A stretch of 64,000 nucleotides of DNA from Candidatus Manganitrophaceae bacterium (GTDB lineage Bacteria > Nitrospirota > Nitrospiria > SBBL01 > Manganitrophaceae): the NCBI GenBank assembly GCA_016200325.1, contig JACQEZ010000001.1, positions 248,001 to 312,000 of the forward strand. The letters are read 5' to 3'. The notes beneath the pieces were generated by a model that worked only from the letters and a program-made list of their open reading frames with translations, made no database searches and was not told the DNA's origin. A program made the translations under genes and the position numbers. Of this stretch, positions 1-64,000 are shown piece by piece. Every line of letters starts with the position of its first letter. Position 1 is the first letter of the stretch.

Positions 1-619
1 GGAAAAAGAGTGGGTCGAGACGGTCCGTGGCTTCTACGAGCCGTTCAGCAAGAGTTTCGACCGCGCGGCGGTCGAGATGCGCGACGTCAAGCGGGAGGAG
101 ACCCCGACCGACCTGACCTGCGAGAAGTGCAGCAAGCCGATGGTGATCAAGTGGGGCCGATTCGGCCGCTTCATCGCCTGCTCCGGCTACCCCGACTGCA
201 AAAATACGAAGGAGTTCGTCGAGACCGACCACGGAGTCGAAGTGGTGGAGAAAGAGGTTGCGACGAACGAGGTTTGCGAGAAGTGCAGCAAGCCGATGGT
301 CATCAAAAACGGCCGGTACGGCCGCTTCATGGCCTGCTCCGGTTATCCCGAATGCGAGAACACCAAGGCGATCAGCACCGGCGTCACCTGTCCCGAAGAG
401 GGATGCGGCGGCAGCCTGATCGAAAAGCGGACCCGGCGGGGAAAGAACTTCTTCGCCTGCAATCGCTACCCGAAATGTAAATTCGCCCTCTGGGATCGTC
501 CGACCCCCCGCGCCTGCCCCGAATGCAAGGCGCCGTTCCTCCTCGAGAAGCGCGACTCGGGCGGCGGCGTGAAGGTCGTCTGCCGCAACGAAGAGTGCGG
601 CTACGAAGATGCCGGTTGA
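1..619 (+). CDS. topA: DNA topoisomerase I, C-terminal part (5' truncated by window)
   Basis: This is the 3' end of topA; the frame is open from base 2 with no start inside the window. Only the C-terminal zinc-binding tail is present: four successive Cys4-type modules, each beginning C-x-x-C or similar and ending with a C-x-x-x-x-x-C pattern (two begin CEKCSKPM, then a CPEEGC module and a final CPECKAPF module). Such repeated zinc ribbons follow the catalytic domains of type IA topoisomerases and contact single-stranded DNA. The catalytic tyrosine lies off the window. It is followed by trmFO in the same direction, an order I associate with Nitrospira-type chromosomes. Identification is firm. 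Confidence 0.93.
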   Translation, partial: EKEWVETVRGFYEPFSKSFDRAAVEMRDVKREETPTDLTCEKCSKPMVIKWGRFGRFIACSGYPDCKNTKEFVETDHGVEVVEKEVATNEVCEKCSKPMVIKNGRYGRFMACSGYPECENTKAISTGVTCPEEGCGGSLIEKRTRRGKNFFACNRYPKCKFALWDRPTPRACPECKAPFLLEKRDSGGGVKVVCRNEECGYEDAG

Positions 620-680
620 TTTTGTCTCTCTCCTTCCGTAGAATAAACAAACGCTCAGTGTAAAAACGACTTTTAACTGT

Positions 681-739
681 AGGGGCACGGTGAATCCCGA
701 AGCAAACGCTTCCGGGACCCTAAAGCGGGCCGTGCCCCT
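681..739. repeat. nested inverted repeat (REP-like) between topA and trmFO
   Basis: AGGGGCACGG at 681-690 pairs perfectly with CCGTGCCCCT at 730-739, and a second hairpin (TCCCG-AAGC around an AAAC loop, one bulge) sits inside it at 695-717. There is no T-run after it, so it is not a classical intrinsic terminator. It looks like a dispersed palindromic unit, but I see no second full copy in this window. Confidence 0.55.
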
Positions 740-748
740 CCTTATTTA

Positions 749-2128
749 ATGATAGGTATCGAATCGATCATGTCTGATACGGATAAGAAGCTCATCGTCA
801 TCGGCGGGGGCTTGGCCGGCTCCGAGGCGGCCTGGCAGGCGGCGCAGCGGGGGGTCTCGGTTGTCCTCTATGAAATGCGGCCGGTCCGGCAGACGCCGGC
901 GCATAAAACCGGAGATCTGGCCGAACTGGTCTGCAGCAATTCGCTCGGCTCGCTCGATCCGAACAGCGCGCCCGGCCTCTTGAAAGAAGAGATGCGGCGG
1001 CTCGGCTCGTTGATCGTCCGTTCGGGAGAGGCGGCGCGGGTTCCGGCCGGGGCGGCGCTCGCGGTCGACCGGGCGCTTTTCTCGAAGGAGATCACCGACG
1101 CGCTCCGGAGCCATCCAAAAATCACGATCTTGCATGAAGAGGTCAAAGAGATCCCGTCGGAGGGGGTGGTGGTGATGGCGACCGGCCCGCTGACGTCGGA
1201 CGGTTTGGGCGCGTCGCTTCGGATGTTGACCCGCGCCGACTATCTCTATTTCTTCGACGCCATCTCGCCGATCATCGATGCGGAGAGCATCAACACCGAC
1301 GTCGTCTTCCGCGCCTCCCGCTACGACAAGGGGGGGGATGACTACCTCAACTGCCCGATGGACGAGGCCCAATATGATGCCTTCTACGCCGCGCTGATGG
1401 GGGGAGAGAAGGTCGAGGCGAAGGAGTTTGAGAAGGTCCCCTATTTCGAAGGGTGTCTGCCGATCGAAGTGCTGGCGGAGCGGGGGCGGCTCACCCCGGT
1501 GTTCGGGCCGATGAAGCCGGTCGGCCTGGTCGATCCGAAGGGCGGCAAAGAGCCGTTCGCCGTCGTCCAGCTCCGGTCGGAGAACCAGTTCGGCAGCTGC
1601 TACAACATGGTCGGTTTTCAGACGAAGCTGAAGTGGCCGGAGCAGAAGCGGGTTTTCCGGATGATCCCCGGCTTGGAGCAGGCCGAATTTCTCCGGCTCG
1701 GAAGCCTCCACCGGAATACCTTTATCAATGCACCGCGGCTCCTGACCGAGACGCTCCAGATCCGGACCCGACCCGGTCTCTTCATGGCGGGCCAGATCGT
1801 CGGGGTCGAGGGGTATGTCGAGTCGGCGGCGATGGGCGGCTTGGCCGGAATCAATGCGGCGCGGCTCCTTCAGGGGGAGAAGACGGTGATCCCTCCGAAG
1901 ACGACTGCGCATGGGGCGCTGATTCAATACATCACACAGAGCCACCCCGCCTTCTTCCAGCCGATGAACACCAACTTCGGCCTCTTCCCACCGCTGGAAC
2001 AGACCGACAAAGCGGTGAAGGGAAAAATGAACAAAGCGCTTCGGCATCAGAAGGTGGTCGAGCGCGCCCTCGGAGATCTCGGCCAATGGATCGCGCAGTC
2101 GAAGATTTTACCCGATACCTCACGATAG
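749..2128 (+). CDS. trmFO: tRNA (uracil-5-)-methyltransferase, folate/FAD-dependent
   Basis: TrmFO makes ribothymidine at position 54 of tRNA using methylenetetrahydrofolate and FADH2. The N terminus carries the dinucleotide-binding glycine motif [13 protein letters not shown], and the family motifs [15 protein letters not shown] and [12 protein letters not shown] are present. At 459 residues it is full length. ATG at 749 is the first start; ATG at 770 (MSDTDKKL) is equally possible because neither has a clear Shine-Dalgarno. The end overlaps xerC by 43 bases, which indicates co-transcription with the xerC-hslVU block. Confidence 0.95.
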
Positions 2129-2997
2129 AACAAAACGCCTCGCCGCACACCTTGAGGAATTACCTCTCCGACCTGGAAAGGTTCTGTGCCTTTTTGGTAG
2201 GAGACCGGGGAAGAGAGCAATCGAAGCTGCCTTCTCTCGGTTCGATCGACCATTTGACCATCCGCGGCTACCTCGCCTTTCTCCAGAAGCAGGGGGCGAA
2301 GAAGACGACCGTTGCGCGGAAGCTCGCCGTCCTCCGGACCTTCTTTCAATATTTGGTTCGGGAAGGGCGGGTCTCGGTCAACCCCGCCAAGCGGGTGGCC
2401 AGCCCCAAACAGGAGAAACCGCTTCCGAAGTTTCTCACCGTCGACCAGGCCCAGGGGTTGATGACGGCGCCGGCCGGCGAGGGATGGCGCGTCTTGCGGG
2501 ACCGGGCGATCCTCGAAACATTCTATTCGAGCGGGATTCGGATTTCCGAGCTGGTCGGGCTGCAGCCGGACGATGTCGATTTCGTGTCGGGGATGGTGAA
2601 GGTGTTCGGAAAGGGACGAAAAGAGCGGATCGTTCCGATCGGCCGAAAGGCGCTCGAGGCGCTGCGCGTTTATTTGGCGGCCCGGCCTGCCGCGGCGGAG
2701 GGGCTTTTCTGCAACGCGCGGGGAGGACGGATCACGACCCGGAGCGTCGATCGGCTCGTCAAGAAATATGTCCGGCAGATCGACCAGCCGAACGCCGTTC
2801 CGCACAGCCTGCGCCATACCTTTGCGACCCATCTTTTGGAAGGGGGGGCCGACCTTCGGTCGGTCCAAGAGATGTTGGGACATGTCAGCCTTTCGACGAC
2901 GCAGCGGTATACCCACATTCAATTCGACCATCTGATGGCGGTGTATGACAAGGCCCATCCGCGGGGAGAGGGGAGCGACAGGAAGCGGGATGAGTAA
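2086..2997 (+). CDS. xerC: tyrosine recombinase XerC/XerD type
   Basis: This is a 303-residue site-specific recombinase of the type that resolves chromosome dimers at dif. An N-terminal SAM-like core-binding domain (about residues 1-90, with [13 protein letters not shown]) is followed by the catalytic domain, which shows the Arg in [12 protein letters not shown], the H-x-x-R motif [15 protein letters not shown], a second His in [10 protein letters not shown] and the tyrosine nucleophile in RYTHI. The frame is open further upstream, but ATG 2086 has GGAG 10 bases before it and gives the normal family length. The start lies inside the end of trmFO and the stop overlaps hslV. The choice of the name XerC over XerD rests on the neighbourhood. 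Confidence 0.92.
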
Positions 2998-3541
2998 CGA
3001 GTCGGAAGCAAGGCGGATTCGCTCGACCACCATTCTTTGCGTCCGGAAAGACGGGCGGGTGGCAATGGCGGGAGACGGCCAGGTGACGTTCGGCCAGACG
3101 GTGATGAAGCACAACGCCAAGAAGATCAGGCGGATCTATAATAATCAAATTCTCGCCGGCTTTGCCGGCGCCACCGCCGATGCCTTTACGCTCGTCGAGC
3201 GGTTCGAGGGAAAGCTGGAGCAATATCACGGCAACTTGGCAAGGGCGGCGGTCGAGCTGGCAAAAGATTGGCGGACCGATCGAATTTTAAGGCGGCTGGA
3301 GGCGTTCCTCGCAGTGGCCGACCGCGATCACTCGCTGATCGTCACCGGCACCGGCGACGTCGTCGAGCCGGAGGACGGGATCTTGGCGATCGGCTCGGGC
3401 GGCCCCTATGCGCAGGCGGCCGCGCGGGCGTTGGTGGAAAACTCTTCTCTCGATGCGCGAGGAATCGTCGAGAAGGCGATGGCGATCGCCGCCGACATTT
3501 GCATTTATACGAATCGAGAGATTATGATCGAGGAATTATAA
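2990..3541 (+). CDS. hslV: ATP-dependent protease subunit HslV (with N-terminal propeptide)
   Basis: HslV is the proteolytic ring of the HslUV (ClpYQ) protease. The N-terminal-nucleophile motif TTILCVR aligns with the mature start of other HslV proteins, and [10 protein letters not shown] and the GSGGPYA loop are present. Here the catalytic Thr is residue 13, preceded by [12 protein letters not shown], so the nucleophile must be exposed by removing about 12 residues and not just Met. The start codon at 2990 overlaps the xerC stop in an ATGAGTAA arrangement, supporting translational coupling. A later in-frame Met next to the Thr is not present. Confidence 0.95.
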
Positions 3542-3647
3542 CGCGGTCGGCTCCGGTGAGTGTGGCGTGTCGCAGATGAGTCAATCGGGATCAACAGATC
3601 GCCTGAACCGGCTGCAGAGGTCAAGATAAAAGGGGTGATTTCTAGAA

Positions 3648-5033
3648 ATGATGTTCGCTGACGATTACAGCCATTTGATTCCACGGAAAATTGTCGAAGA
3701 GCTCGACAAATATATCATCGGCCAGCGCGAGGCGAAGCGGATGGTCGCGGTCGCGCTGCGAAACCGCTGGCGGCGCCAGCACCTGCCGCCGGAATTGCGC
3801 GACGAGGTCCTCCCGAAAAATATCATCATGATCGGCCCGACCGGGGTCGGAAAGACGGAGATCTCGCGCCGCCTCGCCAAGCTCGCCGGCGCCCCCTTCA
3901 TTAAGGTCGAGGCGTCGAAATTTACCGAGGTCGGCTATGTCGGCCGGGATGTCGAGTCGATGGTACGCGATCTCGTCGAGCTCTCGGTCAATATGGTCAA
4001 GGCCCAGCATGGCGAAACGGTGAAGGAGAAGGCGGCGAAGCTTGCTGAAGATCGCCTCCTCGATCTCCTCCTTCCTCCCCCCGCCGCGGCGCATGTGCCC
4101 GGTATTTTCAGCGAGACGCGGGAAGCGGCGGCCCCCGCCTATTCCGAATCGTACGAGCAGAGCCGGGAGAAGCTCCGGCAACAGCTCAAAGACGGAAAGT
4201 TGAACGAGCGGGCCGTTGAGCTGGAGGTAAAAGACAAAGGGATGCCGCCGATCGGGGTGATCTCGAACGTCGGAATGGAAGACCTGGAGTCGAACCTCCG
4301 GGAGATGCTCGGCAACATGATGCCGGGGAAAAAGAAGAAGCGGCGGGTCAAAGTCCCTGAGGCGCTTACGCTCCTCGCCCAAGACGAGTCGCATAAGCTG
4401 ATCGACATGGACGAGGTGGTGCGCGCTGCCGTCCAGCAGGCCGAGAACGCCGGGATTATTTTCGTCGACGAGATCGACAAGATCGCGAGCCGAGAGAAAG
4501 GGGCCGGCCCCGACGTCTCCCGCGAAGGGGTTCAGCGCGATCTCCTCCCGATCGTCGAAGGCTCGACGGTGAACACCAAATACGGCCCCGTGAAGACCGA
4601 CCATATTCTCTTTATCGCTGCCGGCGCGTTTCACACCGCCAAGCCGTCCGATTTGATCCCGGAGCTGCAGGGGCGCTTTCCGATCCGGGTGGAGCTGACC
4701 TCGTTGGGAAGGGAGGAGTTCGTCCGGATCTTGACCGAGCCGCAGAATGCGCTCACCCGGCAGTATGTGGCGCTCCTGGAGACCGAGGGAATCCATCTTG
4801 AGTTCACCCGCGACGCGATCGAAGAGATCGCGGCGACCGCGGTGAGCGTCAACGAGCGGGCGGAGAACATCGGCGCCCGACGCCTCTTCACGATCATGGA
4901 GCGGCTGCTCGATCAGATCTCCTTCGAGGCGCCGGAGATGACCGAGAAAAAGGTGATCATCGACGCCAAACATGTCCAAGAGCGGATGCGGGATGTCGTG
5001 AAAGACGAAGACCTCAGCCGGTATATTTTGTAA
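3648..5033 (+). CDS. hslU: ATP-dependent protease ATPase subunit HslU
   Basis: HslU is the AAA+ unfoldase that feeds HslV. The 461-residue protein has the N-terminal IIGQREAKR motif, the Walker A GPTGVGKT (about residue 66), the pore loop GYVGRDVES, the intermediate I-domain (about 110-245) and the Walker [12 protein letters not shown] (about 270). The C-terminal tail SRYIL is the kind that inserts into HslV. It lies 106 bases after hslV, and the gap contains nothing I recognise. Confidence 0.97.
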
Positions 5034-5035
5034 AC

Positions 5036-5108
5036 ATGAACAAGGAGTCAGAAGTCAGACGGGAAAGAAGATATCTTTTCTTCTGAATTCTGTCTTCTAA
5101 ATTCTGGT
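5036..5108. repeat. dispersed imperfect inverted repeat, GTCAGAAGTCAG family
   Basis: The gap between hslU and the next gene is filled by a GTCAGAAGTCAG unit followed, after a short AT-rich centre, by TTCTGAATTCTG and TTCTAAATTCTGG, which are roughly its complement. The same unit recurs at about 30764-30850. It looks like a short non-coding palindromic element that is scattered in the genome. Confidence 0.6.
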
Positions 5109-5113
5109 TTTAT

Positions 5114-6363
<1,250 letters not shown>

Positions 6364-6365
<2 letters not shown>

Positions 6366-6401
6366 TGGAAAAGGGGAGATAAACTTCTCTCCCCTTCCAT
6401 T
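6364..6401. terminator. hairpin between convergent argB and BON gene
   Basis: An imperfect inverted repeat (AATGG...CCATT with AAGGGGAGA/TCTCCCCTT inside) begins at the argB stop codon. It sits between convergent genes, the usual place for a two-way terminator, but it has no clear T-run on either side. Confidence 0.45.
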
Positions 6402-6465
6402 AAAGATATCGAGAGATCGGTCCGCGTACGCGCTATTCCTAACAGACCTCTCCGTTCCCTCACAT

Positions 6466-7023
6466 TCAGTTGTTCGTAAAGCGCGCCCCGTCCACGGTTG
6501 TATTATCGACCACATTCTTGACCCCATTCGAGGTCACGGTCATCTGATTAATGACCGCCTTCACCCCTTTGACCTCTTTGACATATTGGGCGATCAGATC
6601 CCTTTCCGTTTCGCTGGCCGCCTCGCCCTGCAGGGTGACAATCCCATTTTCGGCATCCACTTTCGTCTTCCGGGCATTCAGATTTCGATTGAACAACAGC
6701 GCTGATTTCACGCTGGTGACGAGCCATGCCTCATCTCCACCCTTGAGCTTGAGCTGATTGTCGACCCGTTCGACATCCGGCAATAAGGCGATGGTCAGCT
6801 CGGCCAACGAGCGGTGGTGCTCCTCTGCGACGGTGCCGACCAAGGTCACGACCCCGTTTTTTGCGTGGACTTCAATCGCGTCATCCTTCAGATAATTTTT
6901 AAACACATACGACTTCCTTACGTCCGACTCGATCCGATCGTCCGTAGAGGCGTGCAGCGGCGCCGCGGAGATCAAGAGCGCCGCCAAGGCCGCCGTCAGA
7001 GTGAATAAATGGATGGTTTTCAT
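6466..7023 (-). CDS. periplasmic BON-domain protein (OsmY-like)
   Basis: A signal peptide (MKTIHLF followed by a hydrophobic stretch ending PLHA) precedes two BON domains, about residues 30-95 and 100-165, each with the typical V-x-x-x-G-x-V-T-L-x-G core (NGVVTLVGTV and NGIVTLQGEA). BON domains bind phospholipid or stabilise the envelope under stress. ATG 7023 is chosen because AAGGAG lies 7 bases upstream. It lies 51 bases after a 26-codon membrane peptide on the same strand, and both are served by the promoter at 7200-7228. The exact role is unknown. Confidence 0.88.
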   Translation of the reverse strand: MKTIHLFTLTAALAALLISAAPLHASTDDRIESDVRKSYVFKNYLKDDAIEVHAKNGVVTLVGTVAEEHHRSLAELTIALLPDVERVDNQLKLKGGDEAWLVTSVKSALLFNRNLNARKTKVDAENGIVTLQGEAASETERDLIAQYVKEVKGVKAVINQMTVTSNGVKNVVDNTTVDGARFTNN

Positions 7024-7074
7024 AGACGTCTCCTTTTGTGATTGCTGGGGTAGACCTTGCGTCAAAAGGAAAGA

Positions 7075-7155
7075 TCAGAACACGCGTGTGAACAAGATCC
7101 AAATTAAAATTAAACTGAACGGAACGCCTAACAGCCATGCCAACAAATATCCCAT
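7075..7155 (-). CDS. 26-residue membrane peptide upstream of BON gene
   Basis: ATG 7155 is preceded by a strong AAGGAG at ideal spacing and opens 26 codons ending in TGA. The peptide starts MGYLLAWLLGVPF and is almost entirely hydrophobic, with one C-terminal Arg, consistent with a single membrane span. The good ribosome site, the promoter just upstream and the compact spacing to the BON gene argue for a real gene. Function unknown. Confidence 0.72.
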   Translation of the reverse strand: MGYLLAWLLGVPFSLILIWILFTRVF

Positions 7156-7199
7156 TGTTTATCTCCTTAAAATTAGGTTCGATAAAGCGACCTATTGTG

Positions 7200-7228
7200 C
7201 CTATATTAATTAGCAATAAAAGTGCCAA
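7200..7228 (-). promoter_or_regulatory. sigma-70 promoter for membrane peptide/BON operon
   Basis: Reading the minus strand, TTGGCA (7228-7223), a 17-base spacer and TATAGG (7205-7200) precede the peptide start by about 45 bases. The remaining 7229-7437 stretch shows no other feature I can support. Confidence 0.6.
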
Positions 7229-7437
7229 GGTCGAAGGTCAAAAGAGAGATCCAGGTCACTCCATCCCCAATGGCTGCTGAAAACTTTTGCAGATAATGAA
7301 CGTTGCCGTTTTATCTCAAGGGGACTTCGAATGCCGGCGAAGGATATCACCTAGGCGGGATGATGATTTTTAGTGAAGGTCAAGAAAGGGTGAAGAGAGA
7401 TCGTTGAATTTCGGAGGGAAGCGATGCTGCAACCGCG

Positions 7438-8238
7438 TTACGGCGATTTTGCGCAGCGGAAACCCAAGTCGGCGTAGCCCTCTTCGGGAGGGATTGACGA
7501 GCGGTAGGTGGTTCGATAAAAGAGGGGAAGGGAGAAATGTCCTTGCCCCCCCCATCCTCCGCCGCGGAAGACCTTTTGCTTCTCTCCGAAATTGGGGCTC
7601 TTGTAGGTCGAGCCGGGGTAGGGCTGATACCAGTCGGCGGTCCATTCCCAGACGTTCCCCGCCATATCCAACGCCCCATAGGGGCTTGCCCCCGCCTTGA
7701 ACGACCCGACCGGGACGATGTCGCCGTAGCCGGAGTCTCCCGCATTTAGTTTTTTATTATCGTAGGTATTTCCCCATGGAAACTCGCGGCCGTCGGTGCC
7801 GCGCGCCGCCTTTTCCCACTCCGCCTCGGTCGGGAGGCGCTTCCCGACCCAATGGCAGTAGCGGTCGGCGTCGTACCAGTTCACATCGGTGACCGGATGA
7901 TTTTCCCGGCCCGGCGGGACGCTTCGAATATAGAAGTAGCCGGGGGGGCGGGAGCGGGTGGCATCGATAAAGGCTTTGTATTGGGCGTTGGTCACCTCTT
8001 GGCGGTCGATATAGAAAAGAGGAAGATGTACCTTGTGCTGCGGGTGCTCGTCGAGGTACCACGGTTTGGCGCTTCCGAACTCTTCCCCCTGGCGGTCGGC
8101 ATCGACCTTGTCGCTGCCGCGAATAAATTCACCGGCCGAGACCGCGACCATTTCGGGAGGGGGAGGCGGAACGCGGAGAAAACAGCCCGATAAGATCAAG
8201 CCAAAAAGGGCGATGGCGGAGAAGGATGCTCGAATCAT
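7438..8238 (-). CDS. SUMF1/FGE-like lipoprotein, lacking the catalytic cysteines
   Basis: A lipoprotein signal (hydrophobic run, lipobox LILSGC) precedes a formylglycine-generating-enzyme-like domain with the landmarks GEFIRGSD, EVTNAQYKAF, WYDADRYCHWVGKRLPTEAEWEKAARG and GNVWEWTADWY, ending GFRCAKSP. True FGE has two active-site cysteines in a LCH...YCRRYR segment; here that segment reads GGQGHFSLPLFYRT, so oxidase activity is unlikely and a structural or binding role is more plausible. A paralogue sharing the block PWYLDEHPQ lies at the end of the cytochrome cluster (37623-38444). ATG 8238 is taken because a consensus promoter lies just 7 bases before it, which excludes the longer frame. 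Confidence 0.87.
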   Translation of the reverse strand: MIRASFSAIALFGLILSGCFLRVPPPPPEMVAVSAGEFIRGSDKVDADRQGEEFGSAKPWYLDEHPQHKVHLPLFYIDRQEVTNAQYKAFIDATRSRPPGYFYIRSVPPGRENHPVTDVNWYDADRYCHWVGKRLPTEAEWEKAARGTDGREFPWGNTYDNKKLNAGDSGYGDIVPVGSFKAGASPYGALDMAGNVWEWTADWYQPYPGSTYKSPNFGEKQKVFRGGGWGGQGHFSLPLFYRTTYRSSIPPEEGYADLGFRCAKSP

Positions 8239-8245
8239 GGCGGCG

Positions 8246-8274
8246 ATTATAGTGAGTTTGCCGGAAGGGGTCAA
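8246..8274 (-). promoter_or_regulatory. consensus promoter for SUMF1-like gene, implying leaderless mRNA
   Basis: On the minus strand TTGACC (8274-8269), 17 bases, then a perfect TATAAT (8251-8246). Only 7 bases separate the -10 box from the ATG at 8238, so transcription should begin at or next to the start codon. Confidence 0.7.
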
Positions 8275-8395
8275 GGGGAGGAGGGGGGGTGGGTGATCGG
8301 GGAACGCGCCGCGTCGGTTCCTTTACGACTTATTCGTCCTGAGGAGATTGCCCGATTTGGTTCTGCATTTCGGTCTGCTGATTTCTGGCGTCGGT

Positions 8396-11300
8396 TTAGG
8401 ACGATTTTTCTCTTTTTTGGAATGATCCGGCCGGCGTCTCGGCTCCGGCGAGCGGATCTTCCAGATAAGGGAGGAAGATGATGAAGCAAGACCCTTTTCC
8501 CAACTCGCTCTGAACTTCCACGGTCCCCTCAATCAGGAGGAGCGATTTCTTGACAATGGCGAGGCCGAGGCCGGTTCCCTCCACCGATCGGGTGAGTGAG
8601 CCGTCGATCTGCCGGAACGGATCGAAAATGGTCGGGAGGTCTTCTTTTTTCATTCCGATGCCGGTGTCTTCGATCGAGAGGAGAATGCCGCGCGGCGTCG
8701 TTTTTTCCCGAACCGTTATCGTGATGGTTCCCTTTTCCGTAAATTTAATGGCATTGGAGAGAAGGTTGAGGAAAACTTGCTGGACGCGCAGCGGATCGCT
8801 CCGCAGCGGGGAGAGGGTTTGCGGCAGGCGCCAACGGACATCGATCCGCTTTTCGCCGAGAAGCGGCTTGATATCTTCAAACACCTCAAGAAGGAGGTGT
8901 TTGAGATCGAATTCCTCCGCGGCGGTCTCGACCTTTCCCGCTTCAATCTTGGAGAGGTCGAGCAGGTTGTTGATCAACGACAGCAGCGAGTGGGCGTTGC
9001 GCTGCACACTGCTCAATGACTGGGTCTGACGCCCTTCCAGCGGTCCATAGAGCTCCGCCAAGAGAAGATGGGTGTAGCCGATAATCGCATTGAGCGGCGT
9101 CCTCAGCTCGTGCGAGACATTCGAGAGGAACTCGGTTTTGAGCCGGCTTGCCTCCTCTGCCTCCTTTTTCTTTTCGGTTAACTCCTCGAAGAGGCGCGCA
9201 TTCTCGATAAAGGGGGCGAGGTGATTGGCGAACGGGAGCAGGGAGTCGACGCGTGCCTCGGAGAATTCTTCCGCCCGATCGCTTTTGAGATTCAGGGTGG
9301 CGATCGCCTTTCCCCTCAACATCACCGGGAGGATCGCATACGATCGGATCCCCTCCCCGAAGAGGAAGCGATCTTCCCGATAGATCTGAGAGGCGGTCAG
9401 GTCGGAGCAGATTAAAGGCCGCTGGTGAGAGAGAACCGAATAAATGGCGGAATTCTCCTGGGGCCACCGGGCCATCCCCGTATCCCGGTCCGAATGGACG
9501 ATCCGAAGCAGGCGGACCTCTTTATACGCTTCATCCAATAACCCGATGCTGAGTCGGCTGAAGGGGAGATGGCGTTTGAGCCCTTCCGAGATGTGGAAGA
9601 AGATCTGATCCAGATTTCGACTCAGGCTGATCTCCTTCGTCAGCAGGGCGAACTGATCGTTGAGGGCGGCCGCCTCGGCATGCAATCGGTCGTTCTCGAT
9701 CGCAATCGCCGCATACCGTGCCAGAATCTCAATCGTCTTTCCGTCTTCATGATCGAGGGTCCTCCCGCGTCGCTTCGTCTGTAGAAAGAGGATCCCGACC
9801 GCCTCTCCCCGAACGAGGATCGGCGCGCCGATCGCCGACTGAATCGTTCGTCCCTGAGAAAAAGGGAGGCTCTCGAAGAGGCTTGGATGATCTTCGATGG
9901 TCATCGTCCGCTTTTCCCTCAGGATCGGCTCGGTGACCTCGTTTGCTTCGAACGACCGGCCGATCTGCGCGGCGGGATCGCCCATAAATACCTGCAGCAG
10001 CAGCCCCGGACGCTCGCGCTGTCGCAGGAGGATGCCTCCTTCTTCCATCTCCATCAGTGCGCAGCCGCGCTGGACGACGAGGTCCAGCACCGCCCGTCGA
10101 TTCGACTCGGCCCCGATCTCTTGGGCGATCTCCCGCAAGGTTTCGGTCCGCGCCAGGTGCCGCTCCCGCTCCTCGATCCATTTTAAATGCAGGACGGCGC
10201 TGGCCGCCTCGGTGGCGATGGCGGAGAGGATTTCGATTTCCTGGGGGGGAAAGGGGCCCGATTTGGAGAAGTAGACGGCCAGCACGCCGTAGACCTCCTC
10301 CTGAAAGAGGAGGGGAACGGCGATGAGCGACGCAAAGCCGAACCGGATCGCCTCTTCCCGAAGCGGGAGCGGGATGCTTTTTTCCGATTCGAGATGGGGG
10401 ACGGTGATCGCCCGTCGCTCGCGGATGGCAAGGAGCGCAGGACTCTCCTCTCCGGTCGTCGCAATCTTAAAGGCCTCGGCAAAAAAGGGAATCTCGACCG
10501 GTGGAACCTGATAGGCTCCCTTCGGCACCAGGGTCTTTTCCTCTTTCAGGAGGAGAACGGCAAAACCTCCCCGTACCGCTTCGGCCGCAATCTGCGCCAA
10601 GTGGTGGAGGACCTCCTGGGGAGACATTTCAGAAGAGACCGCATAGACCATCTTATGCAGAAGGGCCTGCCGCCGCGCCTGTTCGTTCGAGTGTTGAAAA
10701 AGCCGGGCATTGGCGATCGCCGCCGCGGCATGCTGGGCGAGCATCACGGCGAGCGCCTGCTCGGTTTCCGTGATGACTTTGTTCGGTTGAGAGGTTCCCA
10801 TATTGAAGGCGCCGATCACCTCCCCTTTCCAGAAGATCGGTGTTCCCATGTGGCTCTTTAGATTCAGCGTTGTGATCCCCATCATCGGCTGATTCATCGA
10901 GATGTAGTCGTGAATAATGACGATCTTCTTCTCCTCCGCCACCCGGCCGGCCAGCCCTTCCCCCCTTCGGAGTTTCTGCCCCACGATCTCTTGTGGAAGG
11001 TTGGCGACGGCCCGCATCACGAATGCCTCCTCCTCCGGATCCCACAGGAGAAAGCCGGCGACCTCGAAGTCGAGGAGGCGCAGCCCCTCGGAGAGGATCA
11101 TCTGGAGGAGCCGATTGAGTTCCAACTCCGCCGTAAGGCCGTGGCTGATCTGCTGCAAGGTCTGGAGATGGGAGGCGAACCGACCCCGCTCTATCGCAAG
11201 GGTCCGCTCCCGGAGAAAGTCTTGCTCTTTTTGGCGGGAGAGGAGGTAGACGGTGACGCCGACCGGTAAATAAAGGAAGCAGAAGACAACTTCCGACGCC

Positions 11301-11755
11301 ATCTGGCGGGAGAGGACCTCGCCCTGGTCATAAAGGTAGGGAAGGAGGGTGAAGCCGGTGGCGGCGCCGATGACGATCAGATTCTCCCTTGGAGAGTAGA
11401 AAAAGGAGGACCAGAAGATCACGAGAAAATAGAGAATGGAGTAGGGACTGGCGGCGCCGCCGCTGAAGTAGACGAAGAAAGAAATATAAACCAGGGTGAG
11501 GGCGGTGGTGAAATGAAAGGTCCGGAACGGGACCCGCCGCCAGTCCATGGCGAAGAAGAGAAATCCGGTGAGGCTGCCGATCAAACAGAGAAGATCAAGG
11601 GCAAAGAGGGAGGCATGCTCCGGCGGGCTGAATAGGCGCAGCAGGGCCCAGACGGCGGCCATGGAGAAGTAGAGTCCGCCGGCCGTTTTGGCCATGATGA
11701 CCCGTTTGTCCTCGCCGGGCTGCGGCAAAAGCCATTTGGCGGCCAGTTGGTTCAA
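8396..11755 (-). CDS. membrane sensor histidine kinase with four GAF domains
   Basis: The N terminus holds about six membrane spans (to about residue 190). Four GAF-type sensor modules follow (about 210-370, 375-540, 545-700, 710-865), then a dimerisation domain with the phospho-acceptor His in SHELRTPLNAI (about residue 880) and an ATPase domain with NLLSNAIKF, DTGIGM and GTGLGLAIV. No receiver domain is fused and no response regulator is next door, so it is an orphan kinase. The first in-frame ATG is 11773, but that codon is part of a GGAGGGAGG Shine-Dalgarno lying 7 bases before TTG 11755, so TTG is the likelier start. The ligand is unknown. Confidence 0.93.
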   Translation of the reverse strand: MNQLAAKWLLPQPGEDKRVIMAKTAGGLYFSMAAVWALLRLFSPPEHASLFALDLLCLIGSLTGFLFFAMDWRRVPFRTFHFTTALTLVYISFFVYFSGGAASPYSILYFLVIFWSSFFYSPRENLIVIGAATGFTLLPYLYDQGEVLSRQMASEVVFCFLYLPVGVTVYLLSRQKEQDFLRERTLAIERGRFASHLQTLQQISHGLTAELELNRLLQMILSEGLRLLDFEVAGFLLWDPEEEAFVMRAVANLPQEIVGQKLRRGEGLAGRVAEEKKIVIIHDYISMNQPMMGITTLNLKSHMGTPIFWKGEVIGAFNMGTSQPNKVITETEQALAVMLAQHAAAAIANARLFQHSNEQARRQALLHKMVYAVSSEMSPQEVLHHLAQIAAEAVRGGFAVLLLKEEKTLVPKGAYQVPPVEIPFFAEAFKIATTGEESPALLAIRERRAITVPHLESEKSIPLPLREEAIRFGFASLIAVPLLFQEEVYGVLAVYFSKSGPFPPQEIEILSAIATEAASAVLHLKWIEERERHLARTETLREIAQEIGAESNRRAVLDLVVQRGCALMEMEEGGILLRQRERPGLLLQVFMGDPAAQIGRSFEANEVTEPILREKRTMTIEDHPSLFESLPFSQGRTIQSAIGAPILVRGEAVGILFLQTKRRGRTLDHEDGKTIEILARYAAIAIENDRLHAEAAALNDQFALLTKEISLSRNLDQIFFHISEGLKRHLPFSRLSIGLLDEAYKEVRLLRIVHSDRDTGMARWPQENSAIYSVLSHQRPLICSDLTASQIYREDRFLFGEGIRSYAILPVMLRGKAIATLNLKSDRAEEFSEARVDSLLPFANHLAPFIENARLFEELTEKKKEAEEASRLKTEFLSNVSHELRTPLNAIIGYTHLLLAELYGPLEGRQTQSLSSVQRNAHSLLSLINNLLDLSKIEAGKVETAAEEFDLKHLLLEVFEDIKPLLGEKRIDVRWRLPQTLSPLRSDPLRVQQVFLNLLSNAIKFTEKGTITITVREKTTPRGILLSIEDTGIGMKKEDLPTIFDPFRQIDGSLTRSVEGTGLGLAIVKKSLLLIEGTVEVQSELGKGSCFIIFLPYLEDPLAGAETPAGSFQKREKSS

Positions 11756-11797
11756 AGCGATGCCTCCCTCCATCTCTTAAGCAAAGGGCGTTTGGTA

Positions 11798-11826
11798 ATT
11801 ATAGGGAACGGTCTTCTGAGATGCAA
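11798..11826 (-). promoter_or_regulatory. sigma-70 promoter of the GAF histidine kinase
   Basis: On the minus strand TTGCAT (11826-11821), a 17-base spacer and a perfect TATAAT (11803-11798) stand about 40 bases before the kinase start. Confidence 0.7.
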
Positions 11827-11881
11827 GTGACCTATGGCACAGAATAATAAAAAAGGGAGGGACTGAAAAAGCATCGTTTTC

Positions 11882-11910
11882 TTGATTTAATGGGGGAGAT
11901 GTGTTAAATA
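11882..11910 (+). promoter_or_regulatory. promoter of tRNA-Leu
   Basis: TTGATT (11882-11887), a 17-base spacer and TAAATA (11905-11910) end 12 bases before the tRNA 5' end. Confidence 0.65.
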
Positions 11911-11922
11911 GGGAAGGCTTTC

Positions 11923-12009
11923 GGGCGCGTGGCGGAAATGGTAGACGCAGCAGTCTCAAAAACTGCCGAGGGCAACCTCATGCCAGTTCGATTCTGGCCG
12001 CGCCCACCA
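11923..12009 (+). tRNA. tRNA-Leu (anticodon CAA)
   Basis: GGGCGCG at 11923-11929 pairs with CGCGCCC at 11999-12005, followed by A and an encoded CCA. The anticodon arm is GCAGT-CTCAAAA-ACTGC, giving anticodon CAA, which reads UUG. The long variable arm of a class II tRNA and a GTTCGATTC T-loop are present. Bases 12010-12275 after it show nothing I can support. Confidence 0.95.
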
Positions 12010-12288
12010 TCTGGATGCGACGGTTCGTTGGTCAGGACCGATCTTTTATCTACCGCATTTTCTTTTTTACACTCCCGGTTCATTGCTTGCAGGATTTAAG
12101 TCCCTCTTTTTTCGGCATCATAAGATCGAGCAGCAGAAGGGCGGGCCGGTTCCGCTCCGCAGATTAAACGCCTCAAAAGACCGAGCCGATCTGGCTTAAA
12201 ATACCTGTCGTGTATTTGAGGGCGCGATTCTATGCCGACGTGAGCGTCCTTCATCGATCGGTCGCGAATATCCCCGGAGAACAGCATC

Positions 12289-12564
12289 ATGGGAAACATA
12301 CTAGGCATGTATCTAATCGGGATGGATTTTACCGATCAAAATCTGGCCGATCTGCTTCAGGCCGCTGAGAAGGCGAAGATCAGACTGAAGCAGCTTCAGA
12401 AGCAGCTCGCTGAATCCGAAAAGCCGTCCGAGAAGGAATTAAGGTGGATTCAAGAGCAGATGATGGATCTCGAGGCGGTCATTAGAGACATCCACCATCT
12501 CATCAAAGGCAAGGAAAAGGTCGGAGAGAACCCCCCTTTTCAGCCCCATTATAAGTTGTCCTAA
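12289..12564 (+). CDS. small coiled-coil hypothetical protein
   Basis: This 91-residue protein is not recognised. From about residue 12 to 75 it is charged and alpha-helical with heptad-like Leu/Ile spacing (LADLLQAAEKAKI, KQLQKQLAE, MMDLEAVIRDI), so a short coiled coil is likely. GGAG lies 9 bases before ATG 12289. It stands alone between the tRNA and a lipoprotein gene; 12565-12752 holds no feature I can support. Confidence 0.65.
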   Translation: MGNILGMYLIGMDFTDQNLADLLQAAEKAKIRLKQLQKQLAESEKPSEKELRWIQEQMMDLEAVIRDIHHLIKGKEKVGENPPFQPHYKLS

Positions 12565-12752
12565 TCGCGGCCGAGTCTCCGGCCACCGGACCGCCGCAGA
12601 AGATTCCTGCCTTTTCCACTGAATGTGATCGGCAATACGTATCCCGCTGTTCAGTTTGCGTTAAAATGAATTGTCGCTCACTCTTGTTTCTGACGCGATT
12701 GCGCCCCCATTCATAAAGTCGGATAAGCGCTCACAACAGAGGAATCCTCCGG

Positions 12753-13742
12753 ATGATAAAAGCGACGGCGCTCGTGACCTCTTTTATCCTTCTCGCCTTT
12801 CTTCTTTTTGCCTGTGGTCCAAAATATATCACCTCGCCGGGGGGACTTCTCGTCCCGTTGACGAATTGTAAGCGTATGGCCGGACGTTATCAGCAGGTCC
12901 GGGTCCGCGGGGATATTATTCGGCAATATGAAAGTGAGCTCGGCGTTCCCCCAGAGGTCGGTTTGCCCGAGGAAGCGTTTAATCTCTCAAACTATGCGGC
13001 CGACCTCTGCCATGCCGAGCGCCTCTATATATCGAGCGGTGAGTATCCGCAATATCTCTGTAGAGAAGAGCGGCTCAAAAACGCAGCCCTTCAAGTCGAT
13101 GTGTTGAATGCCCTGCTGGAGAGTATTCATCAGGCGAAGGATGCCGCAATGAAGGCCCCCGATATTAACTTTTTGAGAAACGACTACAATGAGCGTTTTA
13201 TCAGGGAATTGGATCAGCCCTGCTCCACCGTCCCCAGGACCTTGTCAAAAGAGGACCTCGCGAGGATGAAGGATGTCACCGAGACCAAAAACGATATGGG
13301 AGGAGGTGCCGTCGGACGCCCGCGTCCGTTGATGTCGGTCGATCGGCCGGAGATTACTTTCGAGGGGATCAATTTCCTTCTTCATATCAATGCGATCAAC
13401 CGGGGTCAGGCACCCGCGGGGGAGGTTACTCTGAATCTCTATTTTATCGATCGAGATTTATCGCAACCACCGATTGAAGCCGGACCGTTCTCGGTGGAGA
13501 CCGGGATTAAAGCGTCCGCGAGGATGCGTTGGGACGTTCGCCTGTCCAAGGGGACCGAGATCGAGCCTTTCTATCTCTACCTTCAACTAAAGTATAAGAA
13601 CCCGTCAGAGCTCTCAAAGAGCTATGTCGATCGATTTTATTTTAGTTGGCCGGGGGTAAAGGAGGATCAATCGGTGACCCATATGAGAGAAATGAATCAA
13701 AAGGAGAAATTTAAGATCCAGGAATATTTAAACGGGATCTGA
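12753..13742 (+). CDS. predicted lipoprotein, unknown function
   Basis: The 329-residue protein starts with a signal peptide and a lipobox (LLFACG, Cys at about residue 21), so it should be lipid-anchored. Residues about 40-190 are helical and Cys-containing; from about 205 to 300 there is a beta-rich domain (PEITFEGINFLLHINAINRG, SARMRWDVRLSKG) resembling an immunoglobulin-like sandwich. I do not recognise a family. It converges with the FkbM gene across 47 bases. Confidence 0.72.
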   Translation: MIKATALVTSFILLAFLLFACGPKYITSPGGLLVPLTNCKRMAGRYQQVRVRGDIIRQYESELGVPPEVGLPEEAFNLSNYAADLCHAERLYISSGEYPQYLCREERLKNAALQVDVLNALLESIHQAKDAAMKAPDINFLRNDYNERFIRELDQPCSTVPRTLSKEDLARMKDVTETKNDMGGGAVGRPRPLMSVDRPEITFEGINFLLHINAINRGQAPAGEVTLNLYFIDRDLSQPPIEAGPFSVETGIKASARMRWDVRLSKGTEIEPFYLYLQLKYKNPSELSKSYVDRFYFSWPGVKEDQSVTHMREMNQKEKFKIQEYLNGI

Positions 13743-13789
13743 AATGAATGCCGGAAGAACGGAATGTCCCTTTGCAGCGTTATCGGATT

Positions 13790-14533
13790 TTAGTTCCGAT
13801 AGGCGGTCACCTTCTCCGCAAATTTTTCGAATCGGGTGAATTCCTTTGTGGCGAGATAAAACGCCCGATCGCAGCCGATGCAGATTTTATCGTGGAGCTC
13901 GGCGCTGATGATCTTCACCTTGCCGATCCACCCTTCCGCCCGCTCCAAGACCTCCTTTTCGCCCCCCTCGATATCCATCTTTAGAATATCGATCCGGTCG
14001 ATGTGATAGTCCTTTAAAAGGGAGTCGATCGTGATGCAATTGACCTGCTGACCGGTCGACTCCCTTTTGTTGGTCGTCTCGGTCACGGTGTATCCCCACG
14101 CGCCGGTGAAACGATTTTGAATAGTCCGTGTGCAGTTGGATCCCCACAGAGCGGCTTTGATCGGAACGATGTTTTTATATCGATTCGTGTTCTTGACCAG
14201 CATTTCAAAATTCTCTTCTTCCGGCTCAATCGCAAATACTTTTGCGTTCGGATATTTCTTTGCGAAGTAGAGGGCCGAGGCGCCGATATTCGCTCCGGCA
14301 TCGACGATGACCGACGGGTCGGCATCGTGTATATGGTCGCATTCTTGTTTAATCAAATGGCTGACGGCGACGCTGAGATCGGTGGTGGCGGTCCGGATGT
14401 AGAGCGTCTCGTCGCCGAGGGTGACCTGTCGGATTCTCTTCCGTTTGGTCCGCCCGTCGATCATGAATCGGACCGCTTCTTTCGCGCCGATCAAATTTGA
14501 AAGGCGAAAAAACTTCTGGATGGTTTTTTTCAT
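13790..14533 (-). CDS. FkbM-family methyltransferase
   Basis: The protein has the FkbM SAM-binding motif VDAGANIGASALYFAKKYP (about residues 86-104) followed by VFAIEPEEENFEML, and the family's DILKMDIEGGEKEVL motif near residue 185. These enzymes methylate hydroxyl groups of sugars or secondary metabolites. No glycan operon is adjacent, so the substrate cannot be inferred. Start ATG 14533 follows a GTG at 14536; neither has a strong ribosome site. Confidence 0.88.
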   Translation of the reverse strand: MKKTIQKFFRLSNLIGAKEAVRFMIDGRTKRKRIRQVTLGDETLYIRTATTDLSVAVSHLIKQECDHIHDADPSVIVDAGANIGASALYFAKKYPNAKVFAIEPEEENFEMLVKNTNRYKNIVPIKAALWGSNCTRTIQNRFTGAWGYTVTETTNKRESTGQQVNCITIDSLLKDYHIDRIDILKMDIEGGEKEVLERAEGWIGKVKIISAELHDKICIGCDRAFYLATKEFTRFEKFAEKVTAYRN

Positions 14534-14618
14534 CACATTCCGAACAGGGTTGGCTTCATTCTAAATCCGGGCGGAAAATCGCGGGCCCTATTCCGAGAGA
14601 GCCCGAAAGACCAAGGGT

Positions 14619-14647
14619 AGTATACCTTTTCGAAAAGAGGGTTTCAA
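14619..14647 (-). promoter_or_regulatory. promoter of the FkbM gene
   Basis: On the minus strand TTGAAA (14647-14642), 17 bases, then TATACT (14624-14619). It lies back to back with the promoter of the DUF4337 gene, the two -35 boxes being 15 bases apart. Confidence 0.6.
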
Positions 14648-14662
14648 GGGTTGTCATTCGGT

Positions 14663-14691
14663 TTGGCTTGCCTCCCTTATTGGAATATGCT
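14663..14691 (+). promoter_or_regulatory. promoter of the DUF4337 gene
   Basis: TTGGCT (14663-14668), 17 bases, TATGCT (14686-14691), about 50 bases before ATG 14743. Confidence 0.55.
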
Positions 14692-14742
14692 ATCTCTACT
14701 TCTGACTCAATCTGTAGCGACGTTGTCCTCAGGAGAGAGCAG

Positions 14743-15339
14743 ATGCCGGAAGTGGAACTCCCCAAGTTGGAGGAGCTGGAGAAAATGAAAACCCGCTCGT
14801 TCGAGCGGCGGGTGGCGCTGACCACGTCAATCTTCGCCGTGGTGTTGGCGATCGCCGGCCTCGGCGGAAGCAACGCCACGAAAGAGATGCTCTTGGCCCA
14901 ACAGCAGGCGTCGGACCAGTGGGCATTTTATCAATCAAAATCGGTCAAGGAGCATCAGACCCGCACGCGGCGGATGCAGCTCGAGATAGAGCTGGCCGAG
15001 CGGGGTCCGAACATGCCCCCCGATATCCGCAAACGAACCGAGGGGCTGCTGGCCCAGACGACGGAGGAGGAGAAGCGGTATCAGTCGGAGAAGGGAGAGA
15101 TCGAGAAGGAGGCAAAGGCGCTGGAGCAGGAGAGGAATATCTTCCGCGCCAGAGATCCCTATTTTGACTTCGCCGAGGTGTTGCTGCAGATCGCCATTGT
15201 CATGGCGTCGATTTCTATTTTATCCGACGTCCCGGCAATCTTTTACTTCAGCCTGGCGCTCGCCTCGATCGGAACCCTCCTCGTTCTCAACGGCTATTTA
15301 CTCCTTGTGAAAATTCCGTTTATCCAGAGCGGCCACTGA
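14743..15339 (+). CDS. DUF4337-family membrane protein
   Basis: The frame is open upstream, but ATG 14743 has AGGAG 7 bases before it and the promoter at 14663-14691 sits between it and any earlier start. The 198-residue protein has one N-terminal membrane span (about 28-45), a long charged helix with the family-like segment LLAQQQASDQWAFYQ and two further hydrophobic segments near the C terminus (VLLQIAIVMASISIL and GTLLVLNGYLLL). Function of the family is unknown. Confidence 0.82.
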   Translation: MPEVELPKLEELEKMKTRSFERRVALTTSIFAVVLAIAGLGGSNATKEMLLAQQQASDQWAFYQSKSVKEHQTRTRRMQLEIELAERGPNMPPDIRKRTEGLLAQTTEEEKRYQSEKGEIEKEAKALEQERNIFRARDPYFDFAEVLLQIAIVMASISILSDVPAIFYFSLALASIGTLLVLNGYLLLVKIPFIQSGH

Positions 15340-15427
15340 TACAGTAAACCGATGGTTCAACCTACCGACCGATTCATTCCAATTCAGACATTCGCCATTT
15401 AGAAATTCATCGAGGGATCAGCGCCAG

Positions 15428-16717
15428 GTGGACGGAGATCGGAAGAGAAGGGGGGGTGTCCGGTGGTTGATTCTCGGCCTCCTCTTTCTGATCAGCATGG
15501 TCACCTACATCGACCGGGTCAATATTTCGATCGCCGGAAAAGAGATGATGCCGGAGTTCGGCCTCTCTGCAGTCGAAATGGGGGCCGCCTTTTCCGCCTT
15601 TGTTTTCGGCTATGCGCTTTTCCAGATTCCGGGCGGATGGCTTGGAGATCGCTGGGGCCCGCGCTTTATTTTGACCGCCGCGGTGCTCTGGTGGTCGCTC
15701 TTCACCGCTTTTACCGCCGCCGTCGGGCTCCCTCTGCTTGAATCCCTCTTTGGGCTGTTCGGCTCTTTGCTGTTGATCCGATTTTGGGTCGGGGTGGGCG
15801 AGGCGGCGGCGCTGCCGAATTTTAACCGGGCGGTGGCGAACTGGCTCGCCCCCTCCGAGCGGGGGTTGGGGATCGGTGTTTCGATCGGCGGCATCGGATT
15901 TGGCTCCGCCCTCACCCCGCCGGTGGTGGCGTTCTTGATGGGGCGCTACGGCTGGCGGATGGCGTTTTACGTTTCGGCCGCCGCCGGCCTCTTTGTCGCG
16001 GCGCTCTGGTTTCTCGTCGCACGGGATCGGCCGGAGGAACATCCATGGGTGACGGAGTCGGAGGCAGCCTGGATCGGACGACCGGCCGCCGACGCCCCGT
16101 CGCGCGCCCCCGGTTTTTCGGCGCTCCTTCGAAGCCGCTCCGTCTGGTTTCTCACGCTGAGCTATACCATGCTCGGATATATCGCCTATATCTACCTCTC
16201 TTGGTTTTTTCTCTATCTGGTCAACGTCCGAAATTTCACCGTTTTAAAAGGCTCTTTCTTGGCGACCGGGCCGTTCCTGGCGATGGCGCTCTTCTGCCCC
16301 TTGGGGGGATGGGTCACCGATCGGCTGACCGACCGATATGGTCCCGGCATTGGAAGGCGGGGGGTCGGCGCGGCCGGGATGTTCCTCACCGCCGTGCTGA
16401 TCTTCTTGGGCGCCGTCGCTCAAGAGCCGTACACGGCGATCTTTCTTCTCTCCCTGGGGGCGGGGCTCCTTTATGCCACGGTCGGCGCCTATTGGGCGAG
16501 CACGATCGATCTGTCGCATCGGCATTCGGGAGCGTTGTCGGGGTTGATGAACATGGGGGCGAATCTCGGCGGGACCCTCTCGCCGACGCTGACCCCGTTT
16601 CTCGGCGAGCGGTGGGGGTGGCCGGTTGCCCTCGGCGTGGCGGCCGGCGCCGCATTGGTCGGAGCGCTTCTCTGGTTTGGGGTTCGCTTCGACCGGGGCG
16701 ATGAATCGCCCGGATGA
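15428..16717 (+). CDS. MFS transporter, anion/sugar-acid symporter type
   Basis: This 429-residue permease has twelve predicted spans, the early motif YIDRVNISIAGKEM and GGWLGDRWGPRF between spans 2 and 3, both typical of the MFS anion:cation symporter group (hexuronate, glucarate, phthalate carriers). Start GTG 15428 is preceded by GAGGGA. No catabolic genes are next to it, so the substrate is open. Confidence 0.87.
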   Translation: MDGDRKRRGGVRWLILGLLFLISMVTYIDRVNISIAGKEMMPEFGLSAVEMGAAFSAFVFGYALFQIPGGWLGDRWGPRFILTAAVLWWSLFTAFTAAVGLPLLESLFGLFGSLLLIRFWVGVGEAAALPNFNRAVANWLAPSERGLGIGVSIGGIGFGSALTPPVVAFLMGRYGWRMAFYVSAAAGLFVAALWFLVARDRPEEHPWVTESEAAWIGRPAADAPSRAPGFSALLRSRSVWFLTLSYTMLGYIAYIYLSWFFLYLVNVRNFTVLKGSFLATGPFLAMALFCPLGGWVTDRLTDRYGPGIGRRGVGAAGMFLTAVLIFLGAVAQEPYTAIFLLSLGAGLLYATVGAYWASTIDLSHRHSGALSGLMNMGANLGGTLSPTLTPFLGERWGWPVALGVAAGAALVGALLWFGVRFDRGDESPG

Positions 16718-17004
16718 ATTGGGCTCTCACAGATATTTTTCGTCTATCCTATTTTTACTGACTCTTTCCGCTAGATCGTTCCCGCATCTTTCGTCGCATT
16801 TCCCACAAAAATGTAGATCGCTGTTGCGGACGAAAGCGGGTCCGCCGCGCGGCGTCTCTTCCATGAAGGCGTAAATTTTATAGATAATCCAAATAAAAGC
16901 CATCGTTAGAAGGCGCTTTCCACGAAACCGGGGTGAGTCACTCTTTTGGCCTGCACTTTGCTTTATTTAGGGGCAGAGTACGGCGGTGTACCTCAGGAGC
17001 AAAG
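16718..17004 (+). other. intergenic stretch and 5' leader before small membrane protein
   Basis: No gene is supported here. The last 40 bases fold: GTAC/GTAC around GGCGGT (16978-16991) and AGGAGC/GCTCCT (16995-17000 with 17007-17012). The second hairpin uses bases that also form the 5' arm of the terminator at 17005-17044, so the two are mutually exclusive. Confidence 0.4.
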
Positions 17005-17044
17005 GCGCTCCTCACCTCAAGTAGGTGGGGGGCGCGTTTTTTTT
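17005..17044 (+). terminator. strong intrinsic terminator directly before a ribosome site
   Basis: A 13-base-pair stem with no mismatch, counting G-U pairs (17005-17017 with 17023-17035, loop CAAGT), is followed by eight T (17037-17044). The T-run abuts the GGAGGG ribosome site of the next small gene, the layout of a transcription attenuator. It could also simply end the MFS transcript. Confidence 0.75.
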
Positions 17045-17056
17045 ATGGAGGGATCT

Positions 17057-17200
17057 ATGGCAAGTTCATGGGAATTAGGCGCATTTATTATCGGCTCTCT
17101 CTCAATGTCGGTCTTGGTCGCCTTGGCACACTCGATCATTTCAATCGATCGAAATCTCAAGGAGCGACAGGCGCGAATGAGGAAAATGGGGTCGATTTAA
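17057..17200 (+). CDS. 47-residue single-span membrane protein
   Basis: ATG 17057 follows GGAGGG at good spacing. The product starts MASSWELGAF, has one span (about residues 8-28) and ends with a basic cytoplasmic-type tail (KERQARMRKM). An upstream in-frame extension would run through the terminator and is rejected. Not recognised; the next gene is a similar small membrane protein, suggesting a pair. Confidence 0.65.
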   Translation: MASSWELGAFIIGSLSMSVLVALAHSIISIDRNLKERQARMRKMGSI

Positions 17201-17281
17201 CGTTCTGAAAACGATGACTCGAAGCGGACTAACTCAATTCCAAGAAGGATACGAGGGAAACCCGAGGAAAAGGAGGAAGCG

Positions 17282-17503
17282 ATGTACGAGGAAATTTTGA
17301 CCTATGTATTTCCGATCATGATTGCAATGATCCTTTTAAGCTTTGGCTGCGCCTGGGTATTGACGGCGGTCAAGTCTCCCGAGAGTTCGGGCGGCAAACA
17401 GCACCCGGCGGCCGAGTCGGATTGGAGATTTCTGGACGCAGGTCCGGAAGGGGTCCGAAAAAGTGTTACGCAAGAGATCCAGACGCAAACCAAGATGGTA
17501 TGA
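17282..17503 (+). CDS. 73-residue single-span membrane protein
   Basis: ATG 17282 has an AGGAGG site 5 bases upstream. The product has one N-terminal span (about 8-30, PIMIAMILLSFGCAWVL) and a polar tail. It is 81 bases after the other tiny membrane protein and in the same direction. Not recognised; the pair may form a small membrane complex, but there is no direct evidence. Confidence 0.65.
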   Translation: MYEEILTYVFPIMIAMILLSFGCAWVLTAVKSPESSGGKQHPAAESDWRFLDAGPEGVRKSVTQEIQTQTKMV

Positions 17504-17543
17504 GCGATCATTTAAACAGGTCCGTCGGATACCGACCGGCGGA

Positions 17544-20177
17544 TCAAAAGGCATGCCCGGCGCCGAGGTAATAATGGGGCCTGCTTTCCGCTTTGACCGG
17601 GGAGTCGATCGGGATCGCCACGTCGACCCGAAAGATCACCGGATAGAAGCCGAACGCATCGATGTACCAACGGATTCCCGATCCGACATCGAATTTGTAA
17701 TGGGTCAGGGAGAACAAAGTCTGATAGTCGGCCGCGTTCCCGCTGTCGACAAAAAGAACGTTCTGTAGGGTGTGGGTCAGCATCAGCCCCATCATGTTGA
17801 CATCGGTCTCATAATAAAGCGGAAAGCGATATTCGATCGAGACCAGCGTCATGTTGCTCCCCTCGAAACGGAGCGGAACAAACCCCCGCATGGCATCTTC
17901 ACCCCCCAGGAAAAACCGGCTTTTCTTGAAAAGGCTGCCGACCGATTCTCCCCAAAAAAAACGACCGACGATCTCGTGGTAATTGGAGAGCGCGTACGAT
18001 CGGCGCAGATCGATGCTGCCGGCGAAGAGCGATTGATAGAGCCCGCCGGTGAAGCGCTGATCGAATCCCAAGGTGAGATTGCTCTTCGGATACCGCCCGG
18101 TGAGCCGCTGGACGAAGCCGGCCAGCGGAATCTCAGGAACGTTCAGCGCATAACCGAGATGGAGGGTCCCGGCCGGCTTCTGCGGAGGGGAGTCAATGGG
18201 GGTCTCCGGCGCTTGATAGACCACGCCGAATGTCCCCGTTTGATATCGTTTTAAGACGTGGCTGAGGAAAACGCCCCCCGCTTCACCGATATCCGAGTGG
18301 GAATAATCGACGGTGATCCCATTCTGATCGTCATACATCCGCTGGAACAGGAGCTCCCCGGAGTAGGTGAACGTTCGGGTGTTGACGTTATAGTCGGGTG
18401 TCGGAAAATCGGTGACCAGCACCTTCCAGCGGTTGGGATACCGGTTGTTCAACGGATTGGTATCGCTCGACTGATGGCTCGGGTCGATCTCCACCGAGGT
18501 GATCGGAGAAGGGGTGATCAGGAGCCCTTCATAGGAATTCTCCTCCCCCGTCCAAAAGAGCGGAATCTGCGTTCCATTCTTTTCCTCGGCCAGGATCTCA
18601 ATCGGCTCCACGCCGATCCCTTTTTTTTCGACGAGAATCGACGTCAGATATCCCTCTTCCACCTTTTTCTTTGAGATCTTCGAGAGACCGAAGTCGAGCG
18701 CCGGGCTCGCCGAGAGCCATTGATCGATAAGCGGGTCCAAATTCGTTCCCGAGAGCCGGTAGAGGATCCGGCGGAAAGTGGGGGTTCCGCCCGCCGCCAC
18801 CTCTTGCAGATAGGCAGCGACTGCTTCCTCCACCTTCTGCTCGCCGACGAGGTTTCGGATCCGATCAAAGATCGTCGCCCCATCCGCCTGAGAGGCGTTG
18901 AAGAATTGAATGTCTTCGTTGACGGTATGAGCGGACGACTCGCTGAAATAGACCTGTCGGAGCGGAAGGTCCTTCGAGTAGAGAATGTCGTCGATGAATG
19001 GGATAAATCCGAGCGGTGTCAACCAAGTCGCCAGGGTTGGCCGCGGACCGTATTTGTCTTGAAAAAAGCGCTGGGTTTCGAGGCTTCCGAGCCCCTCGAT
19101 GACCCAGGCCTCTTCCTGGGGGAGCTTTTCGCGCCATAAAAGGATAAAGAGGCCTCTCGCGATCCGCATTCTGTGAAAGCGCTTCAGGAGGGGGAACGTC
19201 TTAAAGAGCTTGGTGCTCAAAAAAAGGATACCGGCCCCAGGGGTCGCCAGATCCTGATAAAGATGTGATTCGGTGAGTTGAAGCTGTGTCGGCGGAAGGG
19301 GCCCCGCGGTTCTTAAAAAGAAGGAGGTTGCCTCATCGACCGTCCGCAACACCCCCTTCGCATAAATCCGATCTTCCGATCGAAAGTGATAGGTCAGCAC
19401 CACCGGCCCGATTGTTTTCTCCTTCTGAACCGGACGCAATCCGATCGAGAGAGAAAAATAGGGGAGGCGATCGGCTTCGAATAAAAACGTCCGCCACGCG
19501 CCGGTTTCATAAACCCCTTTCCAGGGAACCGAAGCGATCAGGTCCCGGTCGGACGGGAGGGTAAAATAGATCTTCCATCCGCTCGGCGCGGGAGGGAGGA
19601 GAAAATTCCATTGATCGTCCCGGCGGGCGGCGAGATAGGGATACCACCCTCCCTGCAACGTCACTAGGTTTCGGTATTGTCCGAAGACGCCATATTTCTC
19701 CGGAATCACCGTCGTGAAGTGAACGATGACGTCGAACGACTCTCCCGGACCGATCGGGCGGGGGAGCGGCACCCGCATCAGCATGTTGTTTTTGAACAAC
19801 TCCGGAAAAGAGGAGAGGCTATCGCCGTGAGCATCTTGGATGGCGGTCACTTCCATTTCACCGGTGTTGAATCCGACCGGATAGGTCTGCTGAAAGGCGG
19901 TGATTTCGGCGCGGGGATCTTTTTCCAGGTAGAGATTCGGATAAAGGAAGAGATAGATCTCCGAGAGGGGGACGGGGCTTTCGTTGGTGAAGTGAATCGT
20001 CTCCGACCCGTAGATCCGCTGCGTCGTTTCGGAATAGGCCGCGACAATCTGATATTCGGGCTGATATTCGGGAGAGGCTGCCCAGGCCGACGAAAAACCG
20101 AAGAGCAGAAAGAGGGGAAGGAGTAGGATCATCTCCTCGATTATAACATTTCGGGGGAGGCCCATAGAAACGGTCAT
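17544..20177 (-). CDS. M1-peptidase-like domain fused to a BamA-type outer-membrane barrel
   Basis: After a signal peptide (hydrophobic run ending SSAWA) the first roughly 500 residues follow the M1 aminopeptidase plan: a beta-rich N-domain, then a helical domain where HExxH should stand. That site reads RMRIARGLFILLW, so the zinc ligands are gone, while the later Glu survives in WVIEGLGSLETQ. From about residue 600 a beta-barrel of the BamA/TamA surface-antigen type follows, with the signature FFLGGEDAMRGF, VLFVDSGNA and VGSGIRW, ending in Phe as outer-membrane proteins do. I infer an exported, catalytically dead peptidase fold carried by an outer-membrane pore. The start could also be ATG 20132. 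Confidence 0.8.
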   Translation of the reverse strand: MTVSMGLPRNVIIEEMILLLPLFLLFGFSSAWAASPEYQPEYQIVAAYSETTQRIYGSETIHFTNESPVPLSEIYLFLYPNLYLEKDPRAEITAFQQTYPVGFNTGEMEVTAIQDAHGDSLSSFPELFKNNMLMRVPLPRPIGPGESFDVIVHFTTVIPEKYGVFGQYRNLVTLQGGWYPYLAARRDDQWNFLLPPAPSGWKIYFTLPSDRDLIASVPWKGVYETGAWRTFLFEADRLPYFSLSIGLRPVQKEKTIGPVVLTYHFRSEDRIYAKGVLRTVDEATSFFLRTAGPLPPTQLQLTESHLYQDLATPGAGILFLSTKLFKTFPLLKRFHRMRIARGLFILLWREKLPQEEAWVIEGLGSLETQRFFQDKYGPRPTLATWLTPLGFIPFIDDILYSKDLPLRQVYFSESSAHTVNEDIQFFNASQADGATIFDRIRNLVGEQKVEEAVAAYLQEVAAGGTPTFRRILYRLSGTNLDPLIDQWLSASPALDFGLSKISKKKVEEGYLTSILVEKKGIGVEPIEILAEEKNGTQIPLFWTGEENSYEGLLITPSPITSVEIDPSHQSSDTNPLNNRYPNRWKVLVTDFPTPDYNVNTRTFTYSGELLFQRMYDDQNGITVDYSHSDIGEAGGVFLSHVLKRYQTGTFGVVYQAPETPIDSPPQKPAGTLHLGYALNVPEIPLAGFVQRLTGRYPKSNLTLGFDQRFTGGLYQSLFAGSIDLRRSYALSNYHEIVGRFFWGESVGSLFKKSRFFLGGEDAMRGFVPLRFEGSNMTLVSIEYRFPLYYETDVNMMGLMLTHTLQNVLFVDSGNAADYQTLFSLTHYKFDVGSGIRWYIDAFGFYPVIFRVDVAIPIDSPVKAESRPHYYLGAGHAF

Positions 20178-20257
20178 TGATCATCCCAGCGATTTTTCAT
20201 TTTATATGGACATATAGAACGGCTGCGCGTTGATCTCCGAGCGCTTCGGACCCCCCT

Positions 20258-20286
20258 TTGCAGAAGCCGGTCATCGCGCCTATAAT
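20258..20286 (+). promoter_or_regulatory. promoter of the ferredoxin-MBL gene
   Basis: TTGCAG (20258-20263), 17 bases, perfect TATAAT (20281-20286), 43 bases before ATG 20329. It rules out the earlier in-frame start at 20230. Confidence 0.7.
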
Positions 20287-20328
20287 GAACTTTTATGGGT
20301 CGGGATTTACTTTCGGCAGGAGCAGAAG

Positions 20329-21213
20329 ATGGCAGATCTGAGAAAACGGCTGGCAACCAATGTGGCGGGCAATTTTTTCGTCGATGCTACCTGCATTAAT
20401 TGCGACGCTTGCCGACAACTCGCGCCGAAGAGCTTCAAAGAGTCGGGCGACTACTCCACCGTCGTTCATCAACCGGACGGGGATGAGGAGTTGGATCAGG
20501 CGTATCAGGCGTTGCTCGCCTGTCCGGTCGGTTCCATCGGCGCCGAGCGGGGTGATAAATTGCGATTGAAGAAGGCGATGGGACGTTTTCCGATTCTTCT
20601 GGACGATGGGGTCTATTATAACGGATTTCATTCGGCAAAATCGTTCGGCGGAAACAGCTACTTCATTTGCCATCCCGCCGGCAACTGGCTGATCGACTCC
20701 CCCCGCTATGTGCGGCCGCTGACCGACGCCTTCGAAGAGAAGGGGGGCCTCCGCTACATTTTCCTGACGCACGAAGACGATGTGGCCGATGCCTCTCTCT
20801 ACGCAAAACATTTCGGCGCGACCCGGATCATTCATCGGGCCGATGCGGCGGCGTCGCCGGTGGCGGAGTGGATTGTGGAAGGAGAGGCGCCGATCCCGGT
20901 CTCGGACGCATTTCAAATGATTCCCGTTCCCGGACATACGGAGGGGAGTATTGCCCTGCTGTATGACCGGCGGTTTCTCTTCTCGGGCGATCACCTCTGG
21001 TGGGAGCGGGATCTCGGGGAGCTCGGCGCCCCGGAGCAACTCGTCTGGAACCGGCGGCGGCTGATCGAGTCGATCGCAAAACTGCGTGACCATTCTTTCG
21101 AATGGCTTCTTCCGGGGCATGGAGATCGGGTTCACCTGACGCCGGCCGAGATGACGGCCCATTTGGAACGCCTGCTTGGATACCGAATCGGGATGCGACG
21201 GCGGGTGTATTGA
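20329..21213 (+). CDS. 4Fe-4S ferredoxin / metallo-beta-lactamase fold fusion
   Basis: Residues about 15-75 form a single-cluster ferredoxin with CINCDAC and a distant CP (LLACPVG), enough for one 4Fe-4S centre. Residues about 80-290 are a metallo-beta-lactamase fold with GHTEGS, FSGDHL and LPGHGD. The first metal motif reads THEDDVAD in place of HxHxDH, a variant I know from ferredoxin-linked members of this superfamily. AGGAG precedes ATG 20329. A redox-linked hydrolase or sulfur/thiol role is possible; the substrate is unknown. Confidence 0.85.
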   Translation: MADLRKRLATNVAGNFFVDATCINCDACRQLAPKSFKESGDYSTVVHQPDGDEELDQAYQALLACPVGSIGAERGDKLRLKKAMGRFPILLDDGVYYNGFHSAKSFGGNSYFICHPAGNWLIDSPRYVRPLTDAFEEKGGLRYIFLTHEDDVADASLYAKHFGATRIIHRADAAASPVAEWIVEGEAPIPVSDAFQMIPVPGHTEGSIALLYDRRFLFSGDHLWWERDLGELGAPEQLVWNRRRLIESIAKLRDHSFEWLLPGHGDRVHLTPAEMTAHLERLLGYRIGMRRRVY

Positions 21214-21271
21214 AGTGGCGGCGACAGAGCGGAAAAAATGGGTTTCGGATCAGCCGCGTCGACCTCCCCCT

Positions 21272-21955
21272 TCAGTCCTCCTCCCGATTTCCGCCGACGA
21301 TCAGCGTAATTTCTCCTTTCACCGTCTTCTTCCCGATCTTTTCCAAGACCTCCGTCACATTTCCACGAATGAACTCTTCGAAGAGCTTGGTCATCTCGCG
21401 CGCGACCACGACAGGGCGATCGCCGAGGGCGGCGCGGATCTCTTCGAGAAGGCCGATGATCCGATAGGGAGATTCGTAAAAGATCAGGGTACGGGGATCG
21501 GTACGGAGCTGTTCCAGCCGGCGGGCGCGGGCCCCTTTCTTTTTCGGAAGGAAACCTTCAAAGACGAATCGGTCGGTCGGGAGGGCGGAGACGGAGAGGG
21601 CGGCGATCGCGGCCGCCGGCCCCGGAATCGGACTGACCGGAAGTCCGGCGCGCGTTGCCTCGCGGATGAGATAAAAGCCGGGGTCGGAGAGGGTGGGGGT
21701 GCCGGCGTCGGCGACGAGCGCAATCGAGGCCCCCTCCACCATTTTGGAGAGCAAAAGCGGTGTCTTCTCTTCCTTGTTGAAGTCATGATAGCTGGTGAGC
21801 GGCGTGTGAATGTCGAAATGGGAGAGCAGCTTTTGGGTATGGCGGGTGTCCTCCGCTGCGATGGTTGAAACCTCTTTGAGGATGCGGAGGGCGCGGTGGG
21901 TAATGTCTTCCAAGTTTCCGATGGGGGTGCTGACGATGTAAAGCGTTCCCGGCAT
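21272..21955 (-). CDS. rsmI: 16S rRNA 2'-O-ribose methyltransferase (C1402)
   Basis: The tetrapyrrole-methylase fold is clear: TLYIVSTPIGNLEDIT at the N terminus, EDTRHTQKLL, VADAGTPTLSDPG, PIPGPAAAIAALSVSG-like segment and FYESPYRI. RsmI methylates the decoding-centre residue C1402. At 227 residues it stops after the catalytic domain and lacks the roughly 50-residue C-terminal extension of the E. coli enzyme. It follows gmhA by 12 bases. Confidence 0.94.
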   Translation of the reverse strand: MPGTLYIVSTPIGNLEDITHRALRILKEVSTIAAEDTRHTQKLLSHFDIHTPLTSYHDFNKEEKTPLLLSKMVEGASIALVADAGTPTLSDPGFYLIREATRAGLPVSPIPGPAAAIAALSVSALPTDRFVFEGFLPKKKGARARRLEQLRTDPRTLIFYESPYRIIGLLEEIRAALGDRPVVVAREMTKLFEEFIRGNVTEVLEKIGKKTVKGEITLIVGGNREED

Positions 21956-21967
21956 GGAGGCGAGACG

Positions 21968-22552
21968 TTAGGAGAGAGACTGCTCGACCAAGAGGCAGAG
22001 AAGATGGCCGATCAGGATGTGCGATTCTTGAATCCGGGCGGTGCTGGAGGAAGGGACCTTCAGGCAGAGATCCACCTGTGAACCGAGCTTGCCCCCTTTT
22101 TCGCCGGTGAGGCCGATTGTTTTTGCTCCCTTTGCTTTTGCGGTGGCAATCCCTTCCAAGACGTTGGAGGAATTCCCGCTGGTGCTGATTCCAATGACGA
22201 CATCGGCCGGGCCGGCCCACGCCTCGACCTGGCGCGAAAAGATCTTGCTGTAGTCGTAATCGTTGCCGATGGCGGTAAGCGTCGAGCTGTTGGTCGTCAA
22301 CGCAATCGCCGGCAGCGCCCGTCGTTCTCGCTCGAACCGTCCGACTAATTCCGCCGCGATATGTTGCGCGTCGCCGGCGCTCCCGCCGTTTCCAAAAAGA
22401 ATCAGCTTGCCGCCATTCCGGTACGATTGAACGATCCAATCGGCCGCCTGCGCGATCTCCGGGACCATCGTCCGAACGATTCCTTCCTTAACCTGGATGC
22501 TCTCATGGAGGGTGCGGCGGATCGTTTCGCTCGCGGGGTCTTGCGTTGCCAC
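21968..22552 (-). CDS. gmhA: phosphoheptose isomerase (SIS domain)
   Basis: GmhA converts sedoheptulose 7-phosphate to heptose 7-phosphate for the lipopolysaccharide inner core. The SIS fold shows LILFGNGGSAGDAQHIAAEL and GISTSGNSSNVLEGI, and a C-terminal QESHILIGHLLC helix. GTG 22552 is chosen over the longer frame because AAGGAG lies 7 bases upstream, giving 194 residues, the usual size. Its presence implies a heptose-containing outer membrane. Confidence 0.92.
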   Translation of the reverse strand: MATQDPASETIRRTLHESIQVKEGIVRTMVPEIAQAADWIVQSYRNGGKLILFGNGGSAGDAQHIAAELVGRFERERRALPAIALTTNSSTLTAIGNDYDYSKIFSRQVEAWAGPADVVIGISTSGNSSNVLEGIATAKAKGAKTIGLTGEKGGKLGSQVDLCLKVPSSSTARIQESHILIGHLLCLLVEQSLS

Positions 22553-22688
22553 GGATGACTCCTTAAAGATATGCAAAGAAATATGCAAGATGTTTAATTT
22601 TGGGATTGATTGTAAGCGTACACGGTTCTCCAGGTGGAGTCAAGATTTGACTTTGGTATCCAAAAAGGTTCAAAATTCTATCATTTGC

Positions 22689-22717
22689 TTGCCAATTCCA
22701 TTTCTTTTTCGTATACT
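22689..22717 (+). promoter_or_regulatory. promoter of ugd
   Basis: TTGCCA (22689-22694), 17 bases, TATACT (22712-22717), 36 bases before ATG 22753, in the divergent gap between gmhA and ugd. Confidence 0.65.
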
Positions 22718-22752
22718 TTTGAAATTTATCGATCAGAAAAGAGAGGAAAACG

Positions 22753-24054
22753 ATGAATATTGCTGTGATCGGCACCGGTTATGTCGGTCTGGTGACCGGG
22801 GCCTGTTTTGCGGAATTCGGGGTTACCGTCACCTGCGTCGATAAAGAAGAAGCAAAGATCGCCGCGCTTAAAAAAGGGATTATCCCGATCTATGAGCCCG
22901 GTTTGGAAGAGCTCGTTAAGAAGAACGTGCAGAACAAGCGGCTCTCCTTCACGACCGATACGGTTGAAGCGATTCAGGGGGCCTTGGTCATTTTTATCGC
23001 CGTCGGAACCCCCGACCGGGGAGACGGCATGGCCGATCTCTCCTACATCGAAAAGGTCGCCGAGACGATCGCCGAAAATATGAACGGCTACAAGGTGGTT
23101 GTGACGAAGAGCACCGTCCCGGTCGGAACCGGAGAGCGGATTCGGAGCATCATCGGAAACCGCCAAAAAGAACATTTCGATTTTGATATCGTCTCCAATC
23201 CGGAGTTTCTGCGGGAAGGATCGGCGATTGAAGATTTCCTCCGGCCGAACCGGGTGGTCATCGGGGCGAACAGCCAGCAGGCGGTCGCCATCATGCGCGA
23301 TCTCTATCGGCCGCTCTATCTGATTGAGACGCCGCTGCTGATCACCGACGTTCCGACGGCGGAGATGATCAAATATGCGTCGAACGCCTTTCTGGCGACC
23401 AAGATCACCTTTATCAACGAGATTGCCAACCTCTGCGAAAACGTTGGCGCCAATGTCCAGCAGGTGGCGAAGGGGATGGGGCTCGACGGCCGGATCGGCT
23501 CCAAGTTCTTACACCCCGGTCCCGGATACGGCGGTTCCTGTTTTCCGAAGGATGTCTCGGCGCTGGCACAGATCGCACAACAAAGCGGTTATGAATTCAG
23601 GCTTGTCAATGCCGTCATCGATGTAAATAAACGGCAGAAAGAGCGGATGGCGGAGAAGATCGAAAAAGAGGTCGGAAACCTTCAAGGAAAACAGATCGGC
23701 ATCCTCGGCCTCTCGTTTAAGCCGAACACCGATGACATGCGGGAGGCGCCGTCGATCGCCATCATTGAGGCGCTTCAAGCAAAAGGGGCACGGATTGTCG
23801 CCCATGATCCGGCGGCGATGGATGAGGCGAGGAAGGTCTTAAAAGAGGTGAAGTATGCCGAAGATGTTTATTCAGTCGCCGATGGGTCGGATGCGCTCAT
23901 CCTGATGACCGAGTGGAACCCGTTTCGAAATTTAAATCTGGAGGAGATCAAGAAGCGGCTGAAAAGCCCGATTTTCATCGACCTTCGAAATGTGTATGAG
24001 CCGAAGCGGATGGCCGACCTCGGATTCAAATACAGCAGCGTCGGAAGGCCGTAA
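22753..24054 (+). CDS. ugd: UDP-glucose 6-dehydrogenase
   Basis: Ugd oxidises UDP-glucose to UDP-glucuronate, a precursor of capsule, exopolysaccharide or modified lipid A. The 433-residue protein has the NAD motif VIGTGYVGLVTGACFAE, STVPVGTGER, NPEFLREGSA and the catalytic-Cys segment GPGYGGSCFPKD, and the C-terminal domain GLSFKPNTDDMREAPS. GAGG precedes ATG 22753. It stands as a single gene here; no glycosyltransferases adjoin it. Confidence 0.96.
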   Translation: MNIAVIGTGYVGLVTGACFAEFGVTVTCVDKEEAKIAALKKGIIPIYEPGLEELVKKNVQNKRLSFTTDTVEAIQGALVIFIAVGTPDRGDGMADLSYIEKVAETIAENMNGYKVVVTKSTVPVGTGERIRSIIGNRQKEHFDFDIVSNPEFLREGSAIEDFLRPNRVVIGANSQQAVAIMRDLYRPLYLIETPLLITDVPTAEMIKYASNAFLATKITFINEIANLCENVGANVQQVAKGMGLDGRIGSKFLHPGPGYGGSCFPKDVSALAQIAQQSGYEFRLVNAVIDVNKRQKERMAEKIEKEVGNLQGKQIGILGLSFKPNTDDMREAPSIAIIEALQAKGARIVAHDPAAMDEARKVLKEVKYAEDVYSVADGSDALILMTEWNPFRNLNLEEIKKRLKSPIFIDLRNVYEPKRMADLGFKYSSVGRP

Positions 24055-24112
24055 CAGAAGAGGATCTGAATTTTATTTTGAGCGGACGGCTGATCGCGGA
24101 CGTCTTTTTCCC

Positions 24113-25252
24113 TTAATCTCCCCGGTACTGCGCGACCCCGCCGAACGTTCCGAACCATTTGTGGCCTTGGCGATCGATGGCGATGGCGTAGACGGCACCG
24201 AGCCCTTCCTTTTCGGTGAAATTGATGAAAGTCCGGCCGTCGAACCGGCTCACCCCCCCTTCCGTTCCGATCCACAAGATTCCCTTCGAATCGATTTTAA
24301 GGGCATGCACCATATTCCCGGCAAGGCCGTCCTGCTTTGTATAACTCTTCCAGCTTTTCCCGTCAAAGAGAGAGAGCCCGCCGCCGAGGGTCCCAACCCA
24401 AAGCCGGTTTTGAGCGTCGATGACCGAGGAGACGACATAGTTCGGGTTGTATTCGAGCGGCTTTTCTCCCCCCTGGTGGTGTTTCGGAACAAATTGAAGG
24501 TCTGACGCTTCCGGCGGCTTGACCCGGCCGACGTCGGCGCCGACCCCCTCTTTGTTGGTCCAGCTCTTCCAGCGCTTCCCATCAAAACGGCTTACCCCCC
24601 CTTCGGTGCCGAACCAGAAGGTCCCTTTTTGATCTTGCGCGAGGGTGTAAACCCATTTGTCGATGAGGCCGTCCTCGGTGGTGTAGGTCTGGAAATATTT
24701 TCCGTCGAATCGGCTGACCCCTTTCCAGGTGGCCACCCACATGGTCCCCTTCGGATCGAAGTGGACCCCATAGACCCAGAGATCGCCGAGCCCTTTGCCT
24801 CTGACAAACCGGGTCCAGGCATTCTCATAATTCGCGATCGATCCGCTGCCGTAGGGGGTGTAGGTGGTCCATTGCTTTCCGTCGAACTTGCTCAATCCCC
24901 CCCCGTAGGTGCCGATCCATTTGTTCCCCTTTGGATCGATGGCCACCGTGTGGATGATGTTGGAGAGGAGCCCATCTTTGGTCGTATAGGCCTTCTGTTC
25001 CTCCCGCGCCATGTCATATCGGAGGAGGCCGTTCGATGTGCCGATCCAGAGAACATCCCCCTCGATCGTCAGTGCCCGAACGATTGAAAAGAGGGTGAAG
25101 AAACTCCAGCTCTCTTCCGGCGGTGCGTGTGGGTTGGGAGCCGAGGCCGCGGGGCGGGGGATCAGGAACTGGAAAATAAAAACCAGTGAGGCAAAAAAGA
25201 TGATCCGCGTTGGGTTCAGGAAGCTTCTTCGGAGGTTTCGTTTAACGTTCAT
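24113..25252 (-). CDS. exported seven-bladed propeller (two-component-regulator propeller type)
   Basis: After an N-terminal signal/anchor (about residues 15-38) the protein is a chain of about seven repeats of the kind W-I-G-T-x-G-G-L-S-K-F-D-G, each followed by W-x-x-Y-T-x-x-D-G-L. These repeats form the sensor propellers of hybrid two-component kinases, but here the propeller stands alone with no kinase. It is the last gene of a leftward operon behind an RHS-like protein and two triheme cytochromes, 20 bases after the former. A binding or scaffold role on the cell surface is inferred. Confidence 0.85.
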   Translation of the reverse strand: MNVKRNLRRSFLNPTRIIFFASLVFIFQFLIPRPAASAPNPHAPPEESWSFFTLFSIVRALTIEGDVLWIGTSNGLLRYDMAREEQKAYTTKDGLLSNIIHTVAIDPKGNKWIGTYGGGLSKFDGKQWTTYTPYGSGSIANYENAWTRFVRGKGLGDLWVYGVHFDPKGTMWVATWKGVSRFDGKYFQTYTTEDGLIDKWVYTLAQDQKGTFWFGTEGGVSRFDGKRWKSWTNKEGVGADVGRVKPPEASDLQFVPKHHQGGEKPLEYNPNYVVSSVIDAQNRLWVGTLGGGLSLFDGKSWKSYTKQDGLAGNMVHALKIDSKGILWIGTEGGVSRFDGRTFINFTEKEGLGAVYAIAIDRQGHKWFGTFGGVAQYRGD

Positions 25253-25272
25253 TCAGACGATCGGCTCGATCT

Positions 25273-26115
25273 TCAGGGTGAGTGATACGCGATGGTCCGG
25301 TAGGTCACTCCGGTCGGCTCGAGGGTGGTTTTGTCCGATCGGGTGATCCACTCCTCGGCGGTTTGGGCGATCCAATTTCCGACCGAATCGAATTTATAGG
25401 TGTATTGTTTTTTAAATCGAATCGCCCCCGCCGCATCAAATCGGGTCTCCTCGACCAGCGTTCCCTTCGCGTCATAACGGTAGAGGGTTTTAAAGTCGAG
25501 GGTGCTGACCGCTTCATGCTGCGGATCTTGCGGCTGGACGAGATAGAAGTTTTCTTCGACCTTTCTTCCCTCGGCATCGTAGAGATAGACCCACTTAAAG
25601 TCTTTGGTGCTCTGGACTTGCTGGCGGACCTCTTCGATCAGGTTTCCATTTCTATCGTAGGTGTAGAGTACCTTCGAGAAGAGAACGCCGTTGACCTGGG
25701 TTCGTCTCTCTTCCAGCCGATTTTGCTCGGGATCGAAGGTGTAGGTCCACTTGAAGGTCGGAAACCCTTTGTAATCGTATTCGATCCCTTCTTTCAGGTT
25801 GCCGGTCGGGTCATAGGTAAAGACCGATTTGAAGTTGAGCGCGACGTCTTCATAGAGCTGATCTTCCTGAACTCGATTTCCCTTCAGGTCATAGGTATTC
25901 GAGAGCCAGGGGGTCCGGGCGCTTTCGACCGGTTTTCCCTTTTCGTTCGAAATTTTGGTGAATTCAATGAGGACGGTCTTGACCGGTCCGACGAGGCGCT
26001 CTTGCTCCTTGTCACTCTTTTTCCCGGCCAGTGCCGGATGGACCGAGAGGACGAAAAGTATCAAGGCGATCAGATAGGTTTTCAACAAGGAACTTTTTCG
26101 TTTGTCTAAACGCAT
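25273..26115 (-). CDS. exported RHS/YD-repeat-like protein
   Basis: A signal peptide (MRLDKRKSSLLK, then a hydrophobic run ending PALA) precedes about six tandem beta-strand repeats of the form Y-x-Y-D-x-x-G-N-L-x-E (for example FTYDPTGNLKE, YTYDRNGNLIEE, YLYDAEGRKVEE, YRYDAKGTLVEE). The repeats resemble YD repeats of RHS shells but the protein is far too short (280 residues) to be a toxin shell. ATG 26115 is chosen for the signal peptide; an upstream GTG at 26175 is possible. It sits between triheme cytochrome genes and a propeller gene. Confidence 0.78.
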   Translation of the reverse strand: MRLDKRKSSLLKTYLIALILFVLSVHPALAGKKSDKEQERLVGPVKTVLIEFTKISNEKGKPVESARTPWLSNTYDLKGNRVQEDQLYEDVALNFKSVFTYDPTGNLKEGIEYDYKGFPTFKWTYTFDPEQNRLEERRTQVNGVLFSKVLYTYDRNGNLIEEVRQQVQSTKDFKWVYLYDAEGRKVEENFYLVQPQDPQHEAVSTLDFKTLYRYDAKGTLVEETRFDAAGAIRFKKQYTYKFDSVGNWIAQTAEEWITRSDKTTLEPTGVTYRTIAYHSP

Positions 26116-26229
26116 GACGATCAATGACAAATCAGGAAATAGACCACACCACGCGGTACGATACCGAATCGACACGGACTCTTTCCGCTTGAGAGGGACC
26201 GAGCGACAGCCTCTGTGAAACCCGAGCTC

Positions 26230-26919
26230 CTAGCTCTTTGGCTTGACGTGGCAGCGGGTGCAGTTCGCTAACGGGAAAGCGACCCGGCCATGGCATCGTC
26301 CACAGAACTCCCCATTGACGATCTTGACCATTGAGATCGGATTGCCCCCTTTCTTCATCATGAAGATGCCGGGGTGACAATTGGCGCAATCCAACCAGAA
26401 GGTATGGGGAAAGTGTGGAAAAATGACGTTCGGCATGGAACCGACCGCCGGGATTTCGATGTCAAACATGAACGGGGGCACGGGGGGTTTGTTCAGATCG
26501 AGCGCTTCGTGCGGCTTGATCATATTTTCTTTAAAGGCCTTGACCCAGTCGATGGCGCCGACGGCATCGGTCGGAAAGCTTTTCAGAACCACATCTCCGT
26601 TGGAGTTGTCCCGATTGTAGGGCGGGCCCGGCTCGGGAAGCTGCGTCGGATCGGCGAATTGGGGGACGGAGTTCACGGGGGGCGGAGCGATCAGCGGCGG
26701 CGTGGCGGAGAGGTCTTTCTCCTTCGCCTGTGCCGGAGCCTGAACGGGAGTGGCTTGGGCGACCACCTGCGGTGGCGCGCCGGCGGCAGCGGGTGCCGCC
26801 GTGGGGTTGGCCGGTTCACTCTTGGCCTGCCGGATACAGGCATAGAGGGTTGAGAGGGCCAGGAGTACCAGCACGCATCCGGTATAAAGCAATCTTTTTC
26901 TTTCTTTAACCCAAGCCAT
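26230..26919 (-). CDS. membrane-anchored triheme c7-type cytochrome with Pro/Ala linker
   Basis: One N-terminal span (about residues 10-26) is followed by a Pro/Ala-rich linker (about 30-90) and a C-terminal triheme domain with CxxCH at about residues 178, 206 and 220. The domain shows the spacing F-P-H-x-x-H...C-A-N-C-H-P-G-I-F, then G-E-F-C-G-R-C-H-G and C-T-R-C-H, the plan of c(7)-type triheme cytochromes. A GGGGAGG site precedes ATG 26919. It follows a second triheme gene by 66 bases. I infer that it is anchored in the inner membrane and hands electrons across the periplasm; the linker would give it reach. Confidence 0.9.
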   Translation of the reverse strand: MAWVKERKRLLYTGCVLVLLALSTLYACIRQAKSEPANPTAAPAAAGAPPQVVAQATPVQAPAQAKEKDLSATPPLIAPPPVNSVPQFADPTQLPEPGPPYNRDNSNGDVVLKSFPTDAVGAIDWVKAFKENMIKPHEALDLNKPPVPPFMFDIEIPAVGSMPNVIFPHFPHTFWLDCANCHPGIFMMKKGGNPISMVKIVNGEFCGRCHGRVAFPLANCTRCHVKPKS

Positions 26920-26985
26920 CAGAATCCTCCCCGTTCATTCTAAGGAAAGCGAGTCGGTTGTCTTTACACTATAATCGAAGCGACG

Positions 26986-27357
26986 CTACCTTGGAAAGCC
27001 TTCCAAAACCCCTGTTGTCATCCCCGGCGTACCCGAGTGGCAACGACCGCAATCGATCGGCTTCCATGAGATCGTTCCATTATGGCATTTTCCGCAGAAT
27101 TGTCCGTCAACGATAATTTTCTTCATATCGATGTCGTTTGCCCCGGATCGCATTTCAAAGATGGCGGGGTGACAGACCTTGCATTTGAATTCCGCACGGT
27201 GATACCAATGCGGGAAGACAACGGGCGGCATCCCCCGCTTTTCCGCTTTGCTGTTCAGGACCATATCCCCATAATATCCCATGACCCGATCACCGACCCA
27301 AAAATAGGATAGCAGAAGAGCCAATCCGAGTATGATGCCGATCCGAACGCTTTTCAT
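26986..27357 (-). CDS. membrane-anchored triheme c7-type cytochrome
   Basis: The 123-residue protein has one N-terminal span (about 5-20) and three CxxCH sites at residues 59, 88 and 103, with the c7 pattern F-P-H-W-Y-H, C-K-V-C-H-P-A-I-F-E-M and F-C-G-K-C-H-N-G. Start ATG 27357 is set by GAGGGGAGGG directly upstream. It is the first gene of the leftward operon and shares its triheme domain with the next gene, so the two arose by duplication. Confidence 0.92.
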   Translation of the reverse strand: MKSVRIGIILGLALLLSYFWVGDRVMGYYGDMVLNSKAEKRGMPPVVFPHWYHRAEFKCKVCHPAIFEMRSGANDIDMKKIIVDGQFCGKCHNGTISWKPIDCGRCHSGTPGMTTGVLEGFPR

Positions 27358-27422
27358 CTTCCCTCCCCTCACCGATGCCGAAGTGGAATCCAAGACGCTT
27401 GGATACCATACCGACTTTTTTT

Positions 27423-27428
27423 TGTCAA
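27423..27428 (-). promoter_or_regulatory. -35 box of leftward cytochrome operon
   Basis: On the minus strand a perfect TTGACA is followed 17 bases later by a weak TATCCA (27405-27400). The -10 is poor, so an activator may be needed. It lies about 70 bases from the rightward -35 box at 27501. Confidence 0.45.
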
Positions 27429-27500
27429 CGAATTTTTCTAAAATCGGTTAACTGAGTGAAAAAAGAGAGCCTTTCGGAACCCGCTTGCCGTTTTTTTTTC

Positions 27501-27528
27501 TTGACAAAAGTTTAAAAAAAACTATAGT
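27501..27528 (+). promoter_or_regulatory. strong promoter of rightward cytochrome operon
   Basis: Perfect TTGACA (27501-27506), a 16-base A-rich spacer and TATAGT (27523-27528). The start site would be near 27535, leaving a leader of about 115 bases before ATG 27649. I looked for a GEMM c-di-GMP riboswitch in that leader and saw none. Confidence 0.75.
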
Positions 27529-27648
27529 AATCCTTGCCGTTTTCATGCATGTGTCTGCATTCAAGATTTCTCTCTGAATCCCTTAGCTGACACCTCGAAG
27601 AACGACCTGCCTGATAGATGATGACAATGCGTGGGGAGTCCGTCCAGG

Positions 27649-28491
27649 ATGACGTTTAAAAGAGGCCCCAATAAGCGGGCTGTTTGGGGATGGAGCAAGG
27701 TCTACGGTCTCGCCTTACTTGGCAGTATCGCCTTTATTTTATTTATCTCCGTTTCGGCGAAAGGGGGTTCGATTATCCGTTCTCGCCATGATCTCTCCGC
27801 ACTGAATTGGCGTGGATATCAAAATGAGAGCGGCCCGATGCAAGGGGGAACCTTCAACGATTATCGAGAGGCCTGCGTCTACTGCCACACCCCGCACAAT
27901 GCCAGCAGCTTCGCCCCGCTCTGGAACCGCACGCTCCCGCAGGAGCGAGGGTACCAGATGTACTCCAGCCCCAATTTCGACTCGGTCCTTCCGAAGGCGC
28001 CCGACGGGATCTCTCTCGCTTGTCTCTCCTGCCATGACGGCTCGGTCGCGCTCGATTCGGTCTTAAAGCCCCCCCGCTTCCATGACATTGTCGAAACCGG
28101 CGCGCATTATCGGATGACGCTCGAAGGGGAGCCGGGAAGCGACGCCTGCTCGAAATGCCACAACCGGGTGGAAGGGGCCTACGGCGGCCTCTCGGGCGCC
28201 CATGATGCCACGGTCCGCTATTTTACGAAAGACCTCCGCGACGACCATGCGATCTCGATGCGATATCCGTCGCTCGACATCGACCCTCAGTTCAACCAGC
28301 CGACCATTCTCAAGCCGGACGGCGGGCGGATGTTTCCAAACGGGGTTCAGACCTTTGAGGGGGATAAGGTCCAATGCGCCTCCTGTCACGATATCCATAG
28401 TCCGGATGAGAAAAACCTGGAGGGGCGGGATCCGTTTCTCAGGGCCTCCAACCGGGGGAGCGCCCTCTGTTTGACCTGTCATCAAAAGTGA
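27649..28491 (+). CDS. exported pentaheme c-type cytochrome
   Basis: After a signal/anchor segment (about residues 18-38) there are five heme sites: CVYCH, CLSCH, CSKCH, CASCH and CLTCH. The order CHTPHN, APLWNRTL, SPNF, CLSCHDGSVALDS and DLRDDHAISM is shared with the tetraheme (29575) and dodecaheme (34573) proteins, so the three are paralogues; the His of the D-H segment may be a distal heme ligand. GGGGAG stands 10 bases before ATG 27649; GTG 27631 is an alternative. It is the first gene of the rightward arm. Confidence 0.92.
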   Translation: MTFKRGPNKRAVWGWSKVYGLALLGSIAFILFISVSAKGGSIIRSRHDLSALNWRGYQNESGPMQGGTFNDYREACVYCHTPHNASSFAPLWNRTLPQERGYQMYSSPNFDSVLPKAPDGISLACLSCHDGSVALDSVLKPPRFHDIVETGAHYRMTLEGEPGSDACSKCHNRVEGAYGGLSGAHDATVRYFTKDLRDDHAISMRYPSLDIDPQFNQPTILKPDGGRMFPNGVQTFEGDKVQCASCHDIHSPDEKNLEGRDPFLRASNRGSALCLTCHQK

Positions 28492-28507
28492 AGGCCGGAA
28501 GGATTCA

Positions 28508-29578
28508 ATGTATGAGGAACTCAAGGTGAAAAAAGTTTTCTGGGTGGCATTGCTCTTGTTGGTCGTCTCCACCGGCTGCAGCCGAAAGGTCCAAGCGCCG
28601 GAGCGCGGTCTGGTCTGGCCGTCGCCCCCCGAAACGGCTCGGATCAAATTCGTCGGCAGCATCGATGCCGCGGAGGATGTCGAGAAAAAAGGATGGGGGG
28701 ATCGGATCAATGCCGCCCTCTTCGGCGACACGCCGGGGGTGAAGCTGGTCAAGCCGTATGGGGTCTTTGCCTCCGAGGGGCGCATTTATGTCGCCGACTC
28801 GGGGTGGCGGAAGGTGCTGGTCTTCGACACCCAACAGAACCGCTTCTTCATGATCGGCGTCGATGGTCCGGGGGCGTTGGCGGGGCCGATGGGGGTCGTC
28901 ACCGACAAAAGCGGGCGGGTTTATGTGACCGATACAATTCTGCGCAAATGTCTGGTCTATGATCAGGAGGGAAAATACCTTCTCTCGATCGGCGATTTAA
29001 ATCGTCTCGAGCGGCCGGTCGGGGTGGCGGTCAACGATGCGCTCAAGCGGGTTTATATCGCCGACACCCGAAAGCATCAGATCTTCGCTTACGACTTCGA
29101 AGGGAACTTTCTCTTCGAGTTCGGAAAGCGGGGGGGGGAAGATGGGGAGTTTAATTTTCCGGCGAACCTCTTCGTCGATCGGGCGGGGAAGGTCTATGTG
29201 ACCGACATGAATTTCCGGGTCCAGATCTTCGACGCCGAGGGAAAATTCGTCTCCAAATTTGGCAGCGTCGGGACCGGGTTCGGCCAATTCTCTCTTCCCA
29301 AAGGGATCAGCGTCGACTCTCAAGGGCATATTTATGTCGTCGATTCCCGATTCAATAATATTCAGATCTTCGATTCGGCCGGGCAGCTGCTTCTCTTCTT
29401 CGGCGAGTTCGGCAGCAAACAGGGTCAGTTCTGGCTGCCGGCCGGTCTTTCGATCGACGATCAAGATCGGATCTATGTCGCCGACCAATACAACCATCGG
29501 ATCGATATTTTTCAATATGTCGGCCCGATTGAAAAGGAGAAGCCGAAGGGGGAACCGTCGCAGGGGGCCCCTTCATGA
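28508..29578 (+). CDS. NHL-repeat six-bladed propeller lipoprotein
   Basis: A signal peptide with lipobox STGC (Cys about residue 22) is followed by a short W-P-x-P-P segment and six NHL-type blades, each with a core such as GRIYVADSGWRKVLVFD or GKVYVTDMNFRVQIFD. NHL propellers usually bind partners and lack catalysis. Its stop overlaps the start of the tetraheme cytochrome (ATGA), so the two products are translationally coupled. A paralogue lies at 33410. Confidence 0.93.
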   Translation: MYEELKVKKVFWVALLLLVVSTGCSRKVQAPERGLVWPSPPETARIKFVGSIDAAEDVEKKGWGDRINAALFGDTPGVKLVKPYGVFASEGRIYVADSGWRKVLVFDTQQNRFFMIGVDGPGALAGPMGVVTDKSGRVYVTDTILRKCLVYDQEGKYLLSIGDLNRLERPVGVAVNDALKRVYIADTRKHQIFAYDFEGNFLFEFGKRGGEDGEFNFPANLFVDRAGKVYVTDMNFRVQIFDAEGKFVSKFGSVGTGFGQFSLPKGISVDSQGHIYVVDSRFNNIQIFDSAGQLLLFFGEFGSKQGQFWLPAGLSIDDQDRIYVADQYNHRIDIFQYVGPIEKEKPKGEPSQGAPS

Positions 29579-30744
29579 GCGACCGAAACGCGGCGTCCCG
29601 CCAAGAAAGCGGCTTGAATCGTCCTGGGCCGAAGCGCTCTCCGCTGTTTTCCCCTTTCCGGGGGCGGCGGTGGGTTTTTCTCCTCACCGCTTCGGCGGCC
29701 CTTGTTTTCTCTTTGATCAATGTCTTTGCGTTTGAAGATGTCCGCCACACCAAACATAACTTAGCGGTCAATCCAGATATCGGCGCCCGGGAGGGGAGCG
29801 ATTCGAAACCGGGCGAGCTCACCTCGCTTCGGGGGGCGCGAAACCCGGCGGTCCGAGGGGTCGAGGGAGACATCCGCCTGAATGAAGAGGTCTGCATCTT
29901 CTGCCATACGCCGCATGGCGGGCGGAGCAATGTCGGCGGGCTGACCGGCACCGCGCCGCTCTGGAATCGCCGACTCTCCGATCCGATGGGTTTCAGCCCC
30001 TATAACAGCCCCAATTTCGACGGTCAAGACATGATGGGGGCGCCGGGGCGGCCGAAGGGGGTCTCGCTCGCCTGCCTCTCCTGTCACGACGGCGCGGTCG
30101 CCTTCGATGCCTTGATCAACAGCTCCGGGTCGGGCGGCTTCTTTCAGACCAACCGGGTCTTCAACGGCCCTGGGGGGAGCATCGGGATGACGCTGGCGGG
30201 CCCCGCGGTCGACGCGACCAACAGTTTCCGCGAAGGGCGCCGCGATAATACAGAGCGTGGTTTTGTCTTCTTCGACGCGCTCGGTGGGGGACCGAACGCA
30301 TCGCTCGGAGCGGAGCCGTTCCCGAACCTCGGGCTCGATCTGCGCGACGACCATCCAATCAGCATAGAGATCCCCCGGACCGATCCGCAGTTCAGAGAGA
30401 TCTTGGCGAACATCACCACAAAGGGGGGGCGGATGCCGGGGAGCGGCGGCGTGATGTGGATCGATCGGAATCCGAACGGCGCGTTTCTGCCGCTCGACAA
30501 GCGGGATCGGATCCGCGCCTATCCCTCCGATCCAAACCGCCCCGATGCCCCTTACATCGAATGCGCCTCCTGTCACAATCCGCACGAGGCAAGCCGTCCG
30601 AGCGGGCAGCCGGCCCTTTCGGAGCCGATCACCCCACAGACGATCAACAACAACCTCTTCCTCCGGATGGCGTCGATGCCGGGGGCGAATCCACAAGATC
30701 GAAACTCGGGGAGTCTGGTCTGCTTGAGCTGTCACCGGAAGTAA
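29575..30744 (+). CDS. exported tetraheme c-type cytochrome
   Basis: An N-terminal hydrophobic segment (about residues 35-52) ends before DVRHTKHNL, the conserved beginning of the mature domain. Four heme sites follow: CIFCH (about 107), CLSCH (about 167), CASCH (about 331) and the C-terminal CLSCH. Like its paralogues it has CHTPHG, APLWNRRL, SPNFDG, CLSCHDGAV and DLRDDHPISIE. The roughly 160-residue stretch between hemes 2 and 3 lacks CxxCH and may be a surface or polymerisation region. It is coupled to the preceding NHL gene by an ATGA overlap. Confidence 0.92.
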   Translation: MSDRNAASRQESGLNRPGPKRSPLFSPFRGRRWVFLLTASAALVFSLINVFAFEDVRHTKHNLAVNPDIGAREGSDSKPGELTSLRGARNPAVRGVEGDIRLNEEVCIFCHTPHGGRSNVGGLTGTAPLWNRRLSDPMGFSPYNSPNFDGQDMMGAPGRPKGVSLACLSCHDGAVAFDALINSSGSGGFFQTNRVFNGPGGSIGMTLAGPAVDATNSFREGRRDNTERGFVFFDALGGGPNASLGAEPFPNLGLDLRDDHPISIEIPRTDPQFREILANITTKGGRMPGSGGVMWIDRNPNGAFLPLDKRDRIRAYPSDPNRPDAPYIECASCHNPHEASRPSGQPALSEPITPQTINNNLFLRMASMPGANPQDRNSGSLVCLSCHRK

Positions 30745-30754
30745 CGAGGGGGAG

Positions 30755-31330
30755 GTGAAAAAGGAATTTAGAAGTCAGGCGTCAGGCGTCAGCAGTCAGA
30801 AGTCAGGGATGGGAAATACCTTCTTCTGGATTCTGACTGCTGGCTTCTGGTTTCGGGTCTTTCTGGCGCCCCCGGCGCTCTTTGCGGCGGAAGAGGTCGT
30901 CGCTGCAGTGAACCAGGCGCCGATTACCGCGGAGGCGCTCAACCGGGAGGTCCAGACCTATCTTCGCCAGATCGGCCATCGCGAACTTTCGTCCGACCGG
31001 ATGGCGATGCTGAGACGAGAGATGCTGAATAAGCTGATCGATGAGGAGTTGCTCTATCAAGAGGCGCTGAAGCAGGGATGGAAGGTGACCGAGGCGGAAA
31101 CGGAGGCCGAGGTCGATCGCATCCGAAAGCGATTTTCGACACAGCACGATTTCGAGGCGGCGCTGGTGAAAGAGGGGCTCACCCTGGATGCTGTCGAAGC
31201 GGGGGTGCGGCGATTTGTGCTGGTCCGGCGAATGTGGAGCGCCCTTCCCGCCGCGACCGAGACGGAAAAAAAGGGTTGGTTGCAAACGGTCCGGGAGCGA
31301 TCGGACATTCGAATTTATGAAGTGAGGTAG
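30755..31330 (+). CDS. SurA-N-like exported chaperone without rotamase domain
   Basis: The 191-residue protein has the N-terminal fold of SurA/PpiC foldases: VVAAVNQAPITAEALNREV, then MLRREMLNKLIDEELLYQEAL and further helices, but it ends before any parvulin rotamase domain. It may therefore hold rather than isomerise clients, perhaps the barrel or cytochromes next door. Codons about 5-30, including much of the signal peptide, are made of the dispersed repeat at 30764-30850. The start is ATG 30755 with GGAGG upstream. Confidence 0.83.
   Translation: MKKEFRSQASGVSSQKSGMGNTFFWILTAGFWFRVFLAPPALFAAEEVVAAVNQAPITAEALNREVQTYLRQIGHRELSSDRMAMLRREMLNKLIDEELLYQEALKQGWKVTEAETEAEVDRIRKRFSTQHDFEAALVKEGLTLDAVEAGVRRFVLVRRMWSALPAATETEKKGWLQTVRERSDIRIYEVR
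30764..30850. repeat. dispersed inverted repeat inside the chaperone 5' coding region
   Basis: Tandem GTCAGGC/GTCAGAAGTCAG units on the left face TTCTGGATTCTGACTGCTGGCTTCTGG on the right. CAGCAGTCAGAA (30790-30801) is the exact reverse complement of TTCTGACTGCTG (30831-30842). It is the same family as 5036-5108, but here it is translated. Confidence 0.75.
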
Positions 31331-31519
31331 GCAAGGAAGATTTAGAAAGATCAAAAAAACACGGGAAGTGTAGAGTGCGAATGAATGGCCGGCTTGCCAT
31401 CAGGCGGGGGTAGGTTTACGACGGTCAGTCGGCTGAAAAGGGGGTCAGGTCGACCGGAGGGGTGTTCCGGGCGGCTGAGATCTTCTGTGGGACCGTCCTT
31501 GGGGGGAGGAACGCTCCGT

Positions 31520-33379
31520 TTGGAGAAGAGACGCAACGGTTGGATCGGGATGCTCCTGCTGGTTTTCCTTGCGACGGCGCTCTTCTCGCCTCGTCGCGCC
31601 GAGGGACGGCTTCTGAATTTGGGAGGAAGCGCCGACCTGACTTACGGTTATATGCGAACGACCCAGGATTCGATCGAGAATCAACAAGCGGTTACGAAAA
31701 GCCATTTTTTTCAGCAGCGCTACAACCTAAATGATTACGGCGATATCCTCGATCCGCGGCTGGGGACCTTTTCCATCAACGGCACCTTCTTCAGCCAGGA
31801 TGGCCATACCAACGGAGATTTTGCAGATCAGAATTTCAACTTCACCGATTATTCGGTGGCGATGAATCTCTTCCCCTATATTTCGCCGCTCAGCCTCTAT
31901 GCGCAACGGGTCAGCCGCTCCAATGACCTCGATGTCGTGGTCAAAGACACCGTCACCACCTACGGCGCCAACTGGTCGCTCTCGGTGCCGCGCCTGCCGC
32001 GACTTTCCCTTTCATATAATCAGTCGGAGCTAAAGGCGAACGACCCGAATCGGTTTCCTGACCAGCTGAACCGTTACTTCAATGCGGAGTCGAGCGGCCG
32101 GATCGGCGATACAACGTTGATCGGACGGTATCAATTCAATCAAACCGACGTCGGTCGAATCGACGGCGATGTCGGCACCATTCGCGGCCAGGGGGTCAAT
32201 CTGACGACCGAAACTCGGCTCTCCTCGGCCCTCAACCTGAGCACTTTTACACGCTGGGCCAATATCTCCGGGACCGCCGCGCCGGGATTGACCTTTTCTC
32301 AGGAGCGGGGGATCAGCGCCTCCCTCTTTTATACCCCCAGCGTTTTCTGGGACACCCATGCGCAGATCGAATATGCGGAGTCGCCCGACACCATCGATCT
32401 AAAGCGGCTTCTTGCCGCCTGGAGCGGCTCGCTCCGCCCGACGGAGCTCGTCGATATGGTGGCGAGCGTTCGCCTTTTCCAATTCGAGGTCGGCGACACC
32501 AAGACGACCTCTCCGTTCAGCGATTTTAACCTCAATTATCGTCCCTTTTTCGGTTTGGGCACCGGAGTCGGAACGTCGGTGGGGGAGACGAAAACGGAAG
32601 GATTCGGCGCCTCGACCGAGTCGTTCTACCAGCGCTATCGCGGCTATGTCAACTACACCCGCTCAATCGAGATTATCCGCTACACCGCCAGCTACGCGCT
32701 CAGTTATGGGACGGCCGACACCTCCCGGAACAATCTCGGCGACCCGAACAAAGACAAGTTGAAAGACCTGATGAATACCGTGACGCTGGGGGTGGAGAAC
32801 ACGCAGATCCGGATTGTCCATGTCGCCTTGGCCTATACCTATAACGATATTAATCGGAGCAGCCCCACCGTCCAGCCGGAGGACGACCAGCGGTCGCATG
32901 TCTTCCAGGTCAACGTCGACAGCAACTACTTCCGCGGCCTCGTTTTTCTCGACGACTCCCTGCTGCTCCAATCCTCTTCGAGCCTGACGCGGATCCATGG
33001 ATTCGGCCCTGAAGGAAACACCTTCATGTTCGACCTTCGCGGGAGCTACTACTTCTTCGGCGGGGGGCTCCTCTCGGCGGGATGGACGCGGCAAGATTAT
33101 CCGTCCGGTTTTTATCTCGACTCGAATCTCTTTTTTGAGGAGATCCAGTGGAACTTCTATCTCGGGAGGTCGAACATCACCCTCAGCGGGCGAGACGGAC
33201 ACCAACGGGGCGATGGGAATGTCTCCCTCGATCGCGACACGCTGGAGCTCACGACACTGCTGACCTATCAGATCGGAAAGTTTATTTTTAACGTCGATTA
33301 CCGGTGGGCCAACGACCGAACGGCCGGGGTCGGTTATCGAAGTGAGACCTTCTTCGCCAGGGCGACCCGGATTTTCTAA
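31520..33379 (+). CDS. outer-membrane beta-barrel protein of the cytochrome cluster
   Basis: The frame is open from 31385, but TTG 31520 has GGAGGA 9 bases upstream and yields a textbook signal peptide (LEKRRNGWIG, then MLLLVFLATALFS, then RRAEG). The mature part (about 590 residues) is built of alternating-residue strands with Tyr/Phe at the ends and turns rich in Asp/Gly, and it ends RATRIF with terminal Phe, the outer-membrane insertion signal. I estimate 20 or more strands. No heme site and no MtrB-type Cys motif is present, so the family is unassigned. I infer a pore or sheath for a cytochrome conduit or filament exit, from its position between cytochromes. Confidence 0.85.
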   Translation: MEKRRNGWIGMLLLVFLATALFSPRRAEGRLLNLGGSADLTYGYMRTTQDSIENQQAVTKSHFFQQRYNLNDYGDILDPRLGTFSINGTFFSQDGHTNGDFADQNFNFTDYSVAMNLFPYISPLSLYAQRVSRSNDLDVVVKDTVTTYGANWSLSVPRLPRLSLSYNQSELKANDPNRFPDQLNRYFNAESSGRIGDTTLIGRYQFNQTDVGRIDGDVGTIRGQGVNLTTETRLSSALNLSTFTRWANISGTAAPGLTFSQERGISASLFYTPSVFWDTHAQIEYAESPDTIDLKRLLAAWSGSLRPTELVDMVASVRLFQFEVGDTKTTSPFSDFNLNYRPFFGLGTGVGTSVGETKTEGFGASTESFYQRYRGYVNYTRSIEIIRYTASYALSYGTADTSRNNLGDPNKDKLKDLMNTVTLGVENTQIRIVHVALAYTYNDINRSSPTVQPEDDQRSHVFQVNVDSNYFRGLVFLDDSLLLQSSSSLTRIHGFGPEGNTFMFDLRGSYYFFGGGLLSAGWTRQDYPSGFYLDSNLFFEEIQWNFYLGRSNITLSGRDGHQRGDGNVSLDRDTLELTTLLTYQIGKFIFNVDYRWANDRTAGVGYRSETFFARATRIF

Positions 33380-33409
33380 GAGAAGGTCTCGGTTTCGCGG
33401 AAGGATGGA

Positions 33410-34480
33410 ATGAACGATCAGCAAGGAGAAAAAAAGAGAAGTCCGCTTCGAACTCTCCTGATCGGACTGCTCTTGCTGGCGTTGGCCGCCTGTGCGGAGG
33501 CGCCGGTCGAAAAGCGGCCGACCCTCTTCTGGCCCGATCCGCCCGATCCGCCGAAGATCAGCTATATCCAAAATCTGGCCGAGCCGAAGGATGTCGGGGT
33601 GACCCCTTCGTGGTTTAAGAAGGTGGTTCGGTTCATATTCGGCGAGGATGCGCCGCCCCACCTGATTCGTCCTTCCGGGGTTGCCGTTGACGAAGCGGGG
33701 GGGGTTTACATTGCCGATACCGGCCTGCAAGCGGTTCACTACTTCAACGAGAAAGAGCATACCTACCGCCAATATTTCAAGCTTCCTCCACCGTTTAACC
33801 GGCTGCAAAATCCGATCGGACTCGCCGTTGACCGATCGAAGCAGGTCTATGTCTCCGACGCCGATCTCAATCGGATTTTCGTCTACAATCCCGAGGGGAA
33901 CAAAGTTCGGGTGTTCGGGGGAGAAGCGGAGGTGAAGCGGGTCTCCGGGATCGCGATCGATCAGGGACGCGATCGGCTCTATGTCGTCGATACCACGGGG
34001 CATCAGGTGATCATCTATACCCTCGCCGGAGAGAAGACGGGGACGATCGGCCGGCGGGGAACGGCAGACGGCGAGCTCAATTTCCCCACCTATGCCGCCG
34101 TCGATGCCGAGGGGCGCATTTATATCTCCGACTCGCTCAATTTTAGAATCCAGGTCTTCAATCCGGACGGGACGTTCGTCTCCCAGGTTGGAAGCCTCGG
34201 AAGCACCTTGGGACAATTCTCTCGGCCCAAGGGGGTGGCGGTCGACCGGGAGAATCATCTTTATGTGGTCGACACCCTCTTCGACAATGTTCAGGTTTTC
34301 AATACGTCGGGGGAGCTGCTCCTTCATTTTGGAAAATCGGGGGTCGAGCCGGGATTTTTCTGGCTGCCGGCCGGCATTGCCGTCGACCGCGAGGGGCGGA
34401 TCTATGTTGCCGACGCCTACAATCAGCGGGTGCAAGTGTTTCAGCTGTTGCAGGAGGCGCCGCCGGCGCAGAAGGGGTAG
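33410..34480 (+). CDS. second NHL-repeat propeller lipoprotein
   Basis: This 356-residue paralogue of the 28508 protein has a lipobox (LAACAEA, Cys about residue 27), a W-P-D-P-P-D-P-P segment and six NHL blades (GGVYIADTGLQAVHYF, DRLYVVDTTGHQVIIY, GRIYISDSLNFRIQVF and others). It starts 30 bases after the barrel gene in the same operon. Having one propeller next to the pentaheme/tetraheme pair and one next to the barrel suggests that each serves a different partner. Confidence 0.93.
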   Translation: MNDQQGEKKRSPLRTLLIGLLLLALAACAEAPVEKRPTLFWPDPPDPPKISYIQNLAEPKDVGVTPSWFKKVVRFIFGEDAPPHLIRPSGVAVDEAGGVYIADTGLQAVHYFNEKEHTYRQYFKLPPPFNRLQNPIGLAVDRSKQVYVSDADLNRIFVYNPEGNKVRVFGGEAEVKRVSGIAIDQGRDRLYVVDTTGHQVIIYTLAGEKTGTIGRRGTADGELNFPTYAAVDAEGRIYISDSLNFRIQVFNPDGTFVSQVGSLGSTLGQFSRPKGVAVDRENHLYVVDTLFDNVQVFNTSGELLLHFGKSGVEPGFFWLPAGIAVDREGRIYVADAYNQRVQVFQLLQEAPPAQKG

Positions 34481-34525
34481 GCGTGACGCGTGAATAGGAT
34501 ATCGGCTGTCAGAAGGGCTCGGATG

Positions 34526-34554
34526 TTGACAAACGAACGACCGGTTATTATAGT
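34526..34554 (+). promoter_or_regulatory. strong promoter of the dodecaheme cytochrome
   Basis: Perfect TTGACA (34526-34531), 17 bases, TATAGT (34549-34554). Both boxes are identical to those of the promoter at 27501-27528. The start codon at 34573 follows only about 12 bases after the expected start site. Confidence 0.78.
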
Positions 34555-34572
34555 GATCGCCGGGATGGAGTC

Positions 34573-37500
34573 ATGGGGAAGATGAGGAAAAGATTTACGT
34601 CCAGATTCAGCGCAAGAGGACTGTCGATCCTCCTCCTCTTCCTCTTGGGAACCGCTGCACTCTCTTTTCTCGGTCTTCCTTTTCGAACCCCCTCTTCGGC
34701 GCAACCGACCGTCGAGCCGTTCAATGAAGATGTCAGCGACACCAAACACAACCTCTCCGCCAATCCGGTTCCGAACCCGACCCTCTTCCAACACCTCTTC
34801 GATCCCGACATCGAGCGGAACATTAAATCGGTCGCAGGACCGCAAGGGACGACTGAAGTCTGCGTCTTCTGCCATACCCCTCACGGCGCCAGCCAAGAAG
34901 GGGTGAAGATCCGGGCGCCGATCTGGAACCGGAATCTCTCGCCGGCCCACTATCAGATGTATGATCAGGTCTGGAGCAAGTCGTTCGAGGCGAAGCCGAA
35001 CGCCCCCGGCCGGCCGACCGGCTACTCGCGCCTCTGCCTCTCTTGCCACGACGGAACGATTGCGTTGGGAAGTGTCCTCAACAAACCGGGAAGCGGCGGG
35101 TATGATCCGACCGGGCTCAATCCGATCCAAATGGAATACCCGACCGGCCAGCGGCCCGCCGGCCCGCCGGGGAGCATGCCGGTGGGGGAGGGGCCGACCC
35201 AGCAGGCGACCCGGGTGATCGGGCGGGACCTTCGAAACGACCATCCGATCTCGATGACGTTCGACACGGAGCTTCTCTCCAAAGACTCCGAGTTCGTCAA
35301 CCCCGGCCCGCCGATCCGCCGCCCCTTCACGCAGAGCACGCCGACGCCGCTCTCCCCGCTGCGGCGGGCGACCGGCAACAGCACCGAGGTTTTCGATTCG
35401 GTTCAGTGCACCTCGTGCCACAACCCGCACCAGGTCGATTTTCCAAAATTCCTCCGAGCGAATCGCCTCCAATCGACGACCTTTGCCGCCTCGCAGGCGG
35501 AGAAGCACCCCGGGCAGCCGAGCACGGAGGCCCCCCCCAAGGGAGGCGGGGCGATCATCTGCCTCTTCTGCCACGACAAGCCGGGATGGCCCTACAATCC
35601 GGCCGATCTAAACACTCACTTCGGCGACCGCCAGACCGGTCAGTTCGACGACTCCCGCTTAAAACCGGGGGCCACCAACCTCCACAACGGCGAAGCGCCG
35701 ATGGTGGCGGAGCGGGCCTGTCTCGTCTGCCACGATCCGCACACCCGCCAAGGAGCGGTCCGGATCATGCGGGAGGGGGTCGATCAGTTCGGGAATGTCG
35801 CGATCGAGCAGACCTGTTTCCAATGCCATCAGCCGCAAGAGACGTCGATTCTGCAGGCGCCGACCCGCGCCCCCGATATCCGGACCCAATTCTTTAAAGA
35901 CCGGGAGGGGAATGGCAACCATGGCCAGGACCACGGCACCGGCACCGGCAGCGCGATGGACCTCACCTTGGCGCTCGGCCATCAGCCGGTCTTTATCGAT
36001 CTGCCGAAAGAAGGGGTGCAGCTGGGGAGCGACAACCGGCTCCCCTCCTTCTTCGGCGGGCCGTTTACCGAGCCGGCCAACAACAAGTCGCTCACCGAAA
36101 ACGCGCCCCCGAGCCCCGATACGTCGCATGTCGAATGCGTCGACTGCCACAACATGCACCGGGTCACCCGACGAAACCGCTTCCAGGGAATGCCGGGGGT
36201 GACCATCAAAGGAGGGATCGTCGCCGAGACATTGAAGTCGGTCGACGAGCGTCGGGAGCCGTATATCTACGAGGTTTGCCTCCGCTGCCACGGGAATACC
36301 TTCAACAACCATGTCCGCGAGGCGCTCTTTGCTTCGGCCGGGACCCATAAGATGGTTCAGGCGCGGGGGAACAACCCGGTCAATCCGGCCTTGGGGGTCA
36401 ACGCCCATGGGAGCAATAAGCGGAAGGAATTCGATCCGACCTCCGTCGTATTTTATCCGGACAACTTCAAAACTCAAAACCCGGCCGACCCGCTCGGACC
36501 GCTGATGCCTGATCCGAACCCCCCTCGATTTAACAGCTCTTTTCATCCGGTCTTTCAGCCGGGGCGGAATCAGTCGGGGGTGTTGAACAACTACACCAAC
36601 AACATGGCCATCCCCACACAACAAGGGCAGCTACTGGGAAGAATGGGGTTGAGCCGGGAGCGGACGATTCACTGCACCGATTGTCACAACACCGATCTCT
36701 TCGGGACCTATCTCGGCGGACCGCTTCCTTTCACGAGAATATTTAGCGCCCTTGGATTTCCGGCGCTGCTCGGATGTTGGGATGGGAGCCAGAACGTCAG
36801 CTGCCCCGACTACCCGGGACCGATCACCTTCGACGACACACGGGGGACCGCGTATCGCCGGATCACCGACGTTCCCAACGACATCCCGGTCAACCCGGAA
36901 GGGACTCGCGTATCCAGCCTCAACGATCCGAAAGCGCCGCAGGGGCCGCATGGGTCGATCTACAAGAGAATCCTGCGCAATAACTATGACACGAAAATCG
37001 GGACCGCTTCGCACGCGTTGATCGGAGACAGTCTCTGCGATAATTCCACTCCCGGCAGTTGTACGGGGCATGCGACGAGAACCTATAATCCCCAGAATTT
37101 TGCCCTCTGTTTTAATTGCCATTCGGAGGCAGCCTTTGTCACCCCTTATTGGGAAGGCCCTGGAACGATTGGGCCAAAAAGCCGTCTGACCAATTTTTAC
37201 AGAGGCGGGACGCAGAATGTGGACGGCCAAGGAAACGCCGGTGGAAATCTTCATATGCTTCATCTCGTCGGCCGGACCAATGCGCGGTGTCATGAATGCC
37301 ACAACAATGTTCACAGCAACGTCGAAGCGGGCAATACCGTTTATGTCGGCCTGAGCGATCCTACGTTCATTACCGACAATCCGGGCCACAACCTCGATAC
37401 CCACCTGATTAACTTCCAGCCGAACATTAAGGGGAATCGGATTGAAGACCAACCGCTCTGGGGGGCAGGCAAAATGGTCAATGGCGTCAATGCTCCCCTT

Positions 37501-37620
37501 CAGAACACGGTCGATGACTACAGTGCAGGCCATAAGGGCCCCGGCTGTAACCTTCGATGCCACGGTTTCAGAATGCGACACAATACGGATGCCCATGCCG
37601 TCGTCAACGGTCAGAAATAG
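34573..37620 (+). CDS. large exported dodecaheme c-type cytochrome
   Basis: A signal peptide (about residues 17-43, ending PSSAQ) precedes DVSDTKHNLSAN, the same mature start as the tetraheme protein. There are eleven CxxCH sites (CVFCH, CLSCH, CTSCH, CLFCH, CLVCH, CFQCH, CVDCH, CLRCH, CTDCH, CFNCH, CHECH) and one C-terminal CNLRCH, a CX3CH site, giving twelve possible hemes in 1015 residues. The first third repeats the CHTPHG, PIWNRNL, CLSCHDGTIALGS and DLRNDHPISM landmarks of its paralogues; the rest is new. The low heme density leaves large heme-free stretches. ATG 34582 is an alternative start. An extracellular terminal reductase/oxidase or filament subunit is inferred. Confidence 0.93.
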   Translation: MGKMRKRFTSRFSARGLSILLLFLLGTAALSFLGLPFRTPSSAQPTVEPFNEDVSDTKHNLSANPVPNPTLFQHLFDPDIERNIKSVAGPQGTTEVCVFCHTPHGASQEGVKIRAPIWNRNLSPAHYQMYDQVWSKSFEAKPNAPGRPTGYSRLCLSCHDGTIALGSVLNKPGSGGYDPTGLNPIQMEYPTGQRPAGPPGSMPVGEGPTQQATRVIGRDLRNDHPISMTFDTELLSKDSEFVNPGPPIRRPFTQSTPTPLSPLRRATGNSTEVFDSVQCTSCHNPHQVDFPKFLRANRLQSTTFAASQAEKHPGQPSTEAPPKGGGAIICLFCHDKPGWPYNPADLNTHFGDRQTGQFDDSRLKPGATNLHNGEAPMVAERACLVCHDPHTRQGAVRIMREGVDQFGNVAIEQTCFQCHQPQETSILQAPTRAPDIRTQFFKDREGNGNHGQDHGTGTGSAMDLTLALGHQPVFIDLPKEGVQLGSDNRLPSFFGGPFTEPANNKSLTENAPPSPDTSHVECVDCHNMHRVTRRNRFQGMPGVTIKGGIVAETLKSVDERREPYIYEVCLRCHGNTFNNHVREALFASAGTHKMVQARGNNPVNPALGVNAHGSNKRKEFDPTSVVFYPDNFKTQNPADPLGPLMPDPNPPRFNSSFHPVFQPGRNQSGVLNNYTNNMAIPTQQGQLLGRMGLSRERTIHCTDCHNTDLFGTYLGGPLPFTRIFSALGFPALLGCWDGSQNVSCPDYPGPITFDDTRGTAYRRITDVPNDIPVNPEGTRVSSLNDPKAPQGPHGSIYKRILRNNYDTKIGTASHALIGDSLCDNSTPGSCTGHATRTYNPQNFALCFNCHSEAAFVTPYWEGPGTIGPKSRLTNFYRGGTQNVDGQGNAGGNLHMLHLVGRTNARCHECHNNVHSNVEAGNTVYVGLSDPTFITDNPGHNLDTHLINFQPNIKGNRIEDQPLWGAGKMVNGVNAPLQNTVDDYSAGHKGPGCNLRCHGFRMRHNTDAHAVVNGQK

Positions 37621-37622
37621 GA

Positions 37623-38444
37623 ATGTCTTTTAGGAAAGTACTTCTTATTTCTGTTTTTATCGTTCTACCTGTTGGGCTTCTCTTTTATTTTTTCTCGCCT
37701 CTCTTATCGAAAAAGGAAATTCCCTCGGAGATGGTCCTGGTCCCCCATGGTGAATTTATCATGGGGAGCAATGACGTCGATAAAACCGAAAGCCAGACTG
37801 AATTCGGAAGCAAAAAACCGTGGTACCTCGACGAGCACCCGCAGCGGAAGCTCTCCCTCCCCGATTTTCTGATCGACCGATATGAGGTGACGGATAAAGA
37901 GTATGCCGCGTTCGTCCAGGAGCGGCAGCGGAAGCCGCCGGCGTCGTGGAAGGAAGGACGCTATCCGGAAGGCCAGGCGGAGTACCCCGCCACGGAGATC
38001 AATTGGTATGAAGCCCAGGATTACTGCCGCTGGCGCGGCAAGCACCTTCCGACCGAAGCGGAGTGGGAGAAGGCGGCGCGCGGACCGCAGGGAAATCTTT
38101 ATGTCTGGGGAAATGAGTTCGACGCCAAAAAGGCGAACGTCAGCGCCGGCGGCTTCGGCGATGCGACCCCGGTCGGCCGCTGGAAAGACGACCGGAGCGT
38201 CTATGGGGTGTTCGATTTAAACGGCAATGTAATGGAATGGGTGGCCGACTGGTACAAAGCGTTTCCGGGGGGGAACTATCAAAGCGCCGACTTCGGAGAG
38301 CAGTTTAAAGTCGCCAAAGGAGACGCCTTCGGCGAATCGGGCCACTACTCCCTCCCTCTCTTCTCAAGACTCTCCTTCCGACAAAATGTCGAGCCGCTGG
38401 CGCGTTATCCTTTCTTAGGATTTCGCTGCGCCAGAAGTCAATAG
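37623..38444 (+). CDS. SUMF1/FGE-like anchored protein at end of cytochrome cluster
   Basis: One N-terminal span (about residues 7-26) precedes a formylglycine-generating-enzyme-like domain: MVLVPHGEFIMGS, PWYLDEHPQ, DRYEVTDKEYAAF, WYEAQDYCRWRGKHLPTEAEWEKAARG and NGNVMEWVADWY. As in its paralogue at 7438, the active-site Cys pair is absent (FGESGHYSLPLFSRLS). ATG 37623 lies 2 bases after the dodecaheme stop, so the two are likely co-translated, and the longer frame overlapping that gene is rejected. A carbohydrate-, metal- or protein-binding accessory role is inferred. Confidence 0.87.
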   Translation: MSFRKVLLISVFIVLPVGLLFYFFSPLLSKKEIPSEMVLVPHGEFIMGSNDVDKTESQTEFGSKKPWYLDEHPQRKLSLPDFLIDRYEVTDKEYAAFVQERQRKPPASWKEGRYPEGQAEYPATEINWYEAQDYCRWRGKHLPTEAEWEKAARGPQGNLYVWGNEFDAKKANVSAGGFGDATPVGRWKDDRSVYGVFDLNGNVMEWVADWYKAFPGGNYQSADFGEQFKVAKGDAFGESGHYSLPLFSRLSFRQNVEPLARYPFLGFRCARSQ

Positions 38445-38472
38445 ACAAATAAGGTATTAGAAAAAAGGATTT

Positions 38473-41400
38473 TTAGCGGGCGGTATCGACCGCCACCGCC
38501 AACGGCTGATTGAAGCCGGTGTTGTTTCCGGAGATCGTTCTGTGCGGGGCGTCTCCCTCGGCGTTGTTCGCTTCGGTGAAGAGGTAGACGGCGTTGGCGG
38601 TCGGATCAGCCACATAGAGCAGATCGCCCACCGAGTCGAGAAAGAGGGAGGTAGGGACCTTCATAAAGCTGCCCGAGATAATGCGGGACGGCCCAATGTC
38701 GCCGGCCAGCGAAGAGGCATCGGAGAAGACCAGAATCTCGGGGGTGCCGGCTCCGTTGAGAACATAGAGCAGGTCTCTGATTGCATCATACGCGACCCCG
38801 ATCGGGGCATTGATCTGGGTCGCCGCCCCTCCGATCTCCGCGTCGGGGGTGACCGCCACTTTCAGCTGCTCGACATTCCTAAAGACCAAGATCGAATGGC
38901 TGCCGTTGTTCGCAACGTAGAGGGTCTTCCGCGTCGGATCGAGCGCCAGCCCCCGCGGGCTGTTCAGCGCCGTGCTGGTGATGACTTGATCGGGGATCGC
39001 ATCGTTATTGAGGTTGCTCGCGGTGTGGAAGACGAGCAGGGCGTTGCAGGGGGTGGCGGGGTTGGAGCAATCGGTCCCGGCGTTGGAGACATAGAGGCGG
39101 TTCTGATCCGAATCGACCGCCAGCCCCCCCGGATTGTTTAGCTTGGTATCGGGGCTGACGCAGCTCGTTCCGGCGGGGCTGCAGATGTTCCGCGGAAGAC
39201 GGGAGGCGACCTGGTTCGAAGCGGTGGTTCCCGTATAAGGAGCGACCAGCGTTAGAGAAGTGTCGGACGTAATCGCCGAGACGACCGCCGAAGACGACCC
39301 GATTTTGATCCGATCGCCCGGTTCCAACTCCGTCGTAAAGGCCGTTCCGGTTCCAGTGACCTCTGCGGTTCCTCCCGTCAGGGCCAGGGTGCCGGTCAGG
39401 GGAAGGGTTCCTTCCGCTTGACTCGCCTGGGTAAAGAGCTCGATCGAATCGTCGGCGGTCGACGCCGGGTCTCCCTGATTGGCGACATAGAGCAGATCTC
39501 GCTTCGTATCGATCGCAATCGCCACCGGCCCGATCAGCCGCTGCTCTCCTCCGCTCCACACCTGGCTGGGGGTGATGTTTCCCTCCGCGCTGAAGAGCAA
39601 CAGGGCGCCGCGCGCGCATTGGTTCGGAGGCAGGGTGCAGCCGGGGTCTTTCGGCTCGCCGACGAAGATCCGCTCTCCCCCCCGCGTCGTGTCGACCCAG
39701 AGGGCGCCGGTGATGGCGACATCGTTCCCTTGCGTGAAGTCGAGCTGCGTGTTGGGGCCGGACAATTTCCGGCTCGGCGCGACCTCGCCGTTGAGGGTGC
39801 TGACGCGGTCATAAACATAGATCGAATCATTGCCGCGGTTGATCAAGAAGAGGCGGTCTTTCGCGACGTTCATGAAGGGGGCGGTCGGCGTGCTCAGGGC
39901 ATCCGCAGTCGTCAAGGTCAGCGAGGAGAGGACGCGGTCGGGGGGGGTGTTCCCCGATCGGCTGCTGGCATTACTGAAAGCGATGACGGTCTGGCCGGTA
40001 ATATTGGTCACATAAAGAATGTCCCGCGCCGTGTCGATGAACAGTCCGAAAGGGCTGAGGAGCTTAGTGGCGGCGCCGGTAATGGTCCGCGTCGGGGCGG
40101 AAGAGGCGCAGACGGTGGCGGTGCAGCTGTTAAAGTTGTAAACGACGATGCTTTGATTTCCTTCATTGGCGACATAGACCTCTCCCTTTGCTGGGTCGAC
40201 CGTGATGGCCGTCGGTCGATTGAGCCCGATCGTAAAGCTCGCGAGCGCCGTAATGGTGACATTGGTCCCGACCGGAGCGGTGGAGAGATTGGGGAGGGGA
40301 TAGACGCGAAGCTCATAGCTAAACGATTCCAGGACCAGCAGAAGGTTCCGCGCCTTATCCACATAGACGGCCCGGGGGAATCTCAACGAGGGATCGGCCA
40401 GCCCCCAGCTCGGCGGGGTGTTCGCCAGGGGGGCGCTGCTCACCTGATCGTAGACGGTGATCGGCGGAGAGGCCGAGGCGAATCGGAAAGAGTAGTTGGC
40501 GACATAAAGGCGATCGAGGTCGCTGTCATAAAAGAACGAGATCGGCTGCTCCAGCTTGGTATTGATCCCGGCGTCTATTTTGGTCGGCGAGATATTCCCC
40601 TCCATCCCGAACAAAGAGATCGTGCTCGCCGTACTGTTTGCCACATAAATCCGCTCCAGCTGTGAATCGAAAGCGAGGCCGTTCGGATCGGAGAAGCCGG
40701 TTTGATCTCCGGTGATGACCCGGTCCGGGGCCAGATTGCAGAGGGTGTCTGTGCAGCGGCCCTCGATGTTGCTGAAGACGATGACCGCGCTGGCGCCGCT
40801 TCCGGCATGGTTGTTGTTGATCACGAAGATTCGATTTTGAACCGGATCGATATCGGCGGCGGTCGGCGCGCCGAGAAGCGTCGCGGTGCCGGTTAGAATT
40901 CGATCGGGAGCCGTCTCACCCGACTGGGTGGAGGCGGCGTCGTAGATGAAAATGGCCGGCGAATCTCCCCCGGCATTGACCGCATACAGGCGATCGTTTG
41001 CCGAATCGAGGGTGAGGCCGAAGGGGCGGCGGAGCGCTCCGGCCGGGGTGGCGGCGGAGGTGATGACCCGGCTGGGAGGGGTGTCACAGGGGTTCGGTGT
41101 CTTGACGCAGTCGGCCGGTGCGCCGCCTCGGCTGGTCGCCTGATCATACGCCAGGAGGTTGTCGGCCTGCGTGTTGGAGAGATAAAGGATGTCTTTACCG
41201 GTATCGAGCGCCAGCGCTTTGGGAGAATGGATCGCGGTCGATGGGCCTGCGATCACCTTGCAAGGAGGGATGTTGCCGTTGAGCAGCGCGGAGGTCGCGC
41301 AGCTGGCATGAAAGACGACGACCGACGAGTCCCCCTCATTGGCGACATAGAGCCGCTGCTGTACGGTGTCATAAAAGAGGGCGCTGGGGCGTTGGAGCCG

Positions 41401-41805
41401 GGTCTGCGGGCCTGAAATCATTCGAGTCGGCGAGGTCAATCCGACCGGCGGCCGGAGGGTGCTCGCATGCTCAAAGATGAGGACGGCATTTTGACCGGTA
41501 TTGGCCACATAGAGGGTGTCTGTCGTGGGATCTAAGAAGAGCCCCGTGGGGCCGGCCAGCGTCTCCGGAAAGTGGCGGCTGGGGGAGAGATCCCCATCGG
41601 CCGTGACGGCGCTGTCAAAAGCGGACACGCTCCCTGTCCCTCCATTGACGACGTAGAGATTCCCATCCCCTTGCGCGGCGGCGTTGGGTCCATTCAGCCG
41701 GTCACCGCCGCCTCCCCCCGAGCCGCCGCAACCCTGCAGGGTCCCTATCGAAAGAAGGAAGAAGACGAATGCTGTCCATCGTATCGGTTTCACGTCGCGG
41801 GTCAC
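38473..41805 (-). CDS. giant beta-propeller lipoprotein (1110 residues)
   Basis: A lipoprotein signal (lipobox TLQGCG with a Gly-rich tail after Cys) is followed by about twenty repeats of 45-60 residues with the core D-x-x-x-D-x-L-Y-V-A-N-x-x-x-x-x-I-x-V-F and P-x-R-x-I-x-G, enough for two or three propellers. Around residues 800-860 one blade carries an inserted beta domain (TGGTAEVTGTGTAFTT, then EPGDRIKIG, then TSDTSLTLVAPY). The start is a GTG whose bases overlap the stop of the upstream paralogue (GTGA). It converges with the SUMF1-like gene. Function unknown; a large surface adhesin or scaffold is inferred. Confidence 0.88.
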   Translation of the reverse strand: MTRDVKPIRWTAFVFFLLSIGTLQGCGGSGGGGGDRLNGPNAAAQGDGNLYVVNGGTGSVSAFDSAVTADGDLSPSRHFPETLAGPTGLFLDPTTDTLYVANTGQNAVLIFEHASTLRPPVGLTSPTRMISGPQTRLQRPSALFYDTVQQRLYVANEGDSSVVVFHASCATSALLNGNIPPCKVIAGPSTAIHSPKALALDTGKDILYLSNTQADNLLAYDQATSRGGAPADCVKTPNPCDTPPSRVITSAATPAGALRRPFGLTLDSANDRLYAVNAGGDSPAIFIYDAASTQSGETAPDRILTGTATLLGAPTAADIDPVQNRIFVINNNHAGSGASAVIVFSNIEGRCTDTLCNLAPDRVITGDQTGFSDPNGLAFDSQLERIYVANSTASTISLFGMEGNISPTKIDAGINTKLEQPISFFYDSDLDRLYVANYSFRFASASPPITVYDQVSSAPLANTPPSWGLADPSLRFPRAVYVDKARNLLLVLESFSYELRVYPLPNLSTAPVGTNVTITALASFTIGLNRPTAITVDPAKGEVYVANEGNQSIVVYNFNSCTATVCASSAPTRTITGAATKLLSPFGLFIDTARDILYVTNITGQTVIAFSNASSRSGNTPPDRVLSSLTLTTADALSTPTAPFMNVAKDRLFLINRGNDSIYVYDRVSTLNGEVAPSRKLSGPNTQLDFTQGNDVAITGALWVDTTRGGERIFVGEPKDPGCTLPPNQCARGALLLFSAEGNITPSQVWSGGEQRLIGPVAIAIDTKRDLLYVANQGDPASTADDSIELFTQASQAEGTLPLTGTLALTGGTAEVTGTGTAFTTELEPGDRIKIGSSSAVVSAITSDTSLTLVAPYTGTTASNQVASRLPRNICSPAGTSCVSPDTKLNNPGGLAVDSDQNRLYVSNAGTDCSNPATPCNALLVFHTASNLNNDAIPDQVITSTALNSPRGLALDPTRKTLYVANNGSHSILVFRNVEQLKVAVTPDAEIGGAATQINAPIGVAYDAIRDLLYVLNGAGTPEILVFSDASSLAGDIGPSRIISGSFMKVPTSLFLDSVGDLLYVADPTANAVYLFTEANNAEGDAPHRTISGNNTGFNQPLAVAVDTAR

Positions 41806-44800
41806 CTGGTTGTGTCAACAAAAACGGCCGCGGGCTGATTGAGCCCGGTGTTGTTTCCGGAAGTGGTGCTATGGCTCGCCTCACCTGCGGCGCTGCTTGC
41901 GGTGGTGAAGGTGTAAACGGCATTGTTGTCCCGGTCCGCCACATAAAGCAGATCCTGTTGCGGGTCGAGGAAGAAGGCGGTGGGGGTTTTCATAAAGCCG
42001 TTCGAGAGAATCCGGGTCGGCGCGACATTCCCGTTTAAAGAGGAGGCTTGGGAGAAGACCAAGATCTCGGTGTTGCCGCTGTTGAGAACATAGAGAAGGT
42101 CTCTGCTTGCATCATAGGCGACCCCGATGGGGGCGTTGATCTGGGTCGCCGCCCCTCCGATCTCGGCATCGGGGGTCACCGCTCCGTTCAGCTGGTCGAT
42201 GTTTTTGAAGAGGAGAACCGAGTGGCTGCCGTTATTCGCGACGTAGAGGGTCTTTCGCGCCGAATCGAGCGCTATTCCGCGCGGGCTGTTCAGCGCCGTG
42301 CCGGTGATAACCTGACTCGGCGTCGAATTCTGGTTCAGATCACTGGCATCGTCGAAGACGAGCAGGGCGTTGCAGGGAGCGGCGGGGTCGGAGCAATCGG
42401 TCCCGGCATTGGAGAGATAGAGACGGTTCTGATCCGAGTCGACCAACAGCCCTCCCGGATTATTCAACTGCGAGCCGGCGCTCTGACAGGTCGTCCCGAT
42501 CGGGCTGCAGAGCATACGGGGGACGAAAGAGGCAGGAAGATCGGTGCCGGAGGCGCCGGTGTAGGGAGCCGTGAGCGTCAGCGCGGTATCGGAGTCGATC
42601 GAGGCGATCTGATAAGCGGTCGATCCGATCCGAATCGAATCGCCGGGAGCAAGCGCCGTCGTAAAGGCGGTTCCCGTTCCGGCGACCTCCGCGGAGCCGG
42701 TGGTCACCGTCACCGTCCCGGTGATCGGCAAGGTTCCATTCGCCTGACTCGCGTTGGTAAAAATCAATATCGAATCGTCGGCCCGCTGCGCCGGATCACC
42801 CTGGTTTGCAATATAGAGAATATCCCGAACCGGATCCAACGCCATCGCGGCGGGGCCGGTCAGCGGCGAGACTGCGCCGGCGGAGAGGGTGCCGCTGGCG
42901 GGGGTATTTCCCTGAACGCCGAAGATCAAGAAAGAGCCGCGGCAGGGGGGGCAGGCGGGGGTCGGGTTTTTCGGCTCTCCGACAAAAAGGGTCTCTTTCC
43001 CCTGGGTCGTATCGACGTAAAGGGCGCCGGTCGTGTTGGCCGAGCCGGAGAAGGCCAGGAGGGTGTCGGTCCCCGAGACGATGCGATCGGGACGGGTCGG
43101 GCCCGACCGCGTGCTCGCCTTCTCGAAGACAAAGATACTGTCCTTTGCCCAGTTAATAAGATAGAGACGATCGGTTACCGGATCGACAAACGGCGCGATC
43201 GGCGTATCCATCTGCTCCGCAGGGGCAAAGGTGGGGGACGACGAGATGATCCGATCGGGCGCCGTATTGCCCGATCGGGTGCTGATCTGATCAAACACCA
43301 GAACCGAGTTGGCCGTCGGTCCATTATTGCTGCTCGGAGGGGGATAGGAGATATTCGTCACATAGAGCCGGTCGTTCGTCGTATCGAGGAAGACGCCGTG
43401 CGGGCGGTTCAGGCCGGTCGACGGTCCGGTGATGGTTCGATCGGGCGCGCTCTTTTTGGGGTCCGCGGGGGTGTTTGGATCGAGGTTGTCATAGCGATAG
43501 ATGACGATGCTGTTCACATTCGTCGCGGCGGGACAGAGGCTGAAGCTCCCGGTGTCGCAATCGGTGACCACATAGAGCTCGCCGGCTGCCTCATCGACCG
43601 CCATCGCCCTTCCGCGGGTAAAGCCTCTGAAGGTGGTCGGACCGGTCGGGAGGGTGACGGCATTCCCGGCCGGTGGGGTGGCACTGTTTGCCTGAGCGAA
43701 ATTATAAATGAAAATCTTATTATTAAATCCATTTAGGATGATTAAGAGATTCCGCCTTTTATCGACGTAAACCCCCCTCGCCTGCTGGATATCAAGCCCT
43801 TCAAGGGGATTGGTGATTCCGCCTTGGATCGTCCAGCTCGGCGGGGTATTCAGGTAACTTCGGCTGCTCGCTTGTTCGTAGACGAGGATGGGGGGGGTTC
43901 CGGCGGTGCTGGCGTTAAAGTTCGCAATGTAGAGGCGATCGAGCGGTTTGTCATAGAAGAAGGCCGACGGCTGTTCCAGCAACGTGTTGAGCTCCGGATT
44001 CCCGCTGGTGCCCGAGTTGAACTGCAGCGGGGTGAGGTCGCTCTTCAGTGCAAAGACGAGGACATTGTTCCCCTGAGAGTTCCCGACATAGATGATCTCG
44101 TGTTGCGGGTCGTAGGCGACGCCGGCCGGATTGGCCAGGCCGGTTCGCTGTCCGGTGACGGCCCGGTCCGGCGCGAAGTTGCAGAGGTGGGTGCCAAGCG
44201 GACACTTTGTGTTGAAGTCGGAATAGACCACCAAGGCGGTGCTGCCGTTATTCGTATTGTTCTCGTTCACGACATAGAGCCGGTCTTGTTCAACAAAGAG
44301 GTCGATCCCGGCCGGGTTGGAGAGCTGGGTCTGCTGACCGGCGAAGACCCGGTCAGGGACGATCGCTCCCGATCGGGTGCTGGCGTTATCATAGATTAAG
44401 ATGCCCGGCTGGTTTCTTCCTGAATTGATGACATAGAGCCGGTCGTCGGCGCTGTCGATGAAGAGGCCGAACGGATTGTAAAGCATGCTGTCGGTTTCCG
44501 AAGCATCGGTGTGGGAGGAGATCACCCGCGTCGGGGGAAGGTCTCTCTGGGTCGTCGGCTGGGAAGCGTTCTCGTAAACCAAAATAGAATTGGTTCCCAG
44601 ATTCGAGATATAGAGAATATCCCGCTGCGTATCGACGGTCACGGCCCGTGGAAAGTCGAGCAACGTCGACCCGCCGATCAGGGTCCGGCAGGGAGCGATA
44701 TCCCCATTCAGGTTATTCTGCTCCGGACAGTCTTTCTGGAAAACGGAGACCAGATTCTCTCGATTGACCACATAGAGCCGTTGGCGGGTCGGGTCGTACG

Positions 44801-45242
44801 TCACCCCATAGGGACGGTCGAGCCCCGTTTTGGGGCCGGTGATCACCCGCGTGGCATTGGCCGGTCCGGCCGAGAGATCGAGCGTGCTGACGTTTTCATA
44901 AATGAGGATGGCGTCGGAGTCGGTATTTGCGACATAGAGGGTGTCGCTGGTTCGATCGAGGAAGAGGCCGATCGGTCCGGCGACCGTCTCCGGAAAGCGT
45001 CGGCTCGGAAGGATATTCCCTTGTGTCTGAAGGGCCTGATCGAATGTGACGAGGCTGCCGTCCCCCCCGTTGGCGATATAGATTCTCCCCGCTTTTGGGG
45101 AAGAAGGGGCGGCTGCGGGGCTTTTTTTGTCCCCCGAGAGGCCCTCACAGCCGCTGAGACCGACGGCCCAAAGAAGGGACAATAATAAGATCCATATCGA
45201 AGCGAATTGAGCAGGATTGTCCCTTTGGTTCCGGATGTTCAT
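41802..45242 (-). CDS. giant beta-propeller lipoprotein (1146 residues), paralogue
   Basis: This is the upstream twin of the 1110-residue protein, with a lipobox (LSGCEG, Cys about residue 32), the same repeats (for example DILYISNLGTNSILVY and DRLYVVNRENLVSVF) and the same inserted beta domain around residues 832-890 (TTGSAEVAGTGTAFTT). The N- and C-terminal repeats are closest between the two; the middle has diverged. It lies 38 bases after panC but has its own promoter. Its stop overlaps the start of the second copy, so the pair is made together. Confidence 0.89.
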   Translation of the reverse strand: MNIRNQRDNPAQFASIWILLLSLLWAVGLSGCEGLSGDKKSPAAAPSSPKAGRIYIANGGDGSLVTFDQALQTQGNILPSRRFPETVAGPIGLFLDRTSDTLYVANTDSDAILIYENVSTLDLSAGPANATRVITGPKTGLDRPYGVTYDPTRQRLYVVNRENLVSVFQKDCPEQNNLNGDIAPCRTLIGGSTLLDFPRAVTVDTQRDILYISNLGTNSILVYENASQPTTQRDLPPTRVISSHTDASETDSMLYNPFGLFIDSADDRLYVINSGRNQPGILIYDNASTRSGAIVPDRVFAGQQTQLSNPAGIDLFVEQDRLYVVNENNTNNGSTALVVYSDFNTKCPLGTHLCNFAPDRAVTGQRTGLANPAGVAYDPQHEIIYVGNSQGNNVLVFALKSDLTPLQFNSGTSGNPELNTLLEQPSAFFYDKPLDRLYIANFNASTAGTPPILVYEQASSRSYLNTPPSWTIQGGITNPLEGLDIQQARGVYVDKRRNLLIILNGFNNKIFIYNFAQANSATPPAGNAVTLPTGPTTFRGFTRGRAMAVDEAAGELYVVTDCDTGSFSLCPAATNVNSIVIYRYDNLDPNTPADPKKSAPDRTITGPSTGLNRPHGVFLDTTNDRLYVTNISYPPPSSNNGPTANSVLVFDQISTRSGNTAPDRIISSSPTFAPAEQMDTPIAPFVDPVTDRLYLINWAKDSIFVFEKASTRSGPTRPDRIVSGTDTLLAFSGSANTTGALYVDTTQGKETLFVGEPKNPTPACPPCRGSFLIFGVQGNTPASGTLSAGAVSPLTGPAAMALDPVRDILYIANQGDPAQRADDSILIFTNASQANGTLPITGTVTVTTGSAEVAGTGTAFTTALAPGDSIRIGSTAYQIASIDSDTALTLTAPYTGASGTDLPASFVPRMLCSPIGTTCQSAGSQLNNPGGLLVDSDQNRLYLSNAGTDCSDPAAPCNALLVFDDASDLNQNSTPSQVITGTALNSPRGIALDSARKTLYVANNGSHSVLLFKNIDQLNGAVTPDAEIGGAATQINAPIGVAYDASRDLLYVLNSGNTEILVFSQASSLNGNVAPTRILSNGFMKTPTAFFLDPQQDLLYVADRDNNAVYTFTTASSAAGEASHSTTSGNNTGLNQPAAVFVDTTR

Positions 45243-45250
45243 ACGGCGCC

Positions 45251-45279
45251 ATTATTTTAGAAAAAGAGGGATCTGTCAA
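45251..45279 (-). promoter_or_regulatory. promoter of the giant propeller operon, near-leaderless
   Basis: On the minus strand a perfect TTGACA (45279-45274), 17 bases, AATAAT (45256-45251). The ATG at 45242 is 8 bases after the -10 box and no ribosome site fits between. Confidence 0.6.
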
Positions 45280-45280
45280 G

Positions 45281-46144
45281 CTAAAAAAACCGAGGTGACG
45301 GTTTGGTTTGGATCAAGAGATTGTCGAGGAGGCGGACCGGCCCGATTCGAACCGCCAAAAGGAGAACCGTCCTCTCTTCAACCCGATCGATCGGCTCCAA
45401 CGTTTCGGAATTACAGAGGGTCGCGTAATCGATGGCAGCCCGCGGTTCCGATTCAATCAACGATTCGGCCTCGGCGAGGAGCGTCTTTGCGTCCCGCACC
45501 CCCTGACGAATGAGCGCTTCAACCCGTCTGAGCGCCTGATACAAGATCGGCGCCGCCGCCCGGTCGGCCGGAGAGAGGCGCCGGTTTCGGGAGCTCATCG
45601 CCAGGCCGTCTTTCTCCCGGTAGGTCGGACGAATCCGGAGGGTGATGTCGAAGTGAAGGTCTCGGACCATCTGCCCGATCACCCGCGTCTGCTGATAATC
45701 CTTCTGTCCGAAATAGGCCCGGTCGGGCCGGACCACCTGAAAGAGCTGGGCGACGACGGTGGCGACCCCCCGGAAATGACCCGGGCGGATGGCCCCTTCC
45801 CATCGCTGCGTGATCTCCTCGACGTTCACATAGGTCCGGTATGAAGGGGGATAGATCTCTTCGGCCGTCGGCGTCCAAAGAAGATCGATTCCGGTTCCCT
45901 GCGCCATCTTCCGGTCGGCGGCAAGATCGCGGGGATAGACGGCATAGTCTTCCTTCGGCCCGAATTGAAGCGGATTGACGAAGAGGGAGACGACGACAGA
46001 GTCGCATTCTCGCCGCGCCTGCCGCATCAGCGAAAGATGTCCTTCATGGAAGGCTCCCATCGTCGGAACAAACCCGATCCGCTTCTTCCCCCGCAGCGGC
46101 CTGAGAATTTTCTGAACGGTTTTGATGCTCGAAACGGTCTTCAT
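45281..46144 (-). CDS. panC: pantothenate synthetase
   Basis: PanC joins pantoate and beta-alanine. The 287-residue protein has VPTMGAFHEGHLSLM with its HxGH nucleotide site, SLFVNPLQFGPKEDY, VEEITQRWEGAIRPGHFRG (under 20 residues quoted), FGQKDYQQ and MSSRNRRL. ATG 46144 gives the family start (MKTVSSIKTVQ); the frame continues upstream to GTG 46189 through a GCGGATTGCGGA repeat, which I do not take as coding. It is the last gene of the lysine/folate run. Confidence 0.95.
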   Translation of the reverse strand: MKTVSSIKTVQKILRPLRGKKRIGFVPTMGAFHEGHLSLMRQARRECDSVVVSLFVNPLQFGPKEDYAVYPRDLAADRKMAQGTGIDLLWTPTAEEIYPPSYRTYVNVEEITQRWEGAIRPGHFRGVATVVAQLFQVVRPDRAYFGQKDYQQTRVIGQMVRDLHFDITLRIRPTYREKDGLAMSSRNRRLSPADRAAAPILYQALRRVEALIRQGVRDAKTLLAEAESLIESEPRAAIDYATLCNSETLEPIDRVEERTVLLLAVRIGPVRLLDNLLIQTKPSPRFF

Positions 46145-46195
46145 GATTGAAGCGGTTCGTCCGGGTTGTCTCCACTCCGCAATCCGCACTTCCGT

Positions 46196-46831
46196 TTACC
46201 GGGTCGGATGGTAATATTCTTTTCCCCGCCTCATCTGCTTAATCTGGGTGACCAGGTCGGCCAGGTCGGCGGGGCTGCGGACGAAATCGATGTCGCTGGT
46301 TTGAACGACCAGCAGCGGGCTTTCATCAAAATGGAAGAAGAATCGATTGTAAGCCTCGTTGAGCGAGCGAAGATACTCCGGGCGGATCTCCTTCTCGTAA
46401 TGTCGGCCGCGCTGTTCGATCCGGTCGAGGAGCGCTTCGGTATGCGCCTGTAGGAAGATCACCAGATCGGGTTTGGGGATATGAGGATTGAGTACTTTGT
46501 AGATCTGTTCATACAGAACCAACTCTTCTTCGCGAAGATTCATGTAGGCGAAGATCCGGTCCTTCGGGAAGAAATAGTCGGAGATGGTGGTTTCGGCATA
46601 GAGACTCTGTTGAAGGAGCTCTTCCAGCTGGCGGGCGCGGGAGAGAAGAAAAAACAGCTGCGTTTGGAAGGCCCACTTGTCCGGATTTTGATAAAAGAGC
46701 GGCAGAAACGGGTTTTCTTCCACCTTCTCGAGAACCAGATCGGCCCGGAGCTCCGACGCCAGCAGCTGCGCCAGGGTCGTTTTTCCGACCCCGATCGGCC
46801 CTTCAATCACAATCAGCCTATTGGCACCCAT
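46196..46831 (-). CDS. deoxynucleoside kinase
   Basis: The 211-residue protein has the P-loop EGPIGVGKTTLA, the substrate motif LEKVEENPFL, the DYFFPKDRIFA segment (DRS-like position) and the lid RGRHYEKEIR, matching the dCK/dGK family of salvage kinases. GAGGGA precedes ATG 46831. It lies between folK and panC. Base specificity (dG, dA or dC) cannot be told from sequence alone. Confidence 0.9.
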   Translation of the reverse strand: MGANRLIVIEGPIGVGKTTLAQLLASELRADLVLEKVEENPFLPLFYQNPDKWAFQTQLFFLLSRARQLEELLQQSLYAETTISDYFFPKDRIFAYMNLREEELVLYEQIYKVLNPHIPKPDLVIFLQAHTEALLDRIEQRGRHYEKEIRPEYLRSLNEAYNRFFFHFDESPLLVVQTSDIDFVRSPADLADLVTQIKQMRRGKEYYHPTR

Positions 46832-46873
46832 GGCGTTGTTTCCCTCTTCGTCCCAATGTGGATAGAAACTCTC

Positions 46874-47512
46874 TTACGATCCGTTCGATGCGCGGGGGAT
46901 CTTCTCCCATCCCGGTCCTGCAATTCGCTCGACCCCGGAGGGGGTTTTCAGCCGATCGAGGAGCGCGACGGCCGAGAGGTGAAGGCGGGGATGGGTCCAT
47001 TGGGGCGCAATCTCGGCCAAGGGAAGGAGAACAAAAAGGCGGTCGGGAAGCGCCGGGTGGGGAAGGGTCAGCCCCGGCTCCTCCAGAACTCCGTGATGCG
47101 ATAGATCCAATGGATCTGATGGGCGATAGCAGAGCAGATCCAGATCGATCGTCCGGGGGCCTTTGGGAATCTCAACCCGTTTTCCCAAATGCCGCTCAAT
47201 CTCTTGGCAAGCGGCTAAAAGATCCCGGGGAGAGAGGGAGGTCTCGATTTCAACAACGGCGTTATAGAACCGACCCTGCGGGAGGTAATCGACCGGGTCG
47301 CTCTCATAGAGCGAGGAGAGATGGATGATTCGAACCGAAGGGGTCGCGTCGAGCCGCTGAACGGCCTCGCGGCAGAAGAGAAGCCGATCCCCGAGATTCG
47401 AGCCGACCCCGATAAAGGCTTGGGCCGTGGGGCGCGGAGCGGGGATCGGGCTGGAAAGGACCTGCTCCTTCCCGGGCCCCCGGCGCCTGACGGCGGGGCC
47501 CTTCTTAGCCAT
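46874..47512 (-). CDS. folK: 2-amino-4-hydroxy-6-hydroxymethyldihydropteridine diphosphokinase
   Basis: FolK transfers pyrophosphate to the pterin in folate synthesis. The motifs AFIGVGSNLGDR, SSLYESDPVDY, FYNAVVEIETSL, KGPRTIDLDLL and LPHPALPDR are all present. About 30 extra residues, basic and Pro-rich, precede the catalytic domain; ATG 47512 overlaps the dapL stop by 8 bases, and an internal start cannot be excluded. Confidence 0.94.
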   Translation of the reverse strand: MAKKGPAVRRRGPGKEQVLSSPIPAPRPTAQAFIGVGSNLGDRLLFCREAVQRLDATPSVRIIHLSSLYESDPVDYLPQGRFYNAVVEIETSLSPRDLLAACQEIERHLGKRVEIPKGPRTIDLDLLCYRPSDPLDLSHHGVLEEPGLTLPHPALPDRLFVLLPLAEIAPQWTHPRLHLSAVALLDRLKTPSGVERIAGPGWEKIPRASNGS

Positions 47513-48686
47513 GGATCCCCGCCTTTTCCATTCGGTCGAGCGCTTCTTCCAGCCGCTCTTTTCCGACGGTGATCGTCATCCGGATATATCCTTCACCCGC
47601 ATCTCCGAAGCCTTTGCCCGGGGTGGTGACGATGGCGGTCTTCGACAGCAGCTGTGCGGTGAGGTCGGCGGAGGCGACGCCGGCCGGGGTCGGAATCCAG
47701 ACATAGAAGCTGGCGGGGGGCGGGGCGACCTTGAATCCGAGTTTCTGAAGACCGGGGATCAAGACATCGCGCCGTTCCTGATAAATATTCCGAATGTTCT
47801 CCACCACCGTCTCCTCCATCTCCAGCCCTGCAATCCCCGCCTCCTGGACCGCCTGGAAGACGCCCGAGTCGAGATTGCTCTTGATCTTGCCGAGTCCGGC
47901 CAAAACGTCGCGGTTTCCGACGACGAAGCCGATCCGCCAGCCGGTCATATTATACGTTTTGGAGAGGGAGTGGAATTCAACGCCGACCTCTTTGGCCCCT
48001 TCCACCTCCATAAAGGAGGAGGGGCGCTTGCCGTCGTAGTAGATCTCGGAGTAGGCGGCGTCGTGGGCGACGATAATGTTATAGCGCTTGGCGAACTCGA
48101 CCACGGAGCTGAAGAAGGCCCGGTCGGCGGTCGCCGCCGTCGGATTGTTCGGCGAGTTGATGAAGAGAATCTTCGCCGCCTTGGCAACCTCGGTCGGAAT
48201 CGAGGCGAGGTCGGGGAGAAATCCCCGCTCGGCCTTGAGTGGGATAAAATAAGATTTGCCCCCGGCAAAGAGGGTTCCGGCATGATAGACCGGATAGCCG
48301 GGGCTCGTCATCAATGCAACATCGCCCGGGTTGATGAAGGCGAGCGGGAAGTGGCCGATTCCCTCTTTGGAGCCGATCAAGGTGAGGACCTCCGTCTCCG
48401 GATCGAGCCTCACATTGAAGCGCCGTTGGTACCAGGCCGCAACCGCTTTTCGAAAGGTCAGCATCCCTTCGTACGAAGGGTATTGATGGTGGCGGGGGTC
48501 CTCGGCCGCCTTTTGAAGCCGCTGGATAATCGGGGCGGGGGTCGGCAGGTCGGGGTCGCCGATGCCGAGGTTGATGATATCTTTCCCCTGTCGGATCGCC
48601 TCCTGCTTCATCTTATCGATTGCAGCGAAGAGATACGGAGGAAGATGCTTAATCCGCTCGGCCATTTCAACTTTAATCGTGCTCAC
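47505..48686 (-). CDS. dapL: LL-diaminopimelate aminotransferase
   Basis: This class I PLP aminotransferase fits DapL, which converts tetrahydrodipicolinate directly to LL-diaminopimelate and bypasses the succinylase route. Landmarks are LGIGDPDLPTP, YPSYEGMLTFRKAV, GSKEGIGHFPLAF, INSPNNPTAAT and the PLP lysine in EFHSLSKTYNMTGWRIGF. Its place after dapB and near dapF supports the DapL assignment over a general aspartate aminotransferase. GTG 48686 follows GAGGAG. Confidence 0.9.
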   Translation of the reverse strand: MSTIKVEMAERIKHLPPYLFAAIDKMKQEAIRQGKDIINLGIGDPDLPTPAPIIQRLQKAAEDPRHHQYPSYEGMLTFRKAVAAWYQRRFNVRLDPETEVLTLIGSKEGIGHFPLAFINPGDVALMTSPGYPVYHAGTLFAGGKSYFIPLKAERGFLPDLASIPTEVAKAAKILFINSPNNPTAATADRAFFSSVVEFAKRYNIIVAHDAAYSEIYYDGKRPSSFMEVEGAKEVGVEFHSLSKTYNMTGWRIGFVVGNRDVLAGLGKIKSNLDSGVFQAVQEAGIAGLEMEETVVENIRNIYQERRDVLIPGLQKLGFKVAPPPASFYVWIPTPAGVASADLTAQLLSKTAIVTTPGKGFGDAGEGYIRMTITVGKERLEEALDRMEKAGIHG

Positions 48687-48702
48687 GTTCGCTCCTCATT
48701 TT

Positions 48703-48800
48703 CAATTGCGGATGGGCGATTTCGGATGGTGGATTAAACAATTCAAAAAGAATCTATTTTCTCTTTAAACCCGAAATCCGCATTCCGAAATCCGCAATAT
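48703..48800. repeat. dispersed inverted repeat, GCGGATT(T) family
   Basis: ATTGCGGAT (48705-48713) and CGATTTCGGAT on the left face CCGAAATCCGCATTCCGAAATCCGCAAT-type sequence on the right (ATCCGCAAT at 48790-48798). It fills the dapB-dapL gap. Related runs occur at 46175-46195 and 56630-56670. Confidence 0.65.
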
Positions 48801-48802
48801 TT

Positions 48803-49615
48803 TTATTCGGTTTTTGTTTTTAGGTTGAGTACGTCCATCATGTCATACAGGCCGGGAGGCTGCTGCGCCACCCATCGGGCGGCAAGCAGCGCCCCTCGGG
48901 CGAAGTTGGTCCGGCTGTGCGCTCGGTGGGTCAGCTCGATCCGCTCGCCCGGTCCGGCGAAGGTGACGGTATGCTCGCCGACGACATCGCCGCCGCGCAG
49001 CGTCTGGATGCCGATCTCTCCGGAGGGGCGGGCGCCGATATTCCCGTGACGGGTAAACCGGCCCGACTGAGCGAGGGTGGTTTTTCTCGCGCGGGCCAAG
49101 ACCTCTCCCATCCGGAGCGCGGTGCCGCTCGGGGCATCTTTTTTCTGGCGGTGGTGGATCTCGACGATTTCGATATCGTACGCTTCGCCCAGCGCTTCCG
49201 CCGTCTCGGCGAGCAGCTTGAAGAGGAGGTTGACGCCGACGCTCATATTGGGGGAGAGGACGAGGGCGATTTTCTCGGCCGCTTTTGCGATCTTCTTGTC
49301 ATCATCGCTGCTGAAGCCGGTGGTTCCGATCACCATCGGCGTCTTTTTGGAGACCGCCTCCTGGAGGAGGGCAATCGTCGTCGCGGGGGTGCTGAAGTCG
49401 ATGATCGCCTCGCCCGCCTGGACCGCCTTCTTGACCTGGTCCGTCAGGACGACGCCCCATTTCCCGACCCCGATCGCTTCCCCGGCATCGTGGCCGATGT
49501 TGGGGTGGCCTTTCCTCTCCAGCGCCGCGCCGAGGGTGAGCGCTTCGTCATGATAGAGGCTGTCGAGGATGGCACGGCCCATCCGCCCCGCCGCGCCTGA
49601 AATGGTGAGCTTCAT
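48803..49615 (-). CDS. dapB: 4-hydroxy-tetrahydrodipicolinate reductase
   Basis: DapB is the second dedicated step of lysine/diaminopimelate synthesis. The 270-residue enzyme has the N-terminal GAAGRMGRAI, IDFSTPATT, IGTTGFSSDD, LSPNMSVGVN, the catalytic EIHHRQKKDAPSGTA and GEHTVTFAGPGE. Its start is 1 base after the dapA stop. Confidence 0.97.
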   Translation of the reverse strand: MKLTISGAAGRMGRAILDSLYHDEALTLGAALERKGHPNIGHDAGEAIGVGKWGVVLTDQVKKAVQAGEAIIDFSTPATTIALLQEAVSKKTPMVIGTTGFSSDDDKKIAKAAEKIALVLSPNMSVGVNLLFKLLAETAEALGEAYDIEIVEIHHRQKKDAPSGTALRMGEVLARARKTTLAQSGRFTRHGNIGARPSGEIGIQTLRGGDVVGEHTVTFAGPGERIELTHRAHSRTNFARGALLAARWVAQQPPGLYDMMDVLNLKTKTE

Positions 49616-49616
49616 T

Positions 49617-50501
49617 TCACCCCTTTCGAAGTAAGCCGTACCGTTTCAAAGCCGTCTTCACCTTCTTTGCATTCTCGTCCGACAGTTTCCAGAGGGGAAG
49701 ACGGACCTCATCGGTGCATTTTCCCATCAGGGCCAGCGCCGCTTTAACCGGAATCGGGTTGGTCTCGACAAACATCACCTGGTGAAGCGGATAAAGCTTC
49801 TCGTGCAGCTTTCTCGCCTGGGCGTAGTCCCCCCGCTCCGCCGCCTCGGTCATCTGTGCCATCTCGGCCGGGGCAATGTTGGCGGTGACCGAGATGACCC
49901 CTTTGCCCCCGACCGCCATCGTCGGGAGGGCGGTAAAGTCGTCGCCGGAGAGGATGATCAGCCGCTCGCCGCAGAGCTGGACCAGATCGCTCGTCTGCTG
50001 GAGCGAGCCGGTTCCCTCTTTAATCCCGACGATATTATCGAATTCGCCACTCAGCCGGGCGACGGTCGCCGGAAGCATGTTGACCCCGGTCCGTCCCGGG
50101 ATATTGTAGAGAACGAGGGGGAGATCGACCGCCTTTGCGATTGCTTTATAGTGCTGATAGAGCCCTTCTTGGGTCGGCTTGTTGTAATAGGGGGTGATCA
50201 GGAGCGCGCCGGCGGCGCCGACCGCCTTGGCGTGGCGGGTCAGCATGATCGCTTCCTCGGTGCTGTTGGAGCCGGTCCCGGCGATCACCGGGATCTGTCC
50301 GTCGGTCCACTGGACCGCCAGCTCGACGACCCGCTTGTGCTCTTCATGAGAGAGGGTGGCCGATTCTCCGGTCGTCCCGCACGGAACAATCCCGTGGGTT
50401 CCCGATCGGAGGTGAAAATCGATCAGCTCACCGAAGGCTTTCTCATCGACCCTTCCTTTCTTGAAAGGGGTGACGATGGCGACAATGGAACCATGAAACA
50501 T
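49617..50501 (-). CDS. dapA: 4-hydroxy-tetrahydrodipicolinate synthase
   Basis: DapA condenses pyruvate and aspartate semialdehyde. The TIM-barrel motifs GTTGESATLSHEEH, the tyrosine in PYYNKPTQEGLY, YNIPGRTGVNM and the Schiff-base lysine in NIVGIKEGTG are present in a normal 294-residue protein. It is tightly linked to dapB. Confidence 0.97.
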   Translation of the reverse strand: MFHGSIVAIVTPFKKGRVDEKAFGELIDFHLRSGTHGIVPCGTTGESATLSHEEHKRVVELAVQWTDGQIPVIAGTGSNSTEEAIMLTRHAKAVGAAGALLITPYYNKPTQEGLYQHYKAIAKAVDLPLVLYNIPGRTGVNMLPATVARLSGEFDNIVGIKEGTGSLQQTSDLVQLCGERLIILSGDDFTALPTMAVGGKGVISVTANIAPAEMAQMTEAAERGDYAQARKLHEKLYPLHQVMFVETNPIPVKAALALMGKCTDEVRLPLWKLSDENAKKVKTALKRYGLLRKG

Positions 50502-50542
50502 CGATAGACCTCAATTTAAAAGCAGGATTGAAAAAACCTGCT

Positions 50543-51370
50543 TTACAGTAATGCTTCTTCTAGAAGCTCTCCCTTATAGACAACACGGGCATCCCCTTCA
50601 AGGAGAACGTTCTTGAAGGTCTGTCCTTCCCGGGTAAAGTCGACCCCCAATCGGATCTGTCCGCGAGTCATCAGCGAGAGGGGGGGGGTCGTTTTTCCGA
50701 GGGCGGTGGTGATGACCGCCGAGGCGATCGCGCCGGTGCCGCAGGCGAGCGTTTCGTCTTCCACCCCGCGCTCATAGGTCCGGATGTTGAGATTCTGCCG
50801 GTCAACGACGCTGATGAAGTTGGCATTGGTCCCCCGGGGCGCGAAGAGGGGGTGATGTCGGGTTGCCCGCCCCAACGTCACGATATCGGTTTGGTTCACA
50901 TCATCGACGAGATAGACGACATGGGGAACGCCGGTGTTGACGAAGTGGCCGGTGTAGCTCTTCCCGTCGATGTCGATCTTTAGGTCGAAGCGCAGGTCGG
51001 TCGGATCGGGAAGACGGACCCGAACGCGGTCGCCGATCACCTCCGCCGCGACAATGCCGGCGAGCGTCTCGATCGTATGTTTCGCCGGGGCGATCTGGTT
51101 CAGATAGGCAAACCGTGCGACGCAGCGGCTTCCGTTGCCGCACATCTCCACCTCGCCGCCGTCGGCATTGTAGTAGTGCCACTTGTAGTCGGCTCTCGTC
51201 GACGGTTCGATTAGGATCACCCCGTCGGCGCCGACCGAGAGGCCGCGCCGGCAGGCCTGCGCGATGAAGCGCTTCATCTCCGTTGAATTGATCAAGGGGG
51301 TGCGGTGATCGATCATGATGAAGTCGTTCCCGCTGCCGCTCATTTTCCAGAAAGGAATCGGTTTTTTCAT
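50543..51370 (-). CDS. dapF: diaminopimelate epimerase
   Basis: DapF interconverts LL- and meso-diaminopimelate. Both catalytic cysteines are visible, in EMCGNGSRC and in LACGTGAIASA, and the start MKKPIPFWKMSGSGNDF is family-like. ATG 51370 is chosen over an upstream in-frame ATG for that reason; GAAGAGAAG precedes it. Confidence 0.96.
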   Translation of the reverse strand: MKKPIPFWKMSGSGNDFIMIDHRTPLINSTEMKRFIAQACRRGLSVGADGVILIEPSTRADYKWHYYNADGGEVEMCGNGSRCVARFAYLNQIAPAKHTIETLAGIVAAEVIGDRVRVRLPDPTDLRFDLKIDIDGKSYTGHFVNTGVPHVVYLVDDVNQTDIVTLGRATRHHPLFAPRGTNANFISVVDRQNLNIRTYERGVEDETLACGTGAIASAVITTALGKTTPPLSLMTRGQIRLGVDFTREGQTFKNVLLEGDARVVYKGELLEEALL

Positions 51371-51380
51371 TGTCTTCTCT

Positions 51381-51836
51381 TCAGTTTGATGGGACTGCGT
51401 TCTTCTGCTTTTTGTCGTCAATCAACGTCAAGAGCCCCTTGACCTCTTCGTCGGTGATCTTCTCATCGGCCATGATCGTCTGGATCCGCTGGCTGACCTC
51501 CAACAGATCGCCGTCGCTCACCCGGTCGGCCTTGGCGTGGTCGTAAAACCGATAGACCGTCTCGCGCACCCGCTCCGCTTCCTCCATCGTGTAGTCGGCG
51601 GGGAGGAGGGACACCAGCGCCTTGTTGATGACGAACTTCTTGAACGTAAAATTATGAATCTCCCGTCCCTTCACCGCCAGGATCGTTAAGAAGAGGATGA
51701 CGACCCCGCTGACGATCAGAAGGGTCAGAAAAAATCCCCTCCCCTGCTTTCGGGGTTTACGAGGCCGAGCGCTCTTGCTTTCGTCCAGGGGGAGGGTCCC
51801 TTCTGAAGATCGGGAGAGAGAACTATGACGATCCAA
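51381..51836 (-). CDS. small membrane protein between lysA and dapF
   Basis: The 151-residue protein has a basic N terminus, one span (about residues 34-55, FFLTLLIVSGVVILFLTIL) and a charged helical C-terminal domain (about 75-145). The start appears to be TTG 51836, overlapping the lysA stop by 14 bases with GGAG 10 bases upstream. It is not recognised; its place inside the lysine operon suggests co-expression only. Confidence 0.7.
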   Translation of the reverse strand: MDRHSSLSRSSEGTLPLDESKSARPRKPRKQGRGFFLTLLIVSGVVILFLTILAVKGREIHNFTFKKFVINKALVSLLPADYTMEEAERVRETVYRFYDHAKADRVSDGDLLEVSQRIQTIMADEKITDEEVKGLLTLIDDKKQKNAVPSN

Positions 51837-53091
51837 AACTTAAAAACTCCGGGATCCGCTCGCCGCGGACCAAATCTTCCATGGTTTCGCGCTCGCGTAT
51901 TGTAACATATTTCTCCCCGGAGACAAGGATCTCGGGGGGGCGCGGCCGGGCATTGTAGTTCGACGCCATGGAAAAGCCGTAGGCTCCGGCGCTCAGCACC
52001 GCCAACAGCTCATCTTGCGCCACCTGCGGCAGGACCCGGTCTTGCGCGAGAAAGTCGCCCGACTCGCAGATCGGTCCGACCACATCGACCTTCATGTTCT
52101 TCCTTTTTTTCTTCACTACCGGCACGATCTCGTGATAGGCCTCATAGAGGCTCGGGCGAATCAGGTCGTTCATCCCGGCATCGGCGACGACGAAATTCTT
52201 GGTCTCCCCCTCTTTGGTATAGATCACACGGGTGACGAGCGCGCCGGCGTTCCCGACCAGCGAGCGTCCCGGCTCTAAGATAATGGTGCAGCCGCTCTCT
52301 TTCAGGAGCGGGAGGAGCGCCGCCGCGAGGTCTTTCGGCAGAGGCGGTTTTTCCGCATTATAAGTAATTCCAAGCCCGCCGCCGATATCCCAATAGCGGA
52401 TCTGCAGTCCCCCGCCGCGCAGCTCGTCGATCAGATGGCGAATCCGCTTCAGCGCATCGACGAACGGCTTGATTTGCGTCAGCTGCGAGCCGATGTGGGA
52501 GTGGATGCCGACCACCTCGATGTTCGAGAGGCGGGAGGCGAGCTGGTATTGCGAGACCGCCTTCGTGATTTCGATGCCGAACTTGCTCTTCTTCAATCCG
52601 GTCGAAATATAGGGATGGGTCTTCGGGTTGATGTCGGGATTGACCCGGAGCGCCACCGGCGCTTTGGTCTGGAGCGACTTGGCCACTTCGTCCAGGGTGA
52701 TCAGCTCTTGGGCCGACTCGACATTGAACATCAGAATCTCGGCCCGGAGCGCCGCCTGCATCTCCATCCGGGTCTTTCCGACCCCGGCGAAGACGATCTT
52801 CTTCGGATCGACCCCGGCGACCAGCGCGCGGTGCAGCTCCCCTTCGGAGACGATGTCGATCCCGCCCCCTTCTTTCGCAAAGAGGCGCAGGATGGAGAGG
52901 TTCGCGCTCGCCTTCATCGCAAAAGCAATCAGGTGGGGAACCTTGGCAAAGGCTTTTTTGTAAGCGAGGAAATGCCGCCGAAGGGTGCCGTGGCTATAAA
53001 CGTAGAAGGGGGTTCCGACCTGCTCGGCGATCGCCTCCAGGGAAACATTCTCGCAGTAAAGCTTCCCTTTTTTGAATCGGAAGTCGTGCAT
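51823..53091 (-). CDS. lysA: diaminopimelate decarboxylase
   Basis: LysA makes lysine from meso-diaminopimelate. The PLP lysine lies in IAFAMKASANLSI, and HSHIGSQLTQI, EPGRSLVGNAG, GPICESGDFLAQD and the C-terminal MASNYNARPRPPE complete the fold-III decarboxylase pattern over 422 residues. AGGAG lies upstream of ATG 53091, inside the end of the radical SAM gene. Confidence 0.96.
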   Translation of the reverse strand: MHDFRFKKGKLYCENVSLEAIAEQVGTPFYVYSHGTLRRHFLAYKKAFAKVPHLIAFAMKASANLSILRLFAKEGGGIDIVSEGELHRALVAGVDPKKIVFAGVGKTRMEMQAALRAEILMFNVESAQELITLDEVAKSLQTKAPVALRVNPDINPKTHPYISTGLKKSKFGIEITKAVSQYQLASRLSNIEVVGIHSHIGSQLTQIKPFVDALKRIRHLIDELRGGGLQIRYWDIGGGLGITYNAEKPPLPKDLAAALLPLLKESGCTIILEPGRSLVGNAGALVTRVIYTKEGETKNFVVADAGMNDLIRPSLYEAYHEIVPVVKKKRKNMKVDVVGPICESGDFLAQDRVLPQVAQDELLAVLSAGAYGFSMASNYNARPRPPEILVSGEKYVTIRERETMEDLVRGERIPEFLSFGSS

Positions 53092-53095
53092 GGGG

Positions 53096-54985
53096 CTATT
53101 CTCCTACCTCCAGCGAGAGCAGGGCCGGATCGACCGCCTGCTGGAACGACTTTTTTAGGTTCATAAATTTTACACTGGCCGCCGAGGCGGCTCTCTTTAG
53201 GAATTGCGGATCGGCCAGCGCCGAGAGGGCCGCCGGGGTGGCATGTTGGAGGTGTTCGAAGTTGAGGATGATGTCGATCTTCGTCCGCTCCGTCGCCGCT
53301 AAAATCCGCTTCTTCAACTCTTTCGCGTTCAACTGATCGAGCGTTCCCTCCAGATTGACACGGAGCTCCCGGAAGGTTTCCCCTTTGTGGGCCCGGATTT
53401 GGAGAAAATGATCGATCTGACCCGAGACCTCTTGGACTTTTTCTCGCAACGAGTGCAGCGCGTTTGGAATCAGATTTTCCGTCTCATAGCTCGGCAGCTT
53501 CGCCTGGAGATTCTGGATCACCTGCGACAGCGGCGAGAGGCTTCCTTTCGGGGCGGTTCGCTTGACGATGCTCCGGAAGGCGAGGTTCATCGCCCACCGG
53601 GCGACCAACCGCTGCCGTGTGTAGAAGAGCCGTCTTAAGATCGAGTCGTGCGAGAAGAAGCGGTGGTTTGCCCAGAAAAATCCCTCCTGCAGCGCTTCCG
53701 GCGACATCCGCTTCGGCTGGAAGACGACATGTTTTCCGTCATACTTCTCCCACTCGGTATGGACGATCCGTCCCTCGGCCTTCATCCGATCAAAGAGCGG
53801 GGTTCCCGGCAGCGGGGTCAAGATGTTGAAGTAAGCGAGCTCCATGTTGTTCTGAATCAAGAATTCGACCGTTTTTTCGAAGACCGTCTCATCGTCGTGA
53901 TCGAATCCGAAAATCACCCCCGGATTGAGCATAATCCCATGGTCGTGAAAGCACTTGATCTGCCGCTCATACTGCTCGACCCGGTTAAACGGCTTATTCG
54001 TCTCGTCGATGCTCGCCTCGAAGATCGATTCCAACCCGACGAACATCGAGACACAGCCCGAGTCGGCGGCGAGCTTGACCATGTCGGGCTCGTCCCCTAA
54101 GAAGAGGGTGCACTGCGCCCCCCATTTGATATCGAGCGCTTTGAGCGCGGTCCAAAGCTCTTTACAGTAGGTCCGGTTTGAGTTGTGGAGGTCGTCAACG
54201 AAGGCGAAGATCGTCCCATCTTCAATTCCGGAGAAGAACCGGAGCGAGGTTTTAAAGCGTTGGAAGATCGGACCCTTGAGCATCTTGTCGACGATCTTGC
54301 TCCGCCGCCACTCCTTCACCCGCTGGATTTCGGCAACGACCTCGGCGACCGGCCGCCGGCGGGTCGTCTTTCCGTTGAAAGGAGAGACCGAGCAGAACTC
54401 GCACTCAAAATGGCAGCCCCGGGTCGTCATCAAACACTGGCCGGTCATATAGGCATCTTGATCCAAGAGATCGAGCCGCGTCTGGCGATATCCATCCATC
54501 GCCGGGAACTGATCCATCCGATATTGCGGTTGCATCTTCCCCTCTTCAAAATCTTGGAGGAGCTTCGGCCAGAGGTCTTCCGCCTCGCCGATGACGACCG
54601 CGTCGGAGAACTTCGCCGCCTCGTCCGGCATATAGCTTGGATGAACCCCTCCGAGCACCACCTTGATCCCCCGCGCACGGAAGCGCTGGGAAATCTCATA
54701 GGCCCGCGGCGCATAACAGGTCATCGCTGAAATGCCGACCAGGTCGACCTGCGCATCGAAGTTGATCTGATCGACGCTCTCGTCGACGATTTGAACCTCC
54801 CAATGGGCCGGCGTGTAGGCGGCGAGGCTGGGAAGGCTCAGCTTTGGAAACCAAAGGGCCTGGCGCTCCGTTGGGGCCATACGGTAGACGTTGTTTTCCG
54901 GATACGGTTCAATAAATAAAATCTTTCTGCGTTGTTTTGCATTGGACCGCTTATTCGCACCTTTACCGAGCTGTATCAGCTGCAT
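53096..54985 (-). CDS. B12-binding-domain radical SAM protein
   Basis: The first roughly 150 residues form a cobalamin-binding-like Rossmann domain (VDLVGISAMTCYAPRAYEIS, VVLGGVHPSYMPDEA, VVIGEAEDLWPKLL), followed by the radical SAM core with CHFECEFC at about residue 195, and a helical C-terminal extension of about 200 residues. The canonical DxHxxG cobalamin-base motif is not obvious. Similar proteins act in hopanoid, pigment and lipid methylation or rearrangement. Its stop is 4 bases from the lysA start. A strong AAGGAGG precedes ATG 54985. Substrate unknown. Confidence 0.88.
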   Translation of the reverse strand: MQLIQLGKGANKRSNAKQRRKILFIEPYPENNVYRMAPTERQALWFPKLSLPSLAAYTPAHWEVQIVDESVDQINFDAQVDLVGISAMTCYAPRAYEISQRFRARGIKVVLGGVHPSYMPDEAAKFSDAVVIGEAEDLWPKLLQDFEEGKMQPQYRMDQFPAMDGYRQTRLDLLDQDAYMTGQCLMTTRGCHFECEFCSVSPFNGKTTRRRPVAEVVAEIQRVKEWRRSKIVDKMLKGPIFQRFKTSLRFFSGIEDGTIFAFVDDLHNSNRTYCKELWTALKALDIKWGAQCTLFLGDEPDMVKLAADSGCVSMFVGLESIFEASIDETNKPFNRVEQYERQIKCFHDHGIMLNPGVIFGFDHDDETVFEKTVEFLIQNNMELAYFNILTPLPGTPLFDRMKAEGRIVHTEWEKYDGKHVVFQPKRMSPEALQEGFFWANHRFFSHDSILRRLFYTRQRLVARWAMNLAFRSIVKRTAPKGSLSPLSQVIQNLQAKLPSYETENLIPNALHSLREKVQEVSGQIDHFLQIRAHKGETFRELRVNLEGTLDQLNAKELKKRILAATERTKIDIILNFEHLQHATPAALSALADPQFLKRAASAASVKFMNLKKSFQQAVDPALLSLEVGE

Positions 54986-55059
54986 GGGTCCTCCTTAGAC
55001 TCAGAATCAGACGAATCGCTACTTGTCACGCACAGACGGATCGTTCGAATCAGGTTGCT

Positions 55060-55133
55060 GGCTTTGTGAAGGGGCCGGTTTCGCCCGACGGGGTTGGTCC
55101 GGCGGGATCGGATTTCCCTTTCTACCACAAGCC
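55060..55133 (-). ncRNA. structured 5' leader of the radical SAM/lysine operon (candidate)
   Basis: In RNA sense (minus strand) GGCUUGUG (55133-55126) pairs with CACAAAGCC (55068-55060) with one bulge. Inside, AAGGG pairs with CCCUU, and GCCGGAC pairs with GUCGGGC around CAACCCC with one mismatch. It lies between the promoter at 55180-55208 and the gene. It matches no riboswitch class that I recognise. Confidence 0.4.
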
Positions 55134-55179
55134 GCTATAAAGTGAAAGCATAAAAACAAGAGAAAAAAGATGAGAAGGT

Positions 55180-55208
55180 AGTATAGCTGCTTTTTCATCT
55201 CGGTTCAA
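55180..55208 (-). promoter_or_regulatory. promoter of the radical SAM/lysine operon
   Basis: On the minus strand TTGAAC (55208-55203), 17 bases, TATACT (55185-55180), about 195 bases before ATG 54985, giving an unusually long leader. Confidence 0.6.
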
Positions 55209-55235
55209 TGCCCCTACGGAATATCGAAACGCTTC

Positions 55236-56732
55236 CTACTCCTTCAGCTTGCGCTTGATCCTGCGGAGTTCTGCCGAGATGGAGGCGGGCGAGGTTCCGC
55301 CGATTCCCCCTTTTCTCTCTAAAGAACGGCTGAGCGAGAAGCAATCGGCCACATCTTCTTGAAAAAGGGGGGAGCATTCCTGGAGTTCGGAGAGCGTCCA
55401 GGCTTCCGCCGGCTTTCCATGCTCCAGGCTCCGCTGAACGATCTGTCCGATCACCTTGTGCGCCTGGCGAAACGGAAGCCCTTTTCGGACGAGATAGTCG
55501 GCCAGGTCGGTCGCCAAAAGAAAGCCCTCTCGGGTCGCCTCCCGCATCTTTTCTTCTTTGAACGAAGCCTGCTGAACCAATTCCGCCATCAGCCGCAGCG
55601 CGCTTTGAAGGGTGTCGACCGTGTCAAAGAGCGGCTCCTTGTCCTCCTGTAGATCCCTATTATAGGAGAGGGGAAGCCCCTTCAGCAACGTCAACAGGGT
55701 GACCAGCGCCCCATACACCCGGCCGGTTTTACCGCGGATTAGCTCAAGTACATCCGGATTCTTCTTCTGCGGCATCATGCTGCTCCCGGTGCAGAAGCGG
55801 TCGGGAAGCTCAATGAACCGAAACTCCGAGGAGGCCCAGAGGATCCACTCCTCCGCCCATCGGGAAAGATGCATCATCGTCAGTGAGGCGGCCGAGAGAA
55901 ACTCCACGACAAAATCTCGGTCGCTGACCGTATCGAGGCTGTTGGCGGTCACCTCGGAGAAGCCAAGGGCCCGCGCGACCGATGTGCGGTCGATCGAAAA
56001 ACCGTTTCCGGCGAGCGCCCCCGCGCCGAGCGGCATCTGGTCAAGCCGCTTGAGGCTGTCGAGCAACCGCCCCCGGTCTCGTTCCAGCATCTCGTAGTAG
56101 GCGAGGAGCTGATGCGCCAGCGAGATCGGCTGGGCCCGCTGCAGGTGGGTGTAGCCGGGGAGAATCGTCTCGATGTGACGCTCCGCCTGGAAGACCAGCG
56201 CCCCCTGAACCGACCGGATCTGCTCCAGTATCGTTCGGGTCTCTTCCCGAAGATAAAGACGAAGATCGAGCGCGACCTGATCGTTTCGGCTCCGGCCGGT
56301 GTGGAGCTTTCCGCCGACGGCGCCGACCTTTTCCACCAGGCGACGCTCGATGTGCATATGAATGTCTTCATCGGCCGGCGCGGCCTGAACGCCTTCGGCG
56401 GCGATCTCCGCCGCGATGGTCTTGAGGCCGCCCAGAATCGTCTTACGCTCGGCCTCGGTCAGCAGGCCGGCCCGGGCGAGCGCCTCGGTGTGGGCGAGGC
56501 TCCCCTGAATGTCATACCGATAGAGCCGCCGGTCAAACGAGAACGACGAGGTGAATCGCTCCACGAGCGGATCGGTCGCCTCGGCGAAGCGGCCTTCCCA
56601 GGCTTTGGTAAAGGCGGGGGAAGAGGCGATTGCCGATTGCGGGTTGCGGATTGCGGAATCAGAGGCCGATTTTTTCCCCCGCGGGTTTCCAATTTCTTTG
56701 CCCGGTTTTTTATTTTTACTTTTTCTTACCAC
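55236..56732 (-). CDS. argH: argininosuccinate lyase
   Basis: ArgH releases arginine and fumarate. Family motifs are KAWEGRF near residue 44, [15 protein letters not shown], the signature [12 protein letters not shown] and [14 protein letters not shown]. The protein is 498 residues, about 40 longer than usual at the N terminus; that extension is basic and then reads [11 protein letters not shown], the translation of the GCGGATT repeat. GTG 56732 has an AGAGGA site and overlaps the argG stop by 17 bases, so the long form may be real. No internal ATG restores the usual length. Confidence 0.95.
56630..56670. repeat. GCGGATT-family repeat inside argH N-terminal codons
   Basis: The run GATTGCCGATTGCGGGTTGC and the following GGATTGCGGAATC are tandem degenerate copies of the unit seen at 48703-48800, here read through by argH codons about 21-34. 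Confidence 0.6.
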
Positions 56733-57948
56733 GCAATCCTCTTTGTCCCTTCTTGTTCATGGCGAGGAGTTTCAGTCGCATCGCATTGAGGCGAATAAAT
56801 CCTTCCGCCTCTTTCGGAATGTAGATGGTGTCCTTCTCAAAGGTCGAGATCTCTTGCCGATAGAGCGAGCGGGGCGATTTGCGGCCGGCGACCGTGACCG
56901 CTCCTTTATAAACCTTCAGCCGGGCCGTTCCGGTCACCCCTTTTTGCGCGCCGTCGATCAACTGCTGGAGCAATGCTCGTTCGGGGGAGAACCAGTAGCC
57001 GTAGTAGACCAATCGCGCATACTGCGGGATCAGGCTGTCGCGCAGATGGAGGACTTCCCGATCCAGCGTCAGCGATTCGACCGCCCGGTGGGCCAGATGA
57101 AGGAGGGTCCCGCCGGGGGTCTCATAGACCCCGCGCGATTTGATCCCGACATACCGATTTTCAACCAGGTCGACCCGCCCGATCCCATGGGCCCCGCCGA
57201 TGCGGTTCAACTCGGCGACCAGCTTCGCCGGGGAGTATTTCTTTCCGTCGAGGCAGACCGGATCGCCGTCGACAAAGCCGATCTCGACATAGTGCGGCGC
57301 GTCGGGCGCCGACTCGGGAGACGCGGTAAAGGTGAACATCTCGGCGGGCGGCTCGCGCCAGGGGTCTTCCAAAATTCCCCCTTCATAGCTGACATGAAAG
57401 AGATTGCGATCGATGCTGTATGGTTTCGCCACCGTCGCCGTCACCGGGATGCCGTACTGATGGGCGTAGGCGATCAGCTCGGAGCGGGATTTGAATTCCC
57501 AGTCGCGCCAGGGGGCGATGATCTCGATCGACGGATCGATCGAGAGATAGGTCAGCTCGAACCGGACCTGGTCGTTCCCCTTGCCGGTCGCGCCGTGCGC
57601 CACCGCATCGGCCCGCTCTTTTTTTGCGACATCCATTTGGGCTTTGGCAATCAACGGCCGGGCAATCGAGGTCCCGAGCAGATATGATCCCTCATAGACG
57701 GCATTCGCCCGGAGCATCGGGAAGAGGTACTCTTTCGCGAAGATCTCTTTTAAATCGGTGATGACGACCTTGCTCGCCCCGGTCTTTTTTGCCTTCTCGG
57801 CGACCGCATCGAGCTCTTCCCCCTGTCCGACGTCGGCGCAAAAGGCAACCACCTCACAGCGATATCGCTCGATCAGCCAGCGGATGATCACCGAGGTGTC
57901 GAGACCGCCGGAATAGGCCAAAACCACTTTCTTTATTTTTTTGTCCAT
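56716..57948 (-). CDS. argG: argininosuccinate synthase
   Basis: ArgG joins citrulline and aspartate using ATP. The PP-loop [26 protein letters not shown], the [11 protein letters not shown] segment and [10 protein letters not shown] are present in a 410-residue protein of normal length. GAGGAG precedes ATG 57948. Confidence 0.97.
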
Positions 57949-58009
57949 GCTCCTCTTTCCTAAAAGCCTCGGGGCTGATCTGTGTTAAGTCTTAAGCCGA
58001 TCGGTCGAT

Positions 58010-58933
58010 CTACCCAATCCATCTCTCTAAGATCGCCTGCTGCATCGGGAGGCGATTGTCGGCCTGATCGAAGACGATTGAATGCGGTCCGTCCATCACC
58101 TCGGCGGCGATCTCCTCCCCCCGGTGGGCGGGGAGGCAGTGCATGACGAGCAGATCGGTTTTGGCCTGCGCAATCAATTTTTGATTGATCTGATACGGCT
58201 TGAAAATTTTACGTCGCGCCCGCTGCTCTTTCTCCTGTCCCATCGAGACCCAGACGTCGGTATAGAAGATGTCGGCCCCTTTCGCCGCGGCGATCGGATC
58301 GTGGATCACTTCGACCCGTCCGCCGGTCTCCCGGGCGATCGCCTGGGCCCTTCGAATAATCACAGGGTCGGGGGTGAATTTCTTCGGGCAGGCGATCACG
58401 ACCCGCATCCCGACCTTCGCCCCCCCCTCCATCAACGAGTGAGCGATATTGTTCCCGTCGCCGATATAGGCCAGCGTCAGCCCCTTGAGCTTTCCACGTT
58501 TTTCCAGGATGGTGAGAAGGTCGGAGAGAATTTGACAGGGGTGGTGCTGGTCCGTCAGCCCATTGATGATCGGGATCGCCGCGTTTTGCGCCCACTCTTC
58601 CAGCTTTTCCTGCTCATAGGTTCGGATGACCAGGCCGTCGAGATAGCCGGAGAGAACCCGCGCCGTATCGCCGATGGTCTCGCCCCGCTTGATCTGGATG
58701 TCGTCGAATGAGAGAAAGATCGGATGCCCGCCGAGCCGGCTGACCGCCACCTCAAACGAAACGCGGGTCCGGGTCGACGATTTCTCAAAGAGAAGGCCGA
58801 TCGACCGTCCCGCAAGGGGGTGCGACTCCCGCGAGGCGCGGCTCCGATTTTTATAAAACTGGGCCCGGCTCAAGAGCCACTCGATCTCGTCGATCGGTAA
58901 CGATGCCAGGCTGAGCAGGTCACGCTTCGGCAT
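58010..58933 (-). CDS. argF: ornithine carbamoyltransferase
   Basis: ArgF makes citrulline from ornithine and carbamoyl phosphate. The carbamoyl-phosphate loop EKSSTRTRVSFE, the ornithine-side DQHHPCQ and the HCLPAHRGEE motif identify it; length 307 is normal. GGAGG precedes ATG 58933. It lies between argD and argG. Confidence 0.97.
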   Translation of the reverse strand: MPKRDLLSLASLPIDEIEWLLSRAQFYKNRSRASRESHPLAGRSIGLLFEKSSTRTRVSFEVAVSRLGGHPIFLSFDDIQIKRGETIGDTARVLSGYLDGLVIRTYEQEKLEEWAQNAAIPIINGLTDQHHPCQILSDLLTILEKRGKLKGLTLAYIGDGNNIAHSLMEGGAKVGMRVVIACPKKFTPDPVIIRRAQAIARETGGRVEVIHDPIAAAKGADIFYTDVWVSMGQEKEQRARRKIFKPYQINQKLIAQAKTDLLVMHCLPAHRGEEIAAEVMDGPHSIVFDQADNRLPMQQAILERWIG

Positions 58934-59044
58934 GGTGCGCCTCCATTTTATCTGGAGGCCCGTCCGCTCCCGGTCGGTGGGACGCTCCGATGCCCCCAGG
59001 CCCCACGCTCGGACGGGCGGTGCCAGATCCTCGCTTTTCTTCCT

Positions 59045-60250
59045 TCACTTTTCTTCCTCCAATAGATCGGAGAGAATGGAAATCATCCGATCGATCTCCT
59101 GCCGTCTGATCGTAAGCGGCGGAACGAACCGGAGGGTTTGATCGGATGTTTTATTCAGAAGGAGCCCCCGTGACATCGCTCTGTTGATGACCTCCGCCGC
59201 CGGGACCGTCAGATCGATTGCGACCATCAGTCCCATCCCGCGGACCTCTTTGATGACGGCGCTTTTCTGCTGAAGCTCCGAGAGCCGCTTCATCAGATAC
59301 CCGCCCCGTTCACGAACCCCCTTGAGAAAAGGGGCCCGGGCCACCTGCTTCATCACCGCCACCCCGGCGGCACAGACGAGTGGATTGCCGCCGAAGGTCG
59401 ACGCATGGCTTCCCGGGGTAAAGGACGCCGCGACCTCACCGGTCGCCAGCATCGCCCCGATCGGCACCCCGCCGCCGAGCCCCTTGGCCAGCGTCATGAT
59501 GTCGGGGAGAATTCCTTCCTGTTCATAGGCGAAGAGCCGGCCGGTCCGTCCAATGCCGGTCTGGACCTCGTCGAGAATCAGGAGCAGCCGGTGGGCATCG
59601 CAAATCTCCCGCACCCGGGCGAGGTAGCCTTTCGGCGGAATTCGAACCCCTCCCTCCCCCTGAATCGGCTCCAGCAGGAGGGCGGCGGTGCGGGGGGTGA
59701 TCGCCTTTTCGATCGCGCCCGGGTCGCCGTAGGGGACATGGAGAAAGCCGGGGAGAAGCGGCTCGAAGCCTTTTTGGTATTTCTCCTGGCCGGTGGCGGT
59801 GACGGTCGCCAGCGTCCGACCATGAAAGGAGCCGTGCGCCGCGATGATTTCAAATCGGCCCGGATCGCGTTTCTCCTTGGCATATTTCCGGGCGAGCTTG
59901 ATCGCCGCCTCGTTTGCCTCCGCCCCGCTGTTGCAAAAGAAGACCTGCTCGGCAAAGGAGCCGGTGACTAAAAGCTTCGCCAGCTCGATCTGGGGAAGGT
60001 TGTAGTAAAGGTTGGAGACATGGAGAAGCGTCTCCGCCTGCTTCTGAAGCGTTTTGACGACCCGCGGATCGCAGTGACCGAGGACGTTCACCGCCACCCC
60101 GCTGACGAAATCGAGGTAGCGCTTTCCATCGACATCGACGACTGTCGCCCCATTCCCTCTTTTCAAAACCAGGGGAAACCGGGCGTAGTTCCCCATCAGG
60201 TATTTTTCTCCTTCTTTCATCCACGAGGGGGTCAATGCACGCTTCTTCAC
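59045..60250 (-). CDS. argD: acetylornithine aminotransferase
   Basis: ArgD is the PLP aminotransferase of arginine synthesis. Visible motifs are the substrate/PLP region FCNSGAEANEAAIKLARKY, GSFHGRT, LILDEVQTGIGRTG and the PLP lysine in TLAKGLGGGVPIGAM. GTG 60250 is chosen because AAGGAGG lies 6 bases upstream; the longer frame to 60307 overlaps the promoter. It heads the argD-F-G-H run. Confidence 0.95.
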   Translation of the reverse strand: MKKRALTPSWMKEGEKYLMGNYARFPLVLKRGNGATVVDVDGKRYLDFVSGVAVNVLGHCDPRVVKTLQKQAETLLHVSNLYYNLPQIELAKLLVTGSFAEQVFFCNSGAEANEAAIKLARKYAKEKRDPGRFEIIAAHGSFHGRTLATVTATGQEKYQKGFEPLLPGFLHVPYGDPGAIEKAITPRTAALLLEPIQGEGGVRIPPKGYLARVREICDAHRLLLILDEVQTGIGRTGRLFAYEQEGILPDIMTLAKGLGGGVPIGAMLATGEVAASFTPGSHASTFGGNPLVCAAGVAVMKQVARAPFLKGVRERGGYLMKRLSELQQKSAVIKEVRGMGLMVAIDLTVPAAEVINRAMSRGLLLNKTSDQTLRFVPPLTIRRQEIDRMISILSDLLEEEK

Positions 60251-60297
60251 GGAAGCCTCCTTGCCGTACCCGTCCACACGATCGAACGGAAAATTTC

Positions 60298-60327
60298 TAT
60301 ATAACACAGTATTCCGCGCGGAAGCAA
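60298..60327 (-). promoter_or_regulatory. possible promoter of argDFGH
   Basis: On the minus strand TTGCTT (60327-60322), 18 bases, TATATA (60303-60298), about 48 bases before GTG 60250. The region 60328-60499 contains no other feature I can support. Confidence 0.45.
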
Positions 60328-60499
60328 TAAAATTGAGACGTTAGGCAGAATACCTTCCCGTTTTGGCCCTTGGATTTTTATTCGGTCGGTCGCATCAAAA
60401 GTCGATAAGGGCCCGTCCGGAAGGACCGCTGGGATGCGCGGCTTTCTTTGAAGAGATGCGCGGGATGGCGAGAGGGCAAGAGAGGGATAAACTTGGAAA

Positions 60500-61213
60500 T
60501 TAATCTAGGCCGGGACCGATCGGGGCGGTGCAGGGGTCGATCCGACCACACGCCTTGACCGACTGCTGTGAGCTCCGTCGGAACAGCTCCTCCCAGATCG
60601 AGTCGGTCTCGTCTTTGAAGAGCCGTTCGGCCTCTCCGGGGAGGAGCCGCCAATCGCCCCGATCGATTTCATGTTCCAGTTGGCCCGGTCCCCACCCGGC
60701 ATAACCGGAATAGATCCGGAAGCGGTCGTTCGGACGTCCTCGAGAAATCAGCCCGCTTAAGGTGTCGATGATCGGGGCGCTGTAGACGCGTTCGAAGATG
60801 GGAATCGACGATTCGGGCGGCGCATCGGTCCGAAAAAGGAAGATCATCACCTCGCGCTGGACCGGCCCGCCGATAAAGAGCCGCTCCGACCGGTTTTCAA
60901 ACGCTTTGACGGTCGGGAAGGCGCGTGCCAGCGGTGTCGCGGTCGGCCGATTGATCACCACCCCGACGCTCCCTTGCGTTCCATGGGCGGTGATTAAGAC
61001 AACCGTTTCGGCGAAATTCGGGTCGAGGAGGCGACGATCGGCGATGAGAAAGACCCCTTTCTCGACCTGTTTCCCGGGCCGGGCGGTCTGCGGGGGCGAT
61101 CGATTTTCGATCGACGGCGCCGCTTCTCCCGTTCCATGAGAAACAAAAGGGGGTGCGGCGGTCAGGAAAAGCCAAGCGAGGATGAGGGCGGCCTGCCGCG
61201 GTTTGATCTCCAT
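60500..61213 (-). CDS. YqgE/AlgH-family protein with a signal peptide
   Basis: The UPF0301 fold is clear from about residue 50: GVFLIADRRLLDPNFAETV, GSVGVVINRPT, FIGGPVQREVMIFL and the YAGWGPGQLEHEI signature. Unlike the usual cytoplasmic family members it begins with a basic n-region, a hydrophobic run (AALILAWLFLTAAPP) and a likely signal-peptidase site, so it may be exported. AGGA precedes ATG 61213. The biochemical role of the family is unsettled. It follows the EAL-HDOD gene by 42 bases. Confidence 0.87.
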   Translation of the reverse strand: MEIKPRQAALILAWLFLTAAPPFVSHGTGEAAPSIENRSPPQTARPGKQVEKGVFLIADRRLLDPNFAETVVLITAHGTQGSVGVVINRPTATPLARAFPTVKAFENRSERLFIGGPVQREVMIFLFRTDAPPESSIPIFERVYSAPIIDTLSGLISRGRPNDRFRIYSGYAGWGPGQLEHEIDRGDWRLLPGEAERLFKDETDSIWEELFRRSSQQSVKACGRIDPCTAPIGPGLD

Positions 61214-61255
61214 CGTCCTGTCCTTTAAGTCTATCGGATCGAGCGGATCGAGCGG

Positions 61256-62515
61256 TTACTCCGCCCCCTGTGCCGATGAAAAGCTTCGGCTCGCCCACTC
61301 CAACGCTTCCCGATAAATCGGAGGCAAGCGGCTCTCATCGACCCCCTGCTTCAGGGCAAGCTCCGAAAAGGGACCCCAAGCCCCCTGTCCATACGCCACC
61401 GCCATCTCATAAATATCCCGCAGGCGTCCCCGCTCTCCCAGCAGCGCCGCCTTGATATCGTCGGCGATCGGCAAATCGATTAAAATGTCGACGATGGGAC
61501 GGTCGACGATGGCATCGATCAGCGAGAAAAGCCCCATTAAAAAAAGATCCTGGGCCCGTTCGGAGAGACGGACCGCCGGCGCCAAGCGCTCTAAGAGACG
61601 CGCCCGGAGAATGGCCTGGAAGACGAGCTCGTTCGGCTTGTCCTTCCCCATGCTGGAGAGGGCGATAAACGAAGCCCATCGCTTAAAGTCATCTTCTCCA
61701 AGCATCACCACGGCATGTTGGATCGATCGAATCTCGACCCGCCAGCCGAAAAAAGCGGAGTTGATGTAGCGGAGCAGTTTGTAGGAGAGCGACACCTCCG
61801 TCTTCAGAATCTCTTCGACCTTTTCATGGTTCAATTCAGGCTGCTGGATTTCTTGGAGGATCCGAAGATAGTTCAATTTGAACCCGGGGACCTCCTTGCC
61901 GACGATGATGGTTGGTTTTGCGAAAAAATAGCCTTGGAAATAGGTATATCCGAGCTTGAGCGCCTCTTCAAAGGCGTCCCGGGTCTCGACCTTTTCCGCG
62001 GCGAGTTGAATCCCCCGCGGCGCGTAGTGCTCAGCCAGCGCAGCCTGCTCCTTCTTGTCGGTCGCCAAGAAGTCGACCTTGATGATGTCGGTCAGGTCGA
62101 CCAACGGTTTAAGATGGGGGTGGTTGACGAAATCATCGAGCGCGATCAGATATCCCGCCTGTTTGAGCTTTCGGACGGCGGCGAGAACGGCCGGATCGGG
62201 CTGAACCACTTCTAAGATCTCGACCACGGTCAATTCTCTCGGGAGAAGGGCGACATACCCGTTGACCAGCATCTCGCGGCCGATGTTGACGAAGGCTTTC
62301 TTCCCCCCCGTAATCGTATCGATCCCCAGGGTAAAGAAGCTGTCGAGCGCGACCTTGCTCGAAGCCTGGTCAAGGTCGGGGTGGCTGAAGAAATTTTCGA
62401 GGCTGGAGCGGAAGAGGAGCTCGTAGGCGAACACCTCCTGATTCCGGTCGAAGATCGGCTGGCGGGCGATGAAGATGTCCAAGGGCGCTCTCCAAAACTC
62501 CTCAACGGATATCAT
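61256..62515 (-). CDS. EAL-HDOD (YuxH-type) signalling protein
   Basis: The N-terminal part is an EAL-like domain (IFIARQPIFDRNQEVFAYELLFRS) in which EAL reads ELL and several metal ligands are missing, so it probably does not cleave c-di-GMP. From about residue 205 a HDOD domain follows (NYLRILQEI, SLSYKLLRYINSAFFG, IQHAVVMLGEDDFKRW). Such proteins act in motility and surface regulation. TTG 62482 with GGAGAG 5 bases upstream is a serious alternative start and gives a more typical N terminus. Confidence 0.9.
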   Translation of the reverse strand: MISVEEFWRAPLDIFIARQPIFDRNQEVFAYELLFRSSLENFFSHPDLDQASSKVALDSFFTLGIDTITGGKKAFVNIGREMLVNGYVALLPRELTVVEILEVVQPDPAVLAAVRKLKQAGYLIALDDFVNHPHLKPLVDLTDIIKVDFLATDKKEQAALAEHYAPRGIQLAAEKVETRDAFEEALKLGYTYFQGYFFAKPTIIVGKEVPGFKLNYLRILQEIQQPELNHEKVEEILKTEVSLSYKLLRYINSAFFGWRVEIRSIQHAVVMLGEDDFKRWASFIALSSMGKDKPNELVFQAILRARLLERLAPAVRLSERAQDLFLMGLFSLIDAIVDRPIVDILIDLPIADDIKAALLGERGRLRDIYEMAVAYGQGAWGPFSELALKQGVDESRLPPIYREALEWASRSFSSAQGAE

Positions 62516-62581
62516 GGATCTCGGGAAGGGTCAAGAACGGATTCACATTGCGACGGGATTGGAAAAATTCGGATTCAAAGT

Positions 62582-62902
62582 CTAGCGCGGTACGATTCGG
62601 AAGGCGGGAGGGGAGATTCCCTCGTGGTGACAGCGGGGACAGCGGCTCGGGATGGAGAATTTCCGGCGATCGTCGAAGGTAAATCCGCATTTGTTGCAAA
62701 GGGAGGGTTCCACGACGAGACGTTTCGGCGGGTGGAGGCTCTTTCCCACGTGCGCCAGGTGGGCGAGGACCTCTTTTTCTGAAATCCGAAGCTGCTTCGA
62801 GAGATCGCGCGCGGTCATCGTCTGATCGTCGAGCGCGGAGAGGATCCGCCGCCGGACGGTCTCCGATGCAGGTTTGCTTTCCGAAGGACGCCGGTCATTC
62901 AT
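62582..62902 (-). CDS. HTH/zinc-ribbon transcriptional regulator
   Basis: Residues about 12-60 form a winged helix (SETVRRRILSALDDQTM, ARDLSKQLRISEKEVLAHL) and residues 68-95 a zinc ribbon with CNKC and CPRC. This matches a small family of predicted DNA-binding proteins joining an HTH to a Zn ribbon. The target is unknown; it sits between two c-di-GMP-type genes on the same strand. Confidence 0.85.
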   Translation of the reverse strand: MNDRRPSESKPASETVRRRILSALDDQTMTARDLSKQLRISEKEVLAHLAHVGKSLHPPKRLVVEPSLCNKCGFTFDDRRKFSIPSRCPRCHHEGISPPAFRIVPR

Positions 62903-62920
62903 CGAAATCTACCGCGAGAG

Positions 62921-64000
62921 CTACTGATGGAAGGAGGAAGAGTGTCTTGTTTGATGGAGTTTCTCCGGTTTTCCGAGGAGAAAACCTTGTGCGAGGGAGA
63001 TCTCCATCTCGCGGACGACCTGCAGCTCTTCCTCTGTTTCGATTCCCTCGGCGATAATTCCGGACGCTTCGAAATTTCTCAGCGTCCCGACCAGCTCTTT
63101 CATGAATTTCCGAAAGGGGGTGGATGCGACCGCTTGCAAGAGGGCCGACCGATCTATCTTAATATATTCCGGGACCAATTGCGAGATGAAGGGGAAGGAG
63201 ACGAAGCCGGCGCCGAAGTCGTCGATGGCGAACCGAAATCCCTCTCCTCTCCACCGGCGGGCGATCTCAAGATATCGGTCAATCCCCAGGAGCGCCTCCG
63301 ATTCCGAGATCTCCAGGATGACATCGAGATCGGGCGGTTTAGAAAGGAGGGGGAGTTGGTCGAGAAGATGGAAATCGACATTGATGAAGACCCGCTTTAA
63401 TTGAAGCGCCTGCGCCTCCTTCAATTGAGCGAGAAAGCAGATTCGCTTCAACTCGCTGAGCTGTCCGATCGCCTGATATTTTTTAAAGAGATCTTGAATG
63501 CTCAGCCGAAGAGACGGATCGCGGCTCAGCGCTTCGTATCCGATGATGTCGCGCGAGGGGAGCGACACGACCGGCTGAAAGACGATCTGCACCGCAGCTT
63601 CATCCAAAACATATTCCATATCGCCGATGTGAATCTTGTCCCCTCCCTTTTTAGCGATATAAAGGGAGCGGTCGGCCATGTTGATCAACGCGTCAATCGT
63701 GCGGCCATGCTCGGGGTAGAGGGCGGCGCCGATGCTCAGATCAAGCGGGATGTCGAGCTCTTTTCCGATTTTCAGGATTCCCTCTCGGATCCGGGTCGCG
63801 GCGGTGAGAACCCCCTCCCGGGTCGTTTTAGAGAGGAGCACCACGATTTCATCGCCGCCCCATCGGAAAATCAGATCGATCCCCCGGGTGGAATCGAGGA
63901 TGCTCATCGCCACCGCCTTCAAGACCCGATCTCCCACCTGATGCCCGAGGGTGTCATTTAACACTTTGAAAGAATCCAGATCGCACATCAAGATGGCCAA
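62921..64000 (-). CDS. GGDEF-EAL c-di-GMP signalling protein (5' part beyond window)
   Basis: The visible part starts inside a GGDEF domain (MCDLDSFKVLNDTLGH, RWGGDEIVVLL) with the catalytic loop GGDEI, and continues into an EAL domain with GYEALSR, NVDFHLL, EISES, IDDFGAG, IKIDRS and EGIETEEEL, so the main metal and base residues of a phosphodiesterase are kept. The stop is at 62921; the N-terminal sensor, if any, is beyond the window edge. It could both make and break c-di-GMP. Confidence 0.92.
   Translation of the reverse strand: MAILMCDLDSFKVLNDTLGHQVGDRVLKAVAMSILDSTRGIDLIFRWGGDEIVVLLSKTTREGVLTAATRIREGILKIGKELDIPLDLSIGAALYPEHGRTIDALINMADRSLYIAKKGGDKIHIGDMEYVLDEAAVQIVFQPVVSLPSRDIIGYEALSRDPSLRLSIQDLFKKYQAIGQLSELKRICFLAQLKEAQALQLKRVFINVDFHLLDQLPLLSKPPDLDVILEISESEALLGIDRYLEIARRWRGEGFRFAIDDFGAGFVSFPFISQLVPEYIKIDRSALLQAVASTPFRKFMKELVGTLRNFEASGIIAEGIETEEELQVVREMEISLAQGFLLGKPEKLHQTRHSSSFHQ

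Follow-up and report, generated by a model that had tools for sequence, protein, structure and literature searches.

Two described systems come closest to the cytochrome operon that faces the genes of this study, namely PCC_1 of Candidatus Manganitrophaceae (PMC9040806) and the Uet complex (PMC10734462). The facing operon (27631-38444, plus strand) lies in the window, the whole 64,000-nucleotide stretch analysed here (G000:C1:248001-312000 of a 4.2-Mb genome in 20 contigs), and encodes, listed along the operon, a pentaheme cytochrome, a first NHL lipoprotein, a tetraheme protein, a SurA-like protein, a putative beta-barrel porin, a second NHL lipoprotein, a 12-heme cytochrome, and an FGE-type protein. 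It has the parts named in the passages that describe PCC_1 and Uet: multiheme cytochromes, a peptidyl-prolyl-isomerase-like protein, a beta-barrel, and two NHL proteins. The similarity to Uet is one of parts lists; the Uet passages describe an undecaheme, whereas the cytochrome of the facing operon contained 12 heme motifs (11 CXXCH and one CX3CH), so the name dodecaheme given in the initial annotation holds with the CX3CH motif included. The 664-residue beta-barrel-like protein, which had no match in Pfam, would be the porin. Among the three complexes in the family survey of PMC9040806, as far as its account of them goes, only PCC_1 was common across the family, and the porin gave exactly one match per genome in five of the six genomes of the window genus (none was found in G003, which is in 610 contigs). 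The facing operon is thus probably PCC_1. The giant propeller lipoproteins described below are not named in the main text of PMC9040806, which contains no instance of “propeller”, “lipoprotein”, or “NHL”, and the passages of PMC11033732 that mention propellers deal with N2O reductase. Literature searches that combined propellers of the NHL or YVTN kind with electron transfer or with manganese oxidation yielded no mention of this propeller family.

The window genus (g1) is the Candidatus Manganitrophus group, whose members include Candidatus Manganitrophaceae GW715_bin.13 (G003) and Candidatus Manganitrophus sp. GAC4 (G004). Its sister family (f5) includes G015, which is labelled Candidatus Manganitrophaceae, as well as OFTM and further MAGs whose labels are broader. 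Manganese oxidation by the window organism is suggested by this kinship. Two consecutive open reading frames on the minus strand, PropA (41802-45242, 1146 residues) and PropB (38473-41805, 1110 residues), had the positions and lengths first assigned to them; the GTG start of PropB overlapped the stop of PropA by 4 nucleotides (GTGA). The pair converged on the cytochrome operon as described, with the PropB stop at 38473 and the FGE stop at 38444, 28 bp apart. Both proteins began with a signal peptide, assessed by eye, and a lipobox (LSGC with Cys32 in PropA, 45147-45242; LQGC with Cys26 in PropB, 41728-41805; both minus strand), and the lipobox cysteine was invariant in all 15 aligned homologues. 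By the signal peptide and the invariant cysteine, features that mark bacterial lipoproteins, both are predicted lipoproteins. The cysteine pairs 172/185 and 347/354 were also kept in 15 of 15 homologues, and further lineage-specific pairs appeared and vanished together. This pattern is probably that expected of disulfides outside the cytoplasm; it speaks for export from the cytoplasm only and says nothing on a location at the outer face. No CXXCH motif was present in the homologues examined.

The claim that the pair has its own promoter was borne out by a sigma-70-like sequence, TTGACA-17-AATAAT (45251-45279, minus strand), which matched at 11 of 12 positions and ended 8 nucleotides before the ATG of PropA. 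Both hexamers were kept in all six genus genomes, with a spacer of 18 in G004, although the surrounding sequence had diverged. The exact pattern occurred once in the window in a scan allowing two mismatches, and the region held two promoter-like sites against a shuffled mean of 1.8, i.e. no excess. A transcription start 6-8 nucleotides past the -10 hexamer would fall at the ATG, so the PropA mRNA may be leaderless. A terminator-like hairpin (45287-45304, minus strand) followed panC directly upstream of the promoter; 10 such sites against a shuffled mean of 7.5 make it a weak prediction. A promoter common to PropA and the conduit operon was looked for and not found: the exact pattern was unique in the window, and no equally conserved match preceded the pentaheme gene in three genomes. 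A site with two mismatches was seen at 34526, ahead of the 12-heme gene.

Both proteins scored far above the Pfam cut-off of 20 bits for NHL repeats (PropB 85.6 bits, PropA 83.3 bits). Their propeller make-up was recognised from the start, at about twenty repeats each; we counted 18 “LYVAN”-type blade anchors in each protein, two of those in PropB being read by eye and then confirmed. Most of the 15 homologues retained the 18 anchors. At blade 15, the anchor column was empty for G002A and G005A, and that of G014 was degenerate; the G001 homologue was cut short by the end of its contig. AlphaFold2 models were obtained for PropA (pLDDT 75.6, pTM 0.58) and PropB (pLDDT 78.5, pTM 0.69). From these models and the phase of the repeats, each protein is probably made of three six-bladed NHL rings. 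Ring 1 of PropA (about residues 81-400, 44043-45002, minus strand; VIA-align rows 85-399) and ring 1 of PropB (about residues 77-402; VIA-align rows 81-401) are six-bladed in the models by direct match. They aligned with 6rek at Z 28.9 and 2.4 Å rmsd over 241 residues and at Z 29.1 and 2.3 Å over 242 residues, respectively, and the best structural matches of both were six-bladed NHL propellers and the designed Pizza6, with Z about 29. Ring 3 of PropA (about residues 784-1146, 41805-42893, minus strand; VIA-align rows 49-1146) would be completed by N-terminal residues 49-70. PropA rows running from residues 40-52 to 1144-1146 aligned only 251-265 residues (3v64_C, Z 29.0, 256 residues; 6i39, 52-1144, 251 of 251 residues). 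VIA-align ranges give the first and last residues only, and rows that span both chain ends in this way fit a third ring closed by the N- and C-termini, with the N-terminal residues contributing blade strands 2-4 and the C-terminal residues strand 1. The closure of ring 3 by both ends is thus modelled for PropA; for PropB, the best 50 rows held no end-to-end row for this ring save one (57-1097), which was difficult to interpret. None of the VIA-align rows stayed within the six central blades, and ring 2 of PropA (about residues 405-775, 42918-44030, minus strand) would have six blades by subtraction, with anchors at 437, 499, 556, 626, 693, and 752. The structure prediction proposed in the initial annotation for counting the blades made ring 1 visible, and the blade anchors set the count at 18 in place of about twenty.

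The N-terminal half-blade complements a lone C-terminal strand, which would also fit one giant ring of 18 blades. Such a ring is hardly credible, given that ring 1 in both models could be superposed on closed rings of six blades across some 240-257 residues with an rmsd of 2.2-2.6 Å and that the largest propellers described in passages of PMC9218822 are 12-bladed and oligomeric. The rings are not demonstrably copies of each other, since blade-to-blade similarity in 9 of the 15 homologues gave no signal at an offset of six (mean 34.1), the top value being 36.0 at an offset of three. In sequence and in the fold of ring 1, PropA and PropB are like the six-bladed NHL propellers of SOQ1, NHLRC2, the TRIM-NHL proteins, the PknD sensor domain, and Pizza6 (profile A1 matched SOQ1 at 8e-13 and NHLRC2 at 2.5e-12). 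However, these known propellers are single rings in other contexts, whereas PropA and PropB would carry three rings per lipoprotein, with the insert described below as the sole other recognised domain. In a Foldseek search with the complete PropA model, the highest-ranking rows were the receptors LRP2, LRP4, and LRP6, which are likewise strings of propellers outside the cell, but the whole-chain TM-score (query length) was only 0.13-0.22 in the best 50 rows and PropA is a predicted bacterial lipoprotein. The LRP receptors also carry EGF and LDL-A modules, which are absent from PropA and PropB. A search of viral structures with PropB returned generic propeller matches.

The non-propeller insert was found at equivalent sites of the two proteins, as first described, in PropA at residues 838-906 (69 residues, 42525-42731) and in PropB at 39199-39405 (G000:C1:287199-287405; profile A3, 1.1e-31), both on the minus strand and 60% identical over 74 columns. 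It had been described as a beta domain without a name. By sequence, the insert is recognised as kin of phage tail-fibre families, matching phrog_1980 at 2.5e-15 (PropA) and, with profile A3, the PDB entries 23gd_B (distal tail protein gp20, 1.6e-6) and 25ve_A (F2-pyocin side fibre, 1.3e-4). Nothing convincing was found in Pfam (best 0.01). The phage domains and the insert are related in sequence, but the insert is placed in a loop within a propeller blade of a cellular lipoprotein. The fold of the insert was poorly modelled, with residues 834-859, 871-876, 891-909, and 913-924 of PropA at pLDDT below 50. A profile search of 58 genomes located the insert in 11: all six of the window genus, G014 of the sister family, and G006, G007, G010, and G036, where it lay within other reading frames of 368-966 residues. 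It also occurred in several copies within a 2642-residue fn3 protein of the window genome. The same search did not find it in the other seven f5 genomes, including the genera g5 and g7; therefore, it cannot be the core function of the propeller protein. The insert followed blade 14 in winA and winB (PropA and PropB of the window) and in G002B, G005B, G003, and G001, and lay half a blade later in G002A, G005A, and G014, the last with an additional copy. That it was present before the duplication is still the simplest reading, but the shifted site in these relatives may also reflect relocation of the insert, gene conversion, or an additional gain.

Trees built from the N-terminal part and from the middle part, without the broken PropA and the PropB of GAC4, joined all sequences of the window genus against the sister family (99/97) and grouped all three PropB sequences that they contained (100/99 and 100/98). 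These groupings place the duplication within the line of the window genus, before the window genome parted from G002 and G005. G003 had a single copy beside FGE, and the G001 gene, split by a contig end, was uncountable. For the C-terminal part, winA and winB were nearest to each other (88/92); their identity was 64-84% per segment after residue 906 and, upstream of residue 800, 33-51% per 100-residue segment, a contrast that points to gene conversion. When G002 was compared with G005, dN/dS was 0.19 for PropA and 0.24 for PropB; six genes of the conduit had ratios of 0.10-0.13, FGE had 0.04, panC 0.32, and dNK 0.03. By these ratios, PropA and PropB are under purifying selection that is looser than that on the six conduit genes; the looser selection is weak evidence, since panC is an ordinary enzyme gene with a ratio of 0.32. 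Identity to G002 was 43% and 56% for the propellers versus 81% for the 12-heme protein, so the propellers diverge faster than the conduit. The number of propeller genes varied among genomes, while the porin was found with one match per genome.

A scan of contigs with a single protein gave 108 pattern matches and no relative, whereas an alignment query recovered 14 loci. With presence set at E<=1e-20, the propeller gene was found in 14 of the 18 genomes of the order, the same 14 that have the 12-heme cytochrome. In the phylum (two draws of 295 genomes, one for the propeller and one for the porin, treated as one set), the propeller was present in 7 and the porin in 20. All seven carriers had the porin, one being G019 (f7) with a distant relative in a 1426-residue frame. 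Conservation in relatives without the cytochrome locus, which by the initial annotation would separate the propellers from it functionally, was not observed: both genes were absent from the remaining four order genomes (G006, G007, G008, and G010), and the propeller was found at this threshold in 0 of the 275 phylum genomes without the porin. Beyond f1, f5, and f7, the matches obtained from 58 genomes were all weak and at the level of repeats. The propeller adjoined FGE in five of the six genomes of the window genus; in GAC4, it was about 12 kb away, with a 2464-residue RHS/VCBS-like reading frame, named by eye, between. In the sister family, it occurred as a single-copy gene outside the conduit cluster, in the order rpsB-tsf-Prop in six genomes (families confirmed for G009 and G016). 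The G017 contig ended within the gene, G014 had other neighbours, and G015 held only a fragment at a contig end. Close linkage of propeller and conduit is limited to the window genus. The tie to the cytochrome operon implied initially therefore stands as co-distribution and fails as tight linkage outside the genus; the co-occurrence may be the outcome of one ancestral event, since a single gain would produce an identical table.

These data bear on several functions. A secreted lactonase-, gluconolactonase-, or arylesterase-type enzyme would explain the above-cut-off Pfam scores for Lactonase (PF10282; 84.8 and 70 bits) and Arylesterase (66 and 63 bits). It is very improbable, since the best stretches matched the Lactonase profile only in part (243-320 and 239-329 out of 344), as a generic propeller would, and ring 1 was best matched by six-bladed NHL structures. 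For the seven-bladed YncE type, the equivalog model, which has a cut-off of 400 bits, gave 62.9 and 49.8 bits. A factor in outer-membrane assembly or homeostasis was suggested by genus g7 of the sister family, where the gene is flanked by tsf and, on its other side, by an Omp85/BamA-type gene, with OmpH (Skp-like) and LpxD genes next in line (G011, G012, and G016, with families confirmed in G016). This role is improbable too, because the downstream neighbour in genus g5 is a small cytochrome c, the upstream neighbour in the window genus is panC, and such a factor would be expected in far more than 7 of 295 genomes. PropA and PropB could instead be dedicated accessory subunits that dock or orient the porin/12-heme conduit on the outer face, a somewhat unlikely role that agrees with the adjacent, convergent genes in five of six genus genomes, with the shared 14 of 18 order genomes, and with the porin in every phylum carrier; the two NHL lipoproteins of the conduit operon itself indicate that NHL proteins suit the setting. 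Against such a role, the pair has a separate promoter on the opposite strand, and the gene number shifts independently of the conduit, as in the single copy of G003. Furthermore, the gene is not kept in the cluster wherever it is present, being unlinked in the sister family, and is not present wherever the porin is, 13 of the 20 porin genomes in the phylum having no propeller match (E<=1e-20). The unlinking and the many conduit genomes without a propeller argue against an obligatory subunit. A dedicated conduit partner would account just as well for the tight, conserved linkage and for the exact co-distribution within the order.

We tentatively favor a surface binding scaffold or adhesin that belongs to a surface-electron lifestyle and perhaps serves the conduit without being a fixed subunit of it. 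Proteins that are exported, under selection, fast-diverging, partly duplicated, probably disulfide-bearing, free of heme motifs, and equipped with an attachment-type insert fit such a scaffold; the adhesion role itself is suggested by the architecture and the type of insert. PropA and PropB would be lipid-anchored, probably at the outer membrane and possibly exposed. The lipid-linked N-terminus and the C-terminus would meet in the third propeller, and with both termini in ring 3, rings 1 and 2 would project from the anchor. The rings may offer large binding surfaces for partner proteins, cells, or a solid substrate, and the phage-fibre-type insert may be an additional attachment module; propellers and facing cytochrome/porin operon would share one surface-electron lifestyle. 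An unlikely extension is a lineage-specific hub on the outer surface of the Mn(II)-oxidising Candidatus Manganitrophaceae, in which triple propeller and borrowed phage-fibre module would hold manganese carbonate or oxide, or the cell itself, against the porin/12-heme conduit for electron uptake from the solid.

The insert clearly exemplifies a module of phage-fibre type that resides within a propeller protein of cellular origin. The propeller family, found only together with the conduit in the sampled genomes, is a candidate for the missing contact layer in the electron uptake of Candidatus Manganitrophus from Mn(II), which is partly a solid carbonate.

The insert domain shared by the two propeller lipoproteins, PropA and PropB, was also found on contig C14 of the same genome, where at least six copies were carried within a 2642-residue protein containing fn3 domains (locus L088, 1435-9363, minus strand). 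The gene for this protein was adjoined by that of a 492-residue FG-GAP/Big_2 protein, and large frames resembling the 2642-residue protein were present in G002, G004, and G005 of the same genus. A third, mosaic relative was kept in the genus (plus strand at loci L067, 7374-11636; L076, 2751-6515; and L077, 5796-9269). Read by eye, the version in G003 started like a propeller and continued with fn3-like repeats, and its gene was adjoined by a di-haem oxidoreductase (DHOR) gene.

Just ahead of the cytochrome operon's first gene, a short triheme c7-type ORF (about 26900-27640, minus strand) separated the operon from a longer triheme gene (26230-26919); this ORF and the longer triheme gene were both retained in several relatives. 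In genus g5 of the sister family, a two-motif cytochrome c gene directly followed the propeller gene (L055, 13425-14639, plus strand).

In Ca. Manganitrophus GAC4, PropB was separated from the cytochrome operon by an ORF of 2464 residues, named by eye as RHS/VCBS-like (L054, 13494-20888, minus strand). Frame changes that broke up PropA, panC, and two more genes at this locus are possibly assembly errors. The PropA promoter (45251-45279, minus strand) was very close to the start codon and was conserved in all six genomes of the genus; because of this proximity and conservation, the PropA mRNA is probably leaderless.
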